Both the position numbers and the translations under genes were made by a program. From contig NZ_JAFIDA010000001.1 of the NCBI RefSeq assembly GCF_017834145.1, positions 1,178,001-1,242,000 of the forward strand: DNA of 64,000 nucleotides. The letters are read 5' to 3'. The notes beneath the pieces were generated by a model. The model saw nothing but the letters and a program-made list of their open reading frames with translations. It did no database searches and was not told the DNA's origin. This document shows positions 1 to 64,000 of this stretch, in pieces. Every line of letters starts with the position of its first letter. Position 1 is the stretch's first letter. The DNA comes from Leucobacter exalbidus. GTDB taxonomy: Bacteria > Actinomycetota > Actinomycetes > Actinomycetales > Microbacteriaceae.

Positions 1-285
1 AGCATGTCAACATGGCTTTGGGCATCATATAGTTGAGCAAATTGACGCACCGCTGATTACATTTCATGCGATCACTGTGTCAGAGCGGCAATCAGACAGA
101 GCACCTATGTATCGATTATCGGAATTTAGCGATACGCCCGTTGTATTCGAATATTCCGATAACGCCTCCCCTGGCTCCCTGCACCATGCCATTCACGAGG
201 CTCCGCTGTGCAGCAGTCACGAGCAACTAGCGCGAGGGACTCGGCGGCGCGATCCGAATCAGCTCCAGATCGCGCCGCCTCACCA
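1..285. other. Window edge, no supported gene
   Basis: I see no convincing gene here. A short rightward open frame from about 77 has no family resemblance, unusual composition for this genome and no good ribosome binding site. The one notable structure is an inverted repeat listed separately. Confidence 0.5.
116..162. repeat. Inverted repeat, perfect 10-bp arms
   Basis: TTATCGGAAT at 116-125 is matched by ATTCCGATAA at 153-162 with a 27-bp spacer. It lies in AT-richer sequence beyond the stop of the leftward gene at 286. It could be an operator pair or a weak terminator; no U-tract follows. Confidence 0.4.
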
Positions 286-957
286 CTAGCTGCGACGCAC
301 ATCACTCGGATCGTAGGTGGGCTTGCCCAGTGCTTCTTGGTGCGTGCGATAGGAGCGCGGGTCGAGCCCCGCGTCGGCCAGCTCGCGTGCCCGCTCGGGA
401 TAACTGAACACTTCAGGCAGTTCGCCTCGCTTCAGCCGCTGCAGAGCCTCGCCCCTCACCTGCGAGCCCGGGTGCACGAAGCCGTGCGGTTCAAATTGGA
501 AGAGGTTCCAGCACCAGGCCGTGGCTTCAGCATACGAAAACCCTCGCCAGCGCCCCTCCGTGACTAATTGCTCTGCGGTGTCCGCCGCGTAAGCCGCCTC
601 GATCTTTCTCCACCCGAGCGCTAAGCGTTCTGCTGCGGCCCGAGATTTCTCGTTGTCGTGCGCGCCCTTGATCGCGGCCACGTGTGCGGCCACTTCTGCA
701 TAGGTCAACTGTTCGACGCTGCCGTCGTCAGCCACTCGAGTGAACTGTGCCGGTTCACACGACCGCAGAAAGTTTTCAACCCGGGCCAGTTTCACGCGTT
801 CGCTTCCCGTGAGGTTCGACCCTGATTCGGTGCCCAAACCCAGCCCGGTCCACCACGGCGCACGCGCGTGCGATGCGGCGCTGCGCGACCCGAGAGCTTC
901 AGCGGCGGTGCGGGCTCCGGCCGAGCGAATTTCGTTGAGGGTATGAGAATCAAACAT
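286..957 (-). CDS. Hypothetical protein, 223 aa
   Basis: I do not recognise this protein. It is soluble-looking with no signal peptide or membrane segment. It is rich in Ala, Glu and Arg, with a predicted mostly helical middle and a Trp/Phe-rich stretch around residues 140-160 (AWCWNLFQFEPHGFVHPGSQ). The ATG at 957 is preceded by a GGAGAGG-type ribosome binding site about 11 nt upstream, which supports this start. It is transcribed away from xylA, and the two share a roughly 290-bp intergenic region. Codon use is typical of the surrounding core genes, so I think it is a real gene of unknown function. Confidence 0.7.
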   Translation of the reverse strand: MFDSHTLNEIRSAGARTAAEALGSRSAASHARAPWWTGLGLGTESGSNLTGSERVKLARVENFLRSCEPAQFTRVADDGSVEQLTYAEVAAHVAAIKGAHDNEKSRAAAERLALGWRKIEAAYAADTAEQLVTEGRWRGFSYAEATAWCWNLFQFEPHGFVHPGSQVRGEALQRLKRGELPEVFSYPERARELADAGLDPRSYRTHQEALGKPTYDPSDVRRS

Positions 958-1175
958 GGGGCAGCGCCCCTCTCCGGGGCATTCACCCCATCGAATCTTG
1001 TAGCGCGAGAATTCGCGTTACCCGTTCTTCCCCTGGGACACCCGGGAATCGATGGATTCGGGTTGTCGCGTAACCGGCCAGGTACCTACGGTTACGACTC
1101 TTGAACGTGAAACACACGCTAGCACAGGGCAACGACAACCGGCAGAATTCCTACGCCAGATTGCTTCGGCGACCA

Positions 1176-1220
1176 TAGACACCCCGCCCAAAATGCTATA
1201 TGTTGTCATCAACTACATAT
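1176..1220 (+). promoter_or_regulatory. Candidate xylA promoter/operator region
   Basis: About 30 bp upstream of the xylA start lies an imperfect palindrome, ATATGTTG (1198-1205), TCAT, CAAC, TACATAT (ending 1220), overlapping a TATATG -10-like element at 1197-1202. TAGACA at 1176-1181 could be a weak -35. An operator for the ROK repressor is plausible from context only; the sequence does not match the repeats in front of the transporter operon. Confidence 0.35.
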
Positions 1221-1249
1221 CCATGTTTTGTTATCGCAAAGGAGCGATT

Positions 1250-2437
1250 ATGGTTCAGCCCACCCGCGAGGATCGTTTTTCATTTGGCCTGTGGACCTTC
1301 GGGTGGCAGGCCCAAGATCAGTTCGGTGGCCCGACGCGTTCGGCCGTTGACACCGTCGAATCGGTGCACAAGCTCGCCGAAATGGGCGTCTGGGGCATGA
1401 CGTTCCACGACGACGACCTGTTCGCATTTGAGAGCACCGACGCCGAGCGTCGCCGCGAGATCGACCGCCTCAAAACCGCGCTCGACGACACTGGCCTCGT
1501 GATCCCCATGATCACCACCAACCTCTTCAGCCACCCCGTGTTCAAGGATGGCGGCTTCACGTCCAACGACCGCTCGGTGCGCCGCTTCGCCCTGCGCAAG
1601 GTGCTGCGCAACATCGATCTCGCCGCCGAAGTAGGCGCCGAAACGTTCGTGATGTGGGGCGGCCGCGAGGGCAGCGAATACGACTCGGCCAAGGATGTGC
1701 AGGCGGCGCTCGCCCGCTACCGCGAATCGGTCAACCTGCTCACCGAGTACGTCACCGAAAAGGGCTACAACATTCGCTTCGCGATTGAGCCCAAGCCCAA
1801 CGAGCCCCGCGGCGACATTCTGCTGCCCACGCTCGGCCACGCCCTCGGCTTCATTGAGACGCTCGACCGCCCCGATCTCGTCGGCATCAACCCCGAGACC
1901 GGTCACGAGCAGATGGCGGGCCTCAACTTCACGCACGGCATTGCGCAGGCCCTCGATGCCGGCAAGCTCTTCCACATCGACCTCAACGGTCAGCGCAGCA
2001 TCAAGTTCGATCAAGATCTCGTGTTCGGTCACGGCGATCTGCAGAACGCGTTCTCGCTCGTCGATCTGCTCGAGTTCGGCTCCCCCACCGGCGGCCAGAC
2101 CTACACCGGCCCCCGCCACTTCGACTACAAGCCCTCACGCACCGAGGATTCGAAGGGTGTCTGGGATTCAGTCAGCGCCAACATGCGCATGTACCTGCTC
2201 CTCAAGGAGCGTGCCGCGGCTTTCCGTGCCGACCCCGAGGTTCAGGAGGCACTCGAGGCCGCAAAGGTGGCCGAGCTGCGCCAGCCCACGCTCAACGAGG
2301 GTGAGACGCTGAACGAACTGCTCGCAGACCGCTCAAGCTACGAGGATTTCAACCCGGCGCCCTACTTCGACGGCCGCGGCTTCGGCTTCGTACGCCTGCA
2401 ACAGCTGGCCCTCGAGCACCTCATGGGCGCTCGCTAA
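1250..2437 (+). CDS. xylA: Xylose isomerase
   Basis: XylA interconverts D-xylose and D-xylulose in the cytoplasm, the first step of the isomerase pathway. The 395-residue protein has the short actinobacterial (class I) form. The N-terminal [16 protein letters not shown] region is typical of actinobacterial enzymes. Metal and substrate ligands are visible in [13 protein letters not shown], the GHEQMAG helix, the FHIDLNGQ strand and the HFDYKPSR segment near the end. The frame stays open upstream to 1052, but ATG at 1250 has GGAG seven bases before it and gives the usual N-terminus. xylB follows 78 bp later on the same strand, so the two are probably cotranscribed. The ROK regulator and pentose-type ABC transporter nearby complete a xylose locus. 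Confidence 0.96.
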
Positions 2438-2515
2438 CCACCACATCACCACTGAGCGGGGAGGGCGCAGGCCCTCCCCGCTCCCGTTGTACGCCCCCGC
2501 ACCAAGGAGTCAGGC

Positions 2516-3934
2516 ATGCTCGTCGCCGGCATTGATAGTTCTACCCAAAGCTGCAAGGTGGTCATTTGCGACGCCGGTACCGGTGAGGTGGTGCGGCAGG
2601 GCCGCGCCCCGCATCCCCCCGGCACCGAGGTCGATCCGGCCGCCTGGTGGGAGGCGCTCCAGGTCGCAATCACCGAAGCCGGTGGGTTCAATGATGTCTC
2701 GGCGATCTCGATCGGGGGCCAGCAGCACGGCATGGTGGTGCTCGACGACACGGGCCGCGTCATCAGGGATGCGCTGCTCTGGAACGATACCCGCTCTGCC
2801 CCCGCTGCCGCCCAGCTGCGCGAGGAATATGGTGAGGCCGCCCTCGCCGAGCGCACCGGGCTCGTGCCGGTGGCCTCGTTCACGATCACCAAGCTGCGCT
2901 GGTTGCGCGATACCGAACCGCAGCATGCCGCGCGCGTAGCCGCGGTCGCACTCCCCCACGACTGGCTCACCTGGCGGCTCGCGGGCTTCGGGCCTGCGAG
3001 CGAAAGCCCGAACGGCCCCGATCTTGCGGCACTCACCACCGACCGCTCCGATGCGAGCGGCACCGGGTACTGGAGCGCCCGCACGGGCGCCTACGACCGC
3101 GAGCTACTCGCGGCGGCCCTCGGGCACGACGCGATCGTACCGCGGGTGTTGGGCCCCCTCGAACTGCACGACAGCGGCACCGGATCAGGCCTCGCAAACG
3201 TTCCGGCCGGCATCCCGATTGCGGCCGGTGCTGGCGACAACGCGGCCGCTGCACTTGGGCTCGGGCTCAAGGCCGGTGATGCCGCCATCTCGATCGGCAC
3301 GAGCGGCACCGCGTTTGGGGTAGCGACCGAACCGACCGCCGACGCCTCTGGCACCGTGGCCGGGTTCGCCGATGCCTCCGGGCACTATTTGCCGCTCGTC
3401 GCCACCATGAATGCGGCTCGCGTGCTCGACAGTGTCGCCGAGCTCTTAGGCGTCGATCACGACGAACTGGGTAGGCTTGCCCTCACCTCTGCCCCGGGGG
3501 CTCAGGGGCTCGTGCTGCAGCCTTATTTTGAGGGCGAACGCACCCCCAACCTGCCCGACGCCACCGCCACCCTGTTTGGCATGACGCTTGCGTCAACAAA
3601 GCGCGAGCACCTCGCCCGCGCCGCCATCGAGGGCATGCTGTGTGGGCTCGCGAGTGGGCTGAACGCACTGCAAGACACCGGGCTCACCCCGCGCTCGATC
3701 ACGCTCGTGGGCGGGGCCGCCATGAACCCGGCGATTCAAGAGATCGCCGCCGAGGTGTTCGGGCTGCCCGTGCGGGTACCGAAGCCAGGCGAGTACGTGG
3801 CGCGCGGCGCAGCCCGTCAGGCGGCCTCGGCGCTGCGCGGCGCATGGCAAGACTGGCCGCTCGATCTCGTGCGCGAGCTCGCCCCCGCCCCGCAGCCCGT
3901 GATCCGCGAGCAGTACGCAGCACGCGCCCAGTAA
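2516..3934 (+). CDS. xylB: Xylulokinase
   Basis: This FGGY-family kinase phosphorylates D-xylulose to xylulose 5-phosphate with ATP, feeding the pentose phosphate pathway. It is 472 aa, typical of actinobacterial XylB. Visible features are the N-terminal phosphate loop [12 protein letters not shown], the [14 protein letters not shown] and WNDTRS substrate region (residues about 60-95), ISIGTSGT in the second domain and the C-terminal FGGY-type signature [18 protein letters not shown]. An AAGGAG site sits upstream of the ATG. It follows xylA and ends before a strong hairpin, which makes a two-gene xylAB unit. Confidence 0.95.
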
Positions 3935-4015
3935 CTCGCGGGTGCGCGGCGCGCATACCCGTCTGCACTCCGAAGCTATTGAATTGCGGGCGCAGTAGCT
4001 CCGCACCAACACAAA

Positions 4016-4060
4016 AACGTCGCTGTGTGGGCACCTGATGGGTGCCGACACAGCGACGTT
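4016..4060. terminator. Hairpin between convergent xylB and ectB
   Basis: AACGTCGCTGTGTGGGCACC (4016-4035) pairs with GGTGCCGACACAGCGACGTT ending at 4060, with one mismatch. The palindrome lies between two converging genes and could end transcription from both sides. Confidence 0.8.
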
Positions 4061-4105
4061 GTTGTGGTTTCGGGGCGGCCGCGAGATGGCGGCCAGCCCG
4101 GGGCC

Positions 4106-5371
4106 TTACGCCGAGAGCACCGCCGTGAGTGATTCGCGCACGATCTGCAGACCACGGTCGAGCTCGTCAGCCGTAATGGTGAGGGCAGGCAAGAACTTCA
4201 GCACCTCGTCGTGGGCACCCGAGGTCTCGATGACGAGCCCGCGCGTGAACGCCTCTGCCGAAACCGCACCCGCAAGGGCAGGGTTCTTGGTCGATGCGAT
4301 GCCGTACATCAGGCCGCGGCCGCGCACCGTGAACTCGGCTTCGGGGAACTCCGCGGCAATCGCTTCGAGGGCGGCGCGCAGCTGCGCCTCACGCTCGGCA
4401 ATCGAGTCGGTGAACGCGGTGTCAGCCCAGTAGGTTTCGAGGGCGGCGCGTGCCGAAATGAAGGCGAGGTTGTTACCGCGGAAGGTGCCGGTGTGTGCGC
4501 CGGGCTCCCACACATCGACCTCTGCGCGCAGCAGCACGAGGGCCATCGGCAGACCCGAAGCCGAGATCGACTTCGAGACGGTAACGAGGTCGGGCACGAT
4601 GCCAGCGGCTTCGAAGCTGAAGAAGTCGCCACTGCGACCCACGCCAGCCTGAATCTCGTCGAGGATCAGCAGAATGCCGCGAGCCTCGGTGATTTCGCGC
4701 AAGCGACGCAACCAAGCAATGCTTGCCACGTTGATGCCGCCCTCGCCCTGAATCGCTTCGACGATCACGGCGGCGGGCAGGTCGACCCCTGATCCGGGAT
4801 CATCAAGCAGGCGCTCGAGCAGATCGAGAGTGTCGACGTTGTCGCCGAGGTAGCCGTCGTAGGGCAGACGGGTGACGTCGCCGAGCGAGACACCGCCGGC
4901 CGCACGGTACTTCTTGTTGCTGGTTGCGGCGAGCGCGCCCAGGCTGAGCCCGTGGAAGGCGTTGGTGAAGGCGATGACGTTGGAGCGGCCGGTGGCCTGG
5001 CGTGCGACCTTGAGGGCGGCTTCTACAGCGTTGGCCCCGGTGGGGCCGGTGAACTGGATCTTGTAGTCGAGACCGCGCGGGGCAAGCACAATGCGCTGGA
5101 ACGCTTCGATGAAGTCGCGCTTAGCGACGGTGGCCATGTCGAGGCCGTGGATGATGCCGCCGCTTTGCAGGTACTCGATGAGTGCCTGCGTGAAGATCGG
5201 GTTGTTGTGCCCGTAGTTGAGCACGCCAGCACCGGCGAAGAAGTCGAGGTATTCCTTGCCGTCTTCGGTGTGCAGGGTCGAGCCCTGCGCCTGCTCGAAC
5301 ACTACCGGGAACGAGCGAACGTATCCGCGTACCTCAGATTCGAAGCGGTCAAAAATTTCAAGGCCAGTCAC
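4106..5371 (-). CDS. ectB: Diaminobutyrate-2-oxoglutarate aminotransferase
   Basis: This class-III PLP aminotransferase converts aspartate semialdehyde to L-2,4-diaminobutyrate using glutamate. The sequence follows EctB closely: FAGAGVLNYGHNNP, IQFTGPTGANAVEAALK, the FHGLSLGALAATSN region, the PLP-binding ILDEIQAGVGRSG and the Schiff-base lysine in VTVSKSISASGLP. GTG at 5371 is chosen because AAGGAG lies seven bases before it and the 421-aa product begins TGLEIFDRFESEV as expected. The open frame extends 34 residues further upstream with unrelated sequence. No ectA, ectC, lysine-type decarboxylase or siderophore gene is in the window. Diaminobutyrate is a diagnostic peptidoglycan residue in several Microbacteriaceae, so a cell-wall role is a reasonable inference; a siderophore or compatible-solute role is the alternative. 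Confidence 0.9.
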   Translation of the reverse strand: MTGLEIFDRFESEVRGYVRSFPVVFEQAQGSTLHTEDGKEYLDFFAGAGVLNYGHNNPIFTQALIEYLQSGGIIHGLDMATVAKRDFIEAFQRIVLAPRGLDYKIQFTGPTGANAVEAALKVARQATGRSNVIAFTNAFHGLSLGALAATSNKKYRAAGGVSLGDVTRLPYDGYLGDNVDTLDLLERLLDDPGSGVDLPAAVIVEAIQGEGGINVASIAWLRRLREITEARGILLILDEIQAGVGRSGDFFSFEAAGIVPDLVTVSKSISASGLPMALVLLRAEVDVWEPGAHTGTFRGNNLAFISARAALETYWADTAFTDSIAEREAQLRAALEAIAAEFPEAEFTVRGRGLMYGIASTKNPALAGAVSAEAFTRGLVIETSGAHDEVLKFLPALTITADELDRGLQIVRESLTAVLSA

Positions 5372-5539
5372 AGATATCTCCTTGGTACGAGGGAGCGGGA
5401 TCAAGCCGCTGGCTCCCCGGTTGAACAGCAACTGTTCATTGCTTGTTGCGGTGCGAAGTGTAGGGGTACACACTTCGGGCGTAAGACCCGCACGCGATCA
5501 TCTACTCAGGTAGTTTACCCGCTGTACATGACAGCCGCG

Positions 5540-6724
5540 TTACCGCGCCCGGTTCTCGCCGAACCCAGCCGGGTTCGTGAGCACGGTCTCGAAGATGCGT
5601 TCGCCGGCACCCACGAGCACTTCGTGGGAGCCGAGGCCGCCGCGCACCAGCTCGACGTGCGCGGCCAGCTGGTGAAACGATCGCTGGGCGATGCGCTGCC
5701 GCAGGCGCTCGGGCCTGGCTTCAAACAGAGATGAGAGAAACCCGCCGAGCACGATGAGCTGCGGCGCGAATGAGCTAATGAGGGTGGCAATGCCGTCGCC
5801 GAGCCAGTCGATTTGGCGGTCGATTTCGCGGGCGAGATCTGCGTCTTGATTGTCGATGAGTGCGCGCTCGAACTCATCGGCATCGAGGGAGGGTGTGCCC
5901 ATGGTTTTGAGCAGTTCGCCGCGGTTCACGAAGCGCTCGAGGCAGCCGCGTTGGCCGCAGAAGCACGGTGGCCCCGCGGGGTCGATGACGATGTGCCCAA
6001 ACTCGGCGCCGTAGCCGCGGTAGCCGCGCACCGCGTGGCCGTGCACGTAGGCTCCGCCGCCGATGCCGCCGGCAGATCCGTTGAGGTAGAGCATGTGGTT
6101 GACGCCGCGGCCCGGGCCAAACTGGCGCTCGGCGATCGCCCCCAGCTGGGCGTCGTTGGCGACCACGACCGGGGTGTCGAAGCGGGCCTCGAGCATCTCA
6201 CCAAAGGGCACTTCAGACCAGCCGAGGTTGGGGGCGAGGGTGACGGTGCGGGTGGGGGCCTCGACGAGCGCCGGCACCGCGGCACCTAAGCCGATAAAGC
6301 GGTAGGGGCCGGGGAACTCCGCGTGGAGATCGGTGACAACCTCGGCAATCACGTCGATGGTCTGCTCGGGGGTGTGCCCCACTTGCATGCTGCGGCGCAC
6401 GCGTTTGTGCACCACCCCGCCGAGGCCAATCACGGCGACGATAATCGCGTCGACGTCGGGGTAGACGACGATGCCCACGATGTGGGTATTGATGGCCACG
6501 ATGGGGCTGGGGCGCCCCACCCCGAGGCGTTCTTCGGGCAGCGCTTCAGATGCGAGACCCACATCGATCAGTTCGGCGACGAGCGCCGCGATCGTCGACC
6601 GGTAGAAGCCCGTGAGCCGCGTGAGTTCAGCACGCGACTGCGGGCCGTCGTAGTGCAGCGCACTGAGTACTCGCACGAGATTGCCGCGCCGCACCTGCTC
6701 GTTGCTGCGTTGATGCTGGTTCAT
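5540..6724 (-). CDS. ROK-family transcriptional repressor (XylR/NagC type)
   Basis: The 394-aa protein has an N-terminal MarR-like winged helix (residues about 15-75, SRAELTRLTGFYRSTIAALVAEL) and a ROK sugar-kinase-like domain. The ROK zinc motif CFCGQRGCLE is intact, preceded by GYRGYGAEFGHI, and the phosphate-binding glycines in the GSAGGIGGG stretch are kept. Proteins of this type bind DNA and release it on binding a sugar. It diverges from the ChvE-type transporter operon and is close to xylAB, so a xylose-responsive repressor is the natural inference. ectB lies downstream in the same direction after about 170 bp. Confidence 0.88.
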   Translation of the reverse strand: MNQHQRSNEQVRRGNLVRVLSALHYDGPQSRAELTRLTGFYRSTIAALVAELIDVGLASEALPEERLGVGRPSPIVAINTHIVGIVVYPDVDAIIVAVIGLGGVVHKRVRRSMQVGHTPEQTIDVIAEVVTDLHAEFPGPYRFIGLGAAVPALVEAPTRTVTLAPNLGWSEVPFGEMLEARFDTPVVVANDAQLGAIAERQFGPGRGVNHMLYLNGSAGGIGGGAYVHGHAVRGYRGYGAEFGHIVIDPAGPPCFCGQRGCLERFVNRGELLKTMGTPSLDADEFERALIDNQDADLAREIDRQIDWLGDGIATLISSFAPQLIVLGGFLSSLFEARPERLRQRIAQRSFHQLAAHVELVRGGLGSHEVLVGAGERIFETVLTNPAGFGENRAR

Positions 6725-6833
6725 GCACGCTTCCGTTATGAGGTTCTGGCTCGCGCTCCGTTGCCCGAGATCTGTACTCCTACGACGTTCTCAGTATTGG
6801 GGCCCGAAATCAAGCTCACGCGGCATGTGTAAC

Positions 6834-6938
6834 AAGTCGGAAACGATCAGGCATATGCGTGCGGTTTTGGACTTGACACGCCCACCCCTCGCGAATAGGT
6901 TGTTAGGCACGACAAATAGCCGACACAGAAGTCGGAAA
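6834..6938 (+). promoter_or_regulatory. Transporter promoter flanked by direct repeats
   Basis: TTGACA (6873-6878) and TAGGTT (6896-6901) are separated by exactly 17 bp and point toward chvE. The 10-mer AAGTCGGAAA occurs upstream at 6834-6843 and downstream at 6929-6938, bracketing the promoter. The second copy is also part of an inverted repeat CCGAC (6920-6924) / GTCGG (6931-6935). The arrangement suits a looping or two-site repressor such as the divergently encoded ROK protein. Confidence 0.6.
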
Positions 6939-6980
6939 TGCGTTCAGATCAGATGTTGTTCAGAGAGGAACACCCATCCC

Positions 6981-8111
6981 ATGAAGACCAAACGCGCCCT
7001 CGCGGCTCTCGCCCTGGTGGGCACCGCCGCACTCGGGCTTTCAGCCTGCACCTCAAGCCCCGCTTCCTCGGGTGAAGCCGCAGCGGGCGGCGACGCCGCA
7101 GGCGTCGAATGCAACGTCGGCATCTCGATGCCCACGCGCAGCCTCGAGCGCTGGATCAATGACGGCGAGCAGTTGCAGGCCGCCCTCAAGGATGCCGACT
7201 GCACCACCGACCTGCAGTACGCAGACAACAAGACCGATCAGCAGATCTCGCAGATTCAGAACCAGATCGCCGGCGGCTCAAAGATTCTCGTGATCGCGGC
7301 CATCGACGGCGAAGCCCTCGCCCCCGTGCTCGCCGACGCCAAGAAGCAAGACGTCACGGTGATCGCGTACGACCGTCTCATCAACGGCAGCGAGAACGTC
7401 GACTACTACGCCACGTTCGACAACTACCAGGTGGGCCAGCTGCAGGGCGAGTACATCGTCGAGACCCTCGGCCTCGAGGGCACCAGCGAGACGTTCAACC
7501 TCGAACCGTTCGCCGGCAGCCCCGATGACAACAACGCCAAGTACTTCTTCTCGGGCGCCTGGGATGTGCTGCTGCCCTACATCGAGAGCGGCACCCTCGT
7601 GGTCCCCTCGGGCAAGTCACCTGCGACAGTCGATGACTGGGCCTCGATCGGCATTCAGGGCTGGGATTCGGCCAAGGCACAGGCCGAGATGGATAACCGC
7701 CTCTCATCGTTCTACACGGGCGACGAGAAGGTCGACGTCGTGCTCTCCCCCAACGACAGCCTCGCCATCGGCATCATCGCGTCGCTGAAGTCGGCCGGCT
7801 ACAAGCCCGGCGCCGACTACCCCGTACTCACGGGGCAGGACGCCGATAAGGCAAACGTAAAGGCCATCCTCGACGGCCAGCAGTCAATGACCGTGTGGAA
7901 GGACACCCGCACCCTGGGCGACCGCGTATTCGAGATGACGCAGTCGATCGTGGCAGGCGAAGAGCCCGAGGTCAACGACACCGAAACATACGACAACGGC
8001 AAGAAGGTTGTGCCCTCCTACCTGCTGCCGCCTGAGACGGTCACCGAAGACGTTGTGCAGACGAAGCTGATTGATTCGGGCTTCATCAAGGCCAGCGACG
8101 TCGGGCTCTAA
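6981..8111 (+). CDS. chvE: Multiple-monosaccharide ABC transporter, binding lipoprotein (ChvE/XylF type)
   Basis: This is the extracytoplasmic sugar-binding protein of a pentose/hexose importer. It has a lipoprotein signal with lipobox LSAC (Cys about residue 24) followed by a Ser/Ala linker. The periplasmic-binding-protein fold has ChvE-like motifs: VGISMPTRSLERW, QYADNKTDQQISQIQNQI, VIAYDRLI and VLTGQDADKANVKAI. ATG at 6981 follows AGAGGAA and gives the signal peptide; the frame is open upstream but lacks a signal there. A strong intercistronic hairpin separates it from the ATPase gene, as is common where the binding protein is needed in excess. The neighbouring xylAB genes suggest xylose among its substrates. 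Confidence 0.92.
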   Translation: MKTKRALAALALVGTAALGLSACTSSPASSGEAAAGGDAAGVECNVGISMPTRSLERWINDGEQLQAALKDADCTTDLQYADNKTDQQISQIQNQIAGGSKILVIAAIDGEALAPVLADAKKQDVTVIAYDRLINGSENVDYYATFDNYQVGQLQGEYIVETLGLEGTSETFNLEPFAGSPDDNNAKYFFSGAWDVLLPYIESGTLVVPSGKSPATVDDWASIGIQGWDSAKAQAEMDNRLSSFYTGDEKVDVVLSPNDSLAIGIIASLKSAGYKPGADYPVLTGQDADKANVKAILDGQQSMTVWKDTRTLGDRVFEMTQSIVAGEEPEVNDTETYDNGKKVVPSYLLPPETVTEDVVQTKLIDSGFIKASDVGL

Positions 8112-8122
8112 CCCCCACTCGC

Positions 8123-8156
8123 GTGTGCCGGGCAGGAAGCTTCCTGCCCGGCACAC
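8123..8156 (+). terminator. Intercistronic palindrome after chvE
   Basis: A perfect 17-bp inverted repeat, GTGTGCCGGGCAGGAAG followed directly by its complement, ends eight bases before a short T-run (GTTTTTC). It lies between genes of one operon, so it probably acts as a partial terminator or mRNA-stabilising stem that raises binding protein over ATPase and permease. Confidence 0.8.
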
Positions 8157-8211
8157 TGCACGTTTTTCGATCTTAACTTTTCAGTAGTTCGGCCTATACC
8201 CAGGAGGTCTC

Positions 8212-9753
8212 ATGCCCGAACCTACGATTCTTGACATGCGTGACATCGTCAAAGAATTTCCCGGCGGCGTGCGCGCGCTCGACGGCGTCTCACTGAGCGT
8301 CACGGCTGGCGAGGTGCATGCGATCTGCGGCGAGAACGGCGCAGGCAAATCCACCCTGATGAAGGTGCTCTCGGGCGTCTACCCGCACGGCAGTTACCAG
8401 GGCAGCATCAGCTTTGATGGCCACCCGGCCGAGTACCGCAACATCACCGACAGCGAAGCCGACGGCATCGTCATCATTCATCAGGAGCTCGCGCTCAGCC
8501 CCTACCTGTCGATCGCCGAGAACCTGTTCTTGGGCAACGAGCGCGCCAAGCGCGGCATCATCGATTGGAACCGCACCAACCTCGAAGCCATGGTGCTGCT
8601 CGAGCGCGTGGGCCTGTCTGAAAACCCGGCGACCCCCGTGCAGCAGTTGGGCGTGGGCAAACAGCAGCTCATCGAGATCGCTAAGGCGCTCGCCAAAGAC
8701 GTAAAGTTGCTCATCCTCGACGAGCCCACCGCGGCGCTCAACGACGACGACAGCGCACACCTGCTGCAGCTCATCGACCAGCTACGCACGCAGGGCATCA
8801 CCTGCATCATCATTTCCCACAAACTCAAAGAGATCCAAGAGATCGCCGACTCCGTCACCATCATTCGCGACGGCAAGACGATCGAGACCTTCTCCATGAG
8901 CGAGGAGGGCGCAAGCGAGGCCCGCATCATTCGTTCAATGGTGGGCCGCGAGCTCTCGCAGCTCTTCCCCGCGCACGTTCCCAACATCGGCGCAGAAATG
9001 CTGCGGGTGGAGGGGTGGACGGTACGACACCCGCAAGACCACGACCGCCTCGTCGTTGACGACGCCAGCTTCTCGGTGCGCGCGGGCGAGATCGTCGGGT
9101 TCGCCGGTCTCATGGGCGCGGGCCGCACCGAGCTCGCAATGAGCATCTTCGGCCACAGCTACGGCACCGTCCTCTCAGGTCACGTCTATAAAGACGGGGT
9201 CGAGATTCACACCCGCACGATTCCCGAGGCCATTTCACACCGCATCGCCTACGTCACTGAAGACCGCAAGCGCTACGGCCTCAACCTCATCGAATCGATC
9301 ACCTCGAACATCACGATCGCGGGTATCGGCGCCGTCTCCAAGCGCGGCATCATCAACCCATACCGCGAGAACTCGATCGCCGAGGGTTTTCGCACCCGCA
9401 TGGGCATCAAAACCCAAAGCGTCGCAACTCACACCGGCAAGCTCTCGGGCGGCAACCAGCAGAAGGTAGTGCTGTCGAAGTGGCTGCACACCGGGCCCGA
9501 CGTGCTCATTCTCGATGAGCCCACCCGCGGCGTCGACGTCGGCGCGAAGCACGAGATCTACACTGTCATCAACGAGCTCGCCCAGCAGGGCAAAGCCATC
9601 GTTGTTATTTCTTCTGAGCTGCCCGAACTGCTCGGCCTCTCAGATCGCATCTACACCATTGCCGAGGGCCAGGTCACAGGTGAACTCCCCCGCGCAGAAG
9701 CCACCCAAGAAGCCTTGATGACCCTCATGACTTCACGAAAGGATCGCAGCTGA
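8212..9753 (+). CDS. mmsA: Multiple-monosaccharide ABC transporter, ATPase (MmsA/GguA)
   Basis: The 513-aa protein contains two ABC ATPase domains in tandem, as in sugar importers of the CUT2 class. The first has Walker [10 protein letters not shown], a Q-loop at [17 protein letters not shown] as signature and Walker [12 protein letters not shown]. The second begins at about residue 260, has a divergent Walker A (GLMGAGRTE), signature LSGGNQQK and Walker [17 protein letters not shown]. It energises uptake of the sugar bound by the ChvE homologue. AGGAGG precedes the ATG, and the stop codon overlaps the permease start by one base (TGATG). Confidence 0.94.
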
Positions 9754-10946
9754 TGAGCTCGCAAACGACCGCGGGGTCCAAGCCCCGCAAACCTCGCGTC
9801 AGCTTTAACGTGCGCCAGTACGGCATCTTGGTGGCACTGGTCGTCATTATTTTGCTGTTCCAGGTACTCACTGCCGGGCGCCTGCTCATGCCTGGCAACG
9901 TCAACAACCTGATTCAGCAGAACGCCTACGTGCTGATTCTCGCCATCGGCATGGTGATGGTGATTATCGCCGGGCACATTGACCTGTCGGTCGGCTCGGT
10001 CGTCGCCATGGTCGGCGCCGTCGCCGCGATAGCGATGCAAAACTGGGGGCTACCTTGGTGGCTCGCCGTCATCCTCGCCCTCGTCATCGGTGCGCTGGTG
10101 GGCGCCTGGCAAGGCTTCTGGATCGCCTACGTGGGCATTCCCGCGTTCATCGTGACGCTCGCCGGCATGCTGTTGTTCCGTGGCCTCACCCTCGTGCTGC
10201 TCACCGGCGGCACCATCAGTGGTCTCCCCGAGCCCTTCGTGGCCATCGGTGCGGGCTGGCTGCCCGGCATCTTCGGCGGCATCGCGTACCACGACACTCT
10301 CACCCTGATGCTCGGGCTGATGGCGTGCGCGTTCTACTTCGTTGATCGCCTGCGCAATATGCGCAACAGCCGCAAGCTCAACCTGCCCGTCGAGGCCGCC
10401 GGTCTCTACTGGGGCAAGTTTGTCGTCGCGTCCGCCGCGGTCATGGCACTCGCCTGGCTGCTCGCCGGCTACAACGGCACCCCGATCATTCTGGTCATTC
10501 TCGGCGGCCTGATTCTGGCCTACTCGTTCGTACTGAACCGTTCGGTGTTTGGCCGCCACATCTACGCCATCGGCGGCAACCGCTTCGCTGCTGAGATGAG
10601 CGGCGTCAACACCCGCCGTGTCGACTTCATGCTGTTCGTCAACATGGGTGTGCTCTCTGCCGTTGCCGGCATCGTCAGCACGGCCCGTGCGGGCGGCGCG
10701 GTTGCCGCGGCCGGCCAGAACTACGAGCTCGACGCCATCGCGGCCGCCTTCATCGGCGGCGCTGCGGTGCAGGGCGGCGTGGGCACCATCATCGGGGCGG
10801 TCGTCGGTGGCCTCGTGATGGGCGTGCTCAACATGGGCCTGTCGATCCTTGCGGTCGACGCGGCCTGGCAGATGGCCATCAAGGGACTCGTGCTGCTGCT
10901 CGCGGTCGCCTTCGACATCTGGAACAAGAAGCGCTCGGGCAAGTAA
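9753..10946 (+). CDS. mmsB: Multiple-monosaccharide ABC transporter, permease (MmsB/GguB)
   Basis: This is the integral membrane subunit of the CUT2 sugar importer, 397 aa with about ten hydrophobic segments from residue 20 onward. The AIGMVMVIIAGHIDLSVGSV motif is the hallmark of the BPD_transp_2 permease family. The later YAIGGNRFAAEMSGVNTRR loop is the ATPase-coupling region. The start overlaps the ATPase stop by one base, giving translational coupling. The insert between the two halves (YFVDRLRNMRNSRKLNLPVE) is typical of the longer GguB/XylH form. Confidence 0.94.
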   Translation: MSSQTTAGSKPRKPRVSFNVRQYGILVALVVIILLFQVLTAGRLLMPGNVNNLIQQNAYVLILAIGMVMVIIAGHIDLSVGSVVAMVGAVAAIAMQNWGLPWWLAVILALVIGALVGAWQGFWIAYVGIPAFIVTLAGMLLFRGLTLVLLTGGTISGLPEPFVAIGAGWLPGIFGGIAYHDTLTLMLGLMACAFYFVDRLRNMRNSRKLNLPVEAAGLYWGKFVVASAAVMALAWLLAGYNGTPIILVILGGLILAYSFVLNRSVFGRHIYAIGGNRFAAEMSGVNTRRVDFMLFVNMGVLSAVAGIVSTARAGGAVAAAGQNYELDAIAAAFIGGAAVQGGVGTIIGAVVGGLVMGVLNMGLSILAVDAAWQMAIKGLVLLLAVAFDIWNKKRSGK

Positions 10947-10976
10947 ACGCTCTTGTAGTTTCTGTCGCTGCTGCTG

Positions 10977-11009
10977 AGTGGGCGGGCACCTGTTGGGTGC
11001 TCGCCCACT
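10977..11009 (+). terminator. Terminator after mmsB
   Basis: AGTGGGCGGGCACC (10977-10990) pairs with GGGTGCTCGCCCACT (10995-11009) around a TGTT loop, with one wobble pair. It marks the end of the sugar transporter operon and the left edge of the accessory island. Confidence 0.75.
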
Positions 11010-11136
11010 TTGCTGTGGGCGGTGATTGCAGCGCCGGATCGGGCCTGCGTTCGTCGTTCCGTGCTCTGTCGCAGGTCAGCACTAGGCTGAATCTGCAGAG
11101 AGTCGAGCAATGCCGTCGACGTACAAGGGAGAACGC

Positions 11137-12606
11137 GTGACGATTAAAGAGGTCGCCTCAACATCAGTGGGAAAGCTGTTTCTTCTTCCCCTTCGTATTC
11201 CGAGCTACCAGCGGCCTTATTCATGGGAACCCGGTACCGCGCTGCAATTGTTTGAAGATCTCTGCGACGCATTTGAGGCCTCACTCCTTACCGACAGCAC
11301 CAGCGCTGACACTCAGACACCCCCGTATGTGCTCGGCACGGTTATCTTGCATGATCGCGTTGAGGACCCCACAGCATCGACGGCCGAGCAGGGTCGGGTC
11401 TACGACATCGTCGATGGGCAGCAGCGCATCCTGACACTGCGCATGTTGCTCAAGATCCTCGAGACGCCTACGCCCTCTGGCGAAACTGTCGAGACTTCCA
11501 CGCCCCCTCAAGGTTTCCAGTCGTCCAGTTTCACGGGCTCAGCCCTCGCCACAGCGGAACCCGCCATTCGCATCGCCCGTGCCGCCCTATCTCGAGCTGT
11601 TCGTCAAAGGTTTGGCTCAAATCACGACGATGCCAACCGCGACCGGTTCACATGGTTCGTACGTGAGCGGTGCCAGCTCGTCAGAGTAGTGACGGATAGC
11701 GAGGACGAGGCGTTTCGAATCTTTGATTCTCAAAACTATCGAGGAAAGCCTTTGGCCCCTCACGATCTCCTCAAAGCGCATCATCTGCGGGCGATGGAAG
11801 GGGAAAGCGAAGCAACGATTCATGCGGTGATCGAGCGTTGGGAATCAGCAGGAGACGACGCGTTGAATCGCCTGTTTTCGCTTTATCTCTATCGCATCGC
11901 CCGCTGGTCCCATGGTGAGCGAGCGACTTCGTTCACGGACCGGGACATCCACATGTTTAAGGGCCTCACGCAAGAGGATGCCCAGACCCCCAGCCTGAGA
12001 TACCACCTGGCCGCGCAGTCGGCGCTCCCATTGCTGAATAGTTGGTCGGGTTCCCACGCCACGCCTCAGCGCACCCAGGCATCCGATACGCACGATCGAG
12101 AACGGGAACACAGCCGTTTCCAGCTCACTGCTCCGATCCTTGCCGGTCGTGCATTCTTCGAAATGACGGCATTCATGTTGTCGGAGTTGCAACGGCTCTC
12201 AGCACGGGAGTTCCCTGTGGCCGTAGACAAGGCTTCCCCAAAAGACAACACGTTTGAATCTTGGCAACGCCGGCATCGCTACCAGAAGTCCGTAGACCTG
12301 TATCTCGCGGCCGAGCTGTTTTACGTCAACCGGTTTGGCGAGCAGCAACTTCCAGCCGCCCAAGATGCACTCTTCGTGTGGGCGTTCCAGCTTCGCACTC
12401 GCCAACTGCGCATCCAACACAAGTCGATCGACCTCCTCGCATCCGGTGCCGCGGCTCAGGGAAGCCAGCCTCAGCCCACGCCATTCAAGATGTTGAGAGA
12501 GACCCATGACGGTCGAATTGTGAATCGACTCGAACCCGAAGTCAGGCAGTACCGCGATGGCTTCGAGGCAGAGCTGTTCGCAGAACTACTCAGGAGAAGC
12601 GCATGA
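11137..12606 (+). CDS. DUF262 protein (GmrSD-like N-terminal domain)
   Basis: The N-terminal DUF262 domain is recognisable: IPSYQRPYSW at residues 21-30 and the nucleotide-binding DGQQR at 93-97, a ParB/Srx-like fold found in the GmrSD type IV restriction enzyme and SspE. The rest (to 489 aa) is helical, and I find no HNH/DUF1524 motif, so this subunit probably lacks its own nuclease. GTG at 11137 is preferred because AGGGAGA lies six bases upstream; an ATG at 11110 is in frame without such a site. It overlaps the following DUF262-DUF1524 gene by 4 nt, which argues for a two-protein complex. A role in restriction of modified DNA is an inference from the family. Confidence 0.85.
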   Translation: MTIKEVASTSVGKLFLLPLRIPSYQRPYSWEPGTALQLFEDLCDAFEASLLTDSTSADTQTPPYVLGTVILHDRVEDPTASTAEQGRVYDIVDGQQRILTLRMLLKILETPTPSGETVETSTPPQGFQSSSFTGSALATAEPAIRIARAALSRAVRQRFGSNHDDANRDRFTWFVRERCQLVRVVTDSEDEAFRIFDSQNYRGKPLAPHDLLKAHHLRAMEGESEATIHAVIERWESAGDDALNRLFSLYLYRIARWSHGERATSFTDRDIHMFKGLTQEDAQTPSLRYHLAAQSALPLLNSWSGSHATPQRTQASDTHDREREHSRFQLTAPILAGRAFFEMTAFMLSELQRLSAREFPVAVDKASPKDNTFESWQRRHRYQKSVDLYLAAELFYVNRFGEQQLPAAQDALFVWAFQLRTRQLRIQHKSIDLLASGAAAQGSQPQPTPFKMLRETHDGRIVNRLEPEVRQYRDGFEAELFAELLRRSA

Positions 12607-14681
12607 CCCTCACCACAGATCTTCGATCCGAAGCGCTCTCGGTCGCTGGCGTATTCAGCCCAGATTCCCGGTACTCAGTCCCCGCATATCAGCGAAACTA
12701 TGCGTGGGAAACACCACAGATCGAGCAGCTCATCCTTGATATCAAGGCTGCGATGCATGAACAAACCGGTGACCAAGCGCCCAAGAGTTACTTCCTGGGC
12801 AACCTCGTCGTTCAAGCCCGTCCGTTGTCCCCCGGCAGCAAGATCACCGAGTACTCGGTAATTGATGGGCAGCAAAGGCTCACTACGCTTACGCTCCTGT
12901 TGTCGTACCTTTCACGGGCGCGTAAAAACAGTCTTCAGTTACCGTCGAACCCCATCGAAAATCTGACGTATGACTCCAGGCCGCGCTCTGCCGAGACGCT
13001 TCGCCTCATTTCACATGTGACCTCAGCGGGCGAACTCCCTGAGGAAGATCGGCTCGATGCGGGGATCGTCAATGCATTTGGCATCATTTCCCAGACGCTG
13101 AAGCAGCTGGACAAAGATCTCAATTTGGATGCCTTTACCCGTTTCGTTCTAGATCAGGTCACGGTGGTTCGCGTTGAGTTGCCTTTCGGCACAGATCTCA
13201 ACCGATACTTCGAGATCATGAATACACGCGGTCAACAGCTCCAACAGGTCGACATTGTCAAAGCCCGCCTCATGAGTGTGCTCCACAACGGAAACCACGA
13301 CCCCGCTGCATCAGCCGTTGAGGTTGCTGCCTTTGCATGGATCTGGGATGCGTGCGCCGAGATGCACTCGTATGTTCAACAGTCGCTCACGATGGGTAAC
13401 ACGTCGCTGCGTTCAAAGATGTTCACGGCTGGCACCTGGGCCTGGCTGAAACCCCAAAGCTTCGCCGAGCTCGTGGAGTCTTGGACGGCGGCCCCGCCAA
13501 GTAGTGCAGACCCGTGCGACTCCAGCAGCAGTCAATCGGGCTTTCCCCGAGCAACCACGATGTCACTCGACGAGGCAATCAAGTACTACGAGGCGGTGCC
13601 CGCCGACATCGCCGAAGAAGAATCCGACGCAGAACAGTTTCGTTCGACCATCGAGTACCCGTCATTCCTCATGCATGTACTCAAGGTATTCAAGGGCCAC
13701 GCCGCGGAGGCCGACGGCGGGCTTGACGACAGCCATCTCATCCGTTCGTTTGACGAAGAATTCAGCAAGCATGACGCCGAACACGTGCGCGAGTTCATCT
13801 TCCTCCTCCTACGAGCCCGTAATTTGTTCGACGCGTTTATCCTGAAGCGTGAATATCTCGCACGCTCTTCCGATGAAGGTATGTGGTCCCTGCGCCGGGT
13901 GGTGAAGCGTTCAAGCCGTGAGTCACGGCGTGGGCTTGAACGGCAGTCAATCGGATATGTTGGCACCTTTGCACCAGGCGAACATCCTGAAGACTCGGAT
14001 TCAGACGTTGAGTACACAGCCTCTGAGATTCAGACCCACGTTGTAAGACCCGGGCAGTTCGTCCCTGGCGGTCTGTTGCAGCTTCAGTCCATGCTGCGCG
14101 TCACGTACACTTCCCCTCGAACCATGCATTGGATCACGCTGGTTCTGGACTTTGTTTTGCAGCAGCCAGACCCCACGAACGTAGCTGAGCGAGATCTCCT
14201 TGAGATCCTCCTCACACACACTCGATCGCGCGTTCACGATGCTTACTTCGCAGACGTGCCTCCGGTGGGGTTTAGTATTCCGCGCATCGTCTTTACATAC
14301 CTAGATTTTCTCCTGCTGCGTGGTAATCATGTGCCGGGGTTTAGCAGCAGCTTCACCTTTGGATTTCGAACCTCAATTGAACATTTCTTCCCACAGCATC
14401 CCTCGGAGCAACCTGGTGAAGGCGAAGCCGTCTCAAACGAGCTACTCCATTCACTTGGCAACCTCGCGCTCGTCAGCGTGAGCAACAACTCTCGTTTCAG
14501 TAATTTGCTCCCCGGAGCTAAAGCGGAGGGGTTCAAAACAACCATCGAGACACAAAGCCCCAAACTCGCGCTCATGGCGTCCATGACTCGAGCTGCGGGG
14601 GCCTGGAATGATGCGCTCGTCAAACAGCACCACGAAGACATGGAACGCGTGCTACGAGAGGATCTCAGCAACTGGTCCTAA
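12603..14681 (+). CDS. DUF262-DUF1524 protein, GmrSD-like restriction subunit
   Basis: The 692-aa protein has an N-terminal DUF262 domain (VPAYQRNYAWE at about 26-36, DGQQRLTTL from 88) and a C-terminal DUF1524/HNH-like end. At residues about 591-630 EHFFPQHP is followed by the LGNLALVS and SNNSRFSN segments, the His/Asn pattern of the DUF1524 nuclease. The middle is helical. Family members cut modified phage DNA in an NTP-dependent manner (GmrSD) or nick DNA (SspE). It is translated with the previous DUF262 gene (ATGA overlap, AGGAGA before the start). Two DUF262 proteins side by side, one with and one without nuclease, suggests division of labour between sensing and cutting. Confidence 0.86.
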   Translation: MTLTTDLRSEALSVAGVFSPDSRYSVPAYQRNYAWETPQIEQLILDIKAAMHEQTGDQAPKSYFLGNLVVQARPLSPGSKITEYSVIDGQQRLTTLTLLLSYLSRARKNSLQLPSNPIENLTYDSRPRSAETLRLISHVTSAGELPEEDRLDAGIVNAFGIISQTLKQLDKDLNLDAFTRFVLDQVTVVRVELPFGTDLNRYFEIMNTRGQQLQQVDIVKARLMSVLHNGNHDPAASAVEVAAFAWIWDACAEMHSYVQQSLTMGNTSLRSKMFTAGTWAWLKPQSFAELVESWTAAPPSSADPCDSSSSQSGFPRATTMSLDEAIKYYEAVPADIAEEESDAEQFRSTIEYPSFLMHVLKVFKGHAAEADGGLDDSHLIRSFDEEFSKHDAEHVREFIFLLLRARNLFDAFILKREYLARSSDEGMWSLRRVVKRSSRESRRGLERQSIGYVGTFAPGEHPEDSDSDVEYTASEIQTHVVRPGQFVPGGLLQLQSMLRVTYTSPRTMHWITLVLDFVLQQPDPTNVAERDLLEILLTHTRSRVHDAYFADVPPVGFSIPRIVFTYLDFLLLRGNHVPGFSSSFTFGFRTSIEHFFPQHPSEQPGEGEAVSNELLHSLGNLALVSVSNNSRFSNLLPGAKAEGFKTTIETQSPKLALMASMTRAAGAWNDALVKQHHEDMERVLREDLSNWS

Positions 14682-14714
14682 TATTTCAACAGTCCTACCA
14701 CTCTCAAGGTCGCG

Positions 14715-14798
14715 ATGTCTGAGGCTGACGCTATGTTTCAACCATCAACCTACGACGCGGTCACTAAGCGTTGGAGCGAGCTTACGAGCAGGGAGTAA
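14715..14798 (+). CDS. Possible 27-aa leader peptide
   Basis: A short frame starts at ATG 14715, encodes a polar 27-residue peptide and stops three bases before the ATG of the methyltransferase gene, in the same frame. The next gene's ribosome binding site (GGAG) overlaps its end. It may be a coupled leader, or the trimmed 5' end of the next gene. It has no recognisable homology. Confidence 0.3.
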   Translation: MSEADAMFQPSTYDAVTKRWSELTSRE

Positions 14799-14801
14799 CG
14801 G

Positions 14802-15764
14802 ATGAATCAGACTCAGATCAACCAGTTCGACGAGGCCAAGTCACCTTCGCCTTCAACTAGCCGAATCACGCGTGCAGATCTCGACTGGTGGTTGAACATT
14901 GCACCAACGCTCGATTGGGCGTTTGCGGTGACGTATGCCGATAGCGCTCCGCACCATTATGTAGTCAAAGATAGAACGCCAGAGCTCACCCCGGAGGACT
15001 TCGTACGTGCTGGCCGAGTAATCCGAACGTTTGGTGAGCTCGGTAAATTCTTCAAGCGAACCAATCTCTATCTCATTTCGCCTGACGGACGATATCGATG
15101 GTGGGGCATGGATCACGACGTTGCTGACACCGGGATCATCAACCGCGCAGACGCGTCACACATCTACGGACCGCAGAATGCCCCGCGAACAGTGAACGAG
15201 AACGGGTGCGGTGTCGATTCCTCATACGATGAATTCGCGAGCTATTGGGATACTACCCATGCAGCAACAGATGAGGAACGTCGCGATTACTCACTGTTAA
15301 TACGAGAACTCATTGGAAACAGACCTCAACGAGTCCTAGATATTGGGTGCGGCACTGGGCTGGCGCTAGATCTTGGCATCACCACACCTGAGCGCTACGT
15401 TGGCGTGGATCCGAGTCGAGCGATGCTGAATGAACTGGTCTTGAAGTATCCTCACACCGCCGGCATCCACCCGGTGAAGTTCGAGACGGTTCTGCAGGAG
15501 CGTTTCCTTTGCGGCACAAAATACAATGCTGTGCTCGCGCTTGGCGGATCAGCCTCGTATCTGACTCCCGAAGAGATATACGGGATTCCAGATCATGCCT
15601 CAGGCCCCATTGTGCTCGCCCATTACGCTACTGATCTGGAGCCAATCGCAAATGATCTCGACGCATCCACGCGTGCTGCTTCGTTCTCCGCCACTCAGCA
15701 ACTTGTCGAAGCTCGAGGCGGCCGAAGCATCAACATTGGACGTTTCATTGTGAGCATTTTCTAG
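14802..15764 (+). CDS. SAM-dependent methyltransferase with novel N-terminal domain
   Basis: The C-terminal half is a class I methyltransferase: motif I VLDIGCGTG at residues 178-186, acidic strand-2 end GVDPS (Asp203), and a Rossmann-like continuation. The usual post-II catalytic NPPY/DPPF motif of DNA amino-methyltransferases is not visible; the equivalent reads ALGGSASYL, so the substrate cannot be named. Residues about 22-105 form a separate Trp-rich domain (DLDWWLNIAPTLDWAF, YRWWGMD) that I do not recognise. It follows the DUF262 pair by 120 bp on the same strand. A modification partner for the restriction-like pair is possible, but small-molecule methylation is equally open. Confidence 0.75.
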   Translation: MNQTQINQFDEAKSPSPSTSRITRADLDWWLNIAPTLDWAFAVTYADSAPHHYVVKDRTPELTPEDFVRAGRVIRTFGELGKFFKRTNLYLISPDGRYRWWGMDHDVADTGIINRADASHIYGPQNAPRTVNENGCGVDSSYDEFASYWDTTHAATDEERRDYSLLIRELIGNRPQRVLDIGCGTGLALDLGITTPERYVGVDPSRAMLNELVLKYPHTAGIHPVKFETVLQERFLCGTKYNAVLALGGSASYLTPEEIYGIPDHASGPIVLAHYATDLEPIANDLDASTRAASFSATQQLVEARGGRSINIGRFIVSIF

Positions 15765-15838
15765 CTGACTCTTTGATTCCTCAAAACAGCCAAAGGCATA
15801 GCCTGTAGCCCAATACACCCGATCGAACGGAAGACATC

Positions 15839-16270
15839 ATGACCAACAAATCAGAACCGATCGATCCCCTTGCGCGAGGCGCCGTTTCCTTCGAAGCTGC
15901 TTTGCACCAACGGGGCATTTCTCTGGCGAATCAATCCTTCTTAAAAAACCTCAGCGCAACGATCAACATTGCTGGATGCGTTCCAATGGAGTCCTACATC
16001 AAGGTAGAGCGAGTCGAAGGCGGCCCGGCACTGCAGGTGCACGCCGGCTATACGAACGGCTTCCGTTCCGCAGAGGAGATCCGTCACATATTTGGTGAGG
16101 TCGACCTTTGGCCGAGTCAAAGATTCGACGGCGCGTGGGGTGTGACGCACCCTGACAGCGGAATCGGGCGAGCAGACAATCGGGAGAAGAGTGCCGAGAT
16201 CATTCGTAAGGTTTGCCCCACGTGCTTCATTCTTATGGCGGCGTCGGGTGTCTGTAGTTCCTGCGAATAG
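15839..16270 (+). CDS. Small protein with C-terminal zinc ribbon
   Basis: This 143-residue protein of unknown function ends in a CxxC-x9-CxxC ribbon (Cys126, 129, 139, 142), a likely zinc knuckle. The preceding domain is compact alpha/beta (FGEVDLWPSQRFDGAWGV). It lies 74 bp after the methyltransferase on the same strand and is preceded by GGAAG. The zinc ribbon suggests nucleic-acid or protein binding. Its position makes it a candidate accessory subunit of the DUF262/methyltransferase cluster. Confidence 0.65.
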   Translation: MTNKSEPIDPLARGAVSFEAALHQRGISLANQSFLKNLSATINIAGCVPMESYIKVERVEGGPALQVHAGYTNGFRSAEEIRHIFGEVDLWPSQRFDGAWGVTHPDSGIGRADNREKSAEIIRKVCPTCFILMAASGVCSSCE

Positions 16271-16378
16271 CGGCCCTGCTCTGCTGGAGCTGCCGTTGGC
16301 ATGGGTAATTCAGCCAGCAAAGAGAACTGCGGTCGTTTCGCTGGTTAGACTTTTCAACCAATGGCGATGAGAAGATCC

Positions 16379-16402
16379 TTAGTGGTTTCCCGGAACCGCT
16401 AA
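16379..16402 (+). repeat. Hairpin before the serine-hydrolase gene
   Basis: TTAGTGGTT (16379-16387) pairs with AACCGCTAA (16394-16402) including one wobble. It sits 11 bases before the ATG at 16414 and just upstream of the AAAGG site. It could affect translation or end transcripts from the zinc-ribbon gene. Confidence 0.35.
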
Positions 16403-16413
16403 AGAAAGGCATC

Positions 16414-17670
16414 ATGACACAGCTTGGAGTTCCAGATTTTGAGCTTGGTGAGGCACCCGGCGGAGTCATTTCGCGCTATTCCGATGGCGTCCCCACGGTT
16501 TCTTTTGCCCTGGTCGACAAGACCGGCGCAGTGCTTCGGGAGCATGAGGCCGAGCGCACGTTCTACGTTGCCCCCGCTACAGGCGTCGGCAGGCTCGTCG
16601 CGACAGCATCCGCAGACGAAGACCGCCAAGCAGAGGTCCCCCAGCAGACCTCAGCTCTCGGGCTGGCACGACTTGCGTTTAAGCTCGGGCGAAGCGAGGC
16701 CATATCCACCGGGAGCCAGGACGGCAATTACAGCGACAGCGACACTGGAGTCGCACACGACGTCACCTTCATCGAGCTAGATGGGCAGACCCTTTGCCTG
16801 GCAGCATGCACCCGCGGATACACCGCGCCACAGGGCGCCACAGTCTTTCGTGCAATTTCACACGCACTCCTCCAGGAGACCAACGACGCCCCCGCCAGAA
16901 ACCCATCGTTGTCGTACACGCTCTTAGACTCCGCGGGCAATACCACTGACGGGTACGGCGAAGAGCACGAGTACTACGCCGCCAGCACAGTCAAGCTCGC
17001 TGTCGCCGCGGCGGTGCTGCTGCGGGTCGACGCGGGTACGCTCTCGCTCGAGCACACCCTTCCGAGCACCCGCACGTATGCGAGCCGCCTCGCCGGCAGC
17101 CCTGCATTCACGATCGGCGCCGGCGAAGCCGACCCGGGGATGCCCACAGAAGGCGCACCTGTATCTCTCAGTTGGTGTCTCGAGCGCATGATCACGCACT
17201 CCTCAAACGAGACCACAAACCTACTCACGGAGTTCATCGGACTCGGCGCGGTAGACGAAGCGTGCAAACAGTTGGGTATCACCGAGGTTTCGATGACCAG
17301 ACTCATCTGCGACTATGCCGCGAGTCAAGCTGATTACACGCACACGGCAACAACTCGAGGGCTCGCTCGCTTGGTCTGGGAGCTGACCTGCGGTGAACAC
17401 TTCAGCATGGCGTCGCGCGAGCAAATGCTCAAGTTACTCAGAGCTCAGTACTTTCCGATCATCAGTGCCGGACTCCCCGAAGGCACGGCATGGGGTTCCA
17501 AGAGCGGATGGGATGACGGCATCAGGCATGATGTCGCCGTGATCGGAGAACCTGGCGGCTCGGACTTCCGTGTGCTTGCGGTCTGTACCGAAGGGTTCAC
17601 CCCGCGAGGCGCGATCGAACTCATTACCGTACTCACGAGAGCGATTGACCCCACCCGCACGAGGCCTTAG
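16414..17670 (+). CDS. Cytosolic beta-lactamase-fold serine hydrolase with a collapsed duplicate domain
   Basis: Residues 165-411 form a class-A-type beta-lactamase2 domain. It has SxxK at Ser191-Lys194 (STVK), SSN at about 263-265, KSG at 363-365, and the MTRLICDYAAS segment in place of the canonical omega-loop Glu. No signal peptide is present, so it should be cytoplasmic, unlike true beta-lactamases. Residues 28-155 repeat the outer parts of this fold in miniature: SFALVDKTGAVLRE matches SYTLLDSAGNTTDG, GLARLAFKL matches GLARLVWEL, and GVAHDVTFI plus AACTRGYTAPQGA match GIRHDVAVI plus AVCTEGFTPRGA. The helical insert and the catalytic Ser/Lys are missing from this copy. A dead regulatory or dimerisation half fused to an active hydrolase is likely; the substrate is unknown. 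Confidence 0.8.
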   Translation: MTQLGVPDFELGEAPGGVISRYSDGVPTVSFALVDKTGAVLREHEAERTFYVAPATGVGRLVATASADEDRQAEVPQQTSALGLARLAFKLGRSEAISTGSQDGNYSDSDTGVAHDVTFIELDGQTLCLAACTRGYTAPQGATVFRAISHALLQETNDAPARNPSLSYTLLDSAGNTTDGYGEEHEYYAASTVKLAVAAAVLLRVDAGTLSLEHTLPSTRTYASRLAGSPAFTIGAGEADPGMPTEGAPVSLSWCLERMITHSSNETTNLLTEFIGLGAVDEACKQLGITEVSMTRLICDYAASQADYTHTATTRGLARLVWELTCGEHFSMASREQMLKLLRAQYFPIISAGLPEGTAWGSKSGWDDGIRHDVAVIGEPGGSDFRVLAVCTEGFTPRGAIELITVLTRAIDPTRTRP

Positions 17671-17725
17671 CGGTCGGTGCCGAGATGACCTGCTGACCAC
17701 CTCAGCAGATCACACCTCAAGCTGA

Positions 17726-17764
17726 TGCTTGGAAACTAACAACCAGAATGTAAATTTCCAAGCA
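17726..17764. repeat. Inverted repeat, perfect 10-bp arms
   Basis: TGCTTGGAAA (17726-17735) pairs with TTTCCAAGCA (17755-17764) across a 19-bp spacer, about 60 bp after the serine-hydrolase stop. It may be a terminator without a T-run, or an operator. Confidence 0.45.
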
Positions 17765-18114
17765 CAACTTCCCTACCCCAGCGCCCAGGATAAGAAGTCA
17801 TCGATCGCAATTACGGGATTGTATCGTTGCTGAGCCTTTTGCTTTACAAAGCTGAGGACGTAATTAACTTACAGCCGTTCGTGTTATTACGAATGGCATC
17901 GCAGCCAAAATAAACTCGTCTGCTTCGTATGCCACTGGTCCGACAAATTCGTATATGGGCGGCACGACAATAGCGCTGTCTAAATGCAAAACGGTAGATT
18001 CACCACGGTTAGCCTGTAGTTCCTTGCCCCGGACTGCTCAGCCGGGCGGTAAATGCTCGAACCAGAGCTTCCAGATCAACAGCATCGCTGACCGGAAAGG
18101 CAGGGAGAGGGCTA

Positions 18115-18282
18115 ATGGGATATTTCGGTGATGCACTAGCAAGAGAGCACATTGTCGAACTTTCGGCACTCATGAGGTCTCTGCACGAGAGCCACGTCGT
18201 AATGGAGCGAACACCGATTGATGATGTGCTCGCCGCACAGATAGAGAAGAGCACGAAGCTGGGCGACTATTGCGGAGCTTGA
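18115..18282 (+). CDS. Possible 55-aa helical protein
   Basis: ATG at 18115 follows GGGAGAGG at five bases and encodes a 55-residue, probably helical peptide (starting MGYFGDALAREHIVELSAL). Nothing identifies a function. The good ribosome binding site supports expression; the isolated position amid remnants argues for caution. Confidence 0.4.
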   Translation: MGYFGDALAREHIVELSALMRSLHESHVVMERTPIDDVLAAQIEKSTKLGDYCGA

Positions 18283-18440
18283 GGCAAAACAAAGCCGGTC
18301 AAATGGCGCGGTAATGAGAGCCACCCACCACAGACATGTCGCTAAGCGACCAAAAGCACCGCGTCGCAAGCAGCTTTAATTATTCCGCCGAGTCAAGCTT
18401 CAGCGCCAAACAAAGCGAAGTTTCTATCGAGCGAGTCCAG

Positions 18441-18480
18441 ATCGGGTTGACATGATTTGAATCTGCGACTCCTTGACCTC
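18441..18480 (-). pseudogene. Decayed 3' half of a tRNA-Pro (likely attachment-site scar)
   Basis: Read on the minus strand the segment contains GGTCAAG (anticodon-stem 3' arm), GTCGCAGATTCAAATC (T-arm) and an acceptor-like CCCGA end. It matches the 3' half of actinobacterial tRNA-Pro as I know it, with about five differences over 39 bases. Two T-stem pairs are broken and the 5' half is absent, so it is not functional. tRNA 3' halves are the classic targets duplicated by integrases, so this is a probable att scar. Confidence 0.55.
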
Positions 18481-18665
18481 AGGCAGATGAATCAGATGAC
18501 TTTCATTACTTGATTAGGGCTTTGGCGTTCCATACATTGCAGAGCGCGTCACGTTTTGCAGGCTTTGCGGAACGTTAACCACTAGTTTGGCCTGTTAGCT
18601 TCGTAGCATCCACGCCACTTCGGATCAAGTCTATGGCGAGTTTATGGCGACCGCTTCCGCGCGAT

Positions 18666-18691
18666 CCAGCGGTCCAGCGGTCCAGCGGTCC
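18666..18691. repeat. Three tandem copies of an 8-bp unit
   Basis: CCAGCGGT occurs three times head to tail from 18666, followed by a partial copy, about 75 bp before the giant ATPase gene. Copy number could vary by slippage and alter the spacing of an upstream promoter. Confidence 0.6.
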
Positions 18692-18765
18692 ACTCTCCGC
18701 GCCACTCCCACGATCGACCTAAGCTGGCCGTGGGTGCGCCGCTGCTCTGCCGATATCATCCTGTT

Positions 18766-21700
18766 ATGCCCAACGCGTCGAATCCCTTAGCAGCCAATCC
18801 GATTGCGCTGCGGAGTCTGGCGCCGAGCTATGACCAACGGCAGCACGGTGTGTACGTCGATGCATTGGCCAGAGCAATCCGGGATCAGGACGGCGTTCGA
18901 AACATCGCATTGACCGGCGCATATGGCACGGGGAAGAGCAGCGTCCTGATGCGTCTGACCGAACTGGACGAGTTCAGAGATCGGGTGCTTGAGCTATCAC
19001 TGTCCACGGTCGGTGTAATGGAGGAACGGCCAGTGGGCGACTCCGACACAAACCCGGCGGCGTGGATGACCACGAATCGCATCCAGAAGGAGATCGTTAA
19101 GCAAATCCTCTATCGGGACACGCCGGAGAAGACCCGGGGGTCCCGGTTTCGCCGCCTCTCACGGTTCCGCTGGCTGCCTGAGATGGGCATCGCATTCGGA
19201 CTGGGCACGTTACTCTTCACAATCCTATGGATCACAGGCCTTTCCCGACAGATCGTCGGCGTCCTAGACGATGACCACGGGGTCGGCTGGTTCACGCTCG
19301 TTAACATAGTGCTGCTCGTGATGTTGGCGGGGATCGTGTATTCCCTCCGATGGCTCACGCACAACCGTGTCTTCTTAGAGAAGCTGAGCGCTGGTCCCGC
19401 CACCGTATCTCTTGCCACGACATCCTCCAGTTACTTTGACCAGTACATGGACGAGATCGTGTACTACTTCGAGCAGAGCGGTCGCGACATCGTGATCTTC
19501 GAGGACATCGATCGGTTCGAGGATGTGTACATCTTCGAAACGCTCCGTGCCCTCAACACTCTCCTAAACGGGTCCGATCAGGTTCGTCGGCGTCGACGCG
19601 TTAAGCAGTTCAAGTCGGCGAACGAGGAGTCGCGTATGGGAAAGCCTCGGAGAGCCGTTCCGTCTCCGGATGTGAAGTTCATCTATGCCCTGCGTGACAG
19701 CGTCTTCGAGAAGCTCGGCAACGAGTACGATGGCGAGGAACCTAATGAGGCGGCACCGGTGCGCGTTGAGACAGCAAGAGACGCTGGCGACAATGAAGTG
19801 AGACGGGCGAACCGCACCAAGTTCTTCGACATCGTCATCCCGATCGTCCCGTTCATTACTCACCGCAACGCGCGCGATCTGATGCTCGATGCCATGGAAG
19901 GGGCGGGTGTATCCCGTGACCTCATCAATGTCGCTGCCCGGTTTGTGGCTGACATGCGCCTGATTACCGACATGCGCAACGAGTACGACGTCTACGCCGA
20001 CCGGCTGCTCGGTGGGCCTCGCCAGATGCCCGGGCTCGATCCGGACAAGCTGTTCGCGCTCATCGTCTACAAGTGTGTCCACATGGCAGACTTCGAAGCA
20101 ATCCGCTCTGGTGCCAGCGACCTCGATGTACTCCACGATGTCTGGCGAGACATCGTCAAAACCGCCCTCCCCGCCGCACAGACGCGGGAGCGAGCTGCAA
20201 CCAGACAGCTGTCGTTGGAGGGGGTCCTCGACGGCCGGGCAAAGTCACTCGGCGACCGCTTGGAGAGCGTCATGCACGCCCTCCCTTTCAATCAGAATCA
20301 TCCGACCCACGTGCAGCTGACTGTGGGCAACCAGGCTTACAAGGGAGCGCAGTTACGCACCCGCGAACTCTGGACGCTCCTGGCGGCCGACCAGGTATCG
20401 GCCGCCGTCTCCAACAGCTATAACGGCCAGAGCATAAGCTTTTCGTTCGATCAATTGCAGACCCTAATGGGAACGCAGTTCGATCCCTCTGAATGGGTCA
20501 AAGTCGACCGACGCACCCAGATCGACAAGCGCCGCTCGGCGCTGCGGGACGTCGATTTCCTCCGGCACCACACCTGGGCCGACATCTACGCACGAGGAGA
20601 GTTCACCACCACTGCGGAAGATGGCGCCGAGCCGGAAACATTCGCGCAGGCGACGGACCGGATCTTGAAATCCCGCGTGGCTCGAGCGCTTGTCGCTGCT
20701 GGCTACATCAACGGCTACTTCGCACTCTACGTCTCCGTGTATTACGGCCAGCACCTCCGACCACGCGCACTAAACTACATCATCCATGCTCTCGACCGTG
20801 GAGTCGCCGATATCCACGCCGAGCTCGACGGAGACGATGTCGAGGCGATAATCGGTGACGAAGGCACTGACATCTTCCGGGACCGTGCCGCCTACAACGT
20901 CTCAGTCCTCGATCATCTACTGGCGAAGCGACCGGACGAGGCGCAGATGATCGTACGGCAAGTAGCTGCCTGGGATCGGGACGATCGCGACTTCGGTCTT
21001 GCATATATTCAGGCTGGGAGCGAACGAATACGGTTCGTTCGCCGCCTCGCACCGCTCCTGCCGGAGAAAATCGCGAGCATCGTAACGGATGCCCCGGAGG
21101 ACGTACTCCCCCATCTGATCGAGGCCGCACTCGGGGCAGCCGGTTCTGAGATCGGCGAGCCCCCGACCAGCGAGTTTGCCGATCTCGTGATCAAGAACTA
21201 CAGGCAGTTCTCTTCCATCATCACCGCCCCGCGGGGCAAAGCTAAGGTCCTCATACCCAAGGCGAAGGCCATAGACGCGATCGCCAAGCTCCGAATCCAG
21301 CTCCCCTCGACGGCACCGTTAAACAGCCTCGCTCGCAAGCGCGTCATTGAGCTGGGTGCTTACGAGCTAAATATCGCAAACATCGAGAATCTGACAGAGC
21401 AACCCTCGCTCGCTCTGGATGCCATCCGATCTGCCAGCGAACCCGTCTACAGTGCCGTACTGGGACGCGTTGGAGAGTACTTCGCACTCATAGCCGAACG
21501 CAACGGCGCCGTCACGATCGAGGATCCCGAGGAATTCCTCTCGATCCTAAACGACGCGCACGAGGTCACCATGGATCGTAAACATCTCGCTCAGCTCGTC
21601 GAAGGGGCATCCGCAGCCTGCCGTGTCGATGCTGCAGCTGACGCACCATCGTCTGTGTGGCCGACGCTCGCGGCCACGAGGCGGATGGCTCCCTCGCCGC

Positions 21701-22527
21701 AGAACCTTCTGGCTTATCTCGACACTATCGGCGAGCTCGACGACAACGTCGGACAGCTCCTCGCTCTCGTCGAAACGGTCGAAGGGACCGACGAGGTGCC
21801 AGACTTCGAGAGAATTCGGATCGCCGTCGCGATCCTCAACGCCAGGGAGACCATTCCCTCCGCCAGACGCCGTGTGAACCTCGCCGTCAGTCTGCATCTG
21901 CCCTCACCGATCTCTGCGGATTCCCTCACTCCGGAAAGCGGTGACATCGTCGGACTGATGATCGAGACGAAACTACTCAGCGACGACGAGACCACCTTCG
22001 CACACGCCGTGATAGCTGACTGGCCTACCCGGGAGGCCGCCCTCATCCGGTCGAAGAATGCTCCTGCAATCATCTCACCGGTTCTTGTTCCGTCAACCGA
22101 CCTCGGCAGCTTCTTCAGTAGCGCGACGGTGCCGACGGAGCTGAAAGAGGCGGTTCTGTCGCAGCTCGGGATTTTTCTTCCCGGCGCAAGCCGGGACACG
22201 GTCCGCACCGTATCGAACTTCGCGGCTACCACAGACGCCGACGTCCCCTTCAATACCATCGATCAGCTAAGAATCAGTGGCGCCACCGACCACAGTATTG
22301 TGACATTGCTAACTAACTCCCAAAGCATCTCGCTGGATCAGATCCAAGCAACACTGCGAACTCTTGGTGCCCCGTATCCCTCAATTGCGGATCGCGGCAA
22401 CGTCAGGCCGGTTGTCCCCGACGACTATGCCCACCAACGGTTACTAGACCGCCTCAAGTCGGCCGGCATCGTAAGCGGCCACAAGCCCGAGCGTGGCAGT
22501 CGACGAGTGTCTCTCCGAAAGCCGTAG
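18766..22527 (+). CDS. Giant membrane-associated P-loop ATPase (YobI-like)
   Basis: A 1253-residue protein with an N-terminal P-loop GAYGTGKSS at 51-59, two transmembrane helices at about 139-158 and 176-195 inserted inside the NTPase domain, and Walker B DIVIFEDIDRF at 241-251. This layout is that of the YobI-type/KAP-like membrane NTPases, which are thought to respond to intracellular threats, mostly from their genomic company. Residues about 480-1250 are a long helical region, probably a scaffold or sensor, without a nuclease motif I can see. ATG at 18766 gives a normal start; GTG at 18730 would add 12 residues. No strong ribosome binding site is visible. It stands alone, apart from other operons, in the island. 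Confidence 0.8.
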   Translation: MPNASNPLAANPIALRSLAPSYDQRQHGVYVDALARAIRDQDGVRNIALTGAYGTGKSSVLMRLTELDEFRDRVLELSLSTVGVMEERPVGDSDTNPAAWMTTNRIQKEIVKQILYRDTPEKTRGSRFRRLSRFRWLPEMGIAFGLGTLLFTILWITGLSRQIVGVLDDDHGVGWFTLVNIVLLVMLAGIVYSLRWLTHNRVFLEKLSAGPATVSLATTSSSYFDQYMDEIVYYFEQSGRDIVIFEDIDRFEDVYIFETLRALNTLLNGSDQVRRRRRVKQFKSANEESRMGKPRRAVPSPDVKFIYALRDSVFEKLGNEYDGEEPNEAAPVRVETARDAGDNEVRRANRTKFFDIVIPIVPFITHRNARDLMLDAMEGAGVSRDLINVAARFVADMRLITDMRNEYDVYADRLLGGPRQMPGLDPDKLFALIVYKCVHMADFEAIRSGASDLDVLHDVWRDIVKTALPAAQTRERAATRQLSLEGVLDGRAKSLGDRLESVMHALPFNQNHPTHVQLTVGNQAYKGAQLRTRELWTLLAADQVSAAVSNSYNGQSISFSFDQLQTLMGTQFDPSEWVKVDRRTQIDKRRSALRDVDFLRHHTWADIYARGEFTTTAEDGAEPETFAQATDRILKSRVARALVAAGYINGYFALYVSVYYGQHLRPRALNYIIHALDRGVADIHAELDGDDVEAIIGDEGTDIFRDRAAYNVSVLDHLLAKRPDEAQMIVRQVAAWDRDDRDFGLAYIQAGSERIRFVRRLAPLLPEKIASIVTDAPEDVLPHLIEAALGAAGSEIGEPPTSEFADLVIKNYRQFSSIITAPRGKAKVLIPKAKAIDAIAKLRIQLPSTAPLNSLARKRVIELGAYELNIANIENLTEQPSLALDAIRSASEPVYSAVLGRVGEYFALIAERNGAVTIEDPEEFLSILNDAHEVTMDRKHLAQLVEGASAACRVDAAADAPSSVWPTLAATRRMAPSPQNLLAYLDTIGELDDNVGQLLALVETVEGTDEVPDFERIRIAVAILNARETIPSARRRVNLAVSLHLPSPISADSLTPESGDIVGLMIETKLLSDDETTFAHAVIADWPTREAALIRSKNAPAIISPVLVPSTDLGSFFSSATVPTELKEAVLSQLGIFLPGASRDTVRTVSNFAATTDADVPFNTIDQLRISGATDHSIVTLLTNSQSISLDQIQATLRTLGAPYPSIADRGNVRPVVPDDYAHQRLLDRLKSAGIVSGHKPERGSRRVSLRKP

Positions 22528-22947
22528 CCAGATCAGTGAATGGCTTACAGGTTTTTTCCTCAGCTATTCATGATCTTTGGAGAGAATCTCGGTGCCGAGC
22601 ATGCCGATCCATCCGCGGTGAGATCGCACCGGACATCACAATGGTTCGCGCCGCCAGCTCGCGGGTGCTGCGTCAAGGCGGCTCTCCAGCCCGGCATAAC
22701 GTTGGCTAGCAGGCACTGTTTTGTCACCCTCGCGACACGACGATCCCTGACGACTCGATGAGTTTCTGGTGTTGACGTGAACACGCACGGCCTTCCGGCG
22801 CCCCCGGAACCTATGCATCTACACTGCATGCCTAGGAATTTTAGCTCAGGCGAGAAGAAAACACCGAACTCCACGTACTCGGGATCAAGACTCAGTAGCA
22901 CCAAAATTGGTTTGCCGACTGTGACGCTTCACGCTTTACAAACCAGA
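22528..22947. other. 420-bp gap without a supported gene
   Basis: I see no gene, RNA or strong hairpin between the giant ATPase and the operator of the XRE gene. Short frames here have no ribosome binding sites and unusual composition. Confidence 0.5.
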
Positions 22948-22963
22948 ATTGCATATATGCAAT
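22948..22963. promoter_or_regulatory. 16-bp perfect palindrome before the XRE gene
   Basis: ATTGCATATATGCAAT is self-complementary and ends one base before the AGGAGG ribosome binding site of the XRE regulator. It is well placed for autorepression of the toxin-antitoxin-like pair. Confidence 0.7.
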
Positions 22964-22979
22964 CAGGAGGGAAGCAAGT

Positions 22980-23888
22980 ATGGATGCGGCAGCCATAGTG
23001 AAGCGTGTTCGCGCACTGCGCGGTATCACCCGCAAGGAGCTCGCTGAGCTCGCAAACCTTTCACCCTCAACGGTGGGTCGTATTGAGCGCGGCGAGGTGG
23101 ATCCCACGTGGGGAACATTGTCACGCATCCTCTCCGCCACCGGGTACCAGATCAGTGGCGGCACGATTGTTTCGGCCGGAGACATCTCTGCCCTCGCAGC
23201 AGCTCGCCCATGGATCAGCGCAATATTGGATGCGCTTGAGGAGAGCACTCGGGCATACTCTCCAACGCTTGTGTCTTCTACTCAGGAGATAGCTGCGGCC
23301 GCGGCCCGTAGTAATGTCAAGCTGAACTGGCCTGAACTCTGGGGCTCGGTACTGAAGAACCTCACGGTCTCGTTGAGTCCCTTCCCGAATATGACGAATG
23401 AATGGTGGGAGCATTGGCAGCGTGCAGGCTGGCTGAAAGATGGGGCTGACACCGACGATCTGGTCGCACTCGCGGTATCAGCCGGGAACGCGGCAAAGAT
23501 CAGTCGACGAAGCGGTATCCAGCGGGCGGTCGATGCGCCAGGCGGATGGCAGTCACTTGCGCGTGCGCTGAGCGATGCTGACGTCAACTACGCCGCCTCT
23601 GGCCTCGTCGCGACGCGGAACGATCGCAGTGTGGCTAACGCGAACTTGCCAGTGTTCTACGTTGAAGACCCGGTGGATCTCGGGTCCCGATTCTCGCTTT
23701 CGCCGGCAGCTCTTGGCCGGGGCGTCCTACTTATTGAGGCAAGTGACGGAGAACTTGATGACGTCGAGGCTGAAGAAGGGATTTGGTTTGTGCCGCGTTC
23801 CCAGGCCATCCTTGATGCGCTCGCGGGGTCCGGTCGCGAGCCGGACAAGGCGGAGAATGAACTTCGGAAGCTGCTGGCTGCGGCATGA
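22980..23888 (+). CDS. XRE-type regulator, antitoxin-like
   Basis: The 302-aa protein starts with a clear lambda-repressor-type helix-turn-helix (residues 7-60: VRALRGITRKELAELANLS, followed by STVGRIERGEVDPTWGTLSR). The remainder is a C-terminal domain of unknown family with Trp-rich and helical parts. AGGAGG precedes ATG 22980. It overlaps the next gene by 4 nt (ATGA), the layout of antitoxin-toxin pairs of the HTH plus nucleotidyltransferase class (AbiE-like). It probably represses its own promoter through the palindrome at 22948-22963. The C-terminal part may neutralise the toxin; this is inferred from the pairing only. Confidence 0.8.
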   Translation: MDAAAIVKRVRALRGITRKELAELANLSPSTVGRIERGEVDPTWGTLSRILSATGYQISGGTIVSAGDISALAAARPWISAILDALEESTRAYSPTLVSSTQEIAAAAARSNVKLNWPELWGSVLKNLTVSLSPFPNMTNEWWEHWQRAGWLKDGADTDDLVALAVSAGNAAKISRRSGIQRAVDAPGGWQSLARALSDADVNYAASGLVATRNDRSVANANLPVFYVEDPVDLGSRFSLSPAALGRGVLLIEASDGELDDVEAEEGIWFVPRSQAILDALAGSGREPDKAENELRKLLAAA

Positions 23889-24142
23889 ATGACCAGCTTC
23901 AAAAGCCGTTCGAGTCTGGCCGTGTGCCGCTCGAACCTGAGATCGTCACTTCACGTCGCGCACTGATCGACGTAATCATCGGTCTCTCCAACCATCGTGA
24001 CGCGCTGACGGTTCTCGGTGATCACGCAGTGATCGAAGTGACACAGCATATCCCCGCGCTGCCTCCGGATGACACGACTCGTGACGCTGACCTCGGAGTG
24101 ATCCCGCAGTTGCTCGGCGCGGATCCAGTCCTCGAAGAGTGA
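23885..24142 (+). pseudogene. Nucleotidyltransferase toxin, truncated by IS insertion
   Basis: Only the first 85 codons remain. They carry a nucleotidyltransferase-like start: HRDALTVLGDHAVIEV resembles the (V/L)G-(A/D)-x-A helix, and the RDADLGV segment holds a DxD pair (Asp67, Asp69). This pattern occurs in AbiEii-type and related toxins. The reading frame ends with TGA made by the first three bases of the IS3 element at 24140. The missing 3' part is not found beyond the element at 30729, so it has been lost. The product is probably inactive, leaving the antitoxin-like gene alone. Confidence 0.65.
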
Positions 24143-24170
24143 AGCGCCCTGGTTTTAGTGGAGACTCAGC

Positions 24171-24461
24171 TCATTTGATTTCAACCAGTTCTTTGGCGCT
24201 GGCGACTCCAGCATAGAACGTCTCCTCGTACTCCGCTGGCGACACATCCCCGAGGTAGCCGTGTAGCCGTTCGGTGTTGTGCCAATGCACCCAACCAAGC
24301 GTCGCGAGCTTGAGATCATCGATGGTCCTCCAGGGCCCGTTCTTCACCGGTCCCCGCACCAATTCGACCTTGTAATACCCATTCACCGTTTCAGCGAGGG
24401 CATTGTCATAACTGTCGCCGACGGTCCCGATCGAGGGTGTCGCTCCAATCTCAGCGAGTCG
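24171..24461 (-). pseudogene. IS3 transposase OrfB, 3' portion
   Basis: The C-terminal part of an rve-type DDE transposase: LAEIGATPSIGTVGDSYDNA then LAETVNGYYK (containing the catalytic Glu) and the WVHWHNTERLHGYLG end. A longer apparent frame up to 24881 continues into IS21 sequence and is a chimera without meaning. The missing upstream part lies beyond the inserted IS21 element, from 29714. Confidence 0.85.
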
Positions 24462-24477
24462 TGAGTATTCGGTCTTC

Positions 24478-24567
24478 TGAGCAGCACCACTATTGCGGTT
24501 GAGCAGCACGTTGATGCCCTTCAATATTGCTTCGTGAGCAGCACCCAATATTTTTGTTGAGCAGCAC
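24478..24567. repeat. Four TGAGCAGCAC repeats, left end of IS21 element B
   Basis: Copies start at 24478, 24500, 24535 and 24558. Multiple repeated transposase-binding sites at each end are typical of IS21 elements. The matching right-end set is at 29643-29697. Confidence 0.85.
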
Positions 24568-24576
24568 TGTGGGACC

Positions 24577-24615
24577 CTCCTTCTGTCGCGCGCTGTTACC
24601 GCGCGACAGAAGGAG
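24577..24615. repeat. Perfect 16-bp hairpin in the leader of element B
   Basis: CTCCTTCTGTCGCGCG (24577-24592) pairs with CGCGCGACAGAAGGAG (24600-24615) around a 7-base loop. The 3' arm includes AAGGAG. It lies between the terminal repeats and a TTGACA (24622-24627), so it may block transcription entering from outside the element. Confidence 0.7.
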
Positions 24616-24733
24616 TCATTCTTGACAAGTAGCCCTTGATGGTACGGGTAGTCCACATACCCGGTACTCCTATTCTGGCGAGGGGGTACTGGCACCCAGT
24701 CGAAGACGCTGGATGCCAGGCCGCTCGCTCCTG

Positions 24734-25501
24734 CTACTCCCAGTGGTCCTCTTTCTTGCGTGCGCGTTCGGCGTGCAGGCTCCGCATATCGATAGTGCCC
24801 AGATCGATGCGGCGGGAGCCAGAGACGAGCCTGTTCACGATCGAGTCGGCCGCGACTCGGTCCGGGAGCGCTTCGAGCCAATAGCCCGGCCCCGACTGTG
24901 ACGCGATAATCGTGGGCAGCCTCGTGTCTCTGTTCGCGAGGATTGTGAAGAGGTCATTCGCGGCGTCAGCATCAATACCGATGGTGAGGAAATCATCCAA
25001 AATAAGCACTTCAACGTTTGAGAGGTCGTTCAAGAGCTGCTGATGCTGGATGCTGTCACCCCTCGCGACGAGGAGGCGGCGGGCAAGGTCATCCATGCGA
25101 ACGTAAGTCACCGAGTGTTCGGTGTGGCAGGCCGCGATCCCGATCGCGCACGCTAGATACGTTTTCCCGCCGCCGGTAGGTGACATGATCAGCACGTTCC
25201 TCGGGTCTTGCCGCCATGCGGCTGCCGCGTAACGTTGCATCCTGACTTTAGTGAGGCCACGCCCTTCTCGATAGTCGATCTCTGCGACTGACGCGGTCGG
25301 ATGAGGGAACCCGGCCTTCTTGATGAACCCGTTGACCCGGTTCTCGCGCCGGATCCCGAGCGCTAAATCGGCGGCGGTTTGAAAGAGTTGTTCGGGGGTG
25401 AGATGGTCATTCGCCTCATCAGCGATGAGCTGCTCGAACTGGAGCGCAACGTGCGTGATCCTGAGGGTGCGGAATTTCTCGTGGTCTTCGCTGCTGAACA
25501 T
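24734..25501 (-). CDS. istB: IS21 helper ATPase IstB (element A)
   Basis: A 255-aa AAA+ ATPase that assists the IstA transposase in target selection. Walker A is SPTGGGKTYLACAI and Walker B is VLILDDFL; the arginine-rich C-terminus (VNRLVSGSRRIDLG) is as in the family. Its start overlaps the istA stop by one base, so both are translated from one message. It looks intact. Confidence 0.92.
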   Translation of the reverse strand: MFSSEDHEKFRTLRITHVALQFEQLIADEANDHLTPEQLFQTAADLALGIRRENRVNGFIKKAGFPHPTASVAEIDYREGRGLTKVRMQRYAAAAWRQDPRNVLIMSPTGGGKTYLACAIGIAACHTEHSVTYVRMDDLARRLLVARGDSIQHQQLLNDLSNVEVLILDDFLTIGIDADAANDLFTILANRDTRLPTIIASQSGPGYWLEALPDRVAADSIVNRLVSGSRRIDLGTIDMRSLHAERARKKEDHWE

Positions 25502-27123
25502 TAGGCTGCGCCTCCCTGCTGCCCGTTGCCTGGGGCGTAGTGAGAAGCGTCGCGCACGTACACGTCAGCAAACTCTTCGAACTTAACGGGACTCACTCGC
25601 TTTGCTTGGCCTTTCTGCGTTGACCCTGCCGGCACTCGGGGTGCAGGTTTCTTGACGTCGCTATCGATGCCCGCCATCATGCGTTTCAACACGGTGTATG
25701 TGGGTGCCGTTCCGAGGTTCAACACCTGCTGGCAGGCAGCCTCGAGTCGCTGCTTGTTCCGCCTCCCCAACCCGGTGAGAATATTCTGGCAGTCGAGGAA
25801 GCCCTGCGCCTCGATCTGCTGACGGTCAAGAACCTGCTCGATCACGGTCACGGTCGCGGGGCCGAAGCTCCGCGCGAGATCGGTGAACCATCGCCTGGTC
25901 CACAGCCCATCAATGTTGCGGTGCTGTGGCGGCACATGCGCAGGCTGGGTCGCATACTGGCCTTTACGCCCGGTGAGGCGTCGGTGTTCACAGACAAGAT
26001 CGTGCCCATCGAACACTGCCACTCTCGCCGAGGTGAGTCGGGCCCGAAGGAGGCGGCCAGCGTAAGCATGGGGAACGGAGTAGTGCATGTAATTGCAGGT
26101 GACGTGGTAGTTCCGCCCCACCTTCACGTCTTTCCACTCGACTTCTTCAAACGGGTCGGCAGGCATCGGCCCAAGTTCTGCCGCTTCCTCGGTCTCGAAT
26201 CGTTCCCATCTGGTGGTGTCGTCGGCGCGTAACATCACGTGATTGATCTCGTGTACCCGCTCCTCGATCGCTTCGTTCAACTCCGCAAGACTCGACCATG
26301 TTTCCTCGGCAAGATATCCGATGACACGTTTATTGACTACGTTTACCGCGTTCTCGGCAGCCGCTTTGTCGCGTGGTTTCTTGACTCTGGCGGGCACGAC
26401 CGCGACTCCGTAATGGTCAGCGAACTGCCGGTAGCGTGCGTTCACTACCCGCTCCGCATCACCCTGCCGCAGCCGATGTGTCGAGGTTGTCGGGTTATCG
26501 GGCACGATCAACTTCGTCGTGCCCCCAAAGAACGAGAACGCACGCGCATGCGCGTCAATCCACGACGGTGATTTCATGTCCGTATACGCGTGGCAGAACA
26601 CCGCACCCGAAAACGGGAGCGCTGCAACAAACAAGATCGCCTTGGTGATTTCCCCGGTTGCCTGGTCGACGAGGTCGAGGGTGTCGCCAGCCCAATCGAC
26701 AAGTATCGCCCGACCCGGCTCATGTTTGAGCGTCGCGACGAGATCGTTCTTCCTCAGGTAGTCGCTGAAGAGATGGCAGTACTGGGCGTACCCATATTTC
26801 CTCAGCCCTCCGCTATCTTGACCGACATAGCGTGACCAGGCTTGCTGCAGCGTGAAATGCCGATTCTTCCGCATCGATGCCACCACCCGTCGGTAGTCGG
26901 GCTGTTCATAATCATCGCTCACTCGAGCGCGCCCATCGGGGAACAAACCCCGCACCTCGGCATCGGTCATGGGCTGGAACAAAGCGCGAGTAATCCCGCG
27001 CGTCGCGATCACCTTCTTCGCTGCTGCAACCTCTCGGCGAGAACATCCCACAAGCTCCGTGATCGTCGCGTAGCTGCGCTGATCGAGGAGCAGATCCATG
27101 ATTTTTCGGTAATCGGCCATCAC
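25501..27123 (-). CDS. istA: IS21 transposase IstA (element A)
   Basis: A 540-aa transposase with an N-terminal HTH (residues about 15-45) and an rve catalytic core. The DDE residues lie in ILVDWAGDTLDL, LIVPDNPTTS and KAAAENAVNVVNK. The C-terminal beta-barrel-like region (YHVTCNYMHYSVPHAYAGR) is conserved. Both element-A genes appear intact, so this copy may be active. Its start is about 125 bp inside the right end of the element. Confidence 0.92.
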   Translation of the reverse strand: MMADYRKIMDLLLDQRSYATITELVGCSRREVAAAKKVIATRGITRALFQPMTDAEVRGLFPDGRARVSDDYEQPDYRRVVASMRKNRHFTLQQAWSRYVGQDSGGLRKYGYAQYCHLFSDYLRKNDLVATLKHEPGRAILVDWAGDTLDLVDQATGEITKAILFVAALPFSGAVFCHAYTDMKSPSWIDAHARAFSFFGGTTKLIVPDNPTTSTHRLRQGDAERVVNARYRQFADHYGVAVVPARVKKPRDKAAAENAVNVVNKRVIGYLAEETWSSLAELNEAIEERVHEINHVMLRADDTTRWERFETEEAAELGPMPADPFEEVEWKDVKVGRNYHVTCNYMHYSVPHAYAGRLLRARLTSARVAVFDGHDLVCEHRRLTGRKGQYATQPAHVPPQHRNIDGLWTRRWFTDLARSFGPATVTVIEQVLDRQQIEAQGFLDCQNILTGLGRRNKQRLEAACQQVLNLGTAPTYTVLKRMMAGIDSDVKKPAPRVPAGSTQKGQAKRVSPVKFEEFADVYVRDASHYAPGNGQQGGAA

Positions 27124-27270
27124 CGGCCACCTCCTGAAACTGTGTCAGCAGCACCGTATTGTGCCGCTAGTTCCAGAAAAGCGCATAACGCGCGGCAGTA
27201 CCACCTGCCCAGAATAGGAGTACCGGGTAGATGGACTACCCGTACCAACTGAGGCTATGCGCCAATTCTG

Positions 27271-28848
27271 ATGGTACGTAAGATTAAAGCCAAATTGGTA
27301 CTCAGGCTGCGCGCCGAGGGACTGTCACTCAGACAAGTCGAAGCTCAAGGCATCTCTCAACACAGCGTCATCAAGACTGAGCGGGCCGCGGCCCGCGAGG
27401 GCATCACCTGGGCGACCGCAGAGCCCATGAGTGACGTCGAGGTATACGAGCGGCTTTTCCCTGACAGCGGCACACGGGAGAGCGTCTATGAACAACCTGA
27501 CTGGCCCAAACTGCATCGTGAGCTCGCGAGAGTTGGGGTCACGCTGAAACTCCTCCACGACGAGTACCGTGACCTGTGCCAGGCTACTGACCGGCCAGGC
27601 ATGGGGTACGACCGGTTCTGTAAAACGTACGCCGACTATGTACGCACGCAGGGCATCTCATCAAGGGTGGGACACAAAGCTGGTCAGACCGTTGAAGTCG
27701 ACTGGTCAGGCCCGACGATGCAGCTCACCGACTCGGTAACGAGGGCGGCAACACGGGTGTATTTGTTTGTCGGGTGCCTCCCGTTCTCGCGCTGCGGGTT
27801 CGTCGAGCCGACGCTTGATATGCGGCAAGATACGTGGCTTTCCTGCCACGTCGCCATGTTCGACTGGTTCAACGGCTCGACCCCAAGGATCGTGCCCGAC
27901 AACTTGAAAACCGGTGTACTTAAACACCCCCGCGAGGGCGAGGTGATCCTCAACGACGCTTACCGGGAACTCGCCACACACTATTCAGCAGCCGTGTTGC
28001 CGGGCAGGCCCCGCCGCCCCAAAGACAAAGCAAGCGTTGAAAACACGGTCTGGAGTGTGGCAACGTGGGTGATCGCGTCGCTCCGTCACCGTGAGTTTGC
28101 CACGCTCGCTGAACTCCGGGGAGCGATCTATGAGCAGATGGCTGCGTTCAATCGGGAACCGTTCCAGAAACGTGCCGGCTCGAGGCAGAGCGTGTTCGAG
28201 AACGAAGAACAGCCCCGGCTGCGGCCGCTGCCCGTCGTCCCCTACGAGATCAGCCGCTGGGTGTATGGCCGGCGCGTCGGACGAGACGGACACGTGGTGT
28301 GGGAGAAGAACCACTACTCGGCCCCTTACCCGCATGTAGGCGAACTGGTTGACGTGCGCGTCACCGCCCGCATTATCGAGATCTATCAAGGCGGCGACCG
28401 GCTCGCTTCCCACGTACTCGCCCCGGCGGGTGTCACCGGCGAATACTGCACGAGAGATGGCGATCTCCCCGACGGGCCCAAATATCGGGAATGGGATGCG
28501 CTGCGCGTGCGTGAATGGGCGGCAAGAATCGGCGAGCACACCACGACAGTGGTGGCACGCATCTTCGCGTCAGTTCCCATCGAGGAACAAGGGTTGAACG
28601 CGGCGTTGGCAGTGTTACGGCTCACCCGACGCTATTCGAGTAGCAGAGTGGAACGAGCATGCGAGATCGCGTTGGCCAGCAGAGTCAGGTCTCCTCGTTA
28701 CGCGCACTTGCGCCCCATCCTCGAGACCAGGCAAGACGAGACCGGGAAACGGCATCCCAGGTTCAGTGATGCGGGGGCTGCCAGCGACACCGCGGCTCCG
28801 ACTGGATATGTGCGCGGGGCTGCCTACTACGGAGGGAACACAAAGTGA
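27271..28848 (+). CDS. istA: IS21 transposase IstA (element B)
   Basis: A 525-aa IstA unlike the element-A copy. It has an N-terminal HTH (EGLSLRQVEAQGISQHSVIK) and a catalytic triad in VEVDWSGPTMQL, RIVPDNLKTGV and KDKASVENTVW. The frame is open, but the upstream leader and probable promoter are split from it by element A, whose right end is only 23 bp before the ATG. Expression may now depend on element A. Confidence 0.92.
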   Translation: MVRKIKAKLVLRLRAEGLSLRQVEAQGISQHSVIKTERAAAREGITWATAEPMSDVEVYERLFPDSGTRESVYEQPDWPKLHRELARVGVTLKLLHDEYRDLCQATDRPGMGYDRFCKTYADYVRTQGISSRVGHKAGQTVEVDWSGPTMQLTDSVTRAATRVYLFVGCLPFSRCGFVEPTLDMRQDTWLSCHVAMFDWFNGSTPRIVPDNLKTGVLKHPREGEVILNDAYRELATHYSAAVLPGRPRRPKDKASVENTVWSVATWVIASLRHREFATLAELRGAIYEQMAAFNREPFQKRAGSRQSVFENEEQPRLRPLPVVPYEISRWVYGRRVGRDGHVVWEKNHYSAPYPHVGELVDVRVTARIIEIYQGGDRLASHVLAPAGVTGEYCTRDGDLPDGPKYREWDALRVREWAARIGEHTTTVVARIFASVPIEEQGLNAALAVLRLTRRYSSSRVERACEIALASRVRSPRYAHLRPILETRQDETGKRHPRFSDAGAASDTAAPTGYVRGAAYYGGNTK

Positions 28849-29588
28849 CGATCATTGACACCGACACCAAACACAAGCTCCGTGAAATGGGGGCCACCGC
28901 GTTAGTTGACGCGTTGACCGGGCAAGACGACACCCTCACTCTCGGAATGCCTTTCGCCGAGCGCATCAAGCTCGCTGTCGATGACGCCCACTCATCGTTT
29001 TCGCAGCAGAAAATCGAGGGCCTGATTCGGCGGGCAGCGCTGCGTTACCCCGATGCTGAACTCAGACGCCTCGATCTCCTCGAGGAACGTCATATCGACC
29101 GGGGTGTGATCGCGCAGCTGGGGACCTGCGCGTTCGTGAGCCGCGGCGAGAACGTCGTGTTCCAGGGATTCACCGGGTCAGGGAAAACCTATCTGGGGTC
29201 AGCGCTCACCAGGGCCGCTTGCCAGCACCAGTATCGGGCACTCTACATTCGGATGCCTGACCTCGAGGAAGCGTGGCATGCGGCGGCGGACAAACCTGGA
29301 GGGAAAGAAAAGTTCCTCCGCAAGTATGCCGCCTATCAGCTGCTCACCATCGATGAGTGGTTGCTCGATCCACCAAGTGGCAGTCTGCGAGGGATGCTCC
29401 TTGAGCTTCTCGAGCGCCGATACGACACCGTCTCGACCGTGTTCTGCACCCAATACCAGAAGCAGGACTGGCATGACCGGCTCGGCGGTGATGTTCACGC
29501 CGATGCCATCATGGATCGTATTGTGCACCGCACGATCTGGGTAGAGACGGGAGAGACAAACATGCGCGAGCACACCGCTCGCGGATAG
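28845..29588 (+). CDS. istB: IS21 helper ATPase IstB (element B)
   Basis: A 247-aa AAA+ helper with Walker A GFTGSGKTYLGSAL and Walker B LLTIDEWLLD. It overlaps istA by 4 nt (GTGA). The frame is intact. Right-end repeats of element B start about 55 bp after its stop codon. Confidence 0.92.
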   Translation: MTIIDTDTKHKLREMGATALVDALTGQDDTLTLGMPFAERIKLAVDDAHSSFSQQKIEGLIRRAALRYPDAELRRLDLLEERHIDRGVIAQLGTCAFVSRGENVVFQGFTGSGKTYLGSALTRAACQHQYRALYIRMPDLEEAWHAAADKPGGKEKFLRKYAAYQLLTIDEWLLDPPSGSLRGMLLELLERRYDTVSTVFCTQYQKQDWHDRLGGDVHADAIMDRIVHRTIWVETGETNMREHTARG

Positions 29589-29642
29589 CCCGCCAGCTGG
29601 TGGGCTACAGCCAGACCGGTTGCTGCCCACCAGTACTACTCG

Positions 29643-29697
29643 GTGCTGCTCAACCGCAATAATGAGTGCTGCTCAACTACAATATTGGTGCTGCTCA
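29643..29697. repeat. Three inverted TGAGCAGCAC repeats, right end of element B
   Basis: Copies of GTGCTGCTCA start at 29643, 29666 and 29688, mirroring the left-end set. Spacer sequences (CAATATTG, TTATTGCGG) also resemble those of the left end. Confidence 0.85.
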
Positions 29698-29713
29698 AGC
29701 CATCGAATACTCA

Positions 29714-30345
29714 GTCGCTCTCCGTAACGCACAGACGTGAAGCGAGACCCCGCATCGCTATGGCAGCGAACATCAGGAAGCCGACGGCCGTGCGACCAGC
29801 ATGCCATCTCGATCGAGTCAAATATCGTCTCGGTCTTCATGTTCGATGCACACCGCCAGCCCACGATCATGCGGCTAAACGCATCAATGATGAAACAGAC
29901 GTAAGCGACGCCCTGCCAAGTCGGCACGAACGTCAAATCCGTCACCCACAATGGTTAGGCGCGTGCGCTGAAAATACCCGATTCACGAGGTCTGGGTGCC
30001 GCGCCGCCCGAGACTCAGGCTTCGTCGTCTTCACGCGCTTCTCGCGACGTATGCCCTCAACCTCGAGGACTTTCATGAGCCTTGCGACCTGATCGCAGCC
30101 AATATCGATGCCGGCACGTTTCGTGGCCTTCCAGAGCTTGCGCACCCCATAGACAGAGTAGTTCGACTCCAGATTTCGAGGAGCTGCGGCGCTACCTCTG
30201 CATCCCGATTTTGCCGAGCCGAGACTGGTCTGCCGTTTGCTGCGTACTACGTTGACGGGGCCACCAGCAGCACGCTGCAGATGCGCTCGACCCCGAGCCT
30301 GCGACCAGCAACAACATCGTCTTTGTTGCGGTTGATGAAGGCCAC
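29714..30345 (-). pseudogene. IS3 transposase OrfB, 5' portion with stop and frameshifts
   Basis: Translation from GTG 30345 gives the OrfB start (VAFINRNKDDVVAGRRLGVE) but meets TAG where family members have Tyr (PST-stop-YAAN). Two later one-base shifts follow, before NYSVYGVRKLW and before LWVTDLTFVPTW. The first catalytic Asp (WVTDLTF) and second Asp (HSDAGS) can still be read. The frame runs into the IS21 end at 29713. Confidence 0.85.
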
Positions 30346-30676
30346 TAATTCTTGTATTGGCGGTCGAGCTCCGCCCCGAAGAAAGACGCGGCACGCTTCA
30401 AGATTTCATTCGCGCGCTTGAGCTCACGCACTTCTTGCTCAAGCTCACGCATGCGAGCTTGTTCATCGGTTGTGACACCAGCTTTTACGCCGTCATCAAT
30501 GTCGGCCTGGCGCACCCATGACTGCAATGATTCGGCCCCGTAGCCGAGTGATCGGCGACGCGTTGCACAGTTCCCTGTGATGTTCCGAGCTCTGCCCGGA
30601 GAGTACGGACCATCCGGATCGCGGCGGCTTTCTCTTCACCGGAGTATCGGCGCCCTTGTTCAAGTGTTGTTGTATG
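30345..30676 (-). pseudogene. IS3 OrfA, frameshifted
   Basis: The HTH part (EQGRRYSGEEKAAAIRMVR up to VQRVAD) and the leucine-zipper part (SWVRQADIDDG onward, then MRELEQEVRELKRANEILK) lie in different frames. A single missing base near 30555 separates them. The start codon is also unclear. It overlaps the start of orfB as usual in IS3 elements. Confidence 0.8.
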
Positions 30677-30814
30677 CTTCCATTCTCCTTCCAAAGCCAG
30701 GAGCCTCCAACAGAACCAGGGCGCTTCAGTTCGTCCTACACGCACTCCTGAGTGGCCCGGCTGAACGCTAACACTTCTAAACTCTTACGAATGCGATCGA
30801 CACCATTCCCAAAG

Positions 30815-30830
30815 CGGGCTATCTAGCCCG
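30815..30830 (-). terminator. Short hairpin over the helicase stop codon
   Basis: CGGGCTA and TAGCCCG form a 7-bp stem with a 2-base loop, overlapping the stop of the leftward helicase gene. A T-run is not evident, so this is a weak candidate. Confidence 0.4.
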
Positions 30831-32541
30831 GAAGAAACTGCTTTAAGTGTTCGCGAAGACCTTCGTCACAGACATAAACGTATGTACCCCTGATTCCACG
30901 AGTTAAAAGCACCGTGTATATGTTGCGCACGTATTGAAGTAGATCTTCGTCGGAATACGAGACACCCCGCTTGGGGTTGTTCTCCATGCCTTTCTTATCG
31001 AAGTAATGGCTTCTGTCGAAGTACACTCCTCGCTCCGGGGTGTATCGAAGATCCTTTCCGATGATCACTCCAACATAGTTCAGGTCGTAACCCTGGAGCG
31101 TGTGAATTGAGCCCACTTCTTCGGCCGACTGTTTCGAATTAATCCAGTCTTTATCCGTAGAGTTCCACCGAAGTGAAACCCCCTCAATTTCAATATCAAA
31201 CGCCGATTTAATTTTTCGGCTCTGCCATTCCCACGCATAGCCCGCGGCCAGTCGGCCCAACCCGTGTTCAGAATTTTTATTTGAGATTGCCCGTTGCATT
31301 TCGTGAAAACTTAGAAAGTACTTCAGGTCATATCCACCGAACTCTTCTCGATGAAGCGGTGGATTTTCACTCAGCATTCTCCGCACATAACCCACGTAAT
31401 CCTGGTCCGCACGCACACGCATTTGCGAAAGCAACGGATACAGACGGCCTGCAGCGCTCACTTCTGCGATGAGTTTCTTGGTCACTGAAAGTGGCAAATC
31501 AGCGGGCCGAACCGATTGCTCGGTGTCGAGCATCAGAATTTGGTGGGTGCTCTGTCGCCGGATCCAGTCGAGTTGCGTATAGGCGGGATCATCTTGCCCA
31601 AACAGAATCTCATTGATCGTTGCAAAGTCTTTGTTCCGCATACCCGATGCCTGATTCGCGCGCTGGTTCAGACGGTGGGCTTCATCAACGATCAGCACAT
31701 CAAATTTCTCAGCACTCTTACCCACGTCAAAGGGCGTCAGCACCATAGACGTGTCAAGCCCCGGCGTAAGCTTGAATACTTTCTTTAAGGACTCGCGAAG
31801 GGATTGCTGCGGAACCACGATCCCAGCACGCAGCCCCTCTAACAACGTCGGGTAGCCTTCAACGAAAAACTCACTGAAAAGCGAGTCGCTATCAAGCGGT
31901 TCGCTAGTGTCATGGGTACGAATATCTTGCAAGAGTTTCATGAGGTAAATCCCCACGATCGTTTTACCCGTGCCGGGGTTACCCTGTACCACGACTGTGC
32001 TGCTCGTACCGTGCTCAAGATCACTGAACAGGCCTTCGAGCACACCCTCAACAGCGACAGCCTGATCCTGGTTAAGCGCTTTGAACGGTGAAAATTTGAA
32101 TAGATCACTGTTTACGATCTGCGGGATCGTTCGATTGAACAGCCCTTCGGCGCGTAAGGCCTCAAATATTTCGTCAAATTTCTCTTGATAGTCAGAGCGC
32201 CGGTAATAGTCTGCGTCAGTGATTCCCTGATTGAGGTTAAGTACCTTGTACTTCCCATCGCCTGAGAACAGGCGAATGAGCATTGATTCCAGGTCCAAAC
32301 ATGCAGACTTATTAAAGGTCTCGTCCAAAATCACACGAGCTGTCTCTAGCCCCGCTTTGGCGCCTGAATCCAGGTGCTGCCGCATTCGACCGGCTGCGTT
32401 CAGTGACTCGCCGACGTAGATCTCTCGAGCGGCGTTGATCGTGTAGACCGCTGGCCAGTTCGAGTGTTTTTTACCAGCCGCACTCCACGCGAGAACGTTC
32501 GCCGGATCAAACTTGAACTTTTCAACTTTAAAGCTTGTCAT
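30823..32541 (-). CDS. GIY-YIG nuclease fused to DUF2075 helicase-like domain
   Basis: The 572-aa protein joins an N-terminal GIY-YIG nuclease-like domain (VYT at 32-34, IYVGES at 41-46, Arg52, Glu85 in CLDLESML, NLNQG at 102) to a DUF2075/Schlafen-group-like P-loop helicase. The helicase part has Walker A GNPGTGKT at 187-194, DEAH at 286-289, and later SIHTLQGYDLNYVGVI and YTVLLTRGIRGTYVYV motifs. ATG at 32541 is chosen because it gives a compact start near the partner gene; the frame is open 26 residues further up. It overlaps the MazG-like gene by 14 bp. Nuclease plus helicase plus nucleotide hydrolase suggests nucleic-acid defence; this is inferred. Confidence 0.85.
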   Translation of the reverse strand: MTSFKVEKFKFDPANVLAWSAAGKKHSNWPAVYTINAAREIYVGESLNAAGRMRQHLDSGAKAGLETARVILDETFNKSACLDLESMLIRLFSGDGKYKVLNLNQGITDADYYRRSDYQEKFDEIFEALRAEGLFNRTIPQIVNSDLFKFSPFKALNQDQAVAVEGVLEGLFSDLEHGTSSTVVVQGNPGTGKTIVGIYLMKLLQDIRTHDTSEPLDSDSLFSEFFVEGYPTLLEGLRAGIVVPQQSLRESLKKVFKLTPGLDTSMVLTPFDVGKSAEKFDVLIVDEAHRLNQRANQASGMRNKDFATINEILFGQDDPAYTQLDWIRRQSTHQILMLDTEQSVRPADLPLSVTKKLIAEVSAAGRLYPLLSQMRVRADQDYVGYVRRMLSENPPLHREEFGGYDLKYFLSFHEMQRAISNKNSEHGLGRLAAGYAWEWQSRKIKSAFDIEIEGVSLRWNSTDKDWINSKQSAEEVGSIHTLQGYDLNYVGVIIGKDLRYTPERGVYFDRSHYFDKKGMENNPKRGVSYSDEDLLQYVRNIYTVLLTRGIRGTYVYVCDEGLREHLKQFLPG

Positions 32542-32845
32542 ACTTATCGCTCCGCCCGCGCGCCAGGGCCACTGGGTACTTTTCGGCGCTCCGTGCCAGC
32601 TTGTCCAAGATGATGTCATCCAGATTCAGGTGTAGCCGCTCGGCTAGGAGTATGCAATAGGTCAAGACGTCAGCCAGTTCGTCTTTGGCTTCCGCCACGT
32701 CACCTTCACCCCATTGGAAACATTCCAGGAGTTCTCCTGCTTCAATCGCAACGCTTTTTGCGAGGTTCTCTGGGGTGTGAAACTGCCCCCACTCTCGTTC
32801 CTCGCTAAACGCTCGAACTACGTCAATTGTCTGCTCCGAGATCAT
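32528..32845 (-). CDS. MazG-like nucleotide pyrophosphohydrolase
   Basis: A 105-aa all-alpha NTP pyrophosphohydrolase of the MazG/RS21-C6 type. The metal-binding pattern is clear: EAGELLE followed by KDELADVLTYC. Such enzymes cleave (d)NTPs to monophosphates. ATG at 32845 is used; an upstream in-frame start at 32884 would add 13 residues, and no strong ribosome binding site separates them. Its 14-bp overlap with the GIY-YIG/DUF2075 gene indicates a functional pair. The pairing of a nucleotide hydrolase with this helicase family is one I recall from other genomes. Confidence 0.88.
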   Translation of the reverse strand: MISEQTIDVVRAFSEEREWGQFHTPENLAKSVAIEAGELLECFQWGEGDVAEAKDELADVLTYCILLAERLHLNLDDIILDKLARSAEKYPVALARGRSDKYDKL

Positions 32846-33048
32846 AGACAACACGCTATCAGCGTGAACATCGACATGCACCACTACGCTCTACTCTTAT
32901 GCGCGCGCATGTAATTGCGTTAAGCTTATGGGTGACGTCAGTTCGGCGTCCTGACTCTGGGGTCGAACGATAGCCGCCCCTTGGAGTTCCGGTACGCCGC
33001 ACACACCGTCACGTAGTTCTTCGTTCCACAAGAATTTAGGAGACCCAC

Positions 33049-34149
33049 ATGAAGATCCAAGCGGCAGTGGCCACAGCCCCCAAGACCGATCTCGACATTC
33101 GTGAGCTCACGCTCGATGCTCCCCGCGCCGACGAAGTGACCGTGCGCATGGTCGCCTCGGGCGTCTGCCACACCGACGCCATCGTGCGCGACCAGTGGTA
33201 CCCGACCCCGCTCCCCGCGGTGCTTGGCCACGAGGGCTCGGGCGTCGTTGAAGCCATCGGCTCCGACGTCGTTGATTTCAAGGTCGGCGACAAGGTTGTG
33301 CTCGCGCCCGCCAGCTGCGGCGTCTGCGAAAACTGCATCAGCGGACACCCCCAGTACTGCGTCGACTTCTACGACCTCAACTTTGGCGGCAGCCGCACCG
33401 ACGGCAGCAAAATGTTCGACGACAACGGCACCGCCATCTCGTCGAACTTCTTCGGCCAGTCGTCATTCGCGTCGATGACCAACGTCAAGGCACGCAACGC
33501 GGTAAAGGTCGCCGATGACGCGCCCCTCGAACTGCTCGGCCCGCTCGGCTGCGGCATCATGACCGGATCCGGCGCCGTCATCAACGTGCTCCAGCCCAGC
33601 CCCGGTGAGTCAGTAGCCGTCTTCGGCACCGGAGCAGTCGGCCTCGCCGGCATGCTCGGCGCCGTCGCAAGCGGCGCCACGACCATCATCATGGTCGACA
33701 TCGTGCCCTCACGACTCGAGTTCGCGAAGGAGCTTGGTGCCACCCATGTTGTCAATTCCAAGGAGGTTGACGCGGTCGAGGCGATCCGCGAGATCACCGG
33801 CGGCAAGGGCGTCAACTACGCGCTCGACACCACGGGCGTACCCGCGGTCTTCAGCCAGATGACCAAGGCGCTCGCCACCCTCGGCCACGGTGTGCTCGTG
33901 GGAGCTGCGAAGCTCGGCACCGAGGCCGCATTCGACATCGGCACGCTGCTCACCAGCGGCATCCAGATCTCGATGGTCGTCGAGGGTGACGCGGTCCCCC
34001 GCGAGTTCATCCCGAAGCTCATCTCGCTGCACGAGAAGGGCCTCTTCCCCTTCGACAAGCTCGTGAAGACCTACGCCTTCACCGACATCAACCAGGCATT
34101 CGCCGACAGCGAGTCAGGCGTGACGATCAAGCCGGTCGTGCTGTTCTAG
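33049..34149 (+). CDS. Zinc-dependent alcohol dehydrogenase (aryl-alcohol type)
   Basis: A 366-aa medium-chain dehydrogenase. Catalytic zinc ligands are in GVCHTDA and GHEGSG plus LGCGIMTG; the structural zinc Cys residues are in CGVCENCISGHPQYC. The NAD-binding GTGAVGLAG motif follows at about 195. The long FYDLNFGGSRTDGSKMF loop and the LGPLGCGIMTGSG segment resemble benzyl/aryl-alcohol dehydrogenases; the physiological substrate is not certain. TTAGGAG precedes the ATG and a strong terminator follows the stop. It is a single-gene unit at the right edge of the accessory island. Confidence 0.9.
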   Translation: MKIQAAVATAPKTDLDIRELTLDAPRADEVTVRMVASGVCHTDAIVRDQWYPTPLPAVLGHEGSGVVEAIGSDVVDFKVGDKVVLAPASCGVCENCISGHPQYCVDFYDLNFGGSRTDGSKMFDDNGTAISSNFFGQSSFASMTNVKARNAVKVADDAPLELLGPLGCGIMTGSGAVINVLQPSPGESVAVFGTGAVGLAGMLGAVASGATTIIMVDIVPSRLEFAKELGATHVVNSKEVDAVEAIREITGGKGVNYALDTTGVPAVFSQMTKALATLGHGVLVGAAKLGTEAAFDIGTLLTSGIQISMVVEGDAVPREFIPKLISLHEKGLFPFDKLVKTYAFTDINQAFADSESGVTIKPVVLF

Positions 34150-34187
34150 CGACCGCAATGATCTCTATGTAGATCTGTGCAGATCCG

Positions 34188-34225
34188 GATCGGGCGCCTC
34201 GCGAATCATCGCGAGGCGCCCGATC
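34188..34225. terminator. Terminator after the alcohol dehydrogenase
   Basis: A perfect 17-bp stem, GATCGGGCGCCTCGCGA and its complement, with ATCA loop, followed by TCGTTATTGTTTT. It lies between convergent genes. Confidence 0.88.
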
Positions 34226-34253
34226 TCGTTATTGTTTTCCACAACAGGTGAAA

Positions 34254-34613
34254 TTAGCGCTTGTTCGCCTCGTGCAGCTCATGCAATTGCGCTTCGGTCA
34301 TGCCGAGGTGTGCGCCGATCTCGCGAATGAGCGTGTTCCAGACTTCACGTTTCAGCTGCTCCTCGTCGTGGGCATGCGCGAGCATCGACTTACGGTAGAG
34401 CACAACATTGTCGGGAATCGCCTCTGCGCCAAAGTTGCCGCGCGAGGTAAGCGGTACACCGCGGTACACAGCAAGCACGTTGAGGTTGCCATCTTCTGGC
34501 TCATCTTCAACAGTGATTGCCACATTGTTGAGCACCTCCGCCAAGTCGTCTGGCAGCTCATCCATGAGCGAGGCGACAAGGTTGATGAATTGATCTTCTG
34601 TGACTGGCTTCAT
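34254..34613 (-). CDS. Zincin-like metallopeptidase-family protein lacking its first zinc ligand
   Basis: The 119-aa protein belongs to the small zincin-like family (COG3824 type), judged by length, the acidic N-terminal helices and the C-terminal helix. Family members have an HEIGHHFG-type HExxH motif; here it reads REIGAHLG, so the first His is Arg. The second His and Glu remain. Peptidase activity is therefore doubtful. It stands alone between two convergent or tandem units and ends just after the alcohol dehydrogenase terminator. Confidence 0.8.
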   Translation of the reverse strand: MKPVTEDQFINLVASLMDELPDDLAEVLNNVAITVEDEPEDGNLNVLAVYRGVPLTSRGNFGAEAIPDNVVLYRKSMLAHAHDEEQLKREVWNTLIREIGAHLGMTEAQLHELHEANKR

Positions 34614-34710
34614 GGGTACAGTCTGGCATGCGGGGGTAGCACGAAGCTCAACATTCTCGAACGGCTCGACACAAAGCTGTCAGCGCAGTCGCGACCAGTT
34701 ACAGCCGCCA

Positions 34711-35874
34711 TCACTTTGTGAGACGGTTCTCGGTCATCTTCCGTACAACGTCGAAAAACGTTGGTACATACTGTCCCCACGATTTTTCAATTTTGTCGAT
34801 GTCGAGCTTGCCCGTATGGACTTGCTCGGACAGCCTCAGCCATCCTTCCCCAGTAGCAGAGGTAAGCGCGAACGCGACGCCTGCACCGATTACGCTTCCT
34901 GCACCGGGGATCAATTTGAGGAAGCTGCGCGCGAGGGCCTGTCCCGTGATCTGGACTCCCATCTGCGCGAGGGCACCCGCTGAAAGCATTGTTTTGAGCT
35001 CAAGATCATAGATTGCCGAGATACGACCAATCATCGTCAATTGGATCGGCGCCAAAATTGCGGCATCTGCGACGGGAACGGGGATCGCCGCGGCTGCTGC
35101 GGCTGCTGATGCGGCAGCCGCAATGACGGGGCGCGCCATCTCCCGTTTCCACGGGAGGTTGAGTCTCTGCGCGATTCGAAAGGCATCCTTCTCGTTTTCC
35201 GGGGATAGGGCGAGGGTTTCCGTGACGAGCTCACCGAGACCGTGCCCCTTACCCTTTCCGTGCTTTCCGCTCGTCGACGTCAGAATAACTCGTTGAATAG
35301 GAATGTCGATTGATGCCCCGTTCTCATCGACAGGGTCTTCGAGCCAAGCACGAAACTCTTCAACGTCGTCTGGTGCTGACCTTTTACCGGTTACCGGGTT
35401 CTTCGACCAGTCCACCTTCGTGAGTACAAGAATTACCGGAAGACCAGCAGCGTCCAGTTCTTTGATCATGTCGATGTCTGGGGGTGTGAGGCGTGGGAGC
35501 TGTGACAGTACGCAATACCAAACTACCGAGACCTGTTCGTTGGCGGGCCGTTCAGAGATCGTGTGCAAGTTTCGCCTGAGGATCTCGGCTGGGGTTTCAC
35601 GTGATCCGATTTCGAATCCCTCGAAATCCCAGATTCCAAGAGAGTTATCTTGAAAATAGTGGACGCCCCTCGTCACGGGGAGGCCCTTGCCAACTTTCGC
35701 CAGATCACGACCGAATACCGCGTTGACGAGGGATGACTTGCCCACACCGGTGCCCCCAACTACGGCGAGATTGAACCTTCCATAGTGCGCCTTTGCCTGG
35801 GCATTCGCGTCGAGAAAGGATTGGTCAGTAATTTCAGGCTCATCCGTTGACGACCCTCTGGGCTCCGGCGCCAT
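34711..35874 (-). CDS. DUF697-type GTPase
   Basis: An Era/dynamin-like GTPase of 387 aa. G1 is GGTGVGKSS (about 40-48), G3 is DFEG, G4 is TKVD and G5 is probably in TSTSGK. After the G domain, from about residue 245, an Ala-rich hydrophobic stretch (VIAAAASAAAAAAAIPVPVA) and a second hydrophobic region (FLKLIPGAGSVIGAGVAFAL) match the DUF697 membrane-associated part. Members of this family are of unknown function, sometimes linked to envelope stress. Codon use is less GC-biased than in its neighbours, which hints at transfer. Confidence 0.82.
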   Translation of the reverse strand: MAPEPRGSSTDEPEITDQSFLDANAQAKAHYGRFNLAVVGGTGVGKSSLVNAVFGRDLAKVGKGLPVTRGVHYFQDNSLGIWDFEGFEIGSRETPAEILRRNLHTISERPANEQVSVVWYCVLSQLPRLTPPDIDMIKELDAAGLPVILVLTKVDWSKNPVTGKRSAPDDVEEFRAWLEDPVDENGASIDIPIQRVILTSTSGKHGKGKGHGLGELVTETLALSPENEKDAFRIAQRLNLPWKREMARPVIAAAASAAAAAAAIPVPVADAAILAPIQLTMIGRISAIYDLELKTMLSAGALAQMGVQITGQALARSFLKLIPGAGSVIGAGVAFALTSATGEGWLRLSEQVHTGKLDIDKIEKSWGQYVPTFFDVVRKMTENRLTK

Positions 35875-36195
35875 GTGTGGCCTACTTTCTTGTAATTCCG
35901 AGAGGGGCTCAGATCATACAGATGCAAGAGGCCCGTTCGATTACCCGTCACCTAGTTCCTGGCGGCTACCGGGTAGAAGTGTGTGCTCTTGTAGGCTACA
36001 TCGGGCTGAGGACAAGTCGGTAGCGGCTCCCGCCGTCTAGCTGCATCGCAGTTCTCATAGGAGTAGCCTGCACGGCACTTCTGGTCGAATTACTTGGGCA
36101 GAAAGTCACTATCTCGGATAACCGGATCACGCCATTTCTTTTGCAGTCACCTCTGACTTCTCGTGGGGAGCCGTTTGAATTAGCGCAACCGAAAA
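35875..36195. other. Intergenic gap, no gene seen
   Basis: A 320-bp AT-richer stretch between the GTPase start and the peptide-transporter terminator. I see no gene or RNA in it. It must contain the GTPase promoter, which I cannot place with confidence. Confidence 0.5.
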
Positions 36196-36233
36196 GGTCG
36201 GCCCCTCGCGAGGTAATTCGCGAGGGGCCGACC
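36196..36233 (-). terminator. Terminator of the peptide transporter gene
   Basis: A perfect 16-bp stem, GGTCGGCCCCTCGCGA (36196-36211) and its complement (36218-36233), around a 6-base loop, 30 bp after the transporter stop. Read leftwards it is followed by a short run of T (CCTTTTCGG). Confidence 0.85.
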
Positions 36234-36262
36234 GACTCTCAATCAACTTCTAGCAGTTCGAG

Positions 36263-37741
36263 TTACAACCCCGACCGCAGCAGCTTGCCGAGCGGTTTGC
36301 GGCCAATAAGCAGCAGCAGTCCGAGCACAAAGCCCGTGCTTGAGACGATCATGAAGTACTGCGGCGACTCGATCTTGGTGAACAGCTGACCGAGCTGGCC
36401 CGACAGCGACGAACCGAGCGCGAGGGTCAAGAAGTTCAGCCCCACCATCTGTGAGCGGAACGACTTCGGACCGATCTTGGTCGCCACCGACAACCCGATC
36501 GGGCCAACGAAGACCTCAGAGGATCCGGCAATCACCATAAACAGCAGAATCAGCGCGAGCGGAATGTATGCGTTGCCCGTGGCCGTCGAGATGATCAGCA
36601 GGAACAGGTAGGCGCAGCCGATCTGAATCAGGCCGATACCGAACTTGGTGACGGGAGAGGGCTGCTTGTCCCCCAGCTTGTGCCACAGCTTGGCGATCAG
36701 CGGCGTGATGAGTACGGCAGCGAGCGGGCTCGCGGTCGTGATCCAAGCGACGGGGAACGTCCAGTCACCGATCTGCAGATCGATGCGCTCGGTGATGAGA
36801 ATTGAGATGGCCGTGAACTTCTGAAACAGTAGGCCGAAGTAGATGCCCGAGAACAAGAACAGCGGCAGGTAGCCGTACAGCCGGCGGCGCTCCACGGTGG
36901 TGACCTTCTTCGAGGTGCACATCGTGATGAAGTACGCGGCGGCCGCGATCAGTGCGAGCGTCGTGGTCGTCTTCGCCAGGTTGTCTGCGCGCAGCAGCCC
37001 GGTGGTCGTCACCACGATGACGAGGGCCACCGCGGCAACGGCCACGAGCGCGACCAGCGGGTAGCGCGACTTCGGCAACGGGTTGTTGATCTCAGAGGCG
37101 TGCGCGGGCAGCTTCTTCATCGAGACGAGGTACTGCACCAGTGCGCCGGCCATGCCGATCGCTGCGAGACCAAAGCCCCAGTGGAAGCCGTATTCGTTCT
37201 GCATCCAGCCCGTGGTGAGCGGGCCGACCACGGCGCCGATGTTGATCGCCATGTAGAAGTAAGAGAAGCTGACGTCGCGCTGCTGCTGCGAGTGCCCCTC
37301 GACGATAAAGCCCACGATCGACGTGATGTTCGTCTTCAGGGCGCCCGTGCCGAGCACGATCAAGATCAGGCCAGCGCCGAGCCCCAAGAAGCCGGGAACG
37401 ATGGAGAGCACAATGTGCCCGGCCGTGATGATGAAGGCACCGATGAGCACCATCGTCTTGGGCGCGATGAGGCGGTCCCCCAGCCAGGCGCCGAGCACCT
37501 GCGCGAGGTAGACAGCCCCGCCGTATGCGCCCACGATGCCGGCGGCAGAGGCCGGCTCGATCGCGAGCCCGCCATCAGCGAGCGAGTAGAGCAGGTAGAA
37601 CGCCAGAATGCCCTGCAGGCCGTAAAAAGAGTAGCGCTCCCAGAGCTCGGTAAATGCCATGCTCCAGACACCGCGGGGAAGGCCTGAGCGGCCGGGCGGT
37701 GAAAGCTTAACCTCGTGCGGTACCTGTAGGGTCTGTGTCAT
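36263..37741 (-). CDS. dtpT: POT-family di-/tripeptide:proton symporter
   Basis: The 492-aa membrane protein imports small peptides with protons. POT signatures are FTELWERYSFYGLQGIL (containing the ExxERxxYYG-type motif, here ELWERYSFYG) and FSYFYMAINIGAVVGPL in TM5. About 12-14 hydrophobic segments are present. The open frame begins at 37879, but the ATG at 37741 gives the normal short N-terminus (MTQTLQVPHEVKLS). It is monocistronic with a strong terminator downstream. Confidence 0.9.
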   Translation of the reverse strand: MTQTLQVPHEVKLSPPGRSGLPRGVWSMAFTELWERYSFYGLQGILAFYLLYSLADGGLAIEPASAAGIVGAYGGAVYLAQVLGAWLGDRLIAPKTMVLIGAFIITAGHIVLSIVPGFLGLGAGLILIVLGTGALKTNITSIVGFIVEGHSQQQRDVSFSYFYMAINIGAVVGPLTTGWMQNEYGFHWGFGLAAIGMAGALVQYLVSMKKLPAHASEINNPLPKSRYPLVALVAVAAVALVIVVTTTGLLRADNLAKTTTTLALIAAAAYFITMCTSKKVTTVERRRLYGYLPLFLFSGIYFGLLFQKFTAISILITERIDLQIGDWTFPVAWITTASPLAAVLITPLIAKLWHKLGDKQPSPVTKFGIGLIQIGCAYLFLLIISTATGNAYIPLALILLFMVIAGSSEVFVGPIGLSVATKIGPKSFRSQMVGLNFLTLALGSSLSGQLGQLFTKIESPQYFMIVSSTGFVLGLLLLIGRKPLGKLLRSGL

Positions 37742-38061
37742 TCGTGGGAACCTGCCATTCGTGTTCAGATTGAAGCGGATAGTGTCTTGCGGTCTTACGG
37801 GGTGCCGTGAGTGCGGGCGCGGCAGCGCACCGGTGTTTCGGTGCGCACCCTCGGGTGTGCGCGTTTTCACGCACCGCAAAGCATCGTCGATGTTTCGCGG
37901 TTCTCATCGGCGAGAGCCCCCAGGCCTGCTGCCTCGGTCATTGCGGCAGCCCGGTATCTCGCGAAACCTGAGGCGATGCCTGCATGGTTCACGATTCGAA
38001 CAAGCTCTGAACGCGGCTGTCGCGCGCCACGATATACGTGCCGTGCCAGGCGTGCCAGATC
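37742..38061. other. Divergent intergenic region
   Basis: About 320 bp between the leftward peptide transporter and the promoter of the rightward EamA gene. It holds no gene I can support; overlapping open frames on both strands look like GC-bias shadows. Confidence 0.5.
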
Positions 38062-38091
38062 TTGATGTTCGCGCGGGGGCGAAGCTATGAT
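38062..38091 (+). promoter_or_regulatory. Candidate sigma-70-type promoter for the EamA gene
   Basis: TTGATG (38062-38067) and TATGAT (38086-38091) are spaced by 18 bp, predicting transcription from about 38098, some 20 bases before the ATG at 38116. Confidence 0.5.
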
Positions 38092-38115
38092 TCTATCTTG
38101 AATTTGGGGTGCAAA

Positions 38116-39177
38116 ATGCCACGCTCCATCGCGGCTTTCGAGGCGCCAATGGGGCACCGCTCCCCTACCCCGCGACACGTGCGCCGGGCGGCCCGAATTG
38201 GCCGCTGGCGCATCACCGATACGGTGGTGAGAGTGAATATCGCAATACGCCCCTGGGTCGGCATCCTCGCGCTCGTGGGAGCCACCCTCGCGTGGGCGGG
38301 CAACTTCCTTCTGGGCGGCGCTGCCGTCGGCGAGATGGGGGTGCTCAGCCTCGCGTGGATGCGCTGGGCGATCGCCGTCGTGCCACTGTTTGTGATTGCG
38401 CACTTCGTCGAGAAACCCGACTGGCGACTCATCGCGCGCAATTGGCCGCGCATCGTGCTGCTCGCGATCTGTGGGCTCGCGATCTACAACATCATGCTGT
38501 ATCTGTCGCTCGGCGCCGATTCCGCCGTGAATGCGTCGCTCATCAATTCGGTGAACCCCGCGCTCATTGCCGTCGCTGCGGCGATCTTTCTGCGCTCCAG
38601 GGTGGGCGTGCGGGGTGTCTGTGGCATCGCGCTCGCGTTCTTTGGTGTCGTGTGGATTCTGACATCCGGATCCCCGCAAACCATTCTCGACAACCCGCCG
38701 TCGGCGGGCAGCCTATTCATGCTCGTCGCGATCTGCGCGTGGACGGCCTATACGATCCTCGGCCGCACCGGGCCCAAGCTGCCCCCGATTGCGTCGGTGG
38801 CAGCGCAGGCCCTCGTCGTGACCGTGGGCTTGGCCCCATTCGCGCTTGGCTCGGGGCTCGACCTTCCGAGCTCCTCATCGGGGTGGGCTGCTCTCGCCTA
38901 CATCGCTGTGTTCCCGTCGATCGTGTCGTATGTGCTGTGGAACACCGCCCTGCAGGTGATCCCGGCACCTCGGGCCGGCGTCTTCTTGAACCTCATCACC
39001 GTGTTCACGGTGCTCGGCGCAGTGCTGCTGGGCACGCCCCTCACGATCGAAGAGCTCATCGGCGGGGTGCTGGTGCTCGCGGGCGTCGCACTCACCACGA
39101 ATTGGCGACACCGCCCGGCAGTGAACTCCCCCGCCTCGCAGCGTAGCCCCGGGGCCGGCCCAGGGCAGGGCGTTTAG
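38116..39177 (+). CDS. EamA-family (DMT) transporter
   Basis: A ten-helix drug/metabolite transporter made of two EamA repeats (the first starting WVGILALVGATLAWAGNFLL, the second LFMLVAICAWTAYTILGR). The substrate is unknown; members export amino acids or other metabolites. The start is uncertain. ATG 38116 follows the promoter directly and has GGGG upstream but adds a basic 40-residue extension; GTG 38233 would begin just before TM1. It ends in a 4-nt convergent overlap with the next gene (the TTAG at 39174-39177 holds both stops), so no terminator lies between them. Confidence 0.85.
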   Translation: MPRSIAAFEAPMGHRSPTPRHVRRAARIGRWRITDTVVRVNIAIRPWVGILALVGATLAWAGNFLLGGAAVGEMGVLSLAWMRWAIAVVPLFVIAHFVEKPDWRLIARNWPRIVLLAICGLAIYNIMLYLSLGADSAVNASLINSVNPALIAVAAAIFLRSRVGVRGVCGIALAFFGVVWILTSGSPQTILDNPPSAGSLFMLVAICAWTAYTILGRTGPKLPPIASVAAQALVVTVGLAPFALGSGLDLPSSSSGWAALAYIAVFPSIVSYVLWNTALQVIPAPRAGVFLNLITVFTVLGAVLLGTPLTIEELIGGVLVLAGVALTTNWRHRPAVNSPASQRSPGAGPGQGV

Positions 39178-41012
39178 TCGTCTTCGGGGAGCGCTCCGAG
39201 TAGACCCATGAGGGCTTTCTCAATGCCTCGAGCCACCGCGCCTTGCAGCTCTGGCATGACGCGCATCCGTTGGTCGGTGCCGCGCTCCAATAGCCCCATG
39301 CGCTCGAAGGTGAGGAGGTTGCGGCGGGCTCCCATTTCAGCGACCTGCTCAGCAATTGAACCTGACTGATCTATGTCGAATTTACCGTCATCGTCCATTA
39401 CCAGTTCGCTCGCGTCGATGCCGTCGCTGAGGCAGGCGAGCAGCTTCTCAAGGGTGCATCTGCTCTGCTCGAGCCAGAGAAAATGTGTGTCGTCTTCTAC
39501 CCCAGCAGTGGCCAGGTCGCGCACAAACTCCTCGCACACATGAAGCAAGGTAGACTGGCTCACCGAACCGTCGAGGTCCACCTGGGGGCCGAGTTTCACC
39601 CGTGTTGAAGTGAGATCGATCACCCCTGCCTGCAACAAGGCCATCCACCAGGCATCAAGCTCCGGCACGTCAAACATTGATCGTGCGTAGATGATGCGCC
39701 CCGGGCTCCGGTCGTACCCAGCGTGGTCGGGCTCCTTTGCGACGCCCTCGGCATGGATGCCGATCATCTGCGCCACCCGTGCAATATCGACCCGGCGCAC
39801 CCCACCTGACCCGGTGATGGGTTGCGGCTTCTCCAACCACGCCAGCAGCTCAGCAGTGCCCTGCGCGAGGAGCGAACTCTCGAGGGCCACCTGCACCTGT
39901 TCAGGCGGCATCGCATCCCCGGCAGTGATCGCCCATTTCAGGGATGCATTATTAATCGCGCCCCCGGTTTCGTGTTCCTGTTCGGTCAGTTGCGCGGCCT
40001 CCGCCCAGGCGTTGTCGTCAGGCGCATCTTCCGCACGAAAAGACGCGTAGGTTTCGAGCATCCAGCCGCGGTGCTGTCGCAGCCCTTCGCTCTCGAGCTG
40101 CGTGTTCAGATTGAAGATCGTGGTGAAGTCTTGAGCGTCGTGAATGTTCAGCCCCCGAGCGATGGCACGGTCTTCGTTCTCGACGAAGTCCTCGAGCATC
40201 TCTTGGATTTCATCCTCAGGCGCGTCGCTTTCGCGGTACCACTCAGCAAATGAGGCTTTGAAAACGGCGGCTGCTTCTTGCTCTGCGGCCGAACGCATAT
40301 CGACCACGCGGTGCACGACGGGGCTCTGCCCTGGCGTCTCGCTGGCCGCTTCAAGCCCCTCGAATGCCCGCGCCACCGAGACGCCATCGCGGCGCCCCAC
40401 CGCGAGCACCACCGCCACAGCGGCGAGCGCCGCACCATACATCAGTAGTTTGCCGCCGTGCTTCACCGTGAAACTGTGCAGGCTGTCGAACGCGCGGCCC
40501 TTGCGAGCGAGCACCAGCAGGTCTTGGGCGACACCTCGCGCCTTGCCCCGCCATTTCGGAACAGCCACCACCGGAAGCGCGGTATCGGCCCCAGGCCCTG
40601 AAAGCCAGGTGTCGATGAGCCCCATGCTCGCACCGATCAGGTGCGAGGCGGCGGGCGCATCCTCAGTCTCTTCTGGGGCGACACTGCCGAGGATCTGAAG
40701 CGTCAGGTCGAGCTGGCCGAGTTCGATCGCCCGGGCCAGGCTGCTCAGGTAGAACATGGCGTTGACGCGATCCCGGCCCACGGGCGTAAAGAGGGTGAGG
40801 TTGCGTTGTTCGCTGGCGCGGGCGAATGCCGCGTTGAGCTCTTCGAGACTCAGATCTGAATCCGGATCATCAAGGTCGATACCCTCGGCCAGTAATAACG
40901 GCGCGAGCTCCTCCATAATGCCCGCGGCCATACCTGGCTGGTGAACGACACCGTGCTTCTGCATCGCAGCAAGAAACTCGGGATCCTCGAAAAAGTTGCT
41001 CTGTGCGACCAT
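39174..41012 (-). CDS. Large protein of unknown function, paralog 1
   Basis: I do not recognise this 612-aa protein. It is mostly helical and acidic. The first 100 residues hold FFEDPEFLAAMQKHGVV, PGMAAGIMEELAPLL and RNLTLFTPVGRDRVNAMFYL; a hydrophobic helix (LLMYGAALAAVAVVLAVGRR) follows at about 190-210. The end (MGARRNLLTFERMGLLERG then VMPELQGAVARGIE) looks like a winged-helix hairpin. It is clearly homologous over its whole length to the upstream gene, with about 40% identity by eye. The two genes are 31 bp apart and form an operon. No signal peptide, nuclease or NTP-binding motif is visible. Confidence 0.75.
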   Translation of the reverse strand: MVAQSNFFEDPEFLAAMQKHGVVHQPGMAAGIMEELAPLLLAEGIDLDDPDSDLSLEELNAAFARASEQRNLTLFTPVGRDRVNAMFYLSSLARAIELGQLDLTLQILGSVAPEETEDAPAASHLIGASMGLIDTWLSGPGADTALPVVAVPKWRGKARGVAQDLLVLARKGRAFDSLHSFTVKHGGKLLMYGAALAAVAVVLAVGRRDGVSVARAFEGLEAASETPGQSPVVHRVVDMRSAAEQEAAAVFKASFAEWYRESDAPEDEIQEMLEDFVENEDRAIARGLNIHDAQDFTTIFNLNTQLESEGLRQHRGWMLETYASFRAEDAPDDNAWAEAAQLTEQEHETGGAINNASLKWAITAGDAMPPEQVQVALESSLLAQGTAELLAWLEKPQPITGSGGVRRVDIARVAQMIGIHAEGVAKEPDHAGYDRSPGRIIYARSMFDVPELDAWWMALLQAGVIDLTSTRVKLGPQVDLDGSVSQSTLLHVCEEFVRDLATAGVEDDTHFLWLEQSRCTLEKLLACLSDGIDASELVMDDDGKFDIDQSGSIAEQVAEMGARRNLLTFERMGLLERGTDQRMRVMPELQGAVARGIEKALMGLLGALPEDD

Positions 41013-41043
41013 GAATTCAGCGTACTGGAATTACTCTGGCCGC

Positions 41044-42900
41044 TCAGCTGTTTGGTGCGACCAGTTCAATGAAGCGGTCAAGCACCTGCTCTATACCCAG
41101 TGCCACTGCGCCCTGGAAGGCCGGTGCCACCCGTATTTTCTTGTCTTTGCCAAGTTCGAGTACACCCAACCGTTGAAAGGTCACAAGGTTGCGGCGTGCT
41201 CCTATTTCGGCCGCCAGTTCAGTGAACGACAGCGTGTGGTCAATCGTAAGATTAGCTTGGGGGTCGACCTGTAGTTCTGCATTGTCGATCCCTTCGTACA
41301 AGCACAGGAACAATTTTTTGATCGTTGCGCTGCTCTGCACCGAATAGAGCAGTGGCGCATCGGGGGTCAGGCCGTTGCCCACGAGCTCTGCCACAAACGC
41401 CGTGCACACTGCGAGTGCCGTCGCTGCAGAGATTTCCCCGTTGCGATCAACCATCGATCCGAGTTTTGCTCGGGTTGCAGTGAGTGTCATCACCCTGGCC
41501 CGCAGTACGGCAATCCACCAATACGCGAGCTCAGGAATAGCGGTCATGGACTGTGCGTAGATAACTTGGCTCGGGTCTGGGTTGCTTCGGGCACCGTCAG
41601 GAAGACGTGCCACTCCCTCGGCCGAGATCCCGATCAGTTGAGCACAGAAGGCAATGTCTGTGCGACGAATGCCGCCACGCTTGGTCACCTGTCGAGGTGT
41701 GCTCAGCCAACCAATCAGCTCACGCGTACCCTGCATCAGCAGGGAACGGTCGATCGTTTGCTGGAGCAGCTCAGGCGACACCTCCGCGGCAGCCGCCTTC
41801 GCCAGCTTCAGCACGTCAAGATTGTGTGCTTGGGCCGTCATCGTGCGCGATTCGAGGAGTCGCACGGCCCGTGGCCACCCGTCTCCAGTGATACGGTCCT
41901 GCAAGCGAAAACGCGCGTACCATCCCAGAGTCGCATATGCCCCCTGTTGGAGCGGTTCGTGTTCCATCTTGTCGACCACTGCGAGGAATTCTACGAAGTC
42001 ACCCAGTACGTGCAGGTCGAGGCGCCTGGCCAACGCGCGCGCCTCGAGTTCATCGAGGCTATCAAGGATGTCGTTGACCTCGTTCTCGGTTGGCCCGTCG
42101 TCATCTTCCCATTGGACTTCTTCGTACCAATCCGCAAACTCGCCCTTCAGGTCGAGGGCCAGTTCCTTCGCGTCTTCCGATCTGAAATCGATCGCACGGT
42201 GCGCGATGGGTGGTTGCTGCAGCAGCTCTGCGGCAACTTGGAGGCCTTCGAAAGCTTGGATCACAGGAACTTTGTCCCTGCGTGCCACCGCAATTACTAC
42301 CGACGCGACCGCGAGCACGGCACCGTGCATCACCTGCTCGCCACCGCATTTCAGAACGAAACTCGGGTGGCTGTCAAACGCTCGCCCCTTCCGCCCCAGG
42401 GCGAGAACGTCTTGAGCGATGCGCTGCGCTTTTCCCGGCCATGGAAGTACCGAAATTGACGGGAGATCGTGGGCCGCGTCGGAGCCCCTGAGCCAGGTGT
42501 CCAGCAACCCCAAGCTCACCCCGATCATGTGTGAGCCGGCCGGCACCCTTTCCGTTGCTTCCGGTTCAATCCTGTCGAGCATTCTGGCTGCAACATTCTG
42601 AGTTCTGAGCTGCAATGCCTCGGTGACGATGTGGAGAAACACCAACGCATTTGCGCGGTCTCGCCCCACCGGGGTGAACAGAAACAGATTGCGCTGATCT
42701 GTTGCGCGGGCAAGAGCCTGCTTCAATTCGTCAGCGCCCAGATTCGCTTGGGGATCTGTGAAATCAATACCGTCGGCTTTGAGGAGCGGGGCGAGCTCTT
42801 CCATGGCCTCCGCCGCCATACCTGGCTGAATTGTCACCCCGAGATTCTGCAGCGCTGCAAGAAACTCAGGGTCTTCGAAGAAGTCGTTCTGGGCGGCCAT
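41044..42900 (-). CDS. Large protein of unknown function, paralog 2
   Basis: A 618-aa relative of the next gene, arising by tandem duplication. Shared blocks are FFEDPEFLAALQNLGVT, PGMAAEAMEELAPLL, RNLFLFTPVGRDRANALVFL, GRKGRAFDS, the VIYAQSMTAIPELAYWW segment and the ARRNLVTFQRLGVLELG tail. ATG at 42900 is chosen because its N-terminus (MAAQNDFFED) matches that of the paralog (MVAQSNFFED); the frame stays open to 42966. It is the first gene of the pair, with an 8-bp-arm palindrome about 100 bp upstream. Keeping two diverged copies suggests a heteromer or sub-functionalisation. Confidence 0.75.
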   Translation of the reverse strand: MAAQNDFFEDPEFLAALQNLGVTIQPGMAAEAMEELAPLLKADGIDFTDPQANLGADELKQALARATDQRNLFLFTPVGRDRANALVFLHIVTEALQLRTQNVAARMLDRIEPEATERVPAGSHMIGVSLGLLDTWLRGSDAAHDLPSISVLPWPGKAQRIAQDVLALGRKGRAFDSHPSFVLKCGGEQVMHGAVLAVASVVIAVARRDKVPVIQAFEGLQVAAELLQQPPIAHRAIDFRSEDAKELALDLKGEFADWYEEVQWEDDDGPTENEVNDILDSLDELEARALARRLDLHVLGDFVEFLAVVDKMEHEPLQQGAYATLGWYARFRLQDRITGDGWPRAVRLLESRTMTAQAHNLDVLKLAKAAAAEVSPELLQQTIDRSLLMQGTRELIGWLSTPRQVTKRGGIRRTDIAFCAQLIGISAEGVARLPDGARSNPDPSQVIYAQSMTAIPELAYWWIAVLRARVMTLTATRAKLGSMVDRNGEISAATALAVCTAFVAELVGNGLTPDAPLLYSVQSSATIKKLFLCLYEGIDNAELQVDPQANLTIDHTLSFTELAAEIGARRNLVTFQRLGVLELGKDKKIRVAPAFQGAVALGIEQVLDRFIELVAPNS

Positions 42901-42999
42901 GCACCCAGCGTAGCCGAGGCGCAAGCCTCGCACTATGGCTGAAAACCGCCAATTTCCAGCGATCACGTCGAGCTCTTGCTAGCGTGCTTCAATGCCAAA

Positions 43000-43021
43000 A
43001 CCGTACCATTTTCGGTACGGT
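43000..43021. promoter_or_regulatory. Palindrome upstream of the paralog operon
   Basis: ACCGTACC (43000-43007) and GGTACGGT (43014-43021) flank ATTTTC. It lies about 100 bp before the leftward paralog operon and could be an operator. A TTGACA at 43023-43028 points rightwards, with no gene to serve. Confidence 0.45.
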
Positions 43022-43101
43022 ATTGACACATACGCGTGCCTGCATGAATCGCAGGAAGTTGCTCCACATCAGCGTGAGCACGGCACCCAGGCAGGCAAAA
43101 A

Positions 43102-43135
43102 TCCCGCTGCTCCGGGATACCTTGGAGCAGCGGGA
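43102..43135 (-). terminator. Terminator of the double YhgE-like gene
   Basis: TCCCGCTGCTCC (43102-43113) pairs with GGAGCAGCGGGA (43124-43135). Read leftwards the stem is followed by TTTTTGCC, a proper T-run. It lies 16 bp past the stop codon at 43151. Confidence 0.85.
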
Positions 43136-43150
43136 CGTTCGCTATAGCGG

Positions 43151-45472
43151 CTACTTCGCGGGAGCGAGATCCGGATCAAGATCTGCAGCCAGCTCAGCAG
43201 CAGGCTGCGGGGCGGCGTGAGCGCCGAGATCCGGAGCAGCGGTCGGTGCTTCGATCGCGTCGATCGTCTCCACGATTTCAGCGGTCTCGATAGCCTCGCC
43301 CGCTTCGATCACAGCGGGAGCCGGGGCGTCGGTGGCGACGACCGTGATCGCCGCGGTCTGCGCCTTCACCCACATCGAGTGGCCATTGAAGTCGGGCTCG
43401 GTGCGCACGCCCTTCACCGCGTCGATGAGAATCACGATCGCGAGCGAGATTGCGCCCCAGAGGCCCAGCACCTGCATGTGGTGCGCCACGACGTCGCCAT
43501 CGAAGTACAGAATCGAACGCACCATTTCAACCGCGGCCGGCATAGGCAGCAGCTCGTAGAGCGTGCGGAACCACTCGGGCGCCATGTAGATCGAGAACGC
43601 GCCGTTCGAGGCCGGGACGCCGAGGAACATCAGCAGACCAACGACCGGCAGCACCGCGAGCATGCCCATGAGGCGCTCGAAGACCAACGCGAACATGGCG
43701 ATGCAGAAGATCGCGAAGGCTCCGGCTCCCCAGAGGGCGAAGAAGTGCCCCGAGATCGCCCCCGTGATGGGGCCCGCGATGAGGTAGAGCAGTGCCGACA
43801 TCATGACCGAATACGCGGCCGTGATGGGGAGCATGCGCTTGAGCGGGCGACTCTTGGGCTGCGCGTTTGCGGCGACGACCACGATCATGAAGCCGGCGAG
43901 GATCCAGCCCATGGCGATGTACATCGTTACGACGCCCGCACTGTCGCGATCGGGCAGCGCCTGCAGGTTGTTGATCTCAAGCGGCATCTGCTGGGCCGCT
44001 GCGACCGGGGTGAACACCTGCTGCGCCACCATGTACGCGCTGCCGTTACCGGCCTGGTTGCCGATGAGCGTGAACTGCGGTGCCTCTTGCGAGGGCAGCA
44101 CGAACGCTGCGACGATGTCGCGGTTCTGCACGAGTGATTCGGCGTCATCGGCGTTGTCCATGGCGGTGAACTCGAAGTAGCCATCCATGTTCTCTTCGAG
44201 ACCATCGATCGTCTGCTGCGCCTGCTCGATCGAGCTGCCCACCACTGCGACGGGCATATCCTTCGGGGCGACGGCGTGCATCGCTCCGAGCATGCAGGTG
44301 ATCATCATGGTGACCATCAGGAACGGGAACAGGAACAGTGAGAAGTAGCGCCAGAACTTGGTCTTGGGGCGCGGGCCACCGTGCAGCGAGGCCATGTTGA
44401 TGTCGAGGTCGCGGCCCTGCGGGTGCGTTTTGCGCTCACGGGCGTCGTACGCCTTCGTGGAGAGCAGGCCAACGACCGCGCCGACGGCGAGCACGAGCAG
44501 GTGCGGGGTGACGCCCACGCCGTCGAAGTACAGCACCGAGCGCATCGCCTCACCGATGGCGGGCATCGGCAGAATCTCGTGCAAGAACCTGAAGAACGAC
44601 GGCATCGTGTACATCGACAGCGACATGTTCGATGCGGGCATGCCGAGCACCATCAACAGGAACATGCCGACGATGACGCCCAAGGCGCCAACCACGCGGG
44701 TGATGAAGAGCTGCACGCAGCTGATCGCGAAGACACCCAACCAGGCGATACCGATCACCGCCCACGAGTGTTCGAGAGCAACTACGTCGAGCACGGGGCC
44801 AGTAATCACCCACACGAGACCGGCGATAAGCGCGGCCCAGCCCGCGAGCAGCGGTACGATCTTGCGGAACTTGAGCAGCTCAGGCGAGTTTGAGCGCAGC
44901 GTGCTGAAGGGCAGGTAGCCCGCCATTACGAGGGCGGTGGCGAGGAACATGGCGCCCAGGCCCGACATGTCGTTCTCAGGCATTGGGGCAACGTCTTGGA
45001 GGTCGAGGGTGAGCCCCTGCTCGAGCACGATCGGGGTGACCATCGCGGTGACCGTGTTGCCGATGGTGGCTCCGGCGCCGCCTGCGGTGTAAAGGGTGGC
45101 TGTGCCGTGATCGATCGCTACGGCCGCCACGGCCTCGCGGTTGAATACCGCGTCGCGGGCTTCGAGGGCGGAGTCGACGGTGGAGACGTCGACGGCGTAT
45201 TTCTCGTTCTCGACGAGGGCGTCGCTGAAGGTTTCAACCGCTTCGCTTGAGCCGGTGACGAGAATCGGCACGTCTCTGGGCGTGGGCGAGTGCATCGTGC
45301 CGAGGTAGCTCGTGATCATCATGCCGACGATGATGATGGGCATGATGAACATGGCCACGTATCGGCCGATGTTCTCGGCCTTAGCCCGTTTGGCAGCCAC
45401 CTGAGCTGGGGTGAGCTCGGGTTTCTCTTTCTGGGCGCGCAGCTCTTTGCGCGACGGGGGTGCGATGGTCAC
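43151..45472 (-). CDS. Double-length YhgE/DUF3533-like membrane protein
   Basis: The 773-aa protein contains two copies of one module. Each has an N-terminal TM helix (FIMPIIIVGMMITSYLGTMH; FLFPFLMVTMMITCMLGAMH), an external alpha/beta domain starting DVPILVTGSS or DMPVAVVGSS, then five TM helices ending near EILPMPAIGEAMRSVLYFDG or ELLPMPAAVEMVRSILYFDG. This is the ABC-2/YhgE type, normally one module per protein. A charged N-terminus precedes and an Ala/Glu/Asp-rich tail follows. The divergently encoded TetR suggests drug- or stress-induced export. No ATPase gene is nearby, so it may use another energy source or a partner elsewhere. Confidence 0.8.
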   Translation of the reverse strand: MTIAPPSRKELRAQKEKPELTPAQVAAKRAKAENIGRYVAMFIMPIIIVGMMITSYLGTMHSPTPRDVPILVTGSSEAVETFSDALVENEKYAVDVSTVDSALEARDAVFNREAVAAVAIDHGTATLYTAGGAGATIGNTVTAMVTPIVLEQGLTLDLQDVAPMPENDMSGLGAMFLATALVMAGYLPFSTLRSNSPELLKFRKIVPLLAGWAALIAGLVWVITGPVLDVVALEHSWAVIGIAWLGVFAISCVQLFITRVVGALGVIVGMFLLMVLGMPASNMSLSMYTMPSFFRFLHEILPMPAIGEAMRSVLYFDGVGVTPHLLVLAVGAVVGLLSTKAYDARERKTHPQGRDLDINMASLHGGPRPKTKFWRYFSLFLFPFLMVTMMITCMLGAMHAVAPKDMPVAVVGSSIEQAQQTIDGLEENMDGYFEFTAMDNADDAESLVQNRDIVAAFVLPSQEAPQFTLIGNQAGNGSAYMVAQQVFTPVAAAQQMPLEINNLQALPDRDSAGVVTMYIAMGWILAGFMIVVVAANAQPKSRPLKRMLPITAAYSVMMSALLYLIAGPITGAISGHFFALWGAGAFAIFCIAMFALVFERLMGMLAVLPVVGLLMFLGVPASNGAFSIYMAPEWFRTLYELLPMPAAVEMVRSILYFDGDVVAHHMQVLGLWGAISLAIVILIDAVKGVRTEPDFNGHSMWVKAQTAAITVVATDAPAPAVIEAGEAIETAEIVETIDAIEAPTAAPDLGAHAAPQPAAELAADLDPDLAPAK

Positions 45473-45531
45473 TTAGGGTCTCCTCGAACTGAATAGTCAT
45501 TTCGATCGCCCTTGACCGCAGGTTTTTAAGT

Positions 45532-45549
45532 TTAAGTCACGTGGCGTAA
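45532..45549. promoter_or_regulatory. Candidate TetR operator
   Basis: TTAAGTCACGTGGCGTAA is an imperfect palindrome centred on CACGTG, between the divergent TetR and membrane-protein genes. Position and form suit a TetR dimer site controlling both genes. Confidence 0.5.
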
Positions 45550-45619
45550 ATTTGTAAAGTCGAGTTGCCGTGATTTACCTGGCATGATCGACTTGGTTCA
45601 CTAAGCCGAGAGGGAAGCC

Positions 45620-46273
45620 ATGGCGCAACACAGCGACCGGGCGCGAGAAGCGCTCATGAATGCCGCAGAAGAACTCTTCGCACAGCACGGCATCGCTGCC
45701 GTCTCGAACCGCAAGATCGCCGAACATGCTGGCACGGCGAATCACTCGGCCGTCGCCTACCACTTCGGTACCCGCGACGAACTCTTTCGCGCGCTCGTGC
45801 TGCGTCACTTCGAGGTGATGTCGGTGCGGCGTGACCAACTTTTTGCCGAGCTCGGCCCCGAGCCCACCACGCACGACATTGTGCGGTGCCGACTGATGCC
45901 CCTGATTGAACAGCTCGATTCACTGCCCAAGCCCAGCTGGCGTGCGCAGTTTCTCATGCAGGCGCACTCAAAACCAGACGCTTCACCCATCATCAAAGAA
46001 GCGTTGCTGCGCGACGAAGAGACCCTGCAGACGCTGTCAATGAAGATGCCCGTCAGCAATATCTCCGAGAGCGTGATGCGCGCACGATCGGGCCTTATCG
46101 CCAACCTCGTGCTCGGCGTTTGCGCGCAGTACGAGGCCGAGGTGAACACCGGTATCGAACGCGGATCATGGACGAGCGTCGGCTACTTTCTCATCGATGC
46201 CGCGGCCGGCATGCTCTCGGCACCCGTTACACACGCGGGTGGGGTGCCGCGGGCTGCGCCGACGTACATCTAG
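45620..46273 (+). CDS. TetR-family regulator
   Basis: A 217-aa repressor with an N-terminal TetR HTH (residues about 8-55: AAEELFAQHGIAAVSNRKIA, then NHSAVAYHFGTRDELFRALV) and a helical ligand domain. GGGAAG lies before the ATG. It faces the double YhgE-like gene and probably represses it and itself, releasing on binding an unknown ligand. The C-terminal domain has no feature that lets me name the ligand. Confidence 0.88.
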   Translation: MAQHSDRAREALMNAAEELFAQHGIAAVSNRKIAEHAGTANHSAVAYHFGTRDELFRALVLRHFEVMSVRRDQLFAELGPEPTTHDIVRCRLMPLIEQLDSLPKPSWRAQFLMQAHSKPDASPIIKEALLRDEETLQTLSMKMPVSNISESVMRARSGLIANLVLGVCAQYEAEVNTGIERGSWTSVGYFLIDAAAGMLSAPVTHAGGVPRAAPTYI

Positions 46274-46324
46274 AGCTAAGTGTTCATGCCAAGCCTGAGA
46301 GCGACGGACGGAATAACCTAGACT

Positions 46325-46340
46325 TCAGAACACGTTCTGA
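46325..46340. promoter_or_regulatory. Palindrome in front of the Phd-like gene
   Basis: TCAGAAC and GTTCTGA, spaced by AC, lie 15 bp before the ATG at 46355. Phd/YefM antitoxins repress their own promoters at such palindromes. The arm GAAC/GTTC resembles a LexA box, but the spacing is wrong. Confidence 0.5.
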
Positions 46341-46354
46341 TGTAACCTGGGCAC

Positions 46355-46810
46355 ATGTCACACCCACTTCTTGCTCGTCAGCAGTTTCGGTCGTCTGAAC
46401 TGAGCCGAAATTCTTCGGAGGTCTTCGCCGCTGCGCAGGAACACCCGATTGTGGTGACTCGACGAGATGCCGAGTCACTCGTGCTCATGTCTGAACGAGA
46501 AGCCGACAGCAAACAGCAGTTGTTTGAGTTCGCATCTCAGCTCATTGCAGTGACAACCAGTGACGCTGGCTCTCTGGCAGATCGTATGGCAGACCGATTT
46601 CCTTGGATGCTCGCGTTGTCTGCATCTGACCGCGCCCAATGCGCCCAAGATCTCGTCAGCGCAGCGCGCGCTTCTTTCGCGACCGAACAACCCCACCTTG
46701 CGATCGCCGAGCTGACCTCCTGGAAAGAATCTGCGACGCTCATCGCGGCGGGTCTGGGCGGCAGCACCGTCGACTGGCTCAACGACCCGGCCTCGGCCGA
46801 GCGCCCGTAG
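46355..46810 (+). CDS. Phd/YefM-like antitoxin without an adjacent toxin
   Basis: The first 50 residues (QQFRSSELSRNSSEVFAAAQ, then HPIVVTRRDAESLVLMSERE) match the Phd/YefM dimer and DNA-binding fold. The rest, to 151 aa, is a long helical extension instead of a short toxin-binding tail. No toxin gene follows; the next gene is a leftward methyltransferase. It is either a solitary regulator or an antitoxin for a toxin elsewhere. Confidence 0.75.
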   Translation: MSHPLLARQQFRSSELSRNSSEVFAAAQEHPIVVTRRDAESLVLMSEREADSKQQLFEFASQLIAVTTSDAGSLADRMADRFPWMLALSASDRAQCAQDLVSAARASFATEQPHLAIAELTSWKESATLIAAGLGGSTVDWLNDPASAERP

Positions 46811-46840
46811 GTTACAGCCCGGCCCGATCGAGACCCTGCG

Positions 46841-47989
46841 CTATTCCTTAACGCGCAGGCGCCACAGCGAGGTGACCTCGCGCGAGCGGGCCTCGTGCAG
46901 CACGTCTGTGGTATCGGTGGCGCGGCCGTGGGTCGGGTAAGTGTCGAGGCGGTCATACACTTCGAGGCCAGCCTGATCGATCGCATCGAGCAGCATCTGA
47001 CGGGTGCGCAGCCCCAAAATCTCGGCGAGATCTGACAGCAGTAGCCAGCCCTCACCAAACTCGGTGAGGTGGTCGGGCAGGCCCGCGAGAAACTGCAGCA
47101 GCATCTTGCTGCCAGGGTCGTATACCGCGGCATCGAGCGTGGTCGTCGCGCTGCCGGGCAACCACGGCGGGTTGCACACCACGAGCGGCGCGCGCCCCTC
47201 GGGGAACATATCGGTGACCTGCGCCACCGCGTAGTTCTGCATGCCGAGGCGCGCAAAGTTGTCATTCGCGCAGTCCACCGAGCGCTGGTGAATATCGGTG
47301 CCGATCACGTCGCGCACGCCGCGGGCTACGAGCAACGCGGCCAGCACGCCGGTGCCAGTGCCGATATCGAAGGCCAGATCGAGGTCGCCCATGGGCGCCT
47401 GGTTGACGAGGTCAACATACTCATTACGGGTGGGCATGAACGTGCCGTAGTGCGGGTGGATACGCGCATCGAGCGCCGGAACATCGACCCCGTTGACGTA
47501 CCACTGGTGCGCGCCCTGCACACCGATGAGCTCTTGCAGGCTCACGATCGCGCGGCCGCCGTCTGACCAGGTCTGTTCTTTGTACCCGAAGTCGATGACC
47601 GCACCGATCTTGGGCGCGCGGTGCAGCGGCAGCTTGGCGGTGCCGTCTTCGTCGCGTTCCAACGGCACCAAAATCATCGACATGATGCGTGACCGGCCGG
47701 CCCGCGCCTGACGCAGTCGGTAGAACTCTTCGGCCCGCGTTTCAGGTGCCTCGGCGGCCTCGGCGAGGGTGCGTTTACGCTTGCGTGTGCCGCTGCCGCC
47801 CTTGGCCACGCGACGATCGATCGCGCCCAGAATCTGCTTGGCGTTGTGAAAATCACCGAGCCACAGCATCGAGATACCCTGCGCGGCGTACTTCACGGCG
47901 TCGTCGGCGGTGAGCCGATCGTCGACCGTGACGATCATCTTGGGAGCCGGGCGATCATTGGCCGACCACCATGCGGCAGTGTTCGTCAC
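46841..47989 (-). CDS. Class I methyltransferase, RlmG/RsmC-like
   Basis: The 382-aa protein has a SAM-binding motif I DIGTGTGVLAALL (about residue 208), GTDIHQRSVDCA and the catalytic NPPW motif (VVCNPPWLPG) of N-directed methyltransferases, as in rRNA guanine-N2 or protein-glutamine enzymes. The N-terminal 200 residues are a separate domain, with a basic KRKRT stretch, likely for substrate binding. GTG at 47989 is the only ordinary start in frame, but coding-like sequence continues about 20 codons upstream to a TGA, so the true start is uncertain. The target cannot be fixed from sequence alone. Confidence 0.78.
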   Translation of the reverse strand: MTNTAAWWSANDRPAPKMIVTVDDRLTADDAVKYAAQGISMLWLGDFHNAKQILGAIDRRVAKGGSGTRKRKRTLAEAAEAPETRAEEFYRLRQARAGRSRIMSMILVPLERDEDGTAKLPLHRAPKIGAVIDFGYKEQTWSDGGRAIVSLQELIGVQGAHQWYVNGVDVPALDARIHPHYGTFMPTRNEYVDLVNQAPMGDLDLAFDIGTGTGVLAALLVARGVRDVIGTDIHQRSVDCANDNFARLGMQNYAVAQVTDMFPEGRAPLVVCNPPWLPGSATTTLDAAVYDPGSKMLLQFLAGLPDHLTEFGEGWLLLSDLAEILGLRTRQMLLDAIDQAGLEVYDRLDTYPTHGRATDTTDVLHEARSREVTSLWRLRVKE

Positions 47990-48167
47990 CCCCGCTTCGT
48001 CCCAGGTGACGATTGAGGCTGCAGCTTTCGGATCCTGAGAAATAGGAAATCAACCTCGTTCGGTAGCGGCGCAAGGCCGAGCTCGCGGGTGCGCGTGGGC
48101 CGAATGCCACAAGCGCGGGAATGCTCTCATTCTACAAGCCATCTTGATCCGGATCGAGGCCGCGCAG

Positions 48168-48902
48168 CTACTCGCCCAGCCAGCGGTACTCGCTTTGCGG
48201 GCGGCCCGGGGTGCCGTGCCTGGGCGCGCGCTCCACGCTGCCCGATGACACCAGGTGCTCGAGGTAGCGCCTCGCGGCGACCCGCGACATCCCCGCGGCC
48301 TCGGCCAGTTCTGCCGCCGAGCTCGCGCCCCTGGCTCGCAGCGTGTCAGTTACGAGCCTCAGTGTCTCCCCCGACAGCCCCTTCGTGAGCTGTTCGCGGT
48401 GGCTGGGGCGCAACGCCGCAAACAGCGAGTCGACATCGTGTTGCGTGGTCTGCCCGGTGGCCTGCACCTCGTGCGCGTGCAACCCGCGAAACTGTTCGAG
48501 TCGATCGCGCATCGTCGCGAAGGTAAACGGTTTCAACAGGTACTGGAATACGCCGAGCTTCACGGCCTGGCGCACCACCTCGGCGTCGCGCACGCCGCTC
48601 ACCACGATCGCGTGGGTATTGATGCCGCGCGCCCGAATGTGTTTCAGCACGTCGATGCCGCTGCCCGCAGGCATCGTGACATCGAGCAGCAAGAGATCGA
48701 CGCACGCCTCCCGATCCAGCAGCACCGCGAGCGCATCGCGCGCAGACACTGCCTCGGCCACGACGGTGAACCCCTCGACGCGTTCAACATACGAACGATG
48801 CAGCTCAACGATGAGCGGATCATCGTCCACCATCATCACGCGAATCGGGGGCTGACCCACCGAGGGCGTCTCGTTGCCGGTGCCGGGCTCGTGATGAGTC
48901 AT
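48168..48902 (-). CDS. Response regulator, DcuR/CitB type
   Basis: A 244-aa regulator with a receiver domain (phospho-acceptor Asp74 in LLLLDVTMPAGSG, acidic pair MVDDDP at 24-29, Lys in LLKPF) and a C-terminal winged-HTH of the CitB/DcuR type (SSAAELAEAAGMSRVAARRY). It overlaps the kinase gene by 4 nt. The facing dctA gene is the likely target, so C4-dicarboxylates are the expected signal. Confidence 0.9.
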   Translation of the reverse strand: MTHHEPGTGNETPSVGQPPIRVMMVDDDPLIVELHRSYVERVEGFTVVAEAVSARDALAVLLDREACVDLLLLDVTMPAGSGIDVLKHIRARGINTHAIVVSGVRDAEVVRQAVKLGVFQYLLKPFTFATMRDRLEQFRGLHAHEVQATGQTTQHDVDSLFAALRPSHREQLTKGLSGETLRLVTDTLRARGASSAAELAEAAGMSRVAARRYLEHLVSSGSVERAPRHGTPGRPQSEYRWLGE

Positions 48903-50182
48903 CGTGAACCTCCCGGCAGTGTGACGCGCAGCGTCGTAGGGTCTTCGTCGAGTTGAATCGTGCCGCCCGCGTTCTCCACAATGCGGTGAATCAGGGCGAG
49001 GCCCATGCCCCGCCCCTCGGTTCCCGCGGGCTTCGTTGAAAAGTCTTGCTCGAACATGCGCTCGCGTGACTCGGCGGTGAACCCCTGCCCGCTGTCGGTG
49101 ACGTCGATGACGAGCGCCCCCGATGCATCGCCCCGAATATCTACGTGCACCGTGCGCGGGGCGTCGCCGTCGGCTGCCGCGTCAAACGCGTTATCGATGA
49201 GGTTGCCCACCACCGACACCGCGTCGATGGGGCGCAGCGGCTGTTTGGGGGCCAGCGGATCAATGGTCGCGAGCAGCTCGATGCCGAGCTCCCTGCCCTG
49301 TGCGGTTTTGCCCAGCATGAGCGCGCTCATCGTCGGGTCGCCGGTGGCCTGCACATCAAGCGCGTTCACCAGATCGCGCTCGCGTCGCCCTGTTTCGGCG
49401 AGCATGGCGATGGCATCGTCAGTGCGCCCCAGTTCGAGCAGCCCCACCGCCGCGTGCATGCGGTTACCGTGCTCATGGTGCTGGGACCGAATGGCCGCGC
49501 CGAGCGTACGAATCGATTCGTACGACGACGTTGCATCTCGCACGGCCGCCGAGGTGAGGCCACCGGTAAGATTGCGGGTGAATCGGCGCCCCACCAGGGC
49601 ACCTACGAAACCCGCGGCGACGAACGCGAGCGTGATCGCCACCACGATCGGCAGCTCTGCCACGATCGCGACCCCCACCGTGTTCAGCGCAACGCCCACG
49701 GCCACCCATCCGATCAGCGTGCCGTCTTCGCCGAGCACCGGGGCGATCGTGCGAATGGACGGGCCCAAGGTGCCCCCAAATACTTCGGTGTGCGCCCGCG
49801 GGGTATCGGGGATCGTGCCAATGTACGAGCCGCCAATCTCTACCGCATCACGGTGGGTATAGCGGGTGCCCGTAGGCGTCATGATCGTCACGTATTCCAG
49901 GTTGGCTTCTTCGATCACCGAGCGCGCATACACCTGCAGGTGTGCCGACACCGATGGAAAGCGGCTGGGGTCTGCGTGCCCGATGGCGAGCTCTGCGCGC
50001 ACCTCGGGCGAGATCGAGACCACGGTCGCGATTCCCTGCGTCACGCGCTCAGCAACCTGAGATTCAGCGCGCTGGCGATCCCACGTCAGCAGGCCACCAA
50101 CGGCCAAGCCCAGAATCACCACCACGGCCAGCAAGACCACGAAGACACTCGAGGAAGCACTACGAGTGCGGCGGCTGACCAT
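48899..50182 (-). CDS. Sensor histidine kinase, DcuS/CitA type
   Basis: The 427-aa kinase has TM1 at about 12-33, an extracytoplasmic PAS-like sensor (YVTIMTPTGTRYTHRDAVEI and IRTIAPVLGEDGTLIGWVAV), TM2 at about 178-197 and a cytoplasmic kinase core. The phospho-acceptor lies in QHHEHGNRMHAAVGLLELG (His236), the H-box form of the citrate/C4-dicarboxylate family. ATP-binding boxes are NLIDNAFDAA, DSGQGF and GRGMGLALI. The usual cytoplasmic PAS domain between TM2 and the H-box is missing, so it is shorter than classical DcuS. It is expected to sense dicarboxylates and drive dctA through the regulator. Confidence 0.9.
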   Translation of the reverse strand: MVSRRTRSASSSVFVVLLAVVVILGLAVGGLLTWDRQRAESQVAERVTQGIATVVSISPEVRAELAIGHADPSRFPSVSAHLQVYARSVIEEANLEYVTIMTPTGTRYTHRDAVEIGGSYIGTIPDTPRAHTEVFGGTLGPSIRTIAPVLGEDGTLIGWVAVGVALNTVGVAIVAELPIVVAITLAFVAAGFVGALVGRRFTRNLTGGLTSAAVRDATSSYESIRTLGAAIRSQHHEHGNRMHAAVGLLELGRTDDAIAMLAETGRRERDLVNALDVQATGDPTMSALMLGKTAQGRELGIELLATIDPLAPKQPLRPIDAVSVVGNLIDNAFDAAADGDAPRTVHVDIRGDASGALVIDVTDSGQGFTAESRERMFEQDFSTKPAGTEGRGMGLALIHRIVENAGGTIQLDEDPTTLRVTLPGGSR

Positions 50183-50296
50183 GCCTTCATTGTTCCACGT
50201 TACGCCCAGGCATCGCAGTCGCCACAGCCCCCGAGACCAATATGACCAAAACTCGACCCAGCTAAAGTCGCGCGTTTACCTTAGAGCGTAGAGGAT

Positions 50297-50316
50297 TAGC
50301 GCCACGAATAGCGCTA
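50297..50316. promoter_or_regulatory. Inverted repeat upstream of dctA
   Basis: TAGCGC (50297-50302) and GCGCTA (50311-50316) are separated by 8 bp, about 32 bp before the dctA start, in the region shared with the divergent kinase gene. It may be a binding site of the response regulator. Confidence 0.4.
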
Positions 50317-50347
50317 CGCATACGACAAAGATGTTCAGGAGGAACTC

Positions 50348-51793
50348 GTGGCGTTATCAGGTTTGACCAGCAGTTTTAGGCTTCCCGGCTATAACTGGCG
50401 CAAGAACAAGCAGTCTTGGGACAAGCACACATGGCTGTATATGTCAGTCATTTTCGCCGTCGTTGCCGGCGCAGTACTCGGCTTGGTTGTGCCCGAGTTT
50501 GCCATGCAGCTCGAGCCGCTCGGCAAGGCATTCGTGTCACTGATCAAGATGATGATCGCACCGATCATCTTCTGCACCATCGTGATTGGCGTGGGCTCGA
50601 TCGCCAAGGCCGCCACGGTCGGCAAGATCGGCGGCCTCGCGCTGCTCTACTTCATCACGATGTCGACCTTCGCGCTCGCGATCGGCCTCGTCGTGGGCAA
50701 CCTGATTCACCCGGGTGCTGGCCTCGACATGTCGGCGTCAAGCTACGAAGGCGCCGCCGCCTCGGGCGAAGCCAAGGGCACCACTGACTTCCTCCTCAGC
50801 ATCATTCCGCTGACCTTCTTCTCGGCGTTCACGGGTGACAGCGTGCTGCAGGTGCTGTTCATTGCGCTGCTCACCGGTTTCGCTTTGCAGGGCCTGGGCG
50901 ATCGCGGCGCTCCCATCTTGAGCGCGGTCAAGAACCTCCAGACCCTCGTCTTCCGCATTCTCGGCATGATCTTGTGGATCGCTCCGGTGGGCGCATTCGG
51001 TGCGATCGCTGCGGTGGTTGGCCGCACTGGCGCGTCTGCGATCTGGAGCCTCGGCATCCTCATGATCGCGTTCTACATCACCTGCTTCCTCTTCATCATT
51101 GGTGTGCTCGGCACCCTGCTGTACGCGGTCACCCGCCTCAACATCTTCAAGCTGCTGAAGTACTTGGCGCGCGAGTACCTGTTGATCGTCGGCACCTCGT
51201 CATCTGAGTCGGCGCTGCCCCGCCTGATTTCAAAGATGGAACACGTGGGCGTATCGAAGCCCGTCGTGGGCATCACGGTGCCCACGGGCTACTCGTTCAA
51301 CCTCGACGGCACGGCCATCTACCTCACGATGGCGTCACTGTTCATCGCGACGGGCATGGGCCAGCCCATGACCATCAGCGAGCAGATCGGCCTGCTGCTG
51401 TTCATGATGATCGCGTCGAAGGGCGCGGCAGGCGTCACCGGCGCCGGCATTGCCACCCTCGCCGGCGGCCTGCAGGCGTACCGCCCCGACCTCGTCGACG
51501 GCGTCGGCGTCATCGTCGGCATCGACCGCTTCATGTCTGAGGGCCGCGCCCTCACCAACTTCACCGGCAACGCGGTGGCCACGCTGCTCATTGGCACGTG
51601 GACCCACGAGATCGATCGCGATCGGGCCCGCAATGTGCTCGACGGCAAGATTCCGTTCGACGAGTCGACAATGACGGGCGACGGCCACGACGGCATGTCG
51701 ACCGAGACCGCCGCGGTGGGCACCGACGGCCTCACCGATGCTGCGGTGGCCGAGACCGCTCGACGAGAGGCAATCGTCGCCGAGCGCGTCTAA
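50348..51793 (+). CDS. dctA: C4-dicarboxylate:cation symporter DctA
   Basis: A 481-aa DAACS-family symporter for succinate, fumarate and malate. Conserved parts are the KMMIAPIIFCTIVIGV helix, the serine-rich TSSSESALPR in reentrant loop 1, VPTGYSFNLDGTAIYLTMA and GAGIATLAGGL. A long acidic C-terminal tail is present. GTG start at 50348 follows AGGAGGAA. The divergent DcuS/DcuR-type pair supports dicarboxylate over glutamate as substrate. Confidence 0.93.
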   Translation: MALSGLTSSFRLPGYNWRKNKQSWDKHTWLYMSVIFAVVAGAVLGLVVPEFAMQLEPLGKAFVSLIKMMIAPIIFCTIVIGVGSIAKAATVGKIGGLALLYFITMSTFALAIGLVVGNLIHPGAGLDMSASSYEGAAASGEAKGTTDFLLSIIPLTFFSAFTGDSVLQVLFIALLTGFALQGLGDRGAPILSAVKNLQTLVFRILGMILWIAPVGAFGAIAAVVGRTGASAIWSLGILMIAFYITCFLFIIGVLGTLLYAVTRLNIFKLLKYLAREYLLIVGTSSSESALPRLISKMEHVGVSKPVVGITVPTGYSFNLDGTAIYLTMASLFIATGMGQPMTISEQIGLLLFMMIASKGAAGVTGAGIATLAGGLQAYRPDLVDGVGVIVGIDRFMSEGRALTNFTGNAVATLLIGTWTHEIDRDRARNVLDGKIPFDESTMTGDGHDGMSTETAAVGTDGLTDAAVAETARREAIVAERV

Positions 51794-51931
51794 GTCGCCT
51801 CATGCGCGAGGTGCTCAGGCTCCTCGCGCAGACGCTTTCCTCTCACGCCAGCGCGTGCCTGATGTGGCCCCGGCCGCGCAGACACGCGCTGGCGTTTGTG
51901 GTTGCCGAGAGGGCTCACCGACACCACAGCC

Positions 51932-52873
51932 TCAGCCCAGCGCCGCACCGCCCGTGCGCTGCCGCGAGAGCAACCGCTCGAGATCCCATTCATACCGTTC
52001 GAGCCACACGAAGGCATGCACCCACGTTTCCACGAGGTGCACGCTGGGGTGAGCCCGGATCATGCGGGCGATCTCAGTGAAATCAGCCATCGAGCGCGCC
52101 GGCACCGTGGCGATCATGCCGTATCTGCCCAGGGTGCGCGCGGCGAAATCGATGACGGGGATGCTCAGCAGCATCGATTCAACCGACCCACGGTCAGCTT
52201 CGGCCCCGGTGAGCATGATGCCCACGCCCGAGAGAATCGAGCTCGTGACGCTGCGGCGACTGCGCACAGCACCGATGCGCATCACGCGTGATTTCAGCAG
52301 CCGCATCACGCGTGCCCGGCACGCCGACGCCGAGCGCCCCGTGCGCCTGGCGAGTTCACCAAAAGTGAGTCGACCGTCGATCTGCAGCAGCGACATCAGT
52401 GCGATATCGAAGTCGTCGAACACGAGATCAGCAGACGCGGGCGGCTCCCCCAGCCGCAACCGATGCAGCACGCGGTCATAGATGGCGAGCTGTGTTTCAA
52501 GCACGCCTTCGATCGCTTGGATCGCGCGCACCGACCGCCCCACATCGTCAAGATTCGCGGCCCACACCTCCACGACCGCTTGGGAGAACCCGCTCGTCTC
52601 CGACAGAAACACTACGTTGGGCAGCTCGAGCAGCTGTTCGAACACCGGGGTGGTGGGCCCGCTAATGCGCAGCTGCAGGTTGACCTGCACGGGCAGGCCC
52701 ACGGCCCGCGGGTGCACGGCCGCTCTGATTCTGATCTCCCCCGATTCCAGCAGTGCGCTCACGCGCTGCGCGACAACTGTGCGGTGTAGCCCGAGCTCAG
52801 CGGCGAGCGTTGAGAACTGTGCCCGGCCGTCAAGCTGCAGCGCTCGAATCAGGTCTTCGTCAAAATCATCCAC
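51932..52873 (-). CDS. Double-length Lrp/AsnC regulator
   Basis: The 313-aa protein contains two Lrp-type units. The first has an HTH at about 5-50 (DEDLIRALQLDGRAQFSTLA, then ELGLHRTVVAQRV) and a RAM-like ligand part; the second starts near residue 157 (FDIALMSLLQIDGRLTFGEL, then ARRTGRSASACRARV). Ordinary Lrp proteins have one unit of 150-170 aa. GTG at 52873 is preferred; the frame is open to 52939 with low-quality sequence. It diverges from the amidohydrolase operon and probably controls it, with a ligand related to amino acids or their derivatives. Confidence 0.87.
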   Translation of the reverse strand: MDDFDEDLIRALQLDGRAQFSTLAAELGLHRTVVAQRVSALLESGEIRIRAAVHPRAVGLPVQVNLQLRISGPTTPVFEQLLELPNVVFLSETSGFSQAVVEVWAANLDDVGRSVRAIQAIEGVLETQLAIYDRVLHRLRLGEPPASADLVFDDFDIALMSLLQIDGRLTFGELARRTGRSASACRARVMRLLKSRVMRIGAVRSRRSVTSSILSGVGIMLTGAEADRGSVESMLLSIPVIDFAARTLGRYGMIATVPARSMADFTEIARMIRAHPSVHLVETWVHAFVWLERYEWDLERLLSRQRTGGAALG

Positions 52874-52907
52874 GTTTGTATCATGCCAGATGCTTCCCCT
52901 CCCGCCT

Positions 52908-52924
52908 AACAAATCATCTTTGTT
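52908..52924. promoter_or_regulatory. Palindrome between the Lrp gene and the catabolic operon
   Basis: AACAAA (52908-52913), TCATC and TTTGTT (52919-52924) form a 17-bp AT-rich palindrome, the size and style of an Lrp/AsnC site. Confidence 0.55.
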
Positions 52925-53069
52925 GAGCGTGAAATACACACGATAAGCAATGATCTGCCGCCTTCATGCGACAGATCCACCAACATGAACCGATCTGACC
53001 GTTTTATGAGCTGCACCCCGAAGAGATCCGGCGTAGCCTCAGTAGCGATTCAAGACAAAGGAGTTCCCC

Positions 53070-54740
53070 GTGCGTAAGCTCGCGTTTACCCAAGCCCCGA
53101 CCCCATCGGCGCCCAAGATCGTTACCGCCGCTCGTATTCACACGCTCGGTGATGCAGGTTCAACCGCCGAAGCGTTTCTCGTGCTCGGCGACCGCATCGC
53201 AGCGATCGGCACGATCGACGAGTGCCGCGCAGCAGCGGCCGCGGTGAGCGCCCTGACGCCCCAGGTCATTGACTTTGGGGACACCGCCGTGGTGCCCGGG
53301 TTCATCGATGCCCATGCGCACCCGCTGATGCTCGGCCAGATGATGAGCTGGGTGGATTGCGGCCCCGAGCAGGCCAGCTCGATCCCCGAGATCGTCGCGC
53401 TGCTCAGCAACGCCGCGAAGTCACTGCCCGCCGGTCGCCCCATTCGCGGGTACGGCTACGAACAGCGCAACCTGGCAGAGCAGCGCCACCCCACACGCTT
53501 CGAACTTGACGAGGTCGCCACCGACCGCGAGGTGTACCTGATGAACGCGTCAGGTCACGGCGGGGTCGTCAACAGCTACACATTCGACCTGCACGGCGTC
53601 ACCCGCGACACCCCCAACCCCAAGGGCGGCGAGTTCTTCCGCGACGCCGACGGCGAGCTCACCGGCGAACTTTCTGACGCCGCGTGCAACGTGCTCACTG
53701 GCCTCGAGGGTGTGAAGATCGGCCACCACGGCCCCAACTTCCACCTCGCTGACGAGCCCGAAGAGCACAAGCGCCAGCTGCAGGCCGCCCAAGAAAACTT
53801 CCTCGCCGGCGGCGTCACCACGATCGGTGATGCGCAGGTGAGCCGTCGCGAGTTCGACATGTATCTGCGGCTCGCAGAGTCGGGCGATCTGAAGGTGCGC
53901 GTCAGCATGTACCTGCTGTCGCACCTGCTCGACGAGGCCCTCGAAATGGGTCTCCACGGTCAGTTCGGCAACGAATACTTGAGTTTCGCGGGCATCAAGT
54001 TCTACTCTGATGGCACGCTCGGCGGCTGGACCGCTTACTTCCCCGACGGCTACGTCGGCGATCCCTGCCGCACCGGCCAGCTCTACCACGAGCCCAGCGA
54101 CTACACCGAGCTGATCGCGAAGGCACACCGGGTGGGGCTGCAGACGGCTACCCACTCGCAGTCGCCCACCGCCCTCGAAATGGTGATCTCGGCGATCGAG
54201 GCGGCCCTCGCCGAACGCCCTGACGCAGACGCGCGTCACCGCATCGAGCACTGCGGTCTGCCCACCCCCGAGCAGATCACCCGCATGGCGGCCGCCGGCA
54301 TCATGCCCGTAAACCAGCCCCAGCACCACTACAACTGGGGCGAGGGCGTCGAGCAGGCCGTTGGCACCCCCGGCGAGCGCTTCAACCCGCTGGGCGAGTT
54401 CGAGCGGGCCGGCGTGCCCGTCACGATTTCATCTGATGCCCCCGTCGCTGACCCCCGCCCGATGGAGGCCATTCAGGCGGCAGTGTCACGCATCACGCGC
54501 CGCGGCACCCAGCTCGGCTCTGACGATCTCGCAGTGTCGGTCGATACGGCTCTGCGCGCCCACACGATCTCGGCGGCCCGCGCCCTCGGCCGTGAAGACG
54601 AGCTCGGCAGCCTCGAGGTGGGCAAGCGCGCCGACTTCGCCGTGCTCACCCGCGATCCGTATGACACCCCCACGGCAGAACTCGCTCAGGTCGCGGTCAC
54701 CGAGACCTGGATCGGCGGCGAGCAGGCATTCGCCCGCTAA
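53070..54740 (+). CDS. Amidohydrolase, YtcJ type
   Basis: A 556-aa metal-dependent hydrolase of the amidohydrolase-3 family. The metal site HxH is in GFIDAHAHPLMLG, followed by the family segment YLMNASGHGGVVNSYTF, ATHSQSPTALEMV, HRIEHCG and the catalytic Asp in ISSDAP. No signal peptide is seen, so it acts in the cytoplasm on amides, cyclic amides or formimino compounds; the substrate is unknown. GTG start at 53070 follows AAAGGAG. It is the first gene of a four-gene rightward operon under the divergent Lrp protein. Confidence 0.88.
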   Translation: MRKLAFTQAPTPSAPKIVTAARIHTLGDAGSTAEAFLVLGDRIAAIGTIDECRAAAAAVSALTPQVIDFGDTAVVPGFIDAHAHPLMLGQMMSWVDCGPEQASSIPEIVALLSNAAKSLPAGRPIRGYGYEQRNLAEQRHPTRFELDEVATDREVYLMNASGHGGVVNSYTFDLHGVTRDTPNPKGGEFFRDADGELTGELSDAACNVLTGLEGVKIGHHGPNFHLADEPEEHKRQLQAAQENFLAGGVTTIGDAQVSRREFDMYLRLAESGDLKVRVSMYLLSHLLDEALEMGLHGQFGNEYLSFAGIKFYSDGTLGGWTAYFPDGYVGDPCRTGQLYHEPSDYTELIAKAHRVGLQTATHSQSPTALEMVISAIEAALAERPDADARHRIEHCGLPTPEQITRMAAAGIMPVNQPQHHYNWGEGVEQAVGTPGERFNPLGEFERAGVPVTISSDAPVADPRPMEAIQAAVSRITRRGTQLGSDDLAVSVDTALRAHTISAARALGREDELGSLEVGKRADFAVLTRDPYDTPTAELAQVAVTETWIGGEQAFAR

Positions 54741-54880
54741 CCACCGCTGTTGACGCGGCTGGCTCGTTTCCCCACGGGTCAGCCGCACACCCGTTTACAC
54801 CCCGTAGTCAACTCCCGCATTCACCCCGGCATTCACCCCTTTCCCGCTTCATCCCGTTGGATATCAGCAAAGGAGCTCAG

Positions 54881-56233
54881 TTGTCATCTTCGACGGCTAT
54901 CCAGCCCAACACACATAAACGCGCCCTCAAGGGCGGCATGGCCGCCCTCGTGGGCACCTCCATCGAGTGGTACGACTTCTACGTCTACGCCACCGCAGCC
55001 GCCATCATTTTTCCCCACATTTTCTTCCCCGAAGATCTTGATCCGGCGCTTGCGACGCTCGCATCGTTTGGCACCTACGCCGTGGCGTTCTTTATGCGCC
55101 CCCTCGGTGGCATCATCTTCGGTCACGTCGGCGATAAGCTCGGCCGCAAGCCCGCCCTCACCATCACCCTGATCTTGATGGGCGTCGCCACCACCCTCGT
55201 GGGTGTGCTGCCCGGCTACGCCCAGATCGGCATCTGGGGCCCGATTCTGCTCATCCTCTGCCGCATGGTGCAGGGCCTCGCCGTGGGTGGCGAGTGGGGC
55301 GGCGCCAGCCTCATGGCCGTCGAGAGCGCACCGCCGAAGTGGAAGACCTTCTACGGTGGCTTCACCCAGGTCGGCAACCCGCTCGGCGCCCTGATGGCGA
55401 CCGGTGCCTTCTGGGCGCTGTCGCTGCTCGGCCAGGAAGCGCTGCTTGCGTGGGCCTGGCGCATTCCCTTCCTGTTCAGCATCGTGCTGATCGGTGTCGG
55501 GTTCTGGGTGCGCTACCGGGTGGAAGAGACCCCCGTGTTCGCCGAAAAGGTTGAGGGTCAAGAGCAGTCGACTCCCCTCTTGTTCGCACTGAAGAACAAC
55601 TGGAGCCCGATCATGCTCGGCTTCTTGATCATTGCGATGTCGTCGGGCGGCTACGTGATCGCCACCACGTTCGTGCAGAACTACGCCGACACCCCAGAAA
55701 TTGGGCTCGACCCCACGATTATCTTGGGGGCGCTGACGGTCGCTTCGTTCGTCGAGATGCTCGTCACGCTGCCCATCGCCGCTCTCGGCGACAAGATCGG
55801 CGCAAAGATGGTGATGTACATCGGTGTGCTCTCGTCGTTCTTCGTCATCATTCCGCTCGTGCTCTCCATTCAGGCCAAGAACGTAGCGCTGATCTGGGTC
55901 TTCGTAATCTTGATTCGCATCACGCTGAGCGGTGCTTGGGCCCCGCTGTCGACACTGATGGCGCAGATGTTCCGCCCGCAGTCGCGTTACACGTCGATGT
56001 CGCTGTCGTACGGCCTCGGCGCGGCAGTGTGGGGCGGCCTCTCGCCCGCGATTGCCTCGCTGCTGCTCGTCATCACCGGCGGCAACTTCTGGTCGGTCGT
56101 TGGCTTCTTTGGTCTGCTCACCATCGCCGCCTACATCGGCGTCAGGTTCGCACCGCAGCACTCCGATCTCGCCCCCGTCACCGGATCGTTCAACGCCCGC
56201 ACCGACACCACCGCGGTCAACACCCACGACTAA
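54881..56233 (+). CDS. MHS-family MFS transporter
   Basis: A 450-aa, 12-helix metabolite:proton symporter of the MHS (ProP/ShiA) type. Motifs are GTSIEWYDFYVYATAAAIIF, FGHVGDKLGRKPAL and FRPQSRYTSMSLSYGLG. TTG at 54881 is the likely start, because AAAGGAG lies nine bases before it; an in-frame TTG at 54857 is upstream of that site. It is the probable uptake system for the substrate of the operon. Confidence 0.9.
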   Translation: MSSSTAIQPNTHKRALKGGMAALVGTSIEWYDFYVYATAAAIIFPHIFFPEDLDPALATLASFGTYAVAFFMRPLGGIIFGHVGDKLGRKPALTITLILMGVATTLVGVLPGYAQIGIWGPILLILCRMVQGLAVGGEWGGASLMAVESAPPKWKTFYGGFTQVGNPLGALMATGAFWALSLLGQEALLAWAWRIPFLFSIVLIGVGFWVRYRVEETPVFAEKVEGQEQSTPLLFALKNNWSPIMLGFLIIAMSSGGYVIATTFVQNYADTPEIGLDPTIILGALTVASFVEMLVTLPIAALGDKIGAKMVMYIGVLSSFFVIIPLVLSIQAKNVALIWVFVILIRITLSGAWAPLSTLMAQMFRPQSRYTSMSLSYGLGAAVWGGLSPAIASLLLVITGGNFWSVVGFFGLLTIAAYIGVRFAPQHSDLAPVTGSFNARTDTTAVNTHD

Positions 56234-56364
56234 CGTCACCGCTCGCGCTCAGTGAGCCAGCGGCGCAGCGTCCTCGCTGCGCCGCACCCCCTTCGATCCG
56301 GCCCTCACCGCTCTATTTGAGGGCCGGATCACCCACACCCCACACCTACGGACTCGAGGAAAAC

Positions 56365-58011
56365 TTGGATACCATCGCTAAGCGCACCACCGGCTGGGCC
56401 ATCATGGAGACCCTACGCGGGTACGGCATCGACACTGTGTTCGGTATTCCCGGCACCCACAACCTCGAGTTCTACCGGCCGCTCGCCGCCCTCGGCATCA
56501 GGCCCGTCACCACCCGGCACGAGCAGGGCGCGGGCTACGGCTCTGACGGCTGGTCGTTGCAGACCGGGCTGCCGGGCGTCGTCATCACCACGAGCGGGCC
56601 TGGGCTGCTGAACGCCCTGTCTGCCGCGGGCACCGCGTACTGCGAGTCGCGCCCCATGATTCTGCTTTCCCCCGGCCCCGCCGTGGGTGCCGAGTTCGCC
56701 GATATCGGCACGCTGCACGAAACGAAGGATCAGCTCGGCGCCGCCTCGGCGATCGTCGAGTGGGGCCGCCGCGTGCGCACCGCCGAAGAGGCCGTTGCGG
56801 CCGTGCACGATGCGTTCGCGCTGTTCGCGACGACCCGCCCCCGCCCCGTCTACATCGAGGTGCCCCTCGACGTGCTCGAGCAGATCACCGAGCTGCCCGC
56901 CAGTGACACCGCGCCTCGTACGGCAGCGCCCGTCGCCCCCGCCGATGCCACGGCGATCACCGCGGCGGCGGCGGCCCTCGCGGCAGCCCAGCGGCCCGCC
57001 ATTTTGGCGGGCGGCGGCTCACGCGGTGCCACGGCCGAGCTGCGCGCCCTCGCAGAGCGGTTGAACGCGCCCGTTGTCACCACCCTCAACGCGAAGGGCG
57101 TCCTCGATGAGGCGCACCCCCTCGCGGTCGGTTCGAGCCTGCGCTTGGCCGCTGGTCGCGCCGTCGCACAAGACGCCGATGCGCTACTCGTCGTCGGGTC
57201 AAAGCTCGGTGAAGCTGAGCTGTGGGTCGACCGGCTTGAGGCTGCGGGCACGGTGATCAGGGTTGACCTGCTCGCCACCCAGATCGAAAAGAACCACCGC
57301 GCAGACATCGGTCTCGTGGGCGACGCCGCGGCCACCCTGGGCGCACTCGATGCGGCGCTCACCCCGCTTATCGATGCACAGTCCATCGCCGCCGGTGCGC
57401 AGGCCGCTGCTGAGGCTGTCGCGGGTGTGCGCGCTGCCGTGCGCGCAGAATCGGTTGAGCTGTCGGCGACGAACACCGAGCTCGCCGAGGTTATCGCGGC
57501 GGTGCTTCCCGCCGACGCGATTGTTGCCACCGACTCGTCGCAGATCGCGTACTGGGGTCTACTCAACACGTTGCGGGTCGCCACCCCCAATTCCACCCCG
57601 TACATGGCCACCTACGCCACGCTCGGCTACGGCCTGCCCGCAGCGCTCGGCGCCAAGATCGCTGCACCCCAGCGCCCCTCATTTGTAGTCACCGGTGACG
57701 GCGCCCTAATGTTCTCGATGAACGAATTCATCACCGTGGTCGAGCAGCGCGAAGACGTCACCGTCATCGTCGTCGACAACGGCGGGTACGCCGAAATCAA
57801 GCAGAACGAGGTCGACGCGGGCATCGCCCCCGTCGGTGTCGACCTGGTGCAGCCCGACTGGCCCGCCGTCGCTGAGGCGTTCGGGGGCACCGGCCGCCGG
57901 GCCGCGAATGCCACCGAGCTCACCGCCGCCGTTGACGCCGCGGTCGCCGCAGGCGGCCTGCAGCTGATTCACATCGATCAGGCCACCTTCAACACCCAGC
58001 TGGGAGCGTAA
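56365..58011 (+). CDS. ThDP-dependent enzyme, acetolactate-synthase/2-oxoacid decarboxylase-like
   Basis: A 548-aa enzyme with the three-domain ThDP fold. The catalytic Glu is in TRHEQGAGYGSDG, preceded by GIDTVFGIPGTHNLEFYR; the cofactor motif is GDGALMFSMNEF up to VDNGGY. The GIPGxHxxExYR start resembles 5-guanidino-2-oxopentanoate decarboxylase (AruI) and relatives more than true IlvB. TTG at 56365 follows GAGGAAA; longer frames upstream belong to another phase. Together with the amidohydrolase and dehydrogenase it suggests decarboxylation of a 2-oxoacid derived from the imported compound. Confidence 0.85.
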   Translation: MDTIAKRTTGWAIMETLRGYGIDTVFGIPGTHNLEFYRPLAALGIRPVTTRHEQGAGYGSDGWSLQTGLPGVVITTSGPGLLNALSAAGTAYCESRPMILLSPGPAVGAEFADIGTLHETKDQLGAASAIVEWGRRVRTAEEAVAAVHDAFALFATTRPRPVYIEVPLDVLEQITELPASDTAPRTAAPVAPADATAITAAAAALAAAQRPAILAGGGSRGATAELRALAERLNAPVVTTLNAKGVLDEAHPLAVGSSLRLAAGRAVAQDADALLVVGSKLGEAELWVDRLEAAGTVIRVDLLATQIEKNHRADIGLVGDAAATLGALDAALTPLIDAQSIAAGAQAAAEAVAGVRAAVRAESVELSATNTELAEVIAAVLPADAIVATDSSQIAYWGLLNTLRVATPNSTPYMATYATLGYGLPAALGAKIAAPQRPSFVVTGDGALMFSMNEFITVVEQREDVTVIVVDNGGYAEIKQNEVDAGIAPVGVDLVQPDWPAVAEAFGGTGRRAANATELTAAVDAAVAAGGLQLIHIDQATFNTQLGA

Positions 58012-58013
58012 CG

Positions 58014-59012
58014 ATGACCGCGCAGACCCGCCCCATCGCCGTCTACACCGACGTCGATGACACCGACCCCACACCCGGCATCAAACTGCTCGAAGCGAAC
58101 GGCTTCGAGGTGCGCGTGCTGGGCACCCGCGACCCGCAAGAGATCATCGCGGGCGCGCAGGGCGCCCAGGTGTTGCTGCCGGGGTATGCCTCGGTGACGC
58201 GCGAGATGATCGAGGCGCTGCCCGAGCTGCGCGTGATTGCGCTGATGTCGATGGGGTTTGACTACGTCGATCTCGACGCCGCCACCGAGCACGGTGTGTG
58301 GGTCACGAACGTGCCGGGCGCCGCCACCGAAGAGGTCGCCACGCACGCCCTCGGGCTCGTGCTCGCGAGTGTGCGCCAGCTCAACTTCTACACGTCGTCT
58401 GCAACACCTGCGACCTGGAACGATCGGGCGCCCGCCGCCCCGCCCCGTCTCAGTGAGACGACGCTCGGCATCATTGGGCTGGGCAAAATCGGGCGCGAGC
58501 TCGCCCGCCTCGCCGGCCCACTCTTTGGCGACATTGTGGGGTACGACCCGATGCTGCCCGACACCCCTGAGGTGCGGGCCGACCTCGCATCTCTCGGGGT
58601 GCGCAGGGCCGAACTCGCCGAGGTGCGCGCCGCTGCCAACGTGCTGTCGCTGCACCTGCCGCTGACGCCCGACACCGAGCACATGGTCGATGCCGCGTTC
58701 CTCGCGGCGATGCCACGGGGCGCCACGCTCGTGAACGTGTCGCGCGGTGGACTCATCGACCATCAGGCGCTCGCCGCTTCGCTCGACGCCGGTCACCTCG
58801 CGGGTGCCGCGCTCGATGTGCTCGAGCACGAGCCGCCGGCCGCCGACCACCCGATGCTGGGTCGCAGCGATGTCGTACTCACCCCACACATCGCCTATTT
58901 CTCGGCGCGTACCGAGATCGAGTATGTGCGCATTCAGGCACAGAACGCGGTGTCGTGGTTTGCAACGAGCACACCAGATACGCCCGTTAATCAGCCGCGC
59001 ATCGCGAGCTGA
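58014..59012 (+). CDS. D-2-hydroxyacid dehydrogenase
   Basis: A 332-aa NAD(P)-dependent D-isomer-specific dehydrogenase. The dinucleotide motif is GIIGLGKIGREL; catalytic residues are Arg in NVSRGGLID, Glu in LDVLEHEPP and His in LTPHIAYFS. It starts 2 nt after the ThDP gene, so the two are coupled. It probably interconverts a 2-oxoacid and a 2-hydroxyacid in the same pathway. The substrate is not deducible. Confidence 0.9.
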   Translation: MTAQTRPIAVYTDVDDTDPTPGIKLLEANGFEVRVLGTRDPQEIIAGAQGAQVLLPGYASVTREMIEALPELRVIALMSMGFDYVDLDAATEHGVWVTNVPGAATEEVATHALGLVLASVRQLNFYTSSATPATWNDRAPAAPPRLSETTLGIIGLGKIGRELARLAGPLFGDIVGYDPMLPDTPEVRADLASLGVRRAELAEVRAAANVLSLHLPLTPDTEHMVDAAFLAAMPRGATLVNVSRGGLIDHQALAASLDAGHLAGAALDVLEHEPPAADHPMLGRSDVVLTPHIAYFSARTEIEYVRIQAQNAVSWFATSTPDTPVNQPRIAS

Positions 59013-59038
59013 TTCGCGCACTGATTCGCGAGCTGAAT

Positions 59039-59070
59039 CGTGGGGCCGGCCGTGCGCGACCGGCCCCACG
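59039..59070 (+). terminator. Terminator after the catabolic operon
   Basis: CGTGGGGCCGG (59039-59049) and CCGGCCCCACG (59060-59070) form an 11-bp stem with a 10-base loop, closing the operon that starts at 53070. Upstream of it are short repeats of GATTCGCG. Confidence 0.75.
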
Positions 59071-59220
59071 TAGACAGGCTTGCACAGCTGTCTGGCCCCT
59101 TCGCGGGGGTTGAGCTGAGCGATGGTGGCCGTTCACCCACGCGTCACGGCGCGTTTGCTTTCAGGTGGAACGCTCAGGGCATCTCCCGAATGTCGGGATG
59201 CCCCTGAAAGGACACCATCA

Positions 59221-61749
59221 ATGTCAGTTTTCCAGTCGGCTCACTCACCGAAGCGCAACAAGTGCGTGTACACCGGTGCGCTGCTCTCGGCCATGCTCGT
59301 GCTCGCCCCGGTGGCCAGCGCATCAGCCGTCGACACGGTGACTCCCCCAGCCCCCGCTGAGACTGCCGAAACGGTGGCCCCGCAGGGCGCCGAAGCCGAT
59401 GCCGCCGCCTCGTCGTTCACGCTCTCGACCACGAGCGCGCTGCCCGGCACCGAGCTCACCATCGACTACGCCACCGATACGCCGCACGCCGAGAACTGGA
59501 TCGGTATCTACAACAGCACGGCCACCCCGGGCGGCCCGGCCTCGATCATGTGGCAGTACACCCCCGACGCCCAGGGCTCGCTTGCGTTCAAGCTCGATCT
59601 TGCCCCCGGCACCTACCACGTGTGGTTCCTCAGTGAGGGTGGCTACGACGCTCTCGCCGAGATGCAGACCCTCGAGGTGCTGCCCGACCCGGCGAACCCG
59701 CAGCTCGTGCCCGGTGATCCCAATGCCCCGGTCGAGATTGATCCGGTCGCAACCGATGCTTCCACCGACGGCGTCATTATGCGTGAGACGTTCGGCGGCG
59801 GCGCCCTGCCCGAGGGCTGGAGCGGCGACTTCACCTCAGCGCACGAGGGTGCCGAGGCCTACGCCGGTTGGCAGCCCACCACCCGCGCCGATTGGTCGGC
59901 CACGATTGATCAGATGCGCGACCGCTTCGGCCGCACCGAGGCCTCGTTTCTCGTTGCTGACGCCCAGCAGTTTGGCGGCAGCGACTTCGCCGCGACGCTG
60001 ACGAGCGCGCCCATCGATGTCAACGACCTCGACGCCGTGCGCCTCACGTTCGACAGCCACTACCGCGGGGCCGCGGGCCAGACCGGTGTCGTCACCGCAA
60101 GCTTCGACGGGGCCGACCCCGTCGAGGTACTGCGCCTCGATTCGACCACCGTCACCGACGTCTACGACGGCATGCAGATGAACGCCGCCCAAGACCTCAC
60201 GGTCGACACCCCGGCCCGCGCCAAGCAGGTCGTATTCTCGTGGGAGTTCACCGGCGGCGAGGGCGCCCGCTACTGGGGCATCGATCAGGTCACCGCGCAC
60301 CAGGTGCTCGCCCCCGCTGCGGGCACACCCACCCAGGCCTGGGTCGTCTCTGACATTCAGGGGCACCCGAACGATCTCGCGCACGGCCTCGAAGACTTCA
60401 AGAAGATCTCGCCCGATGCCAACGGCCTGCTGATGGTCGGCGACATCGTGAACTCGGGCTCGGTCGCTGAGTGGCAAGAAATCTACGACGTGATGGACGG
60501 CTCGAAGGATATTCGCCCGCCCCAGACCGTCGCGGGCATGGGCAACCACGAGCGCTACGCGGTCGGCGGCTTCGACGCCAACTTCCAGCGCTTCCTCGAC
60601 TTCGCTGAGCGCGACAAGTCGTGGGGCGAGTACGTGCTCGAGGGCCCCTCGGGTGACCTGCCGGTGATTGTGCTCGGCCAAGAAATGTCGGGCCCCTCTG
60701 ATGTGCCGATGACCGAGGCACAGGTGAAGTTCCTCGAGGAGCGCCTCGCGTTCTGGACCGAGCAAGACAAGCAGGTCGTGGTGATGTCGCACTTCCCCCT
60801 CGGCAACACCGTCTCGGCCTCGTCGATGCCCTGGTACAGCAACCACCACCAGCACAACAACCGCCTCACCAGCATTCTGGGCAACTACCCCAACGCAGTG
60901 GTCTTCAGCGGCCACACTCACTACCCGGCTGAGCTTGGGGACTGGGCGATGCAGCGCCGCACGGCCGACGGCCACGCCGATGGTTTCTGGTCGATCAACA
61001 CCCTCGCGATGCACATCGAGTGGGATCTGCGCGGCGAAGACACCAAGGATGTCACCGAGGTCACCACGCGCGATGTGAACCGGGGCCTCACGCTCGACGC
61101 GTACGAAGATCGCATGGTCATCACGGCCCACGACTTTGCGACCGATCAGCAGCTGAGCCAGGTCACGATCACCAACCCGCTCGTGCCGTTCGCAAGCGAG
61201 CTCGCTCCCGATAGCGAGCGCGACGCGAACTACGACGCGGTCGATGCCGCGCTGGCCGCGGTGCCCGCTGATCTGACCGGCTTCACGGCCAAATCGGTCA
61301 AGGCGCTTCAGACCGCCATCGACGCGGTCGACCGCACGCTCGCGGCCGATGCGCAGGCACAGGTCGACGCGATGGCGCAGGCCATCACCGACGCGATTGC
61401 GGCGCTCACCCCCGAGACCCCGGGCCCCGCTGATGCGGGCGCCGAGGGTATCTCGGCCGCAGACACGAATGGCGCGGCTGACGCCACCGCTAACGCAGGC
61501 GCAGGCGCAGGCGCAGGCGCCGAGACCGCAGCCGCGAACGGCGCTGCGGCGGCGGGCGCAGATGGATCCGGATCAGGATCAGACGCCGCTCCCGGCGCGA
61601 AGCCCGCAAGCACCCAGGGTGCGGGCGCAGGTCTCGCGAACACGGGTGGCGCGGGCACCGGCGGCATCATCGCCGGCGCCCTCGCACTGCTCGCCGCGGG
61701 TGGTGCGCTGATCGTCAAGCGCCGCCGCGGTACCGCGCAGCCCGAGTAA
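59221..61749 (+). CDS. Surface-anchored metallophosphoesterase (LAxTG)
   Basis: The 842-aa exported protein has a signal peptide (AMLVLAPVASASA) and an Ig-like domain, about residues 60-165. A beta-sandwich jelly-roll-like domain (about 185-345) is followed by a calcineurin-type phosphoesterase (WVVSDIQGH, VGDIVNSG, GMGNHERY, VMSHFPLG, FSGHTHYPAE) and a FIVAR-like helical repeat near 660-725. A Gly/Ala/Asp-rich low-complexity stalk leads to LANTG, a hydrophobic helix and RRR, a cell-wall anchoring signal of the LAxTG kind used by class E sortases. ATG 59221 follows AAAGGA. It probably hydrolyses extracellular phosphoesters or nucleotides; no sortase gene is in the window. Confidence 0.88.
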   Translation: MSVFQSAHSPKRNKCVYTGALLSAMLVLAPVASASAVDTVTPPAPAETAETVAPQGAEADAAASSFTLSTTSALPGTELTIDYATDTPHAENWIGIYNSTATPGGPASIMWQYTPDAQGSLAFKLDLAPGTYHVWFLSEGGYDALAEMQTLEVLPDPANPQLVPGDPNAPVEIDPVATDASTDGVIMRETFGGGALPEGWSGDFTSAHEGAEAYAGWQPTTRADWSATIDQMRDRFGRTEASFLVADAQQFGGSDFAATLTSAPIDVNDLDAVRLTFDSHYRGAAGQTGVVTASFDGADPVEVLRLDSTTVTDVYDGMQMNAAQDLTVDTPARAKQVVFSWEFTGGEGARYWGIDQVTAHQVLAPAAGTPTQAWVVSDIQGHPNDLAHGLEDFKKISPDANGLLMVGDIVNSGSVAEWQEIYDVMDGSKDIRPPQTVAGMGNHERYAVGGFDANFQRFLDFAERDKSWGEYVLEGPSGDLPVIVLGQEMSGPSDVPMTEAQVKFLEERLAFWTEQDKQVVVMSHFPLGNTVSASSMPWYSNHHQHNNRLTSILGNYPNAVVFSGHTHYPAELGDWAMQRRTADGHADGFWSINTLAMHIEWDLRGEDTKDVTEVTTRDVNRGLTLDAYEDRMVITAHDFATDQQLSQVTITNPLVPFASELAPDSERDANYDAVDAALAAVPADLTGFTAKSVKALQTAIDAVDRTLAADAQAQVDAMAQAITDAIAALTPETPGPADAGAEGISAADTNGAADATANAGAGAGAGAETAAANGAAAAGADGSGSGSDAAPGAKPASTQGAGAGLANTGGAGTGGIIAGALALLAAGGALIVKRRRGTAQPE

Positions 61750-61763
61750 TCACCGCAGTAAGA

Positions 61764-61804
61764 AGCGGGGTGCTGGTCGTCAATCTGACGATCAGCACCC
61801 CGCT
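61764..61804. terminator. Terminator between convergent genes
   Basis: AGCGGGGTGCTGGTCGTCA (61764-61782) pairs with TGACGATCAGCACCCCGCT (61786-61804) with one mismatch, then GTTGTGT. It serves the surface phosphoesterase and possibly the HAD gene. Confidence 0.82.
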
Positions 61805-61823
61805 GTTGTGTGCGTGGCGGGCG

Positions 61824-62495
61824 TTAGGCCAGCTGGTTCGTCACCCATTGAGCGTTGAGATCGGTGAGCGACGGCACGTGCACCGTGGCGCGCTGTGCCC
61901 AGTCTTCACGGCCCTCGCGCACCAGCACGCTCGTGCACCCTGCGGCGAGCGCCGCTTCGAGCCCCACCCGTGAGTCTTCGAAGACGATGCAGCGTTCGGG
62001 GGCGATGCCGAGCAGCCCTGCGCCCACGAGGTAGGGGGTGGGGTGGGGTTTGGTGTGGGCGACGTCGTCTGCGGTGACGAAGTGGGCGAACATGCTGAAG
62101 TCGAGCTGCGCGGTGATCACATCGACCCAGCGCTTCGTGGAGCTGGTGACGAGGGCGAGGGGAATGCCCGCCCGGGCAAAGTCGGTGAGCAGGGCTTCGG
62201 CGCCCGGGCGCCACTGGACGCTGTCTGCGAAGGCCCCCAGCGTCATGCTTTCGAAGAGCTCGCCAAGCGCGGCCGGCGAGTGGGTGAGCCCATACGCGTT
62301 GATGAGAAGATCGCTCGCCTGTTCGAGGGTGGCGCCTTCGAGGCTGGCGACGGTGTGATCGTCAACGGTGTGGCCGAGCTGGTGCATGCCCCGGCTGATC
62401 GCGTCGAGCCAGGCACGTTCGGTATCGACGAGGGTGCCGTCGAGATCGCACAGCACGGCGAGGGGGTGCGGGGACGGCGTAGATGTGTCGTTCAT
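61824..62495 (-). CDS. HAD-superfamily hydrolase, phosphoglucomutase-like
   Basis: A 223-aa HAD phosphatase of subfamily IA. Motif I is DLDGTLVDTE, motif II VTSSTK, motif III Lys in HTKPHP and motif IV FEDSRVG. The alpha-helical cap lies between residues 30 and 95. It is closest in layout to beta-phosphoglucomutase-like or sugar-phosphate phosphatases; the substrate is unknown. It is a single gene, divergent from a GntR regulator. Confidence 0.88.
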   Translation of the reverse strand: MNDTSTPSPHPLAVLCDLDGTLVDTERAWLDAISRGMHQLGHTVDDHTVASLEGATLEQASDLLINAYGLTHSPAALGELFESMTLGAFADSVQWRPGAEALLTDFARAGIPLALVTSSTKRWVDVITAQLDFSMFAHFVTADDVAHTKPHPTPYLVGAGLLGIAPERCIVFEDSRVGLEAALAAGCTSVLVREGREDWAQRATVHVPSLTDLNAQWVTNQLA

Positions 62496-62638
62496 TGAAA
62501 CATTACCTCGCAGCCGAGTGGCCCGAGAGCCACGTGTGGGTGAACGCCGATTGAACGTTTCGCGCGGGGTTCAATGCTGGCGCGAACGAGTGCGCACGGC
62601 GGTCTATGTCGTGTCCTTTCGGCCCATACGCTGGGTGG

Positions 62639-63400
62639 GTGACCCCAGTGAAATCCCGCCACGTGCACCGTGATGTGCAGCGTGATCTGCTCGCCCGCAT
62701 TATCGACGGGGAGTTTGCGCCAGGTACTGCGCTGCCCGCTGAGCTGCGGCTGGCCGAGCACTATGGGGTCGCCCGGGGCACGGTACGCAATGCGTTGGCC
62801 GGGCTCGAAGATCGGGGGCTTGTGTCGCCGGTGCAGGGGGCGGGGTGGATCGTGCAGTCGACCCGCCACACGCAGTCATTTGCTGAGCTGCGCTCGTTTG
62901 CGCAGTGGGCGCGTAGTAAGGGGATGGCTCCGGGAGGGTTGGTGCATGAGTCGATTGCTGGCGAGGCCACCGCGAGTGAGGCACGCAACCTGCGGGTCGC
63001 GCCTCGCAGCCCGGTGCTACGGGTGACCCGGCTGCGCACCCTCGATGGTCGCACCGTGATGCTTGAGCGCACCACCTACCCCGAGTGGATTGCCGAGCGC
63101 ATCGGTCAGCTGCCCGCCGCTGAGTCGTCGGTGGTTGATGCGTTGCGCACCCAGTTTGGGGTGGCCACGGCACACGCCGATCACGCCATTGATGCGGTGC
63201 CCGCCTCGAGCGCTGACGGTGCGCTGCTGGGGGTGCGCCGGTCAAGCCCGCTGTTGCGGGTGCGCCGCACGAGCTTCACGGGTAGCGGGCTCCCCGTTGA
63301 GTACGGCGAAGACAGGTATCTGCCCGATACGGTCACGTTTCAGGTGCAGGCGTCGGCCGCGAGCAATCCGCTCACGCGCACCGAGTTCTCGTCGCGGTAG
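62639..63400 (+). CDS. GntR-family regulator with UTRA domain
   Basis: A 253-aa HutC-type regulator: N-terminal winged helix (residues about 10-70, RDLLARIIDGEFAPGTALPA then EHYGVARGTVRNALAGLEDR) and a UTRA ligand domain (VLRVTRLRTLDGRTVMLERT). GTG 62639 is taken as start; ATG 62606 is in frame but adds a poor N-terminus. It may regulate the divergent HAD gene or itself; the ligand is unknown. Confidence 0.86.
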   Translation: MTPVKSRHVHRDVQRDLLARIIDGEFAPGTALPAELRLAEHYGVARGTVRNALAGLEDRGLVSPVQGAGWIVQSTRHTQSFAELRSFAQWARSKGMAPGGLVHESIAGEATASEARNLRVAPRSPVLRVTRLRTLDGRTVMLERTTYPEWIAERIGQLPAAESSVVDALRTQFGVATAHADHAIDAVPASSADGALLGVRRSSPLLRVRRTSFTGSGLPVEYGEDRYLPDTVTFQVQASAASNPLTRTEFSSR

Positions 63401-63454
63401 CGGCGCTCAAAACCCGCCAGTGTGCTTACGCTCACCCCGTGTTATCTTCGGGGC

Positions 63455-64000
63455 ATGCACTCTGACGCAGACGCACCATCTGATGCCGGTGAGCGCTATG
63501 CGTTCGCCACGTTCACGATGCCCACGCCAGATGGTGCGTTCACGGTGATCACCTCGGCGTACGGTGTGCTCGCCTCGGGGTGGACCCCCGACTTTGCAAC
63601 ACTGCTGCCCCTGGTGCATCAGACACTGCGCCCACAGCCGGCAGACGTGTACGCGCTCGCGCCGACCGAGCTCGAATCAAGCACAGTGTGGCCCGTCGCC
63701 GTCGAGGCGCAGGCCGCGGTCACCGCCTATTATGCCGGTGACACGTCGGCGCCCGGCCGCGTCCCCACGATTCAGGCCTCGGGCCCGTTTCGTGAGCACG
63801 CGTGGGAGGTGCTTCGCGAGGTGCCCCCCGGCTCCACCGTCACCTACACCGAGTACGCGCAGCGCTCGGGCCGCCCGAAGGCCGTGCGCGCGGCGGCGAG
63901 CGCGTGCGCGATGAACGCGGCGGCGCTGTTTGTGCCGTGCCACCGGGTGCTGCGCAGCGACGGTTCACTCGGCGGGTTTCGGTACGGCCTCGCGGTCAAG
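63455..64000 (+). CDS. ogt: Methylated-DNA-protein cysteine methyltransferase, 3' truncated by window
   Basis: An O6-alkylguanine repair protein; 182 codons are visible and the frame runs off the end. The active-site PCHRV motif, the HTH-like TVTYTEYAQRSGRPKAVRAA and the following GSLGGFRYG are all present. ATG 63455 starts the frame shortly after the GntR gene. The N-terminal domain is about 100 aa, as in Ogt. Confidence 0.9.
   Translation, partial: MHSDADAPSDAGERYAFATFTMPTPDGAFTVITSAYGVLASGWTPDFATLLPLVHQTLRPQPADVYALAPTELESSTVWPVAVEAQAAVTAYYAGDTSAPGRVPTIQASGPFREHAWEVLREVPPGSTVTYTEYAQRSGRPKAVRAAASACAMNAAALFVPCHRVLRSDGSLGGFRYGLAVK

Follow-up and report, generated by a model that had tools for sequence, protein, structure and literature searches.

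Why would an intracellular serine hydrolase be translated with a shrunken, dead-looking version of its own fold in front of it, where might that front half have come from, and could it still serve the enzyme behind it? The gene that raises these questions, the fused serine hydrolase gene P0001 (16414-17670), lies on the forward strand of the window, as we call the whole 64,000-nucleotide stretch of Leucobacter exalbidus DNA that was analyzed. It is an uninterrupted open reading frame of 418 amino acids in a genome assembled as a single contig, and a purine-rich AAAGAAAGG at 16401-16409 lies upstream of its ATG. Positions given below without a locus name are those of the window, and all parts of P0001 share its strand.

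A shrunken half ahead of an active-looking domain

The back half of the protein (residues 165-411; 16906-17646) is an active-looking Beta-lactamase2 domain. The Pfam family PF13354 matched P0001 with 118.4 bits (cut-off, 22; E = 3.7e-34), its best stretch covering residues 177-392. The domain contains an SxxK motif (Ser191 and Lys194 within ASTVK, 190-194; 16984-16995), an SSN motif (residues 263-265; 17200-17208) and a KSG motif (residues 363-365; 17500-17508), and Ile298 (17305-17307) occupies the place of the catalytic glutamate of the omega loop, as read off HMMER alignments to class A enzymes. The front half, taken alone, matched no Pfam family above cut-off. Direct comparison of residues 1-160 with residues 161-418 yielded a Smith-Waterman score of 82, compared to a mean of 32.7 (s.d. 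5.2) and a maximum of 59 in 1000 shuffles.

The first-pass annotation had described the front as a collapsed, dead repeat of the active domain and listed the elements that recur, and these lie where it placed them: VSFALVD at 29-35, GLARL at 83-87 and 316-320, and HDV at 115-117 and 372-374, with GYTAPQG (135-141) in the front pairing with EGFTPRG (393-399) in the back. It was equally right that the front (about 28-155) lacks SxxK, SxN and KxG and that the back keeps its three motifs. Motifs, predicted secondary structure and class A alignment agree on a dead, shrunken beta-lactamase-fold half ahead of an active-looking one, although the structural model behind the latter two has low confidence. 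The claim that the protein carries no signal peptide is borne out by a simple hydropathy test, in which the first 63 residues contained no hydrophobic segment and the highest 19-residue Kyte-Doolittle mean was only 0.76.

Profiles and tree place the front half with a neighboring paralogue

In five loci (L014, L015, L033, L067 and L068), two complete adjoining genes are found, A (about 280-300 aa) followed by B (about 255-275 aa), and in all five of these genomes the two genes overlap by exactly 4 nt (ATGA or GTGA). SxxK and SAN are present in every complete A protein; the third motif is KGG in four of the five and KSG in the remaining one, so A may have been catalytically altered before any collapse.

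We built one profile from the five A proteins and a second one from eight B proteins together with five fused back halves. The window front (residues 1-160; 16414-16893), which shares 48% identity with the A protein of L014, scored 123 bits with the A-profile versus 43.5 bits with the B-profile, and the best of 1000 shuffled fronts reached 6.3 and 7.0 bits, respectively. The A-profile matched in three pieces, corresponding to A positions 3-61, 162-188 (weak, 3.8 bits) and 225-281. In a tree restricted to columns that the front retains, the window front grouped with the A proteins (95/95) and the window back with the B proteins, and in the domain tree the A proteins formed a clade of their own. 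As the A-profile outscores the B-profile and the tree placement concurs, we read P0001 as A fused to B, with A eroded. Judging from these sequence comparisons, the front is the collapsed remnant of paralogue A, formerly a separate and complete neighboring gene, and the back is B. The earlier description of the front as a copy of the protein itself thus holds insofar as the front is a diverged, half-size copy of the fold, but its source is the distinct paralogue A rather than P0001's own active domain.

Alignment to A indicates which parts were kept and which were lost. Toward its start, the front retains strands beta1 and beta2 of A as a pair (residues 28-46; 16495-16551; predicted strands 28-35 and 40-46), and all nine A-invariant columns within residues 6-49 are retained. 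It is followed by a ruined nucleophile motif (residues 51-59; 16564-16590), which reads YVAPATGVG versus YSASTVKVG in A proteins. Behind this former nucleophile helix, at approximately residues 64-69 (16603-16620), a first internal deletion has removed about 100 residues of A, including the SxN motif. Next comes a kept helix, the SALGLARLAFKL region (residues 80-92; 16651-16689), which is supported by predicted secondary structure and the alignment to A; four of six A-invariant columns are retained in residues 80-95. A second deletion, placed approximately at residues 95-97 (16696-16704) before the last strands, has cost about 35 residues, and the KxG strand is degenerate at this point. The remnant closes with the strand-strand-helix end of A (residues 112-156; 16747-16881), the part matching A-profile positions 225-281 with 53.5 bits. 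Counted over segments that were chosen after the alignment had been seen, 24 of 29 A-invariant columns are kept in strand and helix segments versus 10 of 25 in segments where motifs were lost or pieces joined.

Predicted structure of the front half

The front was modeled alone, with one full-length A protein in the alignment, because MAFFT mostly placed A on the B domain when full P0001 was aligned with A proteins, whether entire or cut into pieces; the full-length model was made from such an alignment. Confidence in the front-alone model is low (mean pLDDT, 49; pTM, 0.50). Its main elements are strands at residues 28-35, 40-46, 113-122 and 125-134 and helices at 81-100 and 140-158; across both models, the second strand ends at 44 or 46, the first helix covers about 81-91/100 and the last helix about 138-158. 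These predicted elements would correspond, at low confidence, to the alpha/beta part of the beta-lactamase fold. Mean pLDDT of the full-length model was 72, with about 57-77 in the core blocks of the front.

In structural comparison using VIA, the front model aligned with the class A enzyme GES-5 (Z, 9.2; rmsd, 3.2) over 109 residues, spanning almost the full length of the chain, and unrelated folds in the same list reached Z scores of up to 6.7. A Foldseek search with this low-confidence model returned nothing at E <= 0.001, the best match being GES-18 (0.085). The back of the full-length model matched class A enzymes with a Z score of about 29. The proposal that residues 28-155 form the alpha/beta sandwich of the beta-lactamase fold is therefore not contradicted by the model, but at such low pLDDT the model is no proof of it.

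Fusion and collapse seem to have occurred more than once

Relatives of P0001 were sought in 60 related genomes, 54 genomes of the genus and 398 family genomes, the latter drawn from a larger group. Within the genus, nine genomes matched at E below 1e-40 and were counted as carriers; two distant matches (G007, 5e-8; G063, 5.2e-4) were counted as non-carriers. Sixty-six of the family genomes matched, the best four candidates per genome being scored, and loci were taken from nine of these 66 as well as from G000, G013 and G062. G207 and the weaker family matches lie outside this sample, and fused forms beyond those described here may exist. A pattern search of genome contigs matched 17 stretches, one of which was a relative (L014). 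Searches in the genera of G079 and G122 (one genome each) gave nothing further, and a plasmid search gave no match.

Five of the 54 genus genomes encode a fused protein, three the separate pair and one B alone; the remaining 45 have none at this level. Apart from P0001, the fused proteins are L016 and L017 (393 aa, close relatives of each other), L019 and L032, and the fronts of the fused proteins comprise 124 to 172 residues, linkers counted in. The A-profile scored 29.0 bits for the front of L016, 27.9 for L017 and a weak 16.5 for L019, with matches at the two ends of A, each of them weak alone; all three scores exceed the 6.3 bits of the best shuffled front, and the B-profile gave 3.0-4.7 bits for the same fronts. 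The 166-residue front of L032 was not recognized by the A-profile, so we dropped it as an A remnant and counted L032 as a fused protein whose front is unassigned. L032 (9013-10272 of its locus, reverse strand) comes from a genome without an S66 match (G062), and amino-acid ABC transporter-like genes were seen nearby by eye.

The domain tree contained 23 domains. L034 (G072), which is letter-identical to L014, was left out, as was L075, one of the single-gene relatives L070-L075, because of its insert. By eye, the hydrolase domain of this protein (L075:7721-8884) is interrupted by about 60 residues of low-complexity, repeat-like sequence. The window B domain was placed with those of L015 and L033 (97/92), followed by L014 (96/91) and L067 (100/99). 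All these neighbors come from genomes with a separate, full-length A, and the B domains of the other fused proteins fall outside; L032 forms a long branch of unsure placement. Forcing all five fused proteins into a single clade was 74 log-likelihood units worse (p-AU, 7.4e-6), in a test whose group was defined by architecture and set up with the tree already known. The same constraint without L032 was 75 units worse and likewise rejected, and we discarded a single origin of all fusions.

Since the window B domain nests among genomes with a separate A and a single fused clade is rejected, fusion with collapse seems to have occurred at least twice, each time with the ends of A kept and the middle lost. 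Taken as a history, A-B fusion, loss of catalytic motifs and repeated collapse appears highly probable to us. One genomic position, between S66 and DAO genes, exists in three states: full A plus B (L068), a shrunken A-B fusion (L016, L017 and L019) and B alone (L018). The last of these indicates that B can do without A.

The back half most likely resembles PBP-A

The B domain carries the SxxK, SxN and KxG motifs of class A beta-lactamases, but at the position of Glu166 an isoleucine (Ile298) is aligned, and its score with the NCBIfam class A model falls short of the cut-off (75.7 versus 200 bits). Although residues 165-411 share the fold and three of four catalytic motifs with enzymes such as TEM, GES and BEL, we rejected the assignment as a class A beta-lactamase proper, the omega glutamate being absent; the low NCBIfam score and the lack of a visible export signal are further differences. 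PBP-A likewise combines the class A fold with loss of the omega glutamate, and phmmer related it to the B domain with E = 1.5e-9; PBP-A structures were also among the VIA matches of the front model. The PBP-A chain is a single domain. PBP-A of Thermosynechococcus (PDB 2j7v, 2jbf) resembles the back of P0001 in its class-A-like fold with missing omega-loop glutamate; its solved chain has 298 residues, whereas P0001 consists of two halves and has no signal peptide by hydropathy. PBP-A is, according to one report (PMC11189452), a DD-carboxypeptidase and DD-endopeptidase. By analogy, the most likely activity of B is that of a PBP-A-like DD-peptidase, which would act on imported peptidoglycan peptides.

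Gene neighborhood suggests a link to peptide salvage

Of the 11 A/B-clade loci, nine contain a gene for an S66 LD-carboxypeptidase within about 3.1 kb; the exceptions are the window and L032. All nine S66-bearing loci also contain OppDF-type transporter genes, and SBP_bac_5, permease, M20, S13 or DAO genes accompany part of them, as far as the stretches reach. No S66 gene was seen in the stretches of eight more distant single-gene loci (L020 and L069-L075). Across the genus, S66 matches above cut-off were present in seven of nine carriers versus three of 45 other genomes (Fisher p = 2e-5, kinship ignored). At L014, the same cluster contains a further, distant Beta-lactamase2 gene (L014:9603-10409), which adjoins a gene for a C1-type peptidase.

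Together with the likeness to PBP-A, the S66 and transporter neighbors suggest that the ancestral role may have been cytoplasmic salvage of imported peptidoglycan peptides. The ykfABCD operon of Bacillus, as described in parts of PMC3305447, likewise unites LD-carboxypeptidase and oligopeptide-transporter genes; these parts name no Beta-lactamase2 gene, and the window genome, for its part, has no S66 match. From this absence, it appears that P0001 has lost its salvage setting. We consider a salvage substrate about evenly poised for the A/B family, and less probable for the window protein. Its present substrate may differ, as S66 is missing and the genes around P0001, among them those of the GmrSD, methyltransferase and YobI/Tmn-like types, form a stretch in which GC3 is lower. 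GC3 was 0.56-0.72 in seven genes over 11110-23888 versus 0.79-0.87 in seven genes outside; a Schlafen-helicase gene at 30823 also has a low value (0.57).

The first-pass annotation had placed P0001 in a defense-like cluster, but a link to defense was not supported. None of 5027 PADLOC models matched P0001 at E <= 0.001, and of 14 other window genes that were compared, 12 had no relative in 18 loci with P0001 relatives (BLAST, E <= 1e-8). The unmatched genes include the GmrSD, methyltransferase, ORF143 and YobI genes; the two with relatives encode a sugar-type ABC ATPase and a permease.

Several window genes deserve mention in their own right. On the forward strand, a pair of GmrSD-type genes overlap at 11110-14681; GmrSD_N is joined by DUF7834 in one and by GmrSD_C in the other. 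For a 143-aa protein (15839-16270, forward strand), neither Pfam nor NCBIfam gave a match at E <= 1. Matches to it occur in 17 of the 54 genus genomes, including the window's own, often in two pieces about 90-100 bases apart, and one shows 51% identity (G031). The gene at 18730-22527 (forward strand) encodes a 1265-aa YobI-like P-loop NTPase, which matched the PADLOC Tmn model at 2.4e-38. At 24171-29588 lie two IS21-like transposase/IstB pairs that face opposite ways, together with an integrase-core open reading frame.

Selection on the front half and its possible role

Our preferred account is that two overlapping genes for paralogous cytoplasmic Beta-lactamase2 serine hydrolases fused. During or after fusion, in-frame deletions would have stripped A of its catalytic residues and helical middle, leaving strands beta1 and beta2, a single helix and the strand-strand-helix unit at the end; B would have retained its catalytic motifs. 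Before that, A and B most likely formed a heteromer, the products of translationally coupled genes, and the A remnant may now act as a built-in, non-catalytic partner that stabilizes or shapes B. Coupling, heteromer, scaffold role and substrate are all features that we infer. To this best explanation, in which dead A is kept as a scaffold or partner beside a cytoplasmic, DD-peptidase-like B, we give an even chance.

The main rival holds that A became redundant after fusion, and that the front is a functionless, decaying relic, lost piecemeal and translated merely because it stands behind the promoter, ribosome site and start codon. We regard this as a serious possibility, if one clearly short of even, and weighed it using the close pair L016 and L017; for the window protein, no close relative turned up. 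Their fronts (residues 2-118) differ by 25.7 amino-acid-changing differences per 253.8 sites and 22.3 silent ones per 97.2 (Fisher p = 0.0048); for the backs, the counts are 12 per 584.8 and 36 per 222.2 (p = 2e-12). Front dN/dS of this pair, 0.21-0.40 depending on method and stretch, speaks against a relic. As changing differences are fewer per site than silent ones, the front seems weakly constrained, and this one fused pair suggests weak purifying selection on it. Split into thirds, the front yielded p values of 0.025, 0.065 and 0.4, the first third alone being significant. In favor of a relic, dN is about 0.10-0.12 in the front versus 0.02 in the back, so that the front changes about five to six times faster at amino-acid-changing sites. 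The window's end branch measured 0.95 for the front versus 0.33 for the back. The state of L018, where the corresponding locus holds B but no A, and the spread of the fronts, both in length and in their recognizability by the A-profile (from clear in the window to nil in L032), point in the same direction.

The pattern of what was kept argues the other way. Structural invariant columns are mostly retained and motif columns mostly lost, and the last strand-strand-helix unit persists in both lineages, although the easiest collapse, in which one deletion brings the start of A directly up to B, was possible; neither lineage shows it. Deletions in the middle would spare the ends in part simply because neither the start codon nor the fusion point can move. 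Because the shrinking and fusing seems to have recurred, the remnant may still do something. The stronger claim, that in at least two lineages of one genus a partner subunit was fused, pared to the same alpha/beta ends and is still needed by the active half, we put forward tentatively, as possible but rather doubtful.

A regulatory or substrate-binding front, the role suggested in the first-pass annotation, would cover or flank the B active site and sense a ligand such as a muropeptide; we consider it unlikely. In the beta-lactamase fold, the ligand pocket lies between the helical and alpha/beta halves, and most of the pocket-forming helical half is gone from the remnant. Activating dead paralogues are nevertheless known, namely the trypanosome AdoMetDC prozyme and deoxyhypusine synthase (passages of PMC5201418 and PMC3663545). 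Like P0001, both combine a dead paralogue with an active enzyme; as described there, however, the partners are separate proteins in a complex, whereas the A remnant is fused and comprises about half its fold. A defense effector acting with the GmrSD, methyltransferase or YobI/Tmn-like neighbors is very improbable and was ruled out. In its favor, P0001 sits among such genes in the lower-GC3 stretch, but no PADLOC model matched, the 18 loci with P0001 relatives hold no relative of these neighbors at E <= 1e-8 and the nearest kin adjoin salvage-type genes. Had the active domain instead been duplicated within the gene and its first copy then collapsed, the clear likeness of both halves would be accounted for, yet the probability of this is close to negligible and we ruled it out, the front being closer to A by profile and tree and A forming its own clade.

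Parallels and implications

The closest described phenomenon is domain atrophy, the loss of core elements from a known fold, which Prakash and Bateman (2015; PMC4432964) characterize in the passages concerned as extremely rare. The A remnant resembles it in that core elements are gone within one open frame of a single-contig genome, and not through an annotation or frame artifact. In those passages, atrophied domains are rescued by dimerization or complex formation and mostly keep their functional site; the A remnant, in contrast, has lost its site, is welded to a motif-intact paralogue and seems to have arisen more than once. The word 'lactamase' is absent from the main text of that paper, and a search of the open-licence literature found no paper on this architecture or enzyme pair.

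Among the relatives of P0001, the intact, ancestor-like pair, the fused and shrunken form and B alone all coexist, so that the function of a dead partner becomes testable by comparing natural proteins. The loci further suggest that Microbacteriaceae possess a pair of class-A-like enzymes encoded next to genes for peptidoglycan-peptide salvage. If the A remnant is indeed a welded scaffold, separate A and B, the half-A-B fusion and B alone at a corresponding operon position would form a natural series for studying what a partner does for its enzyme.
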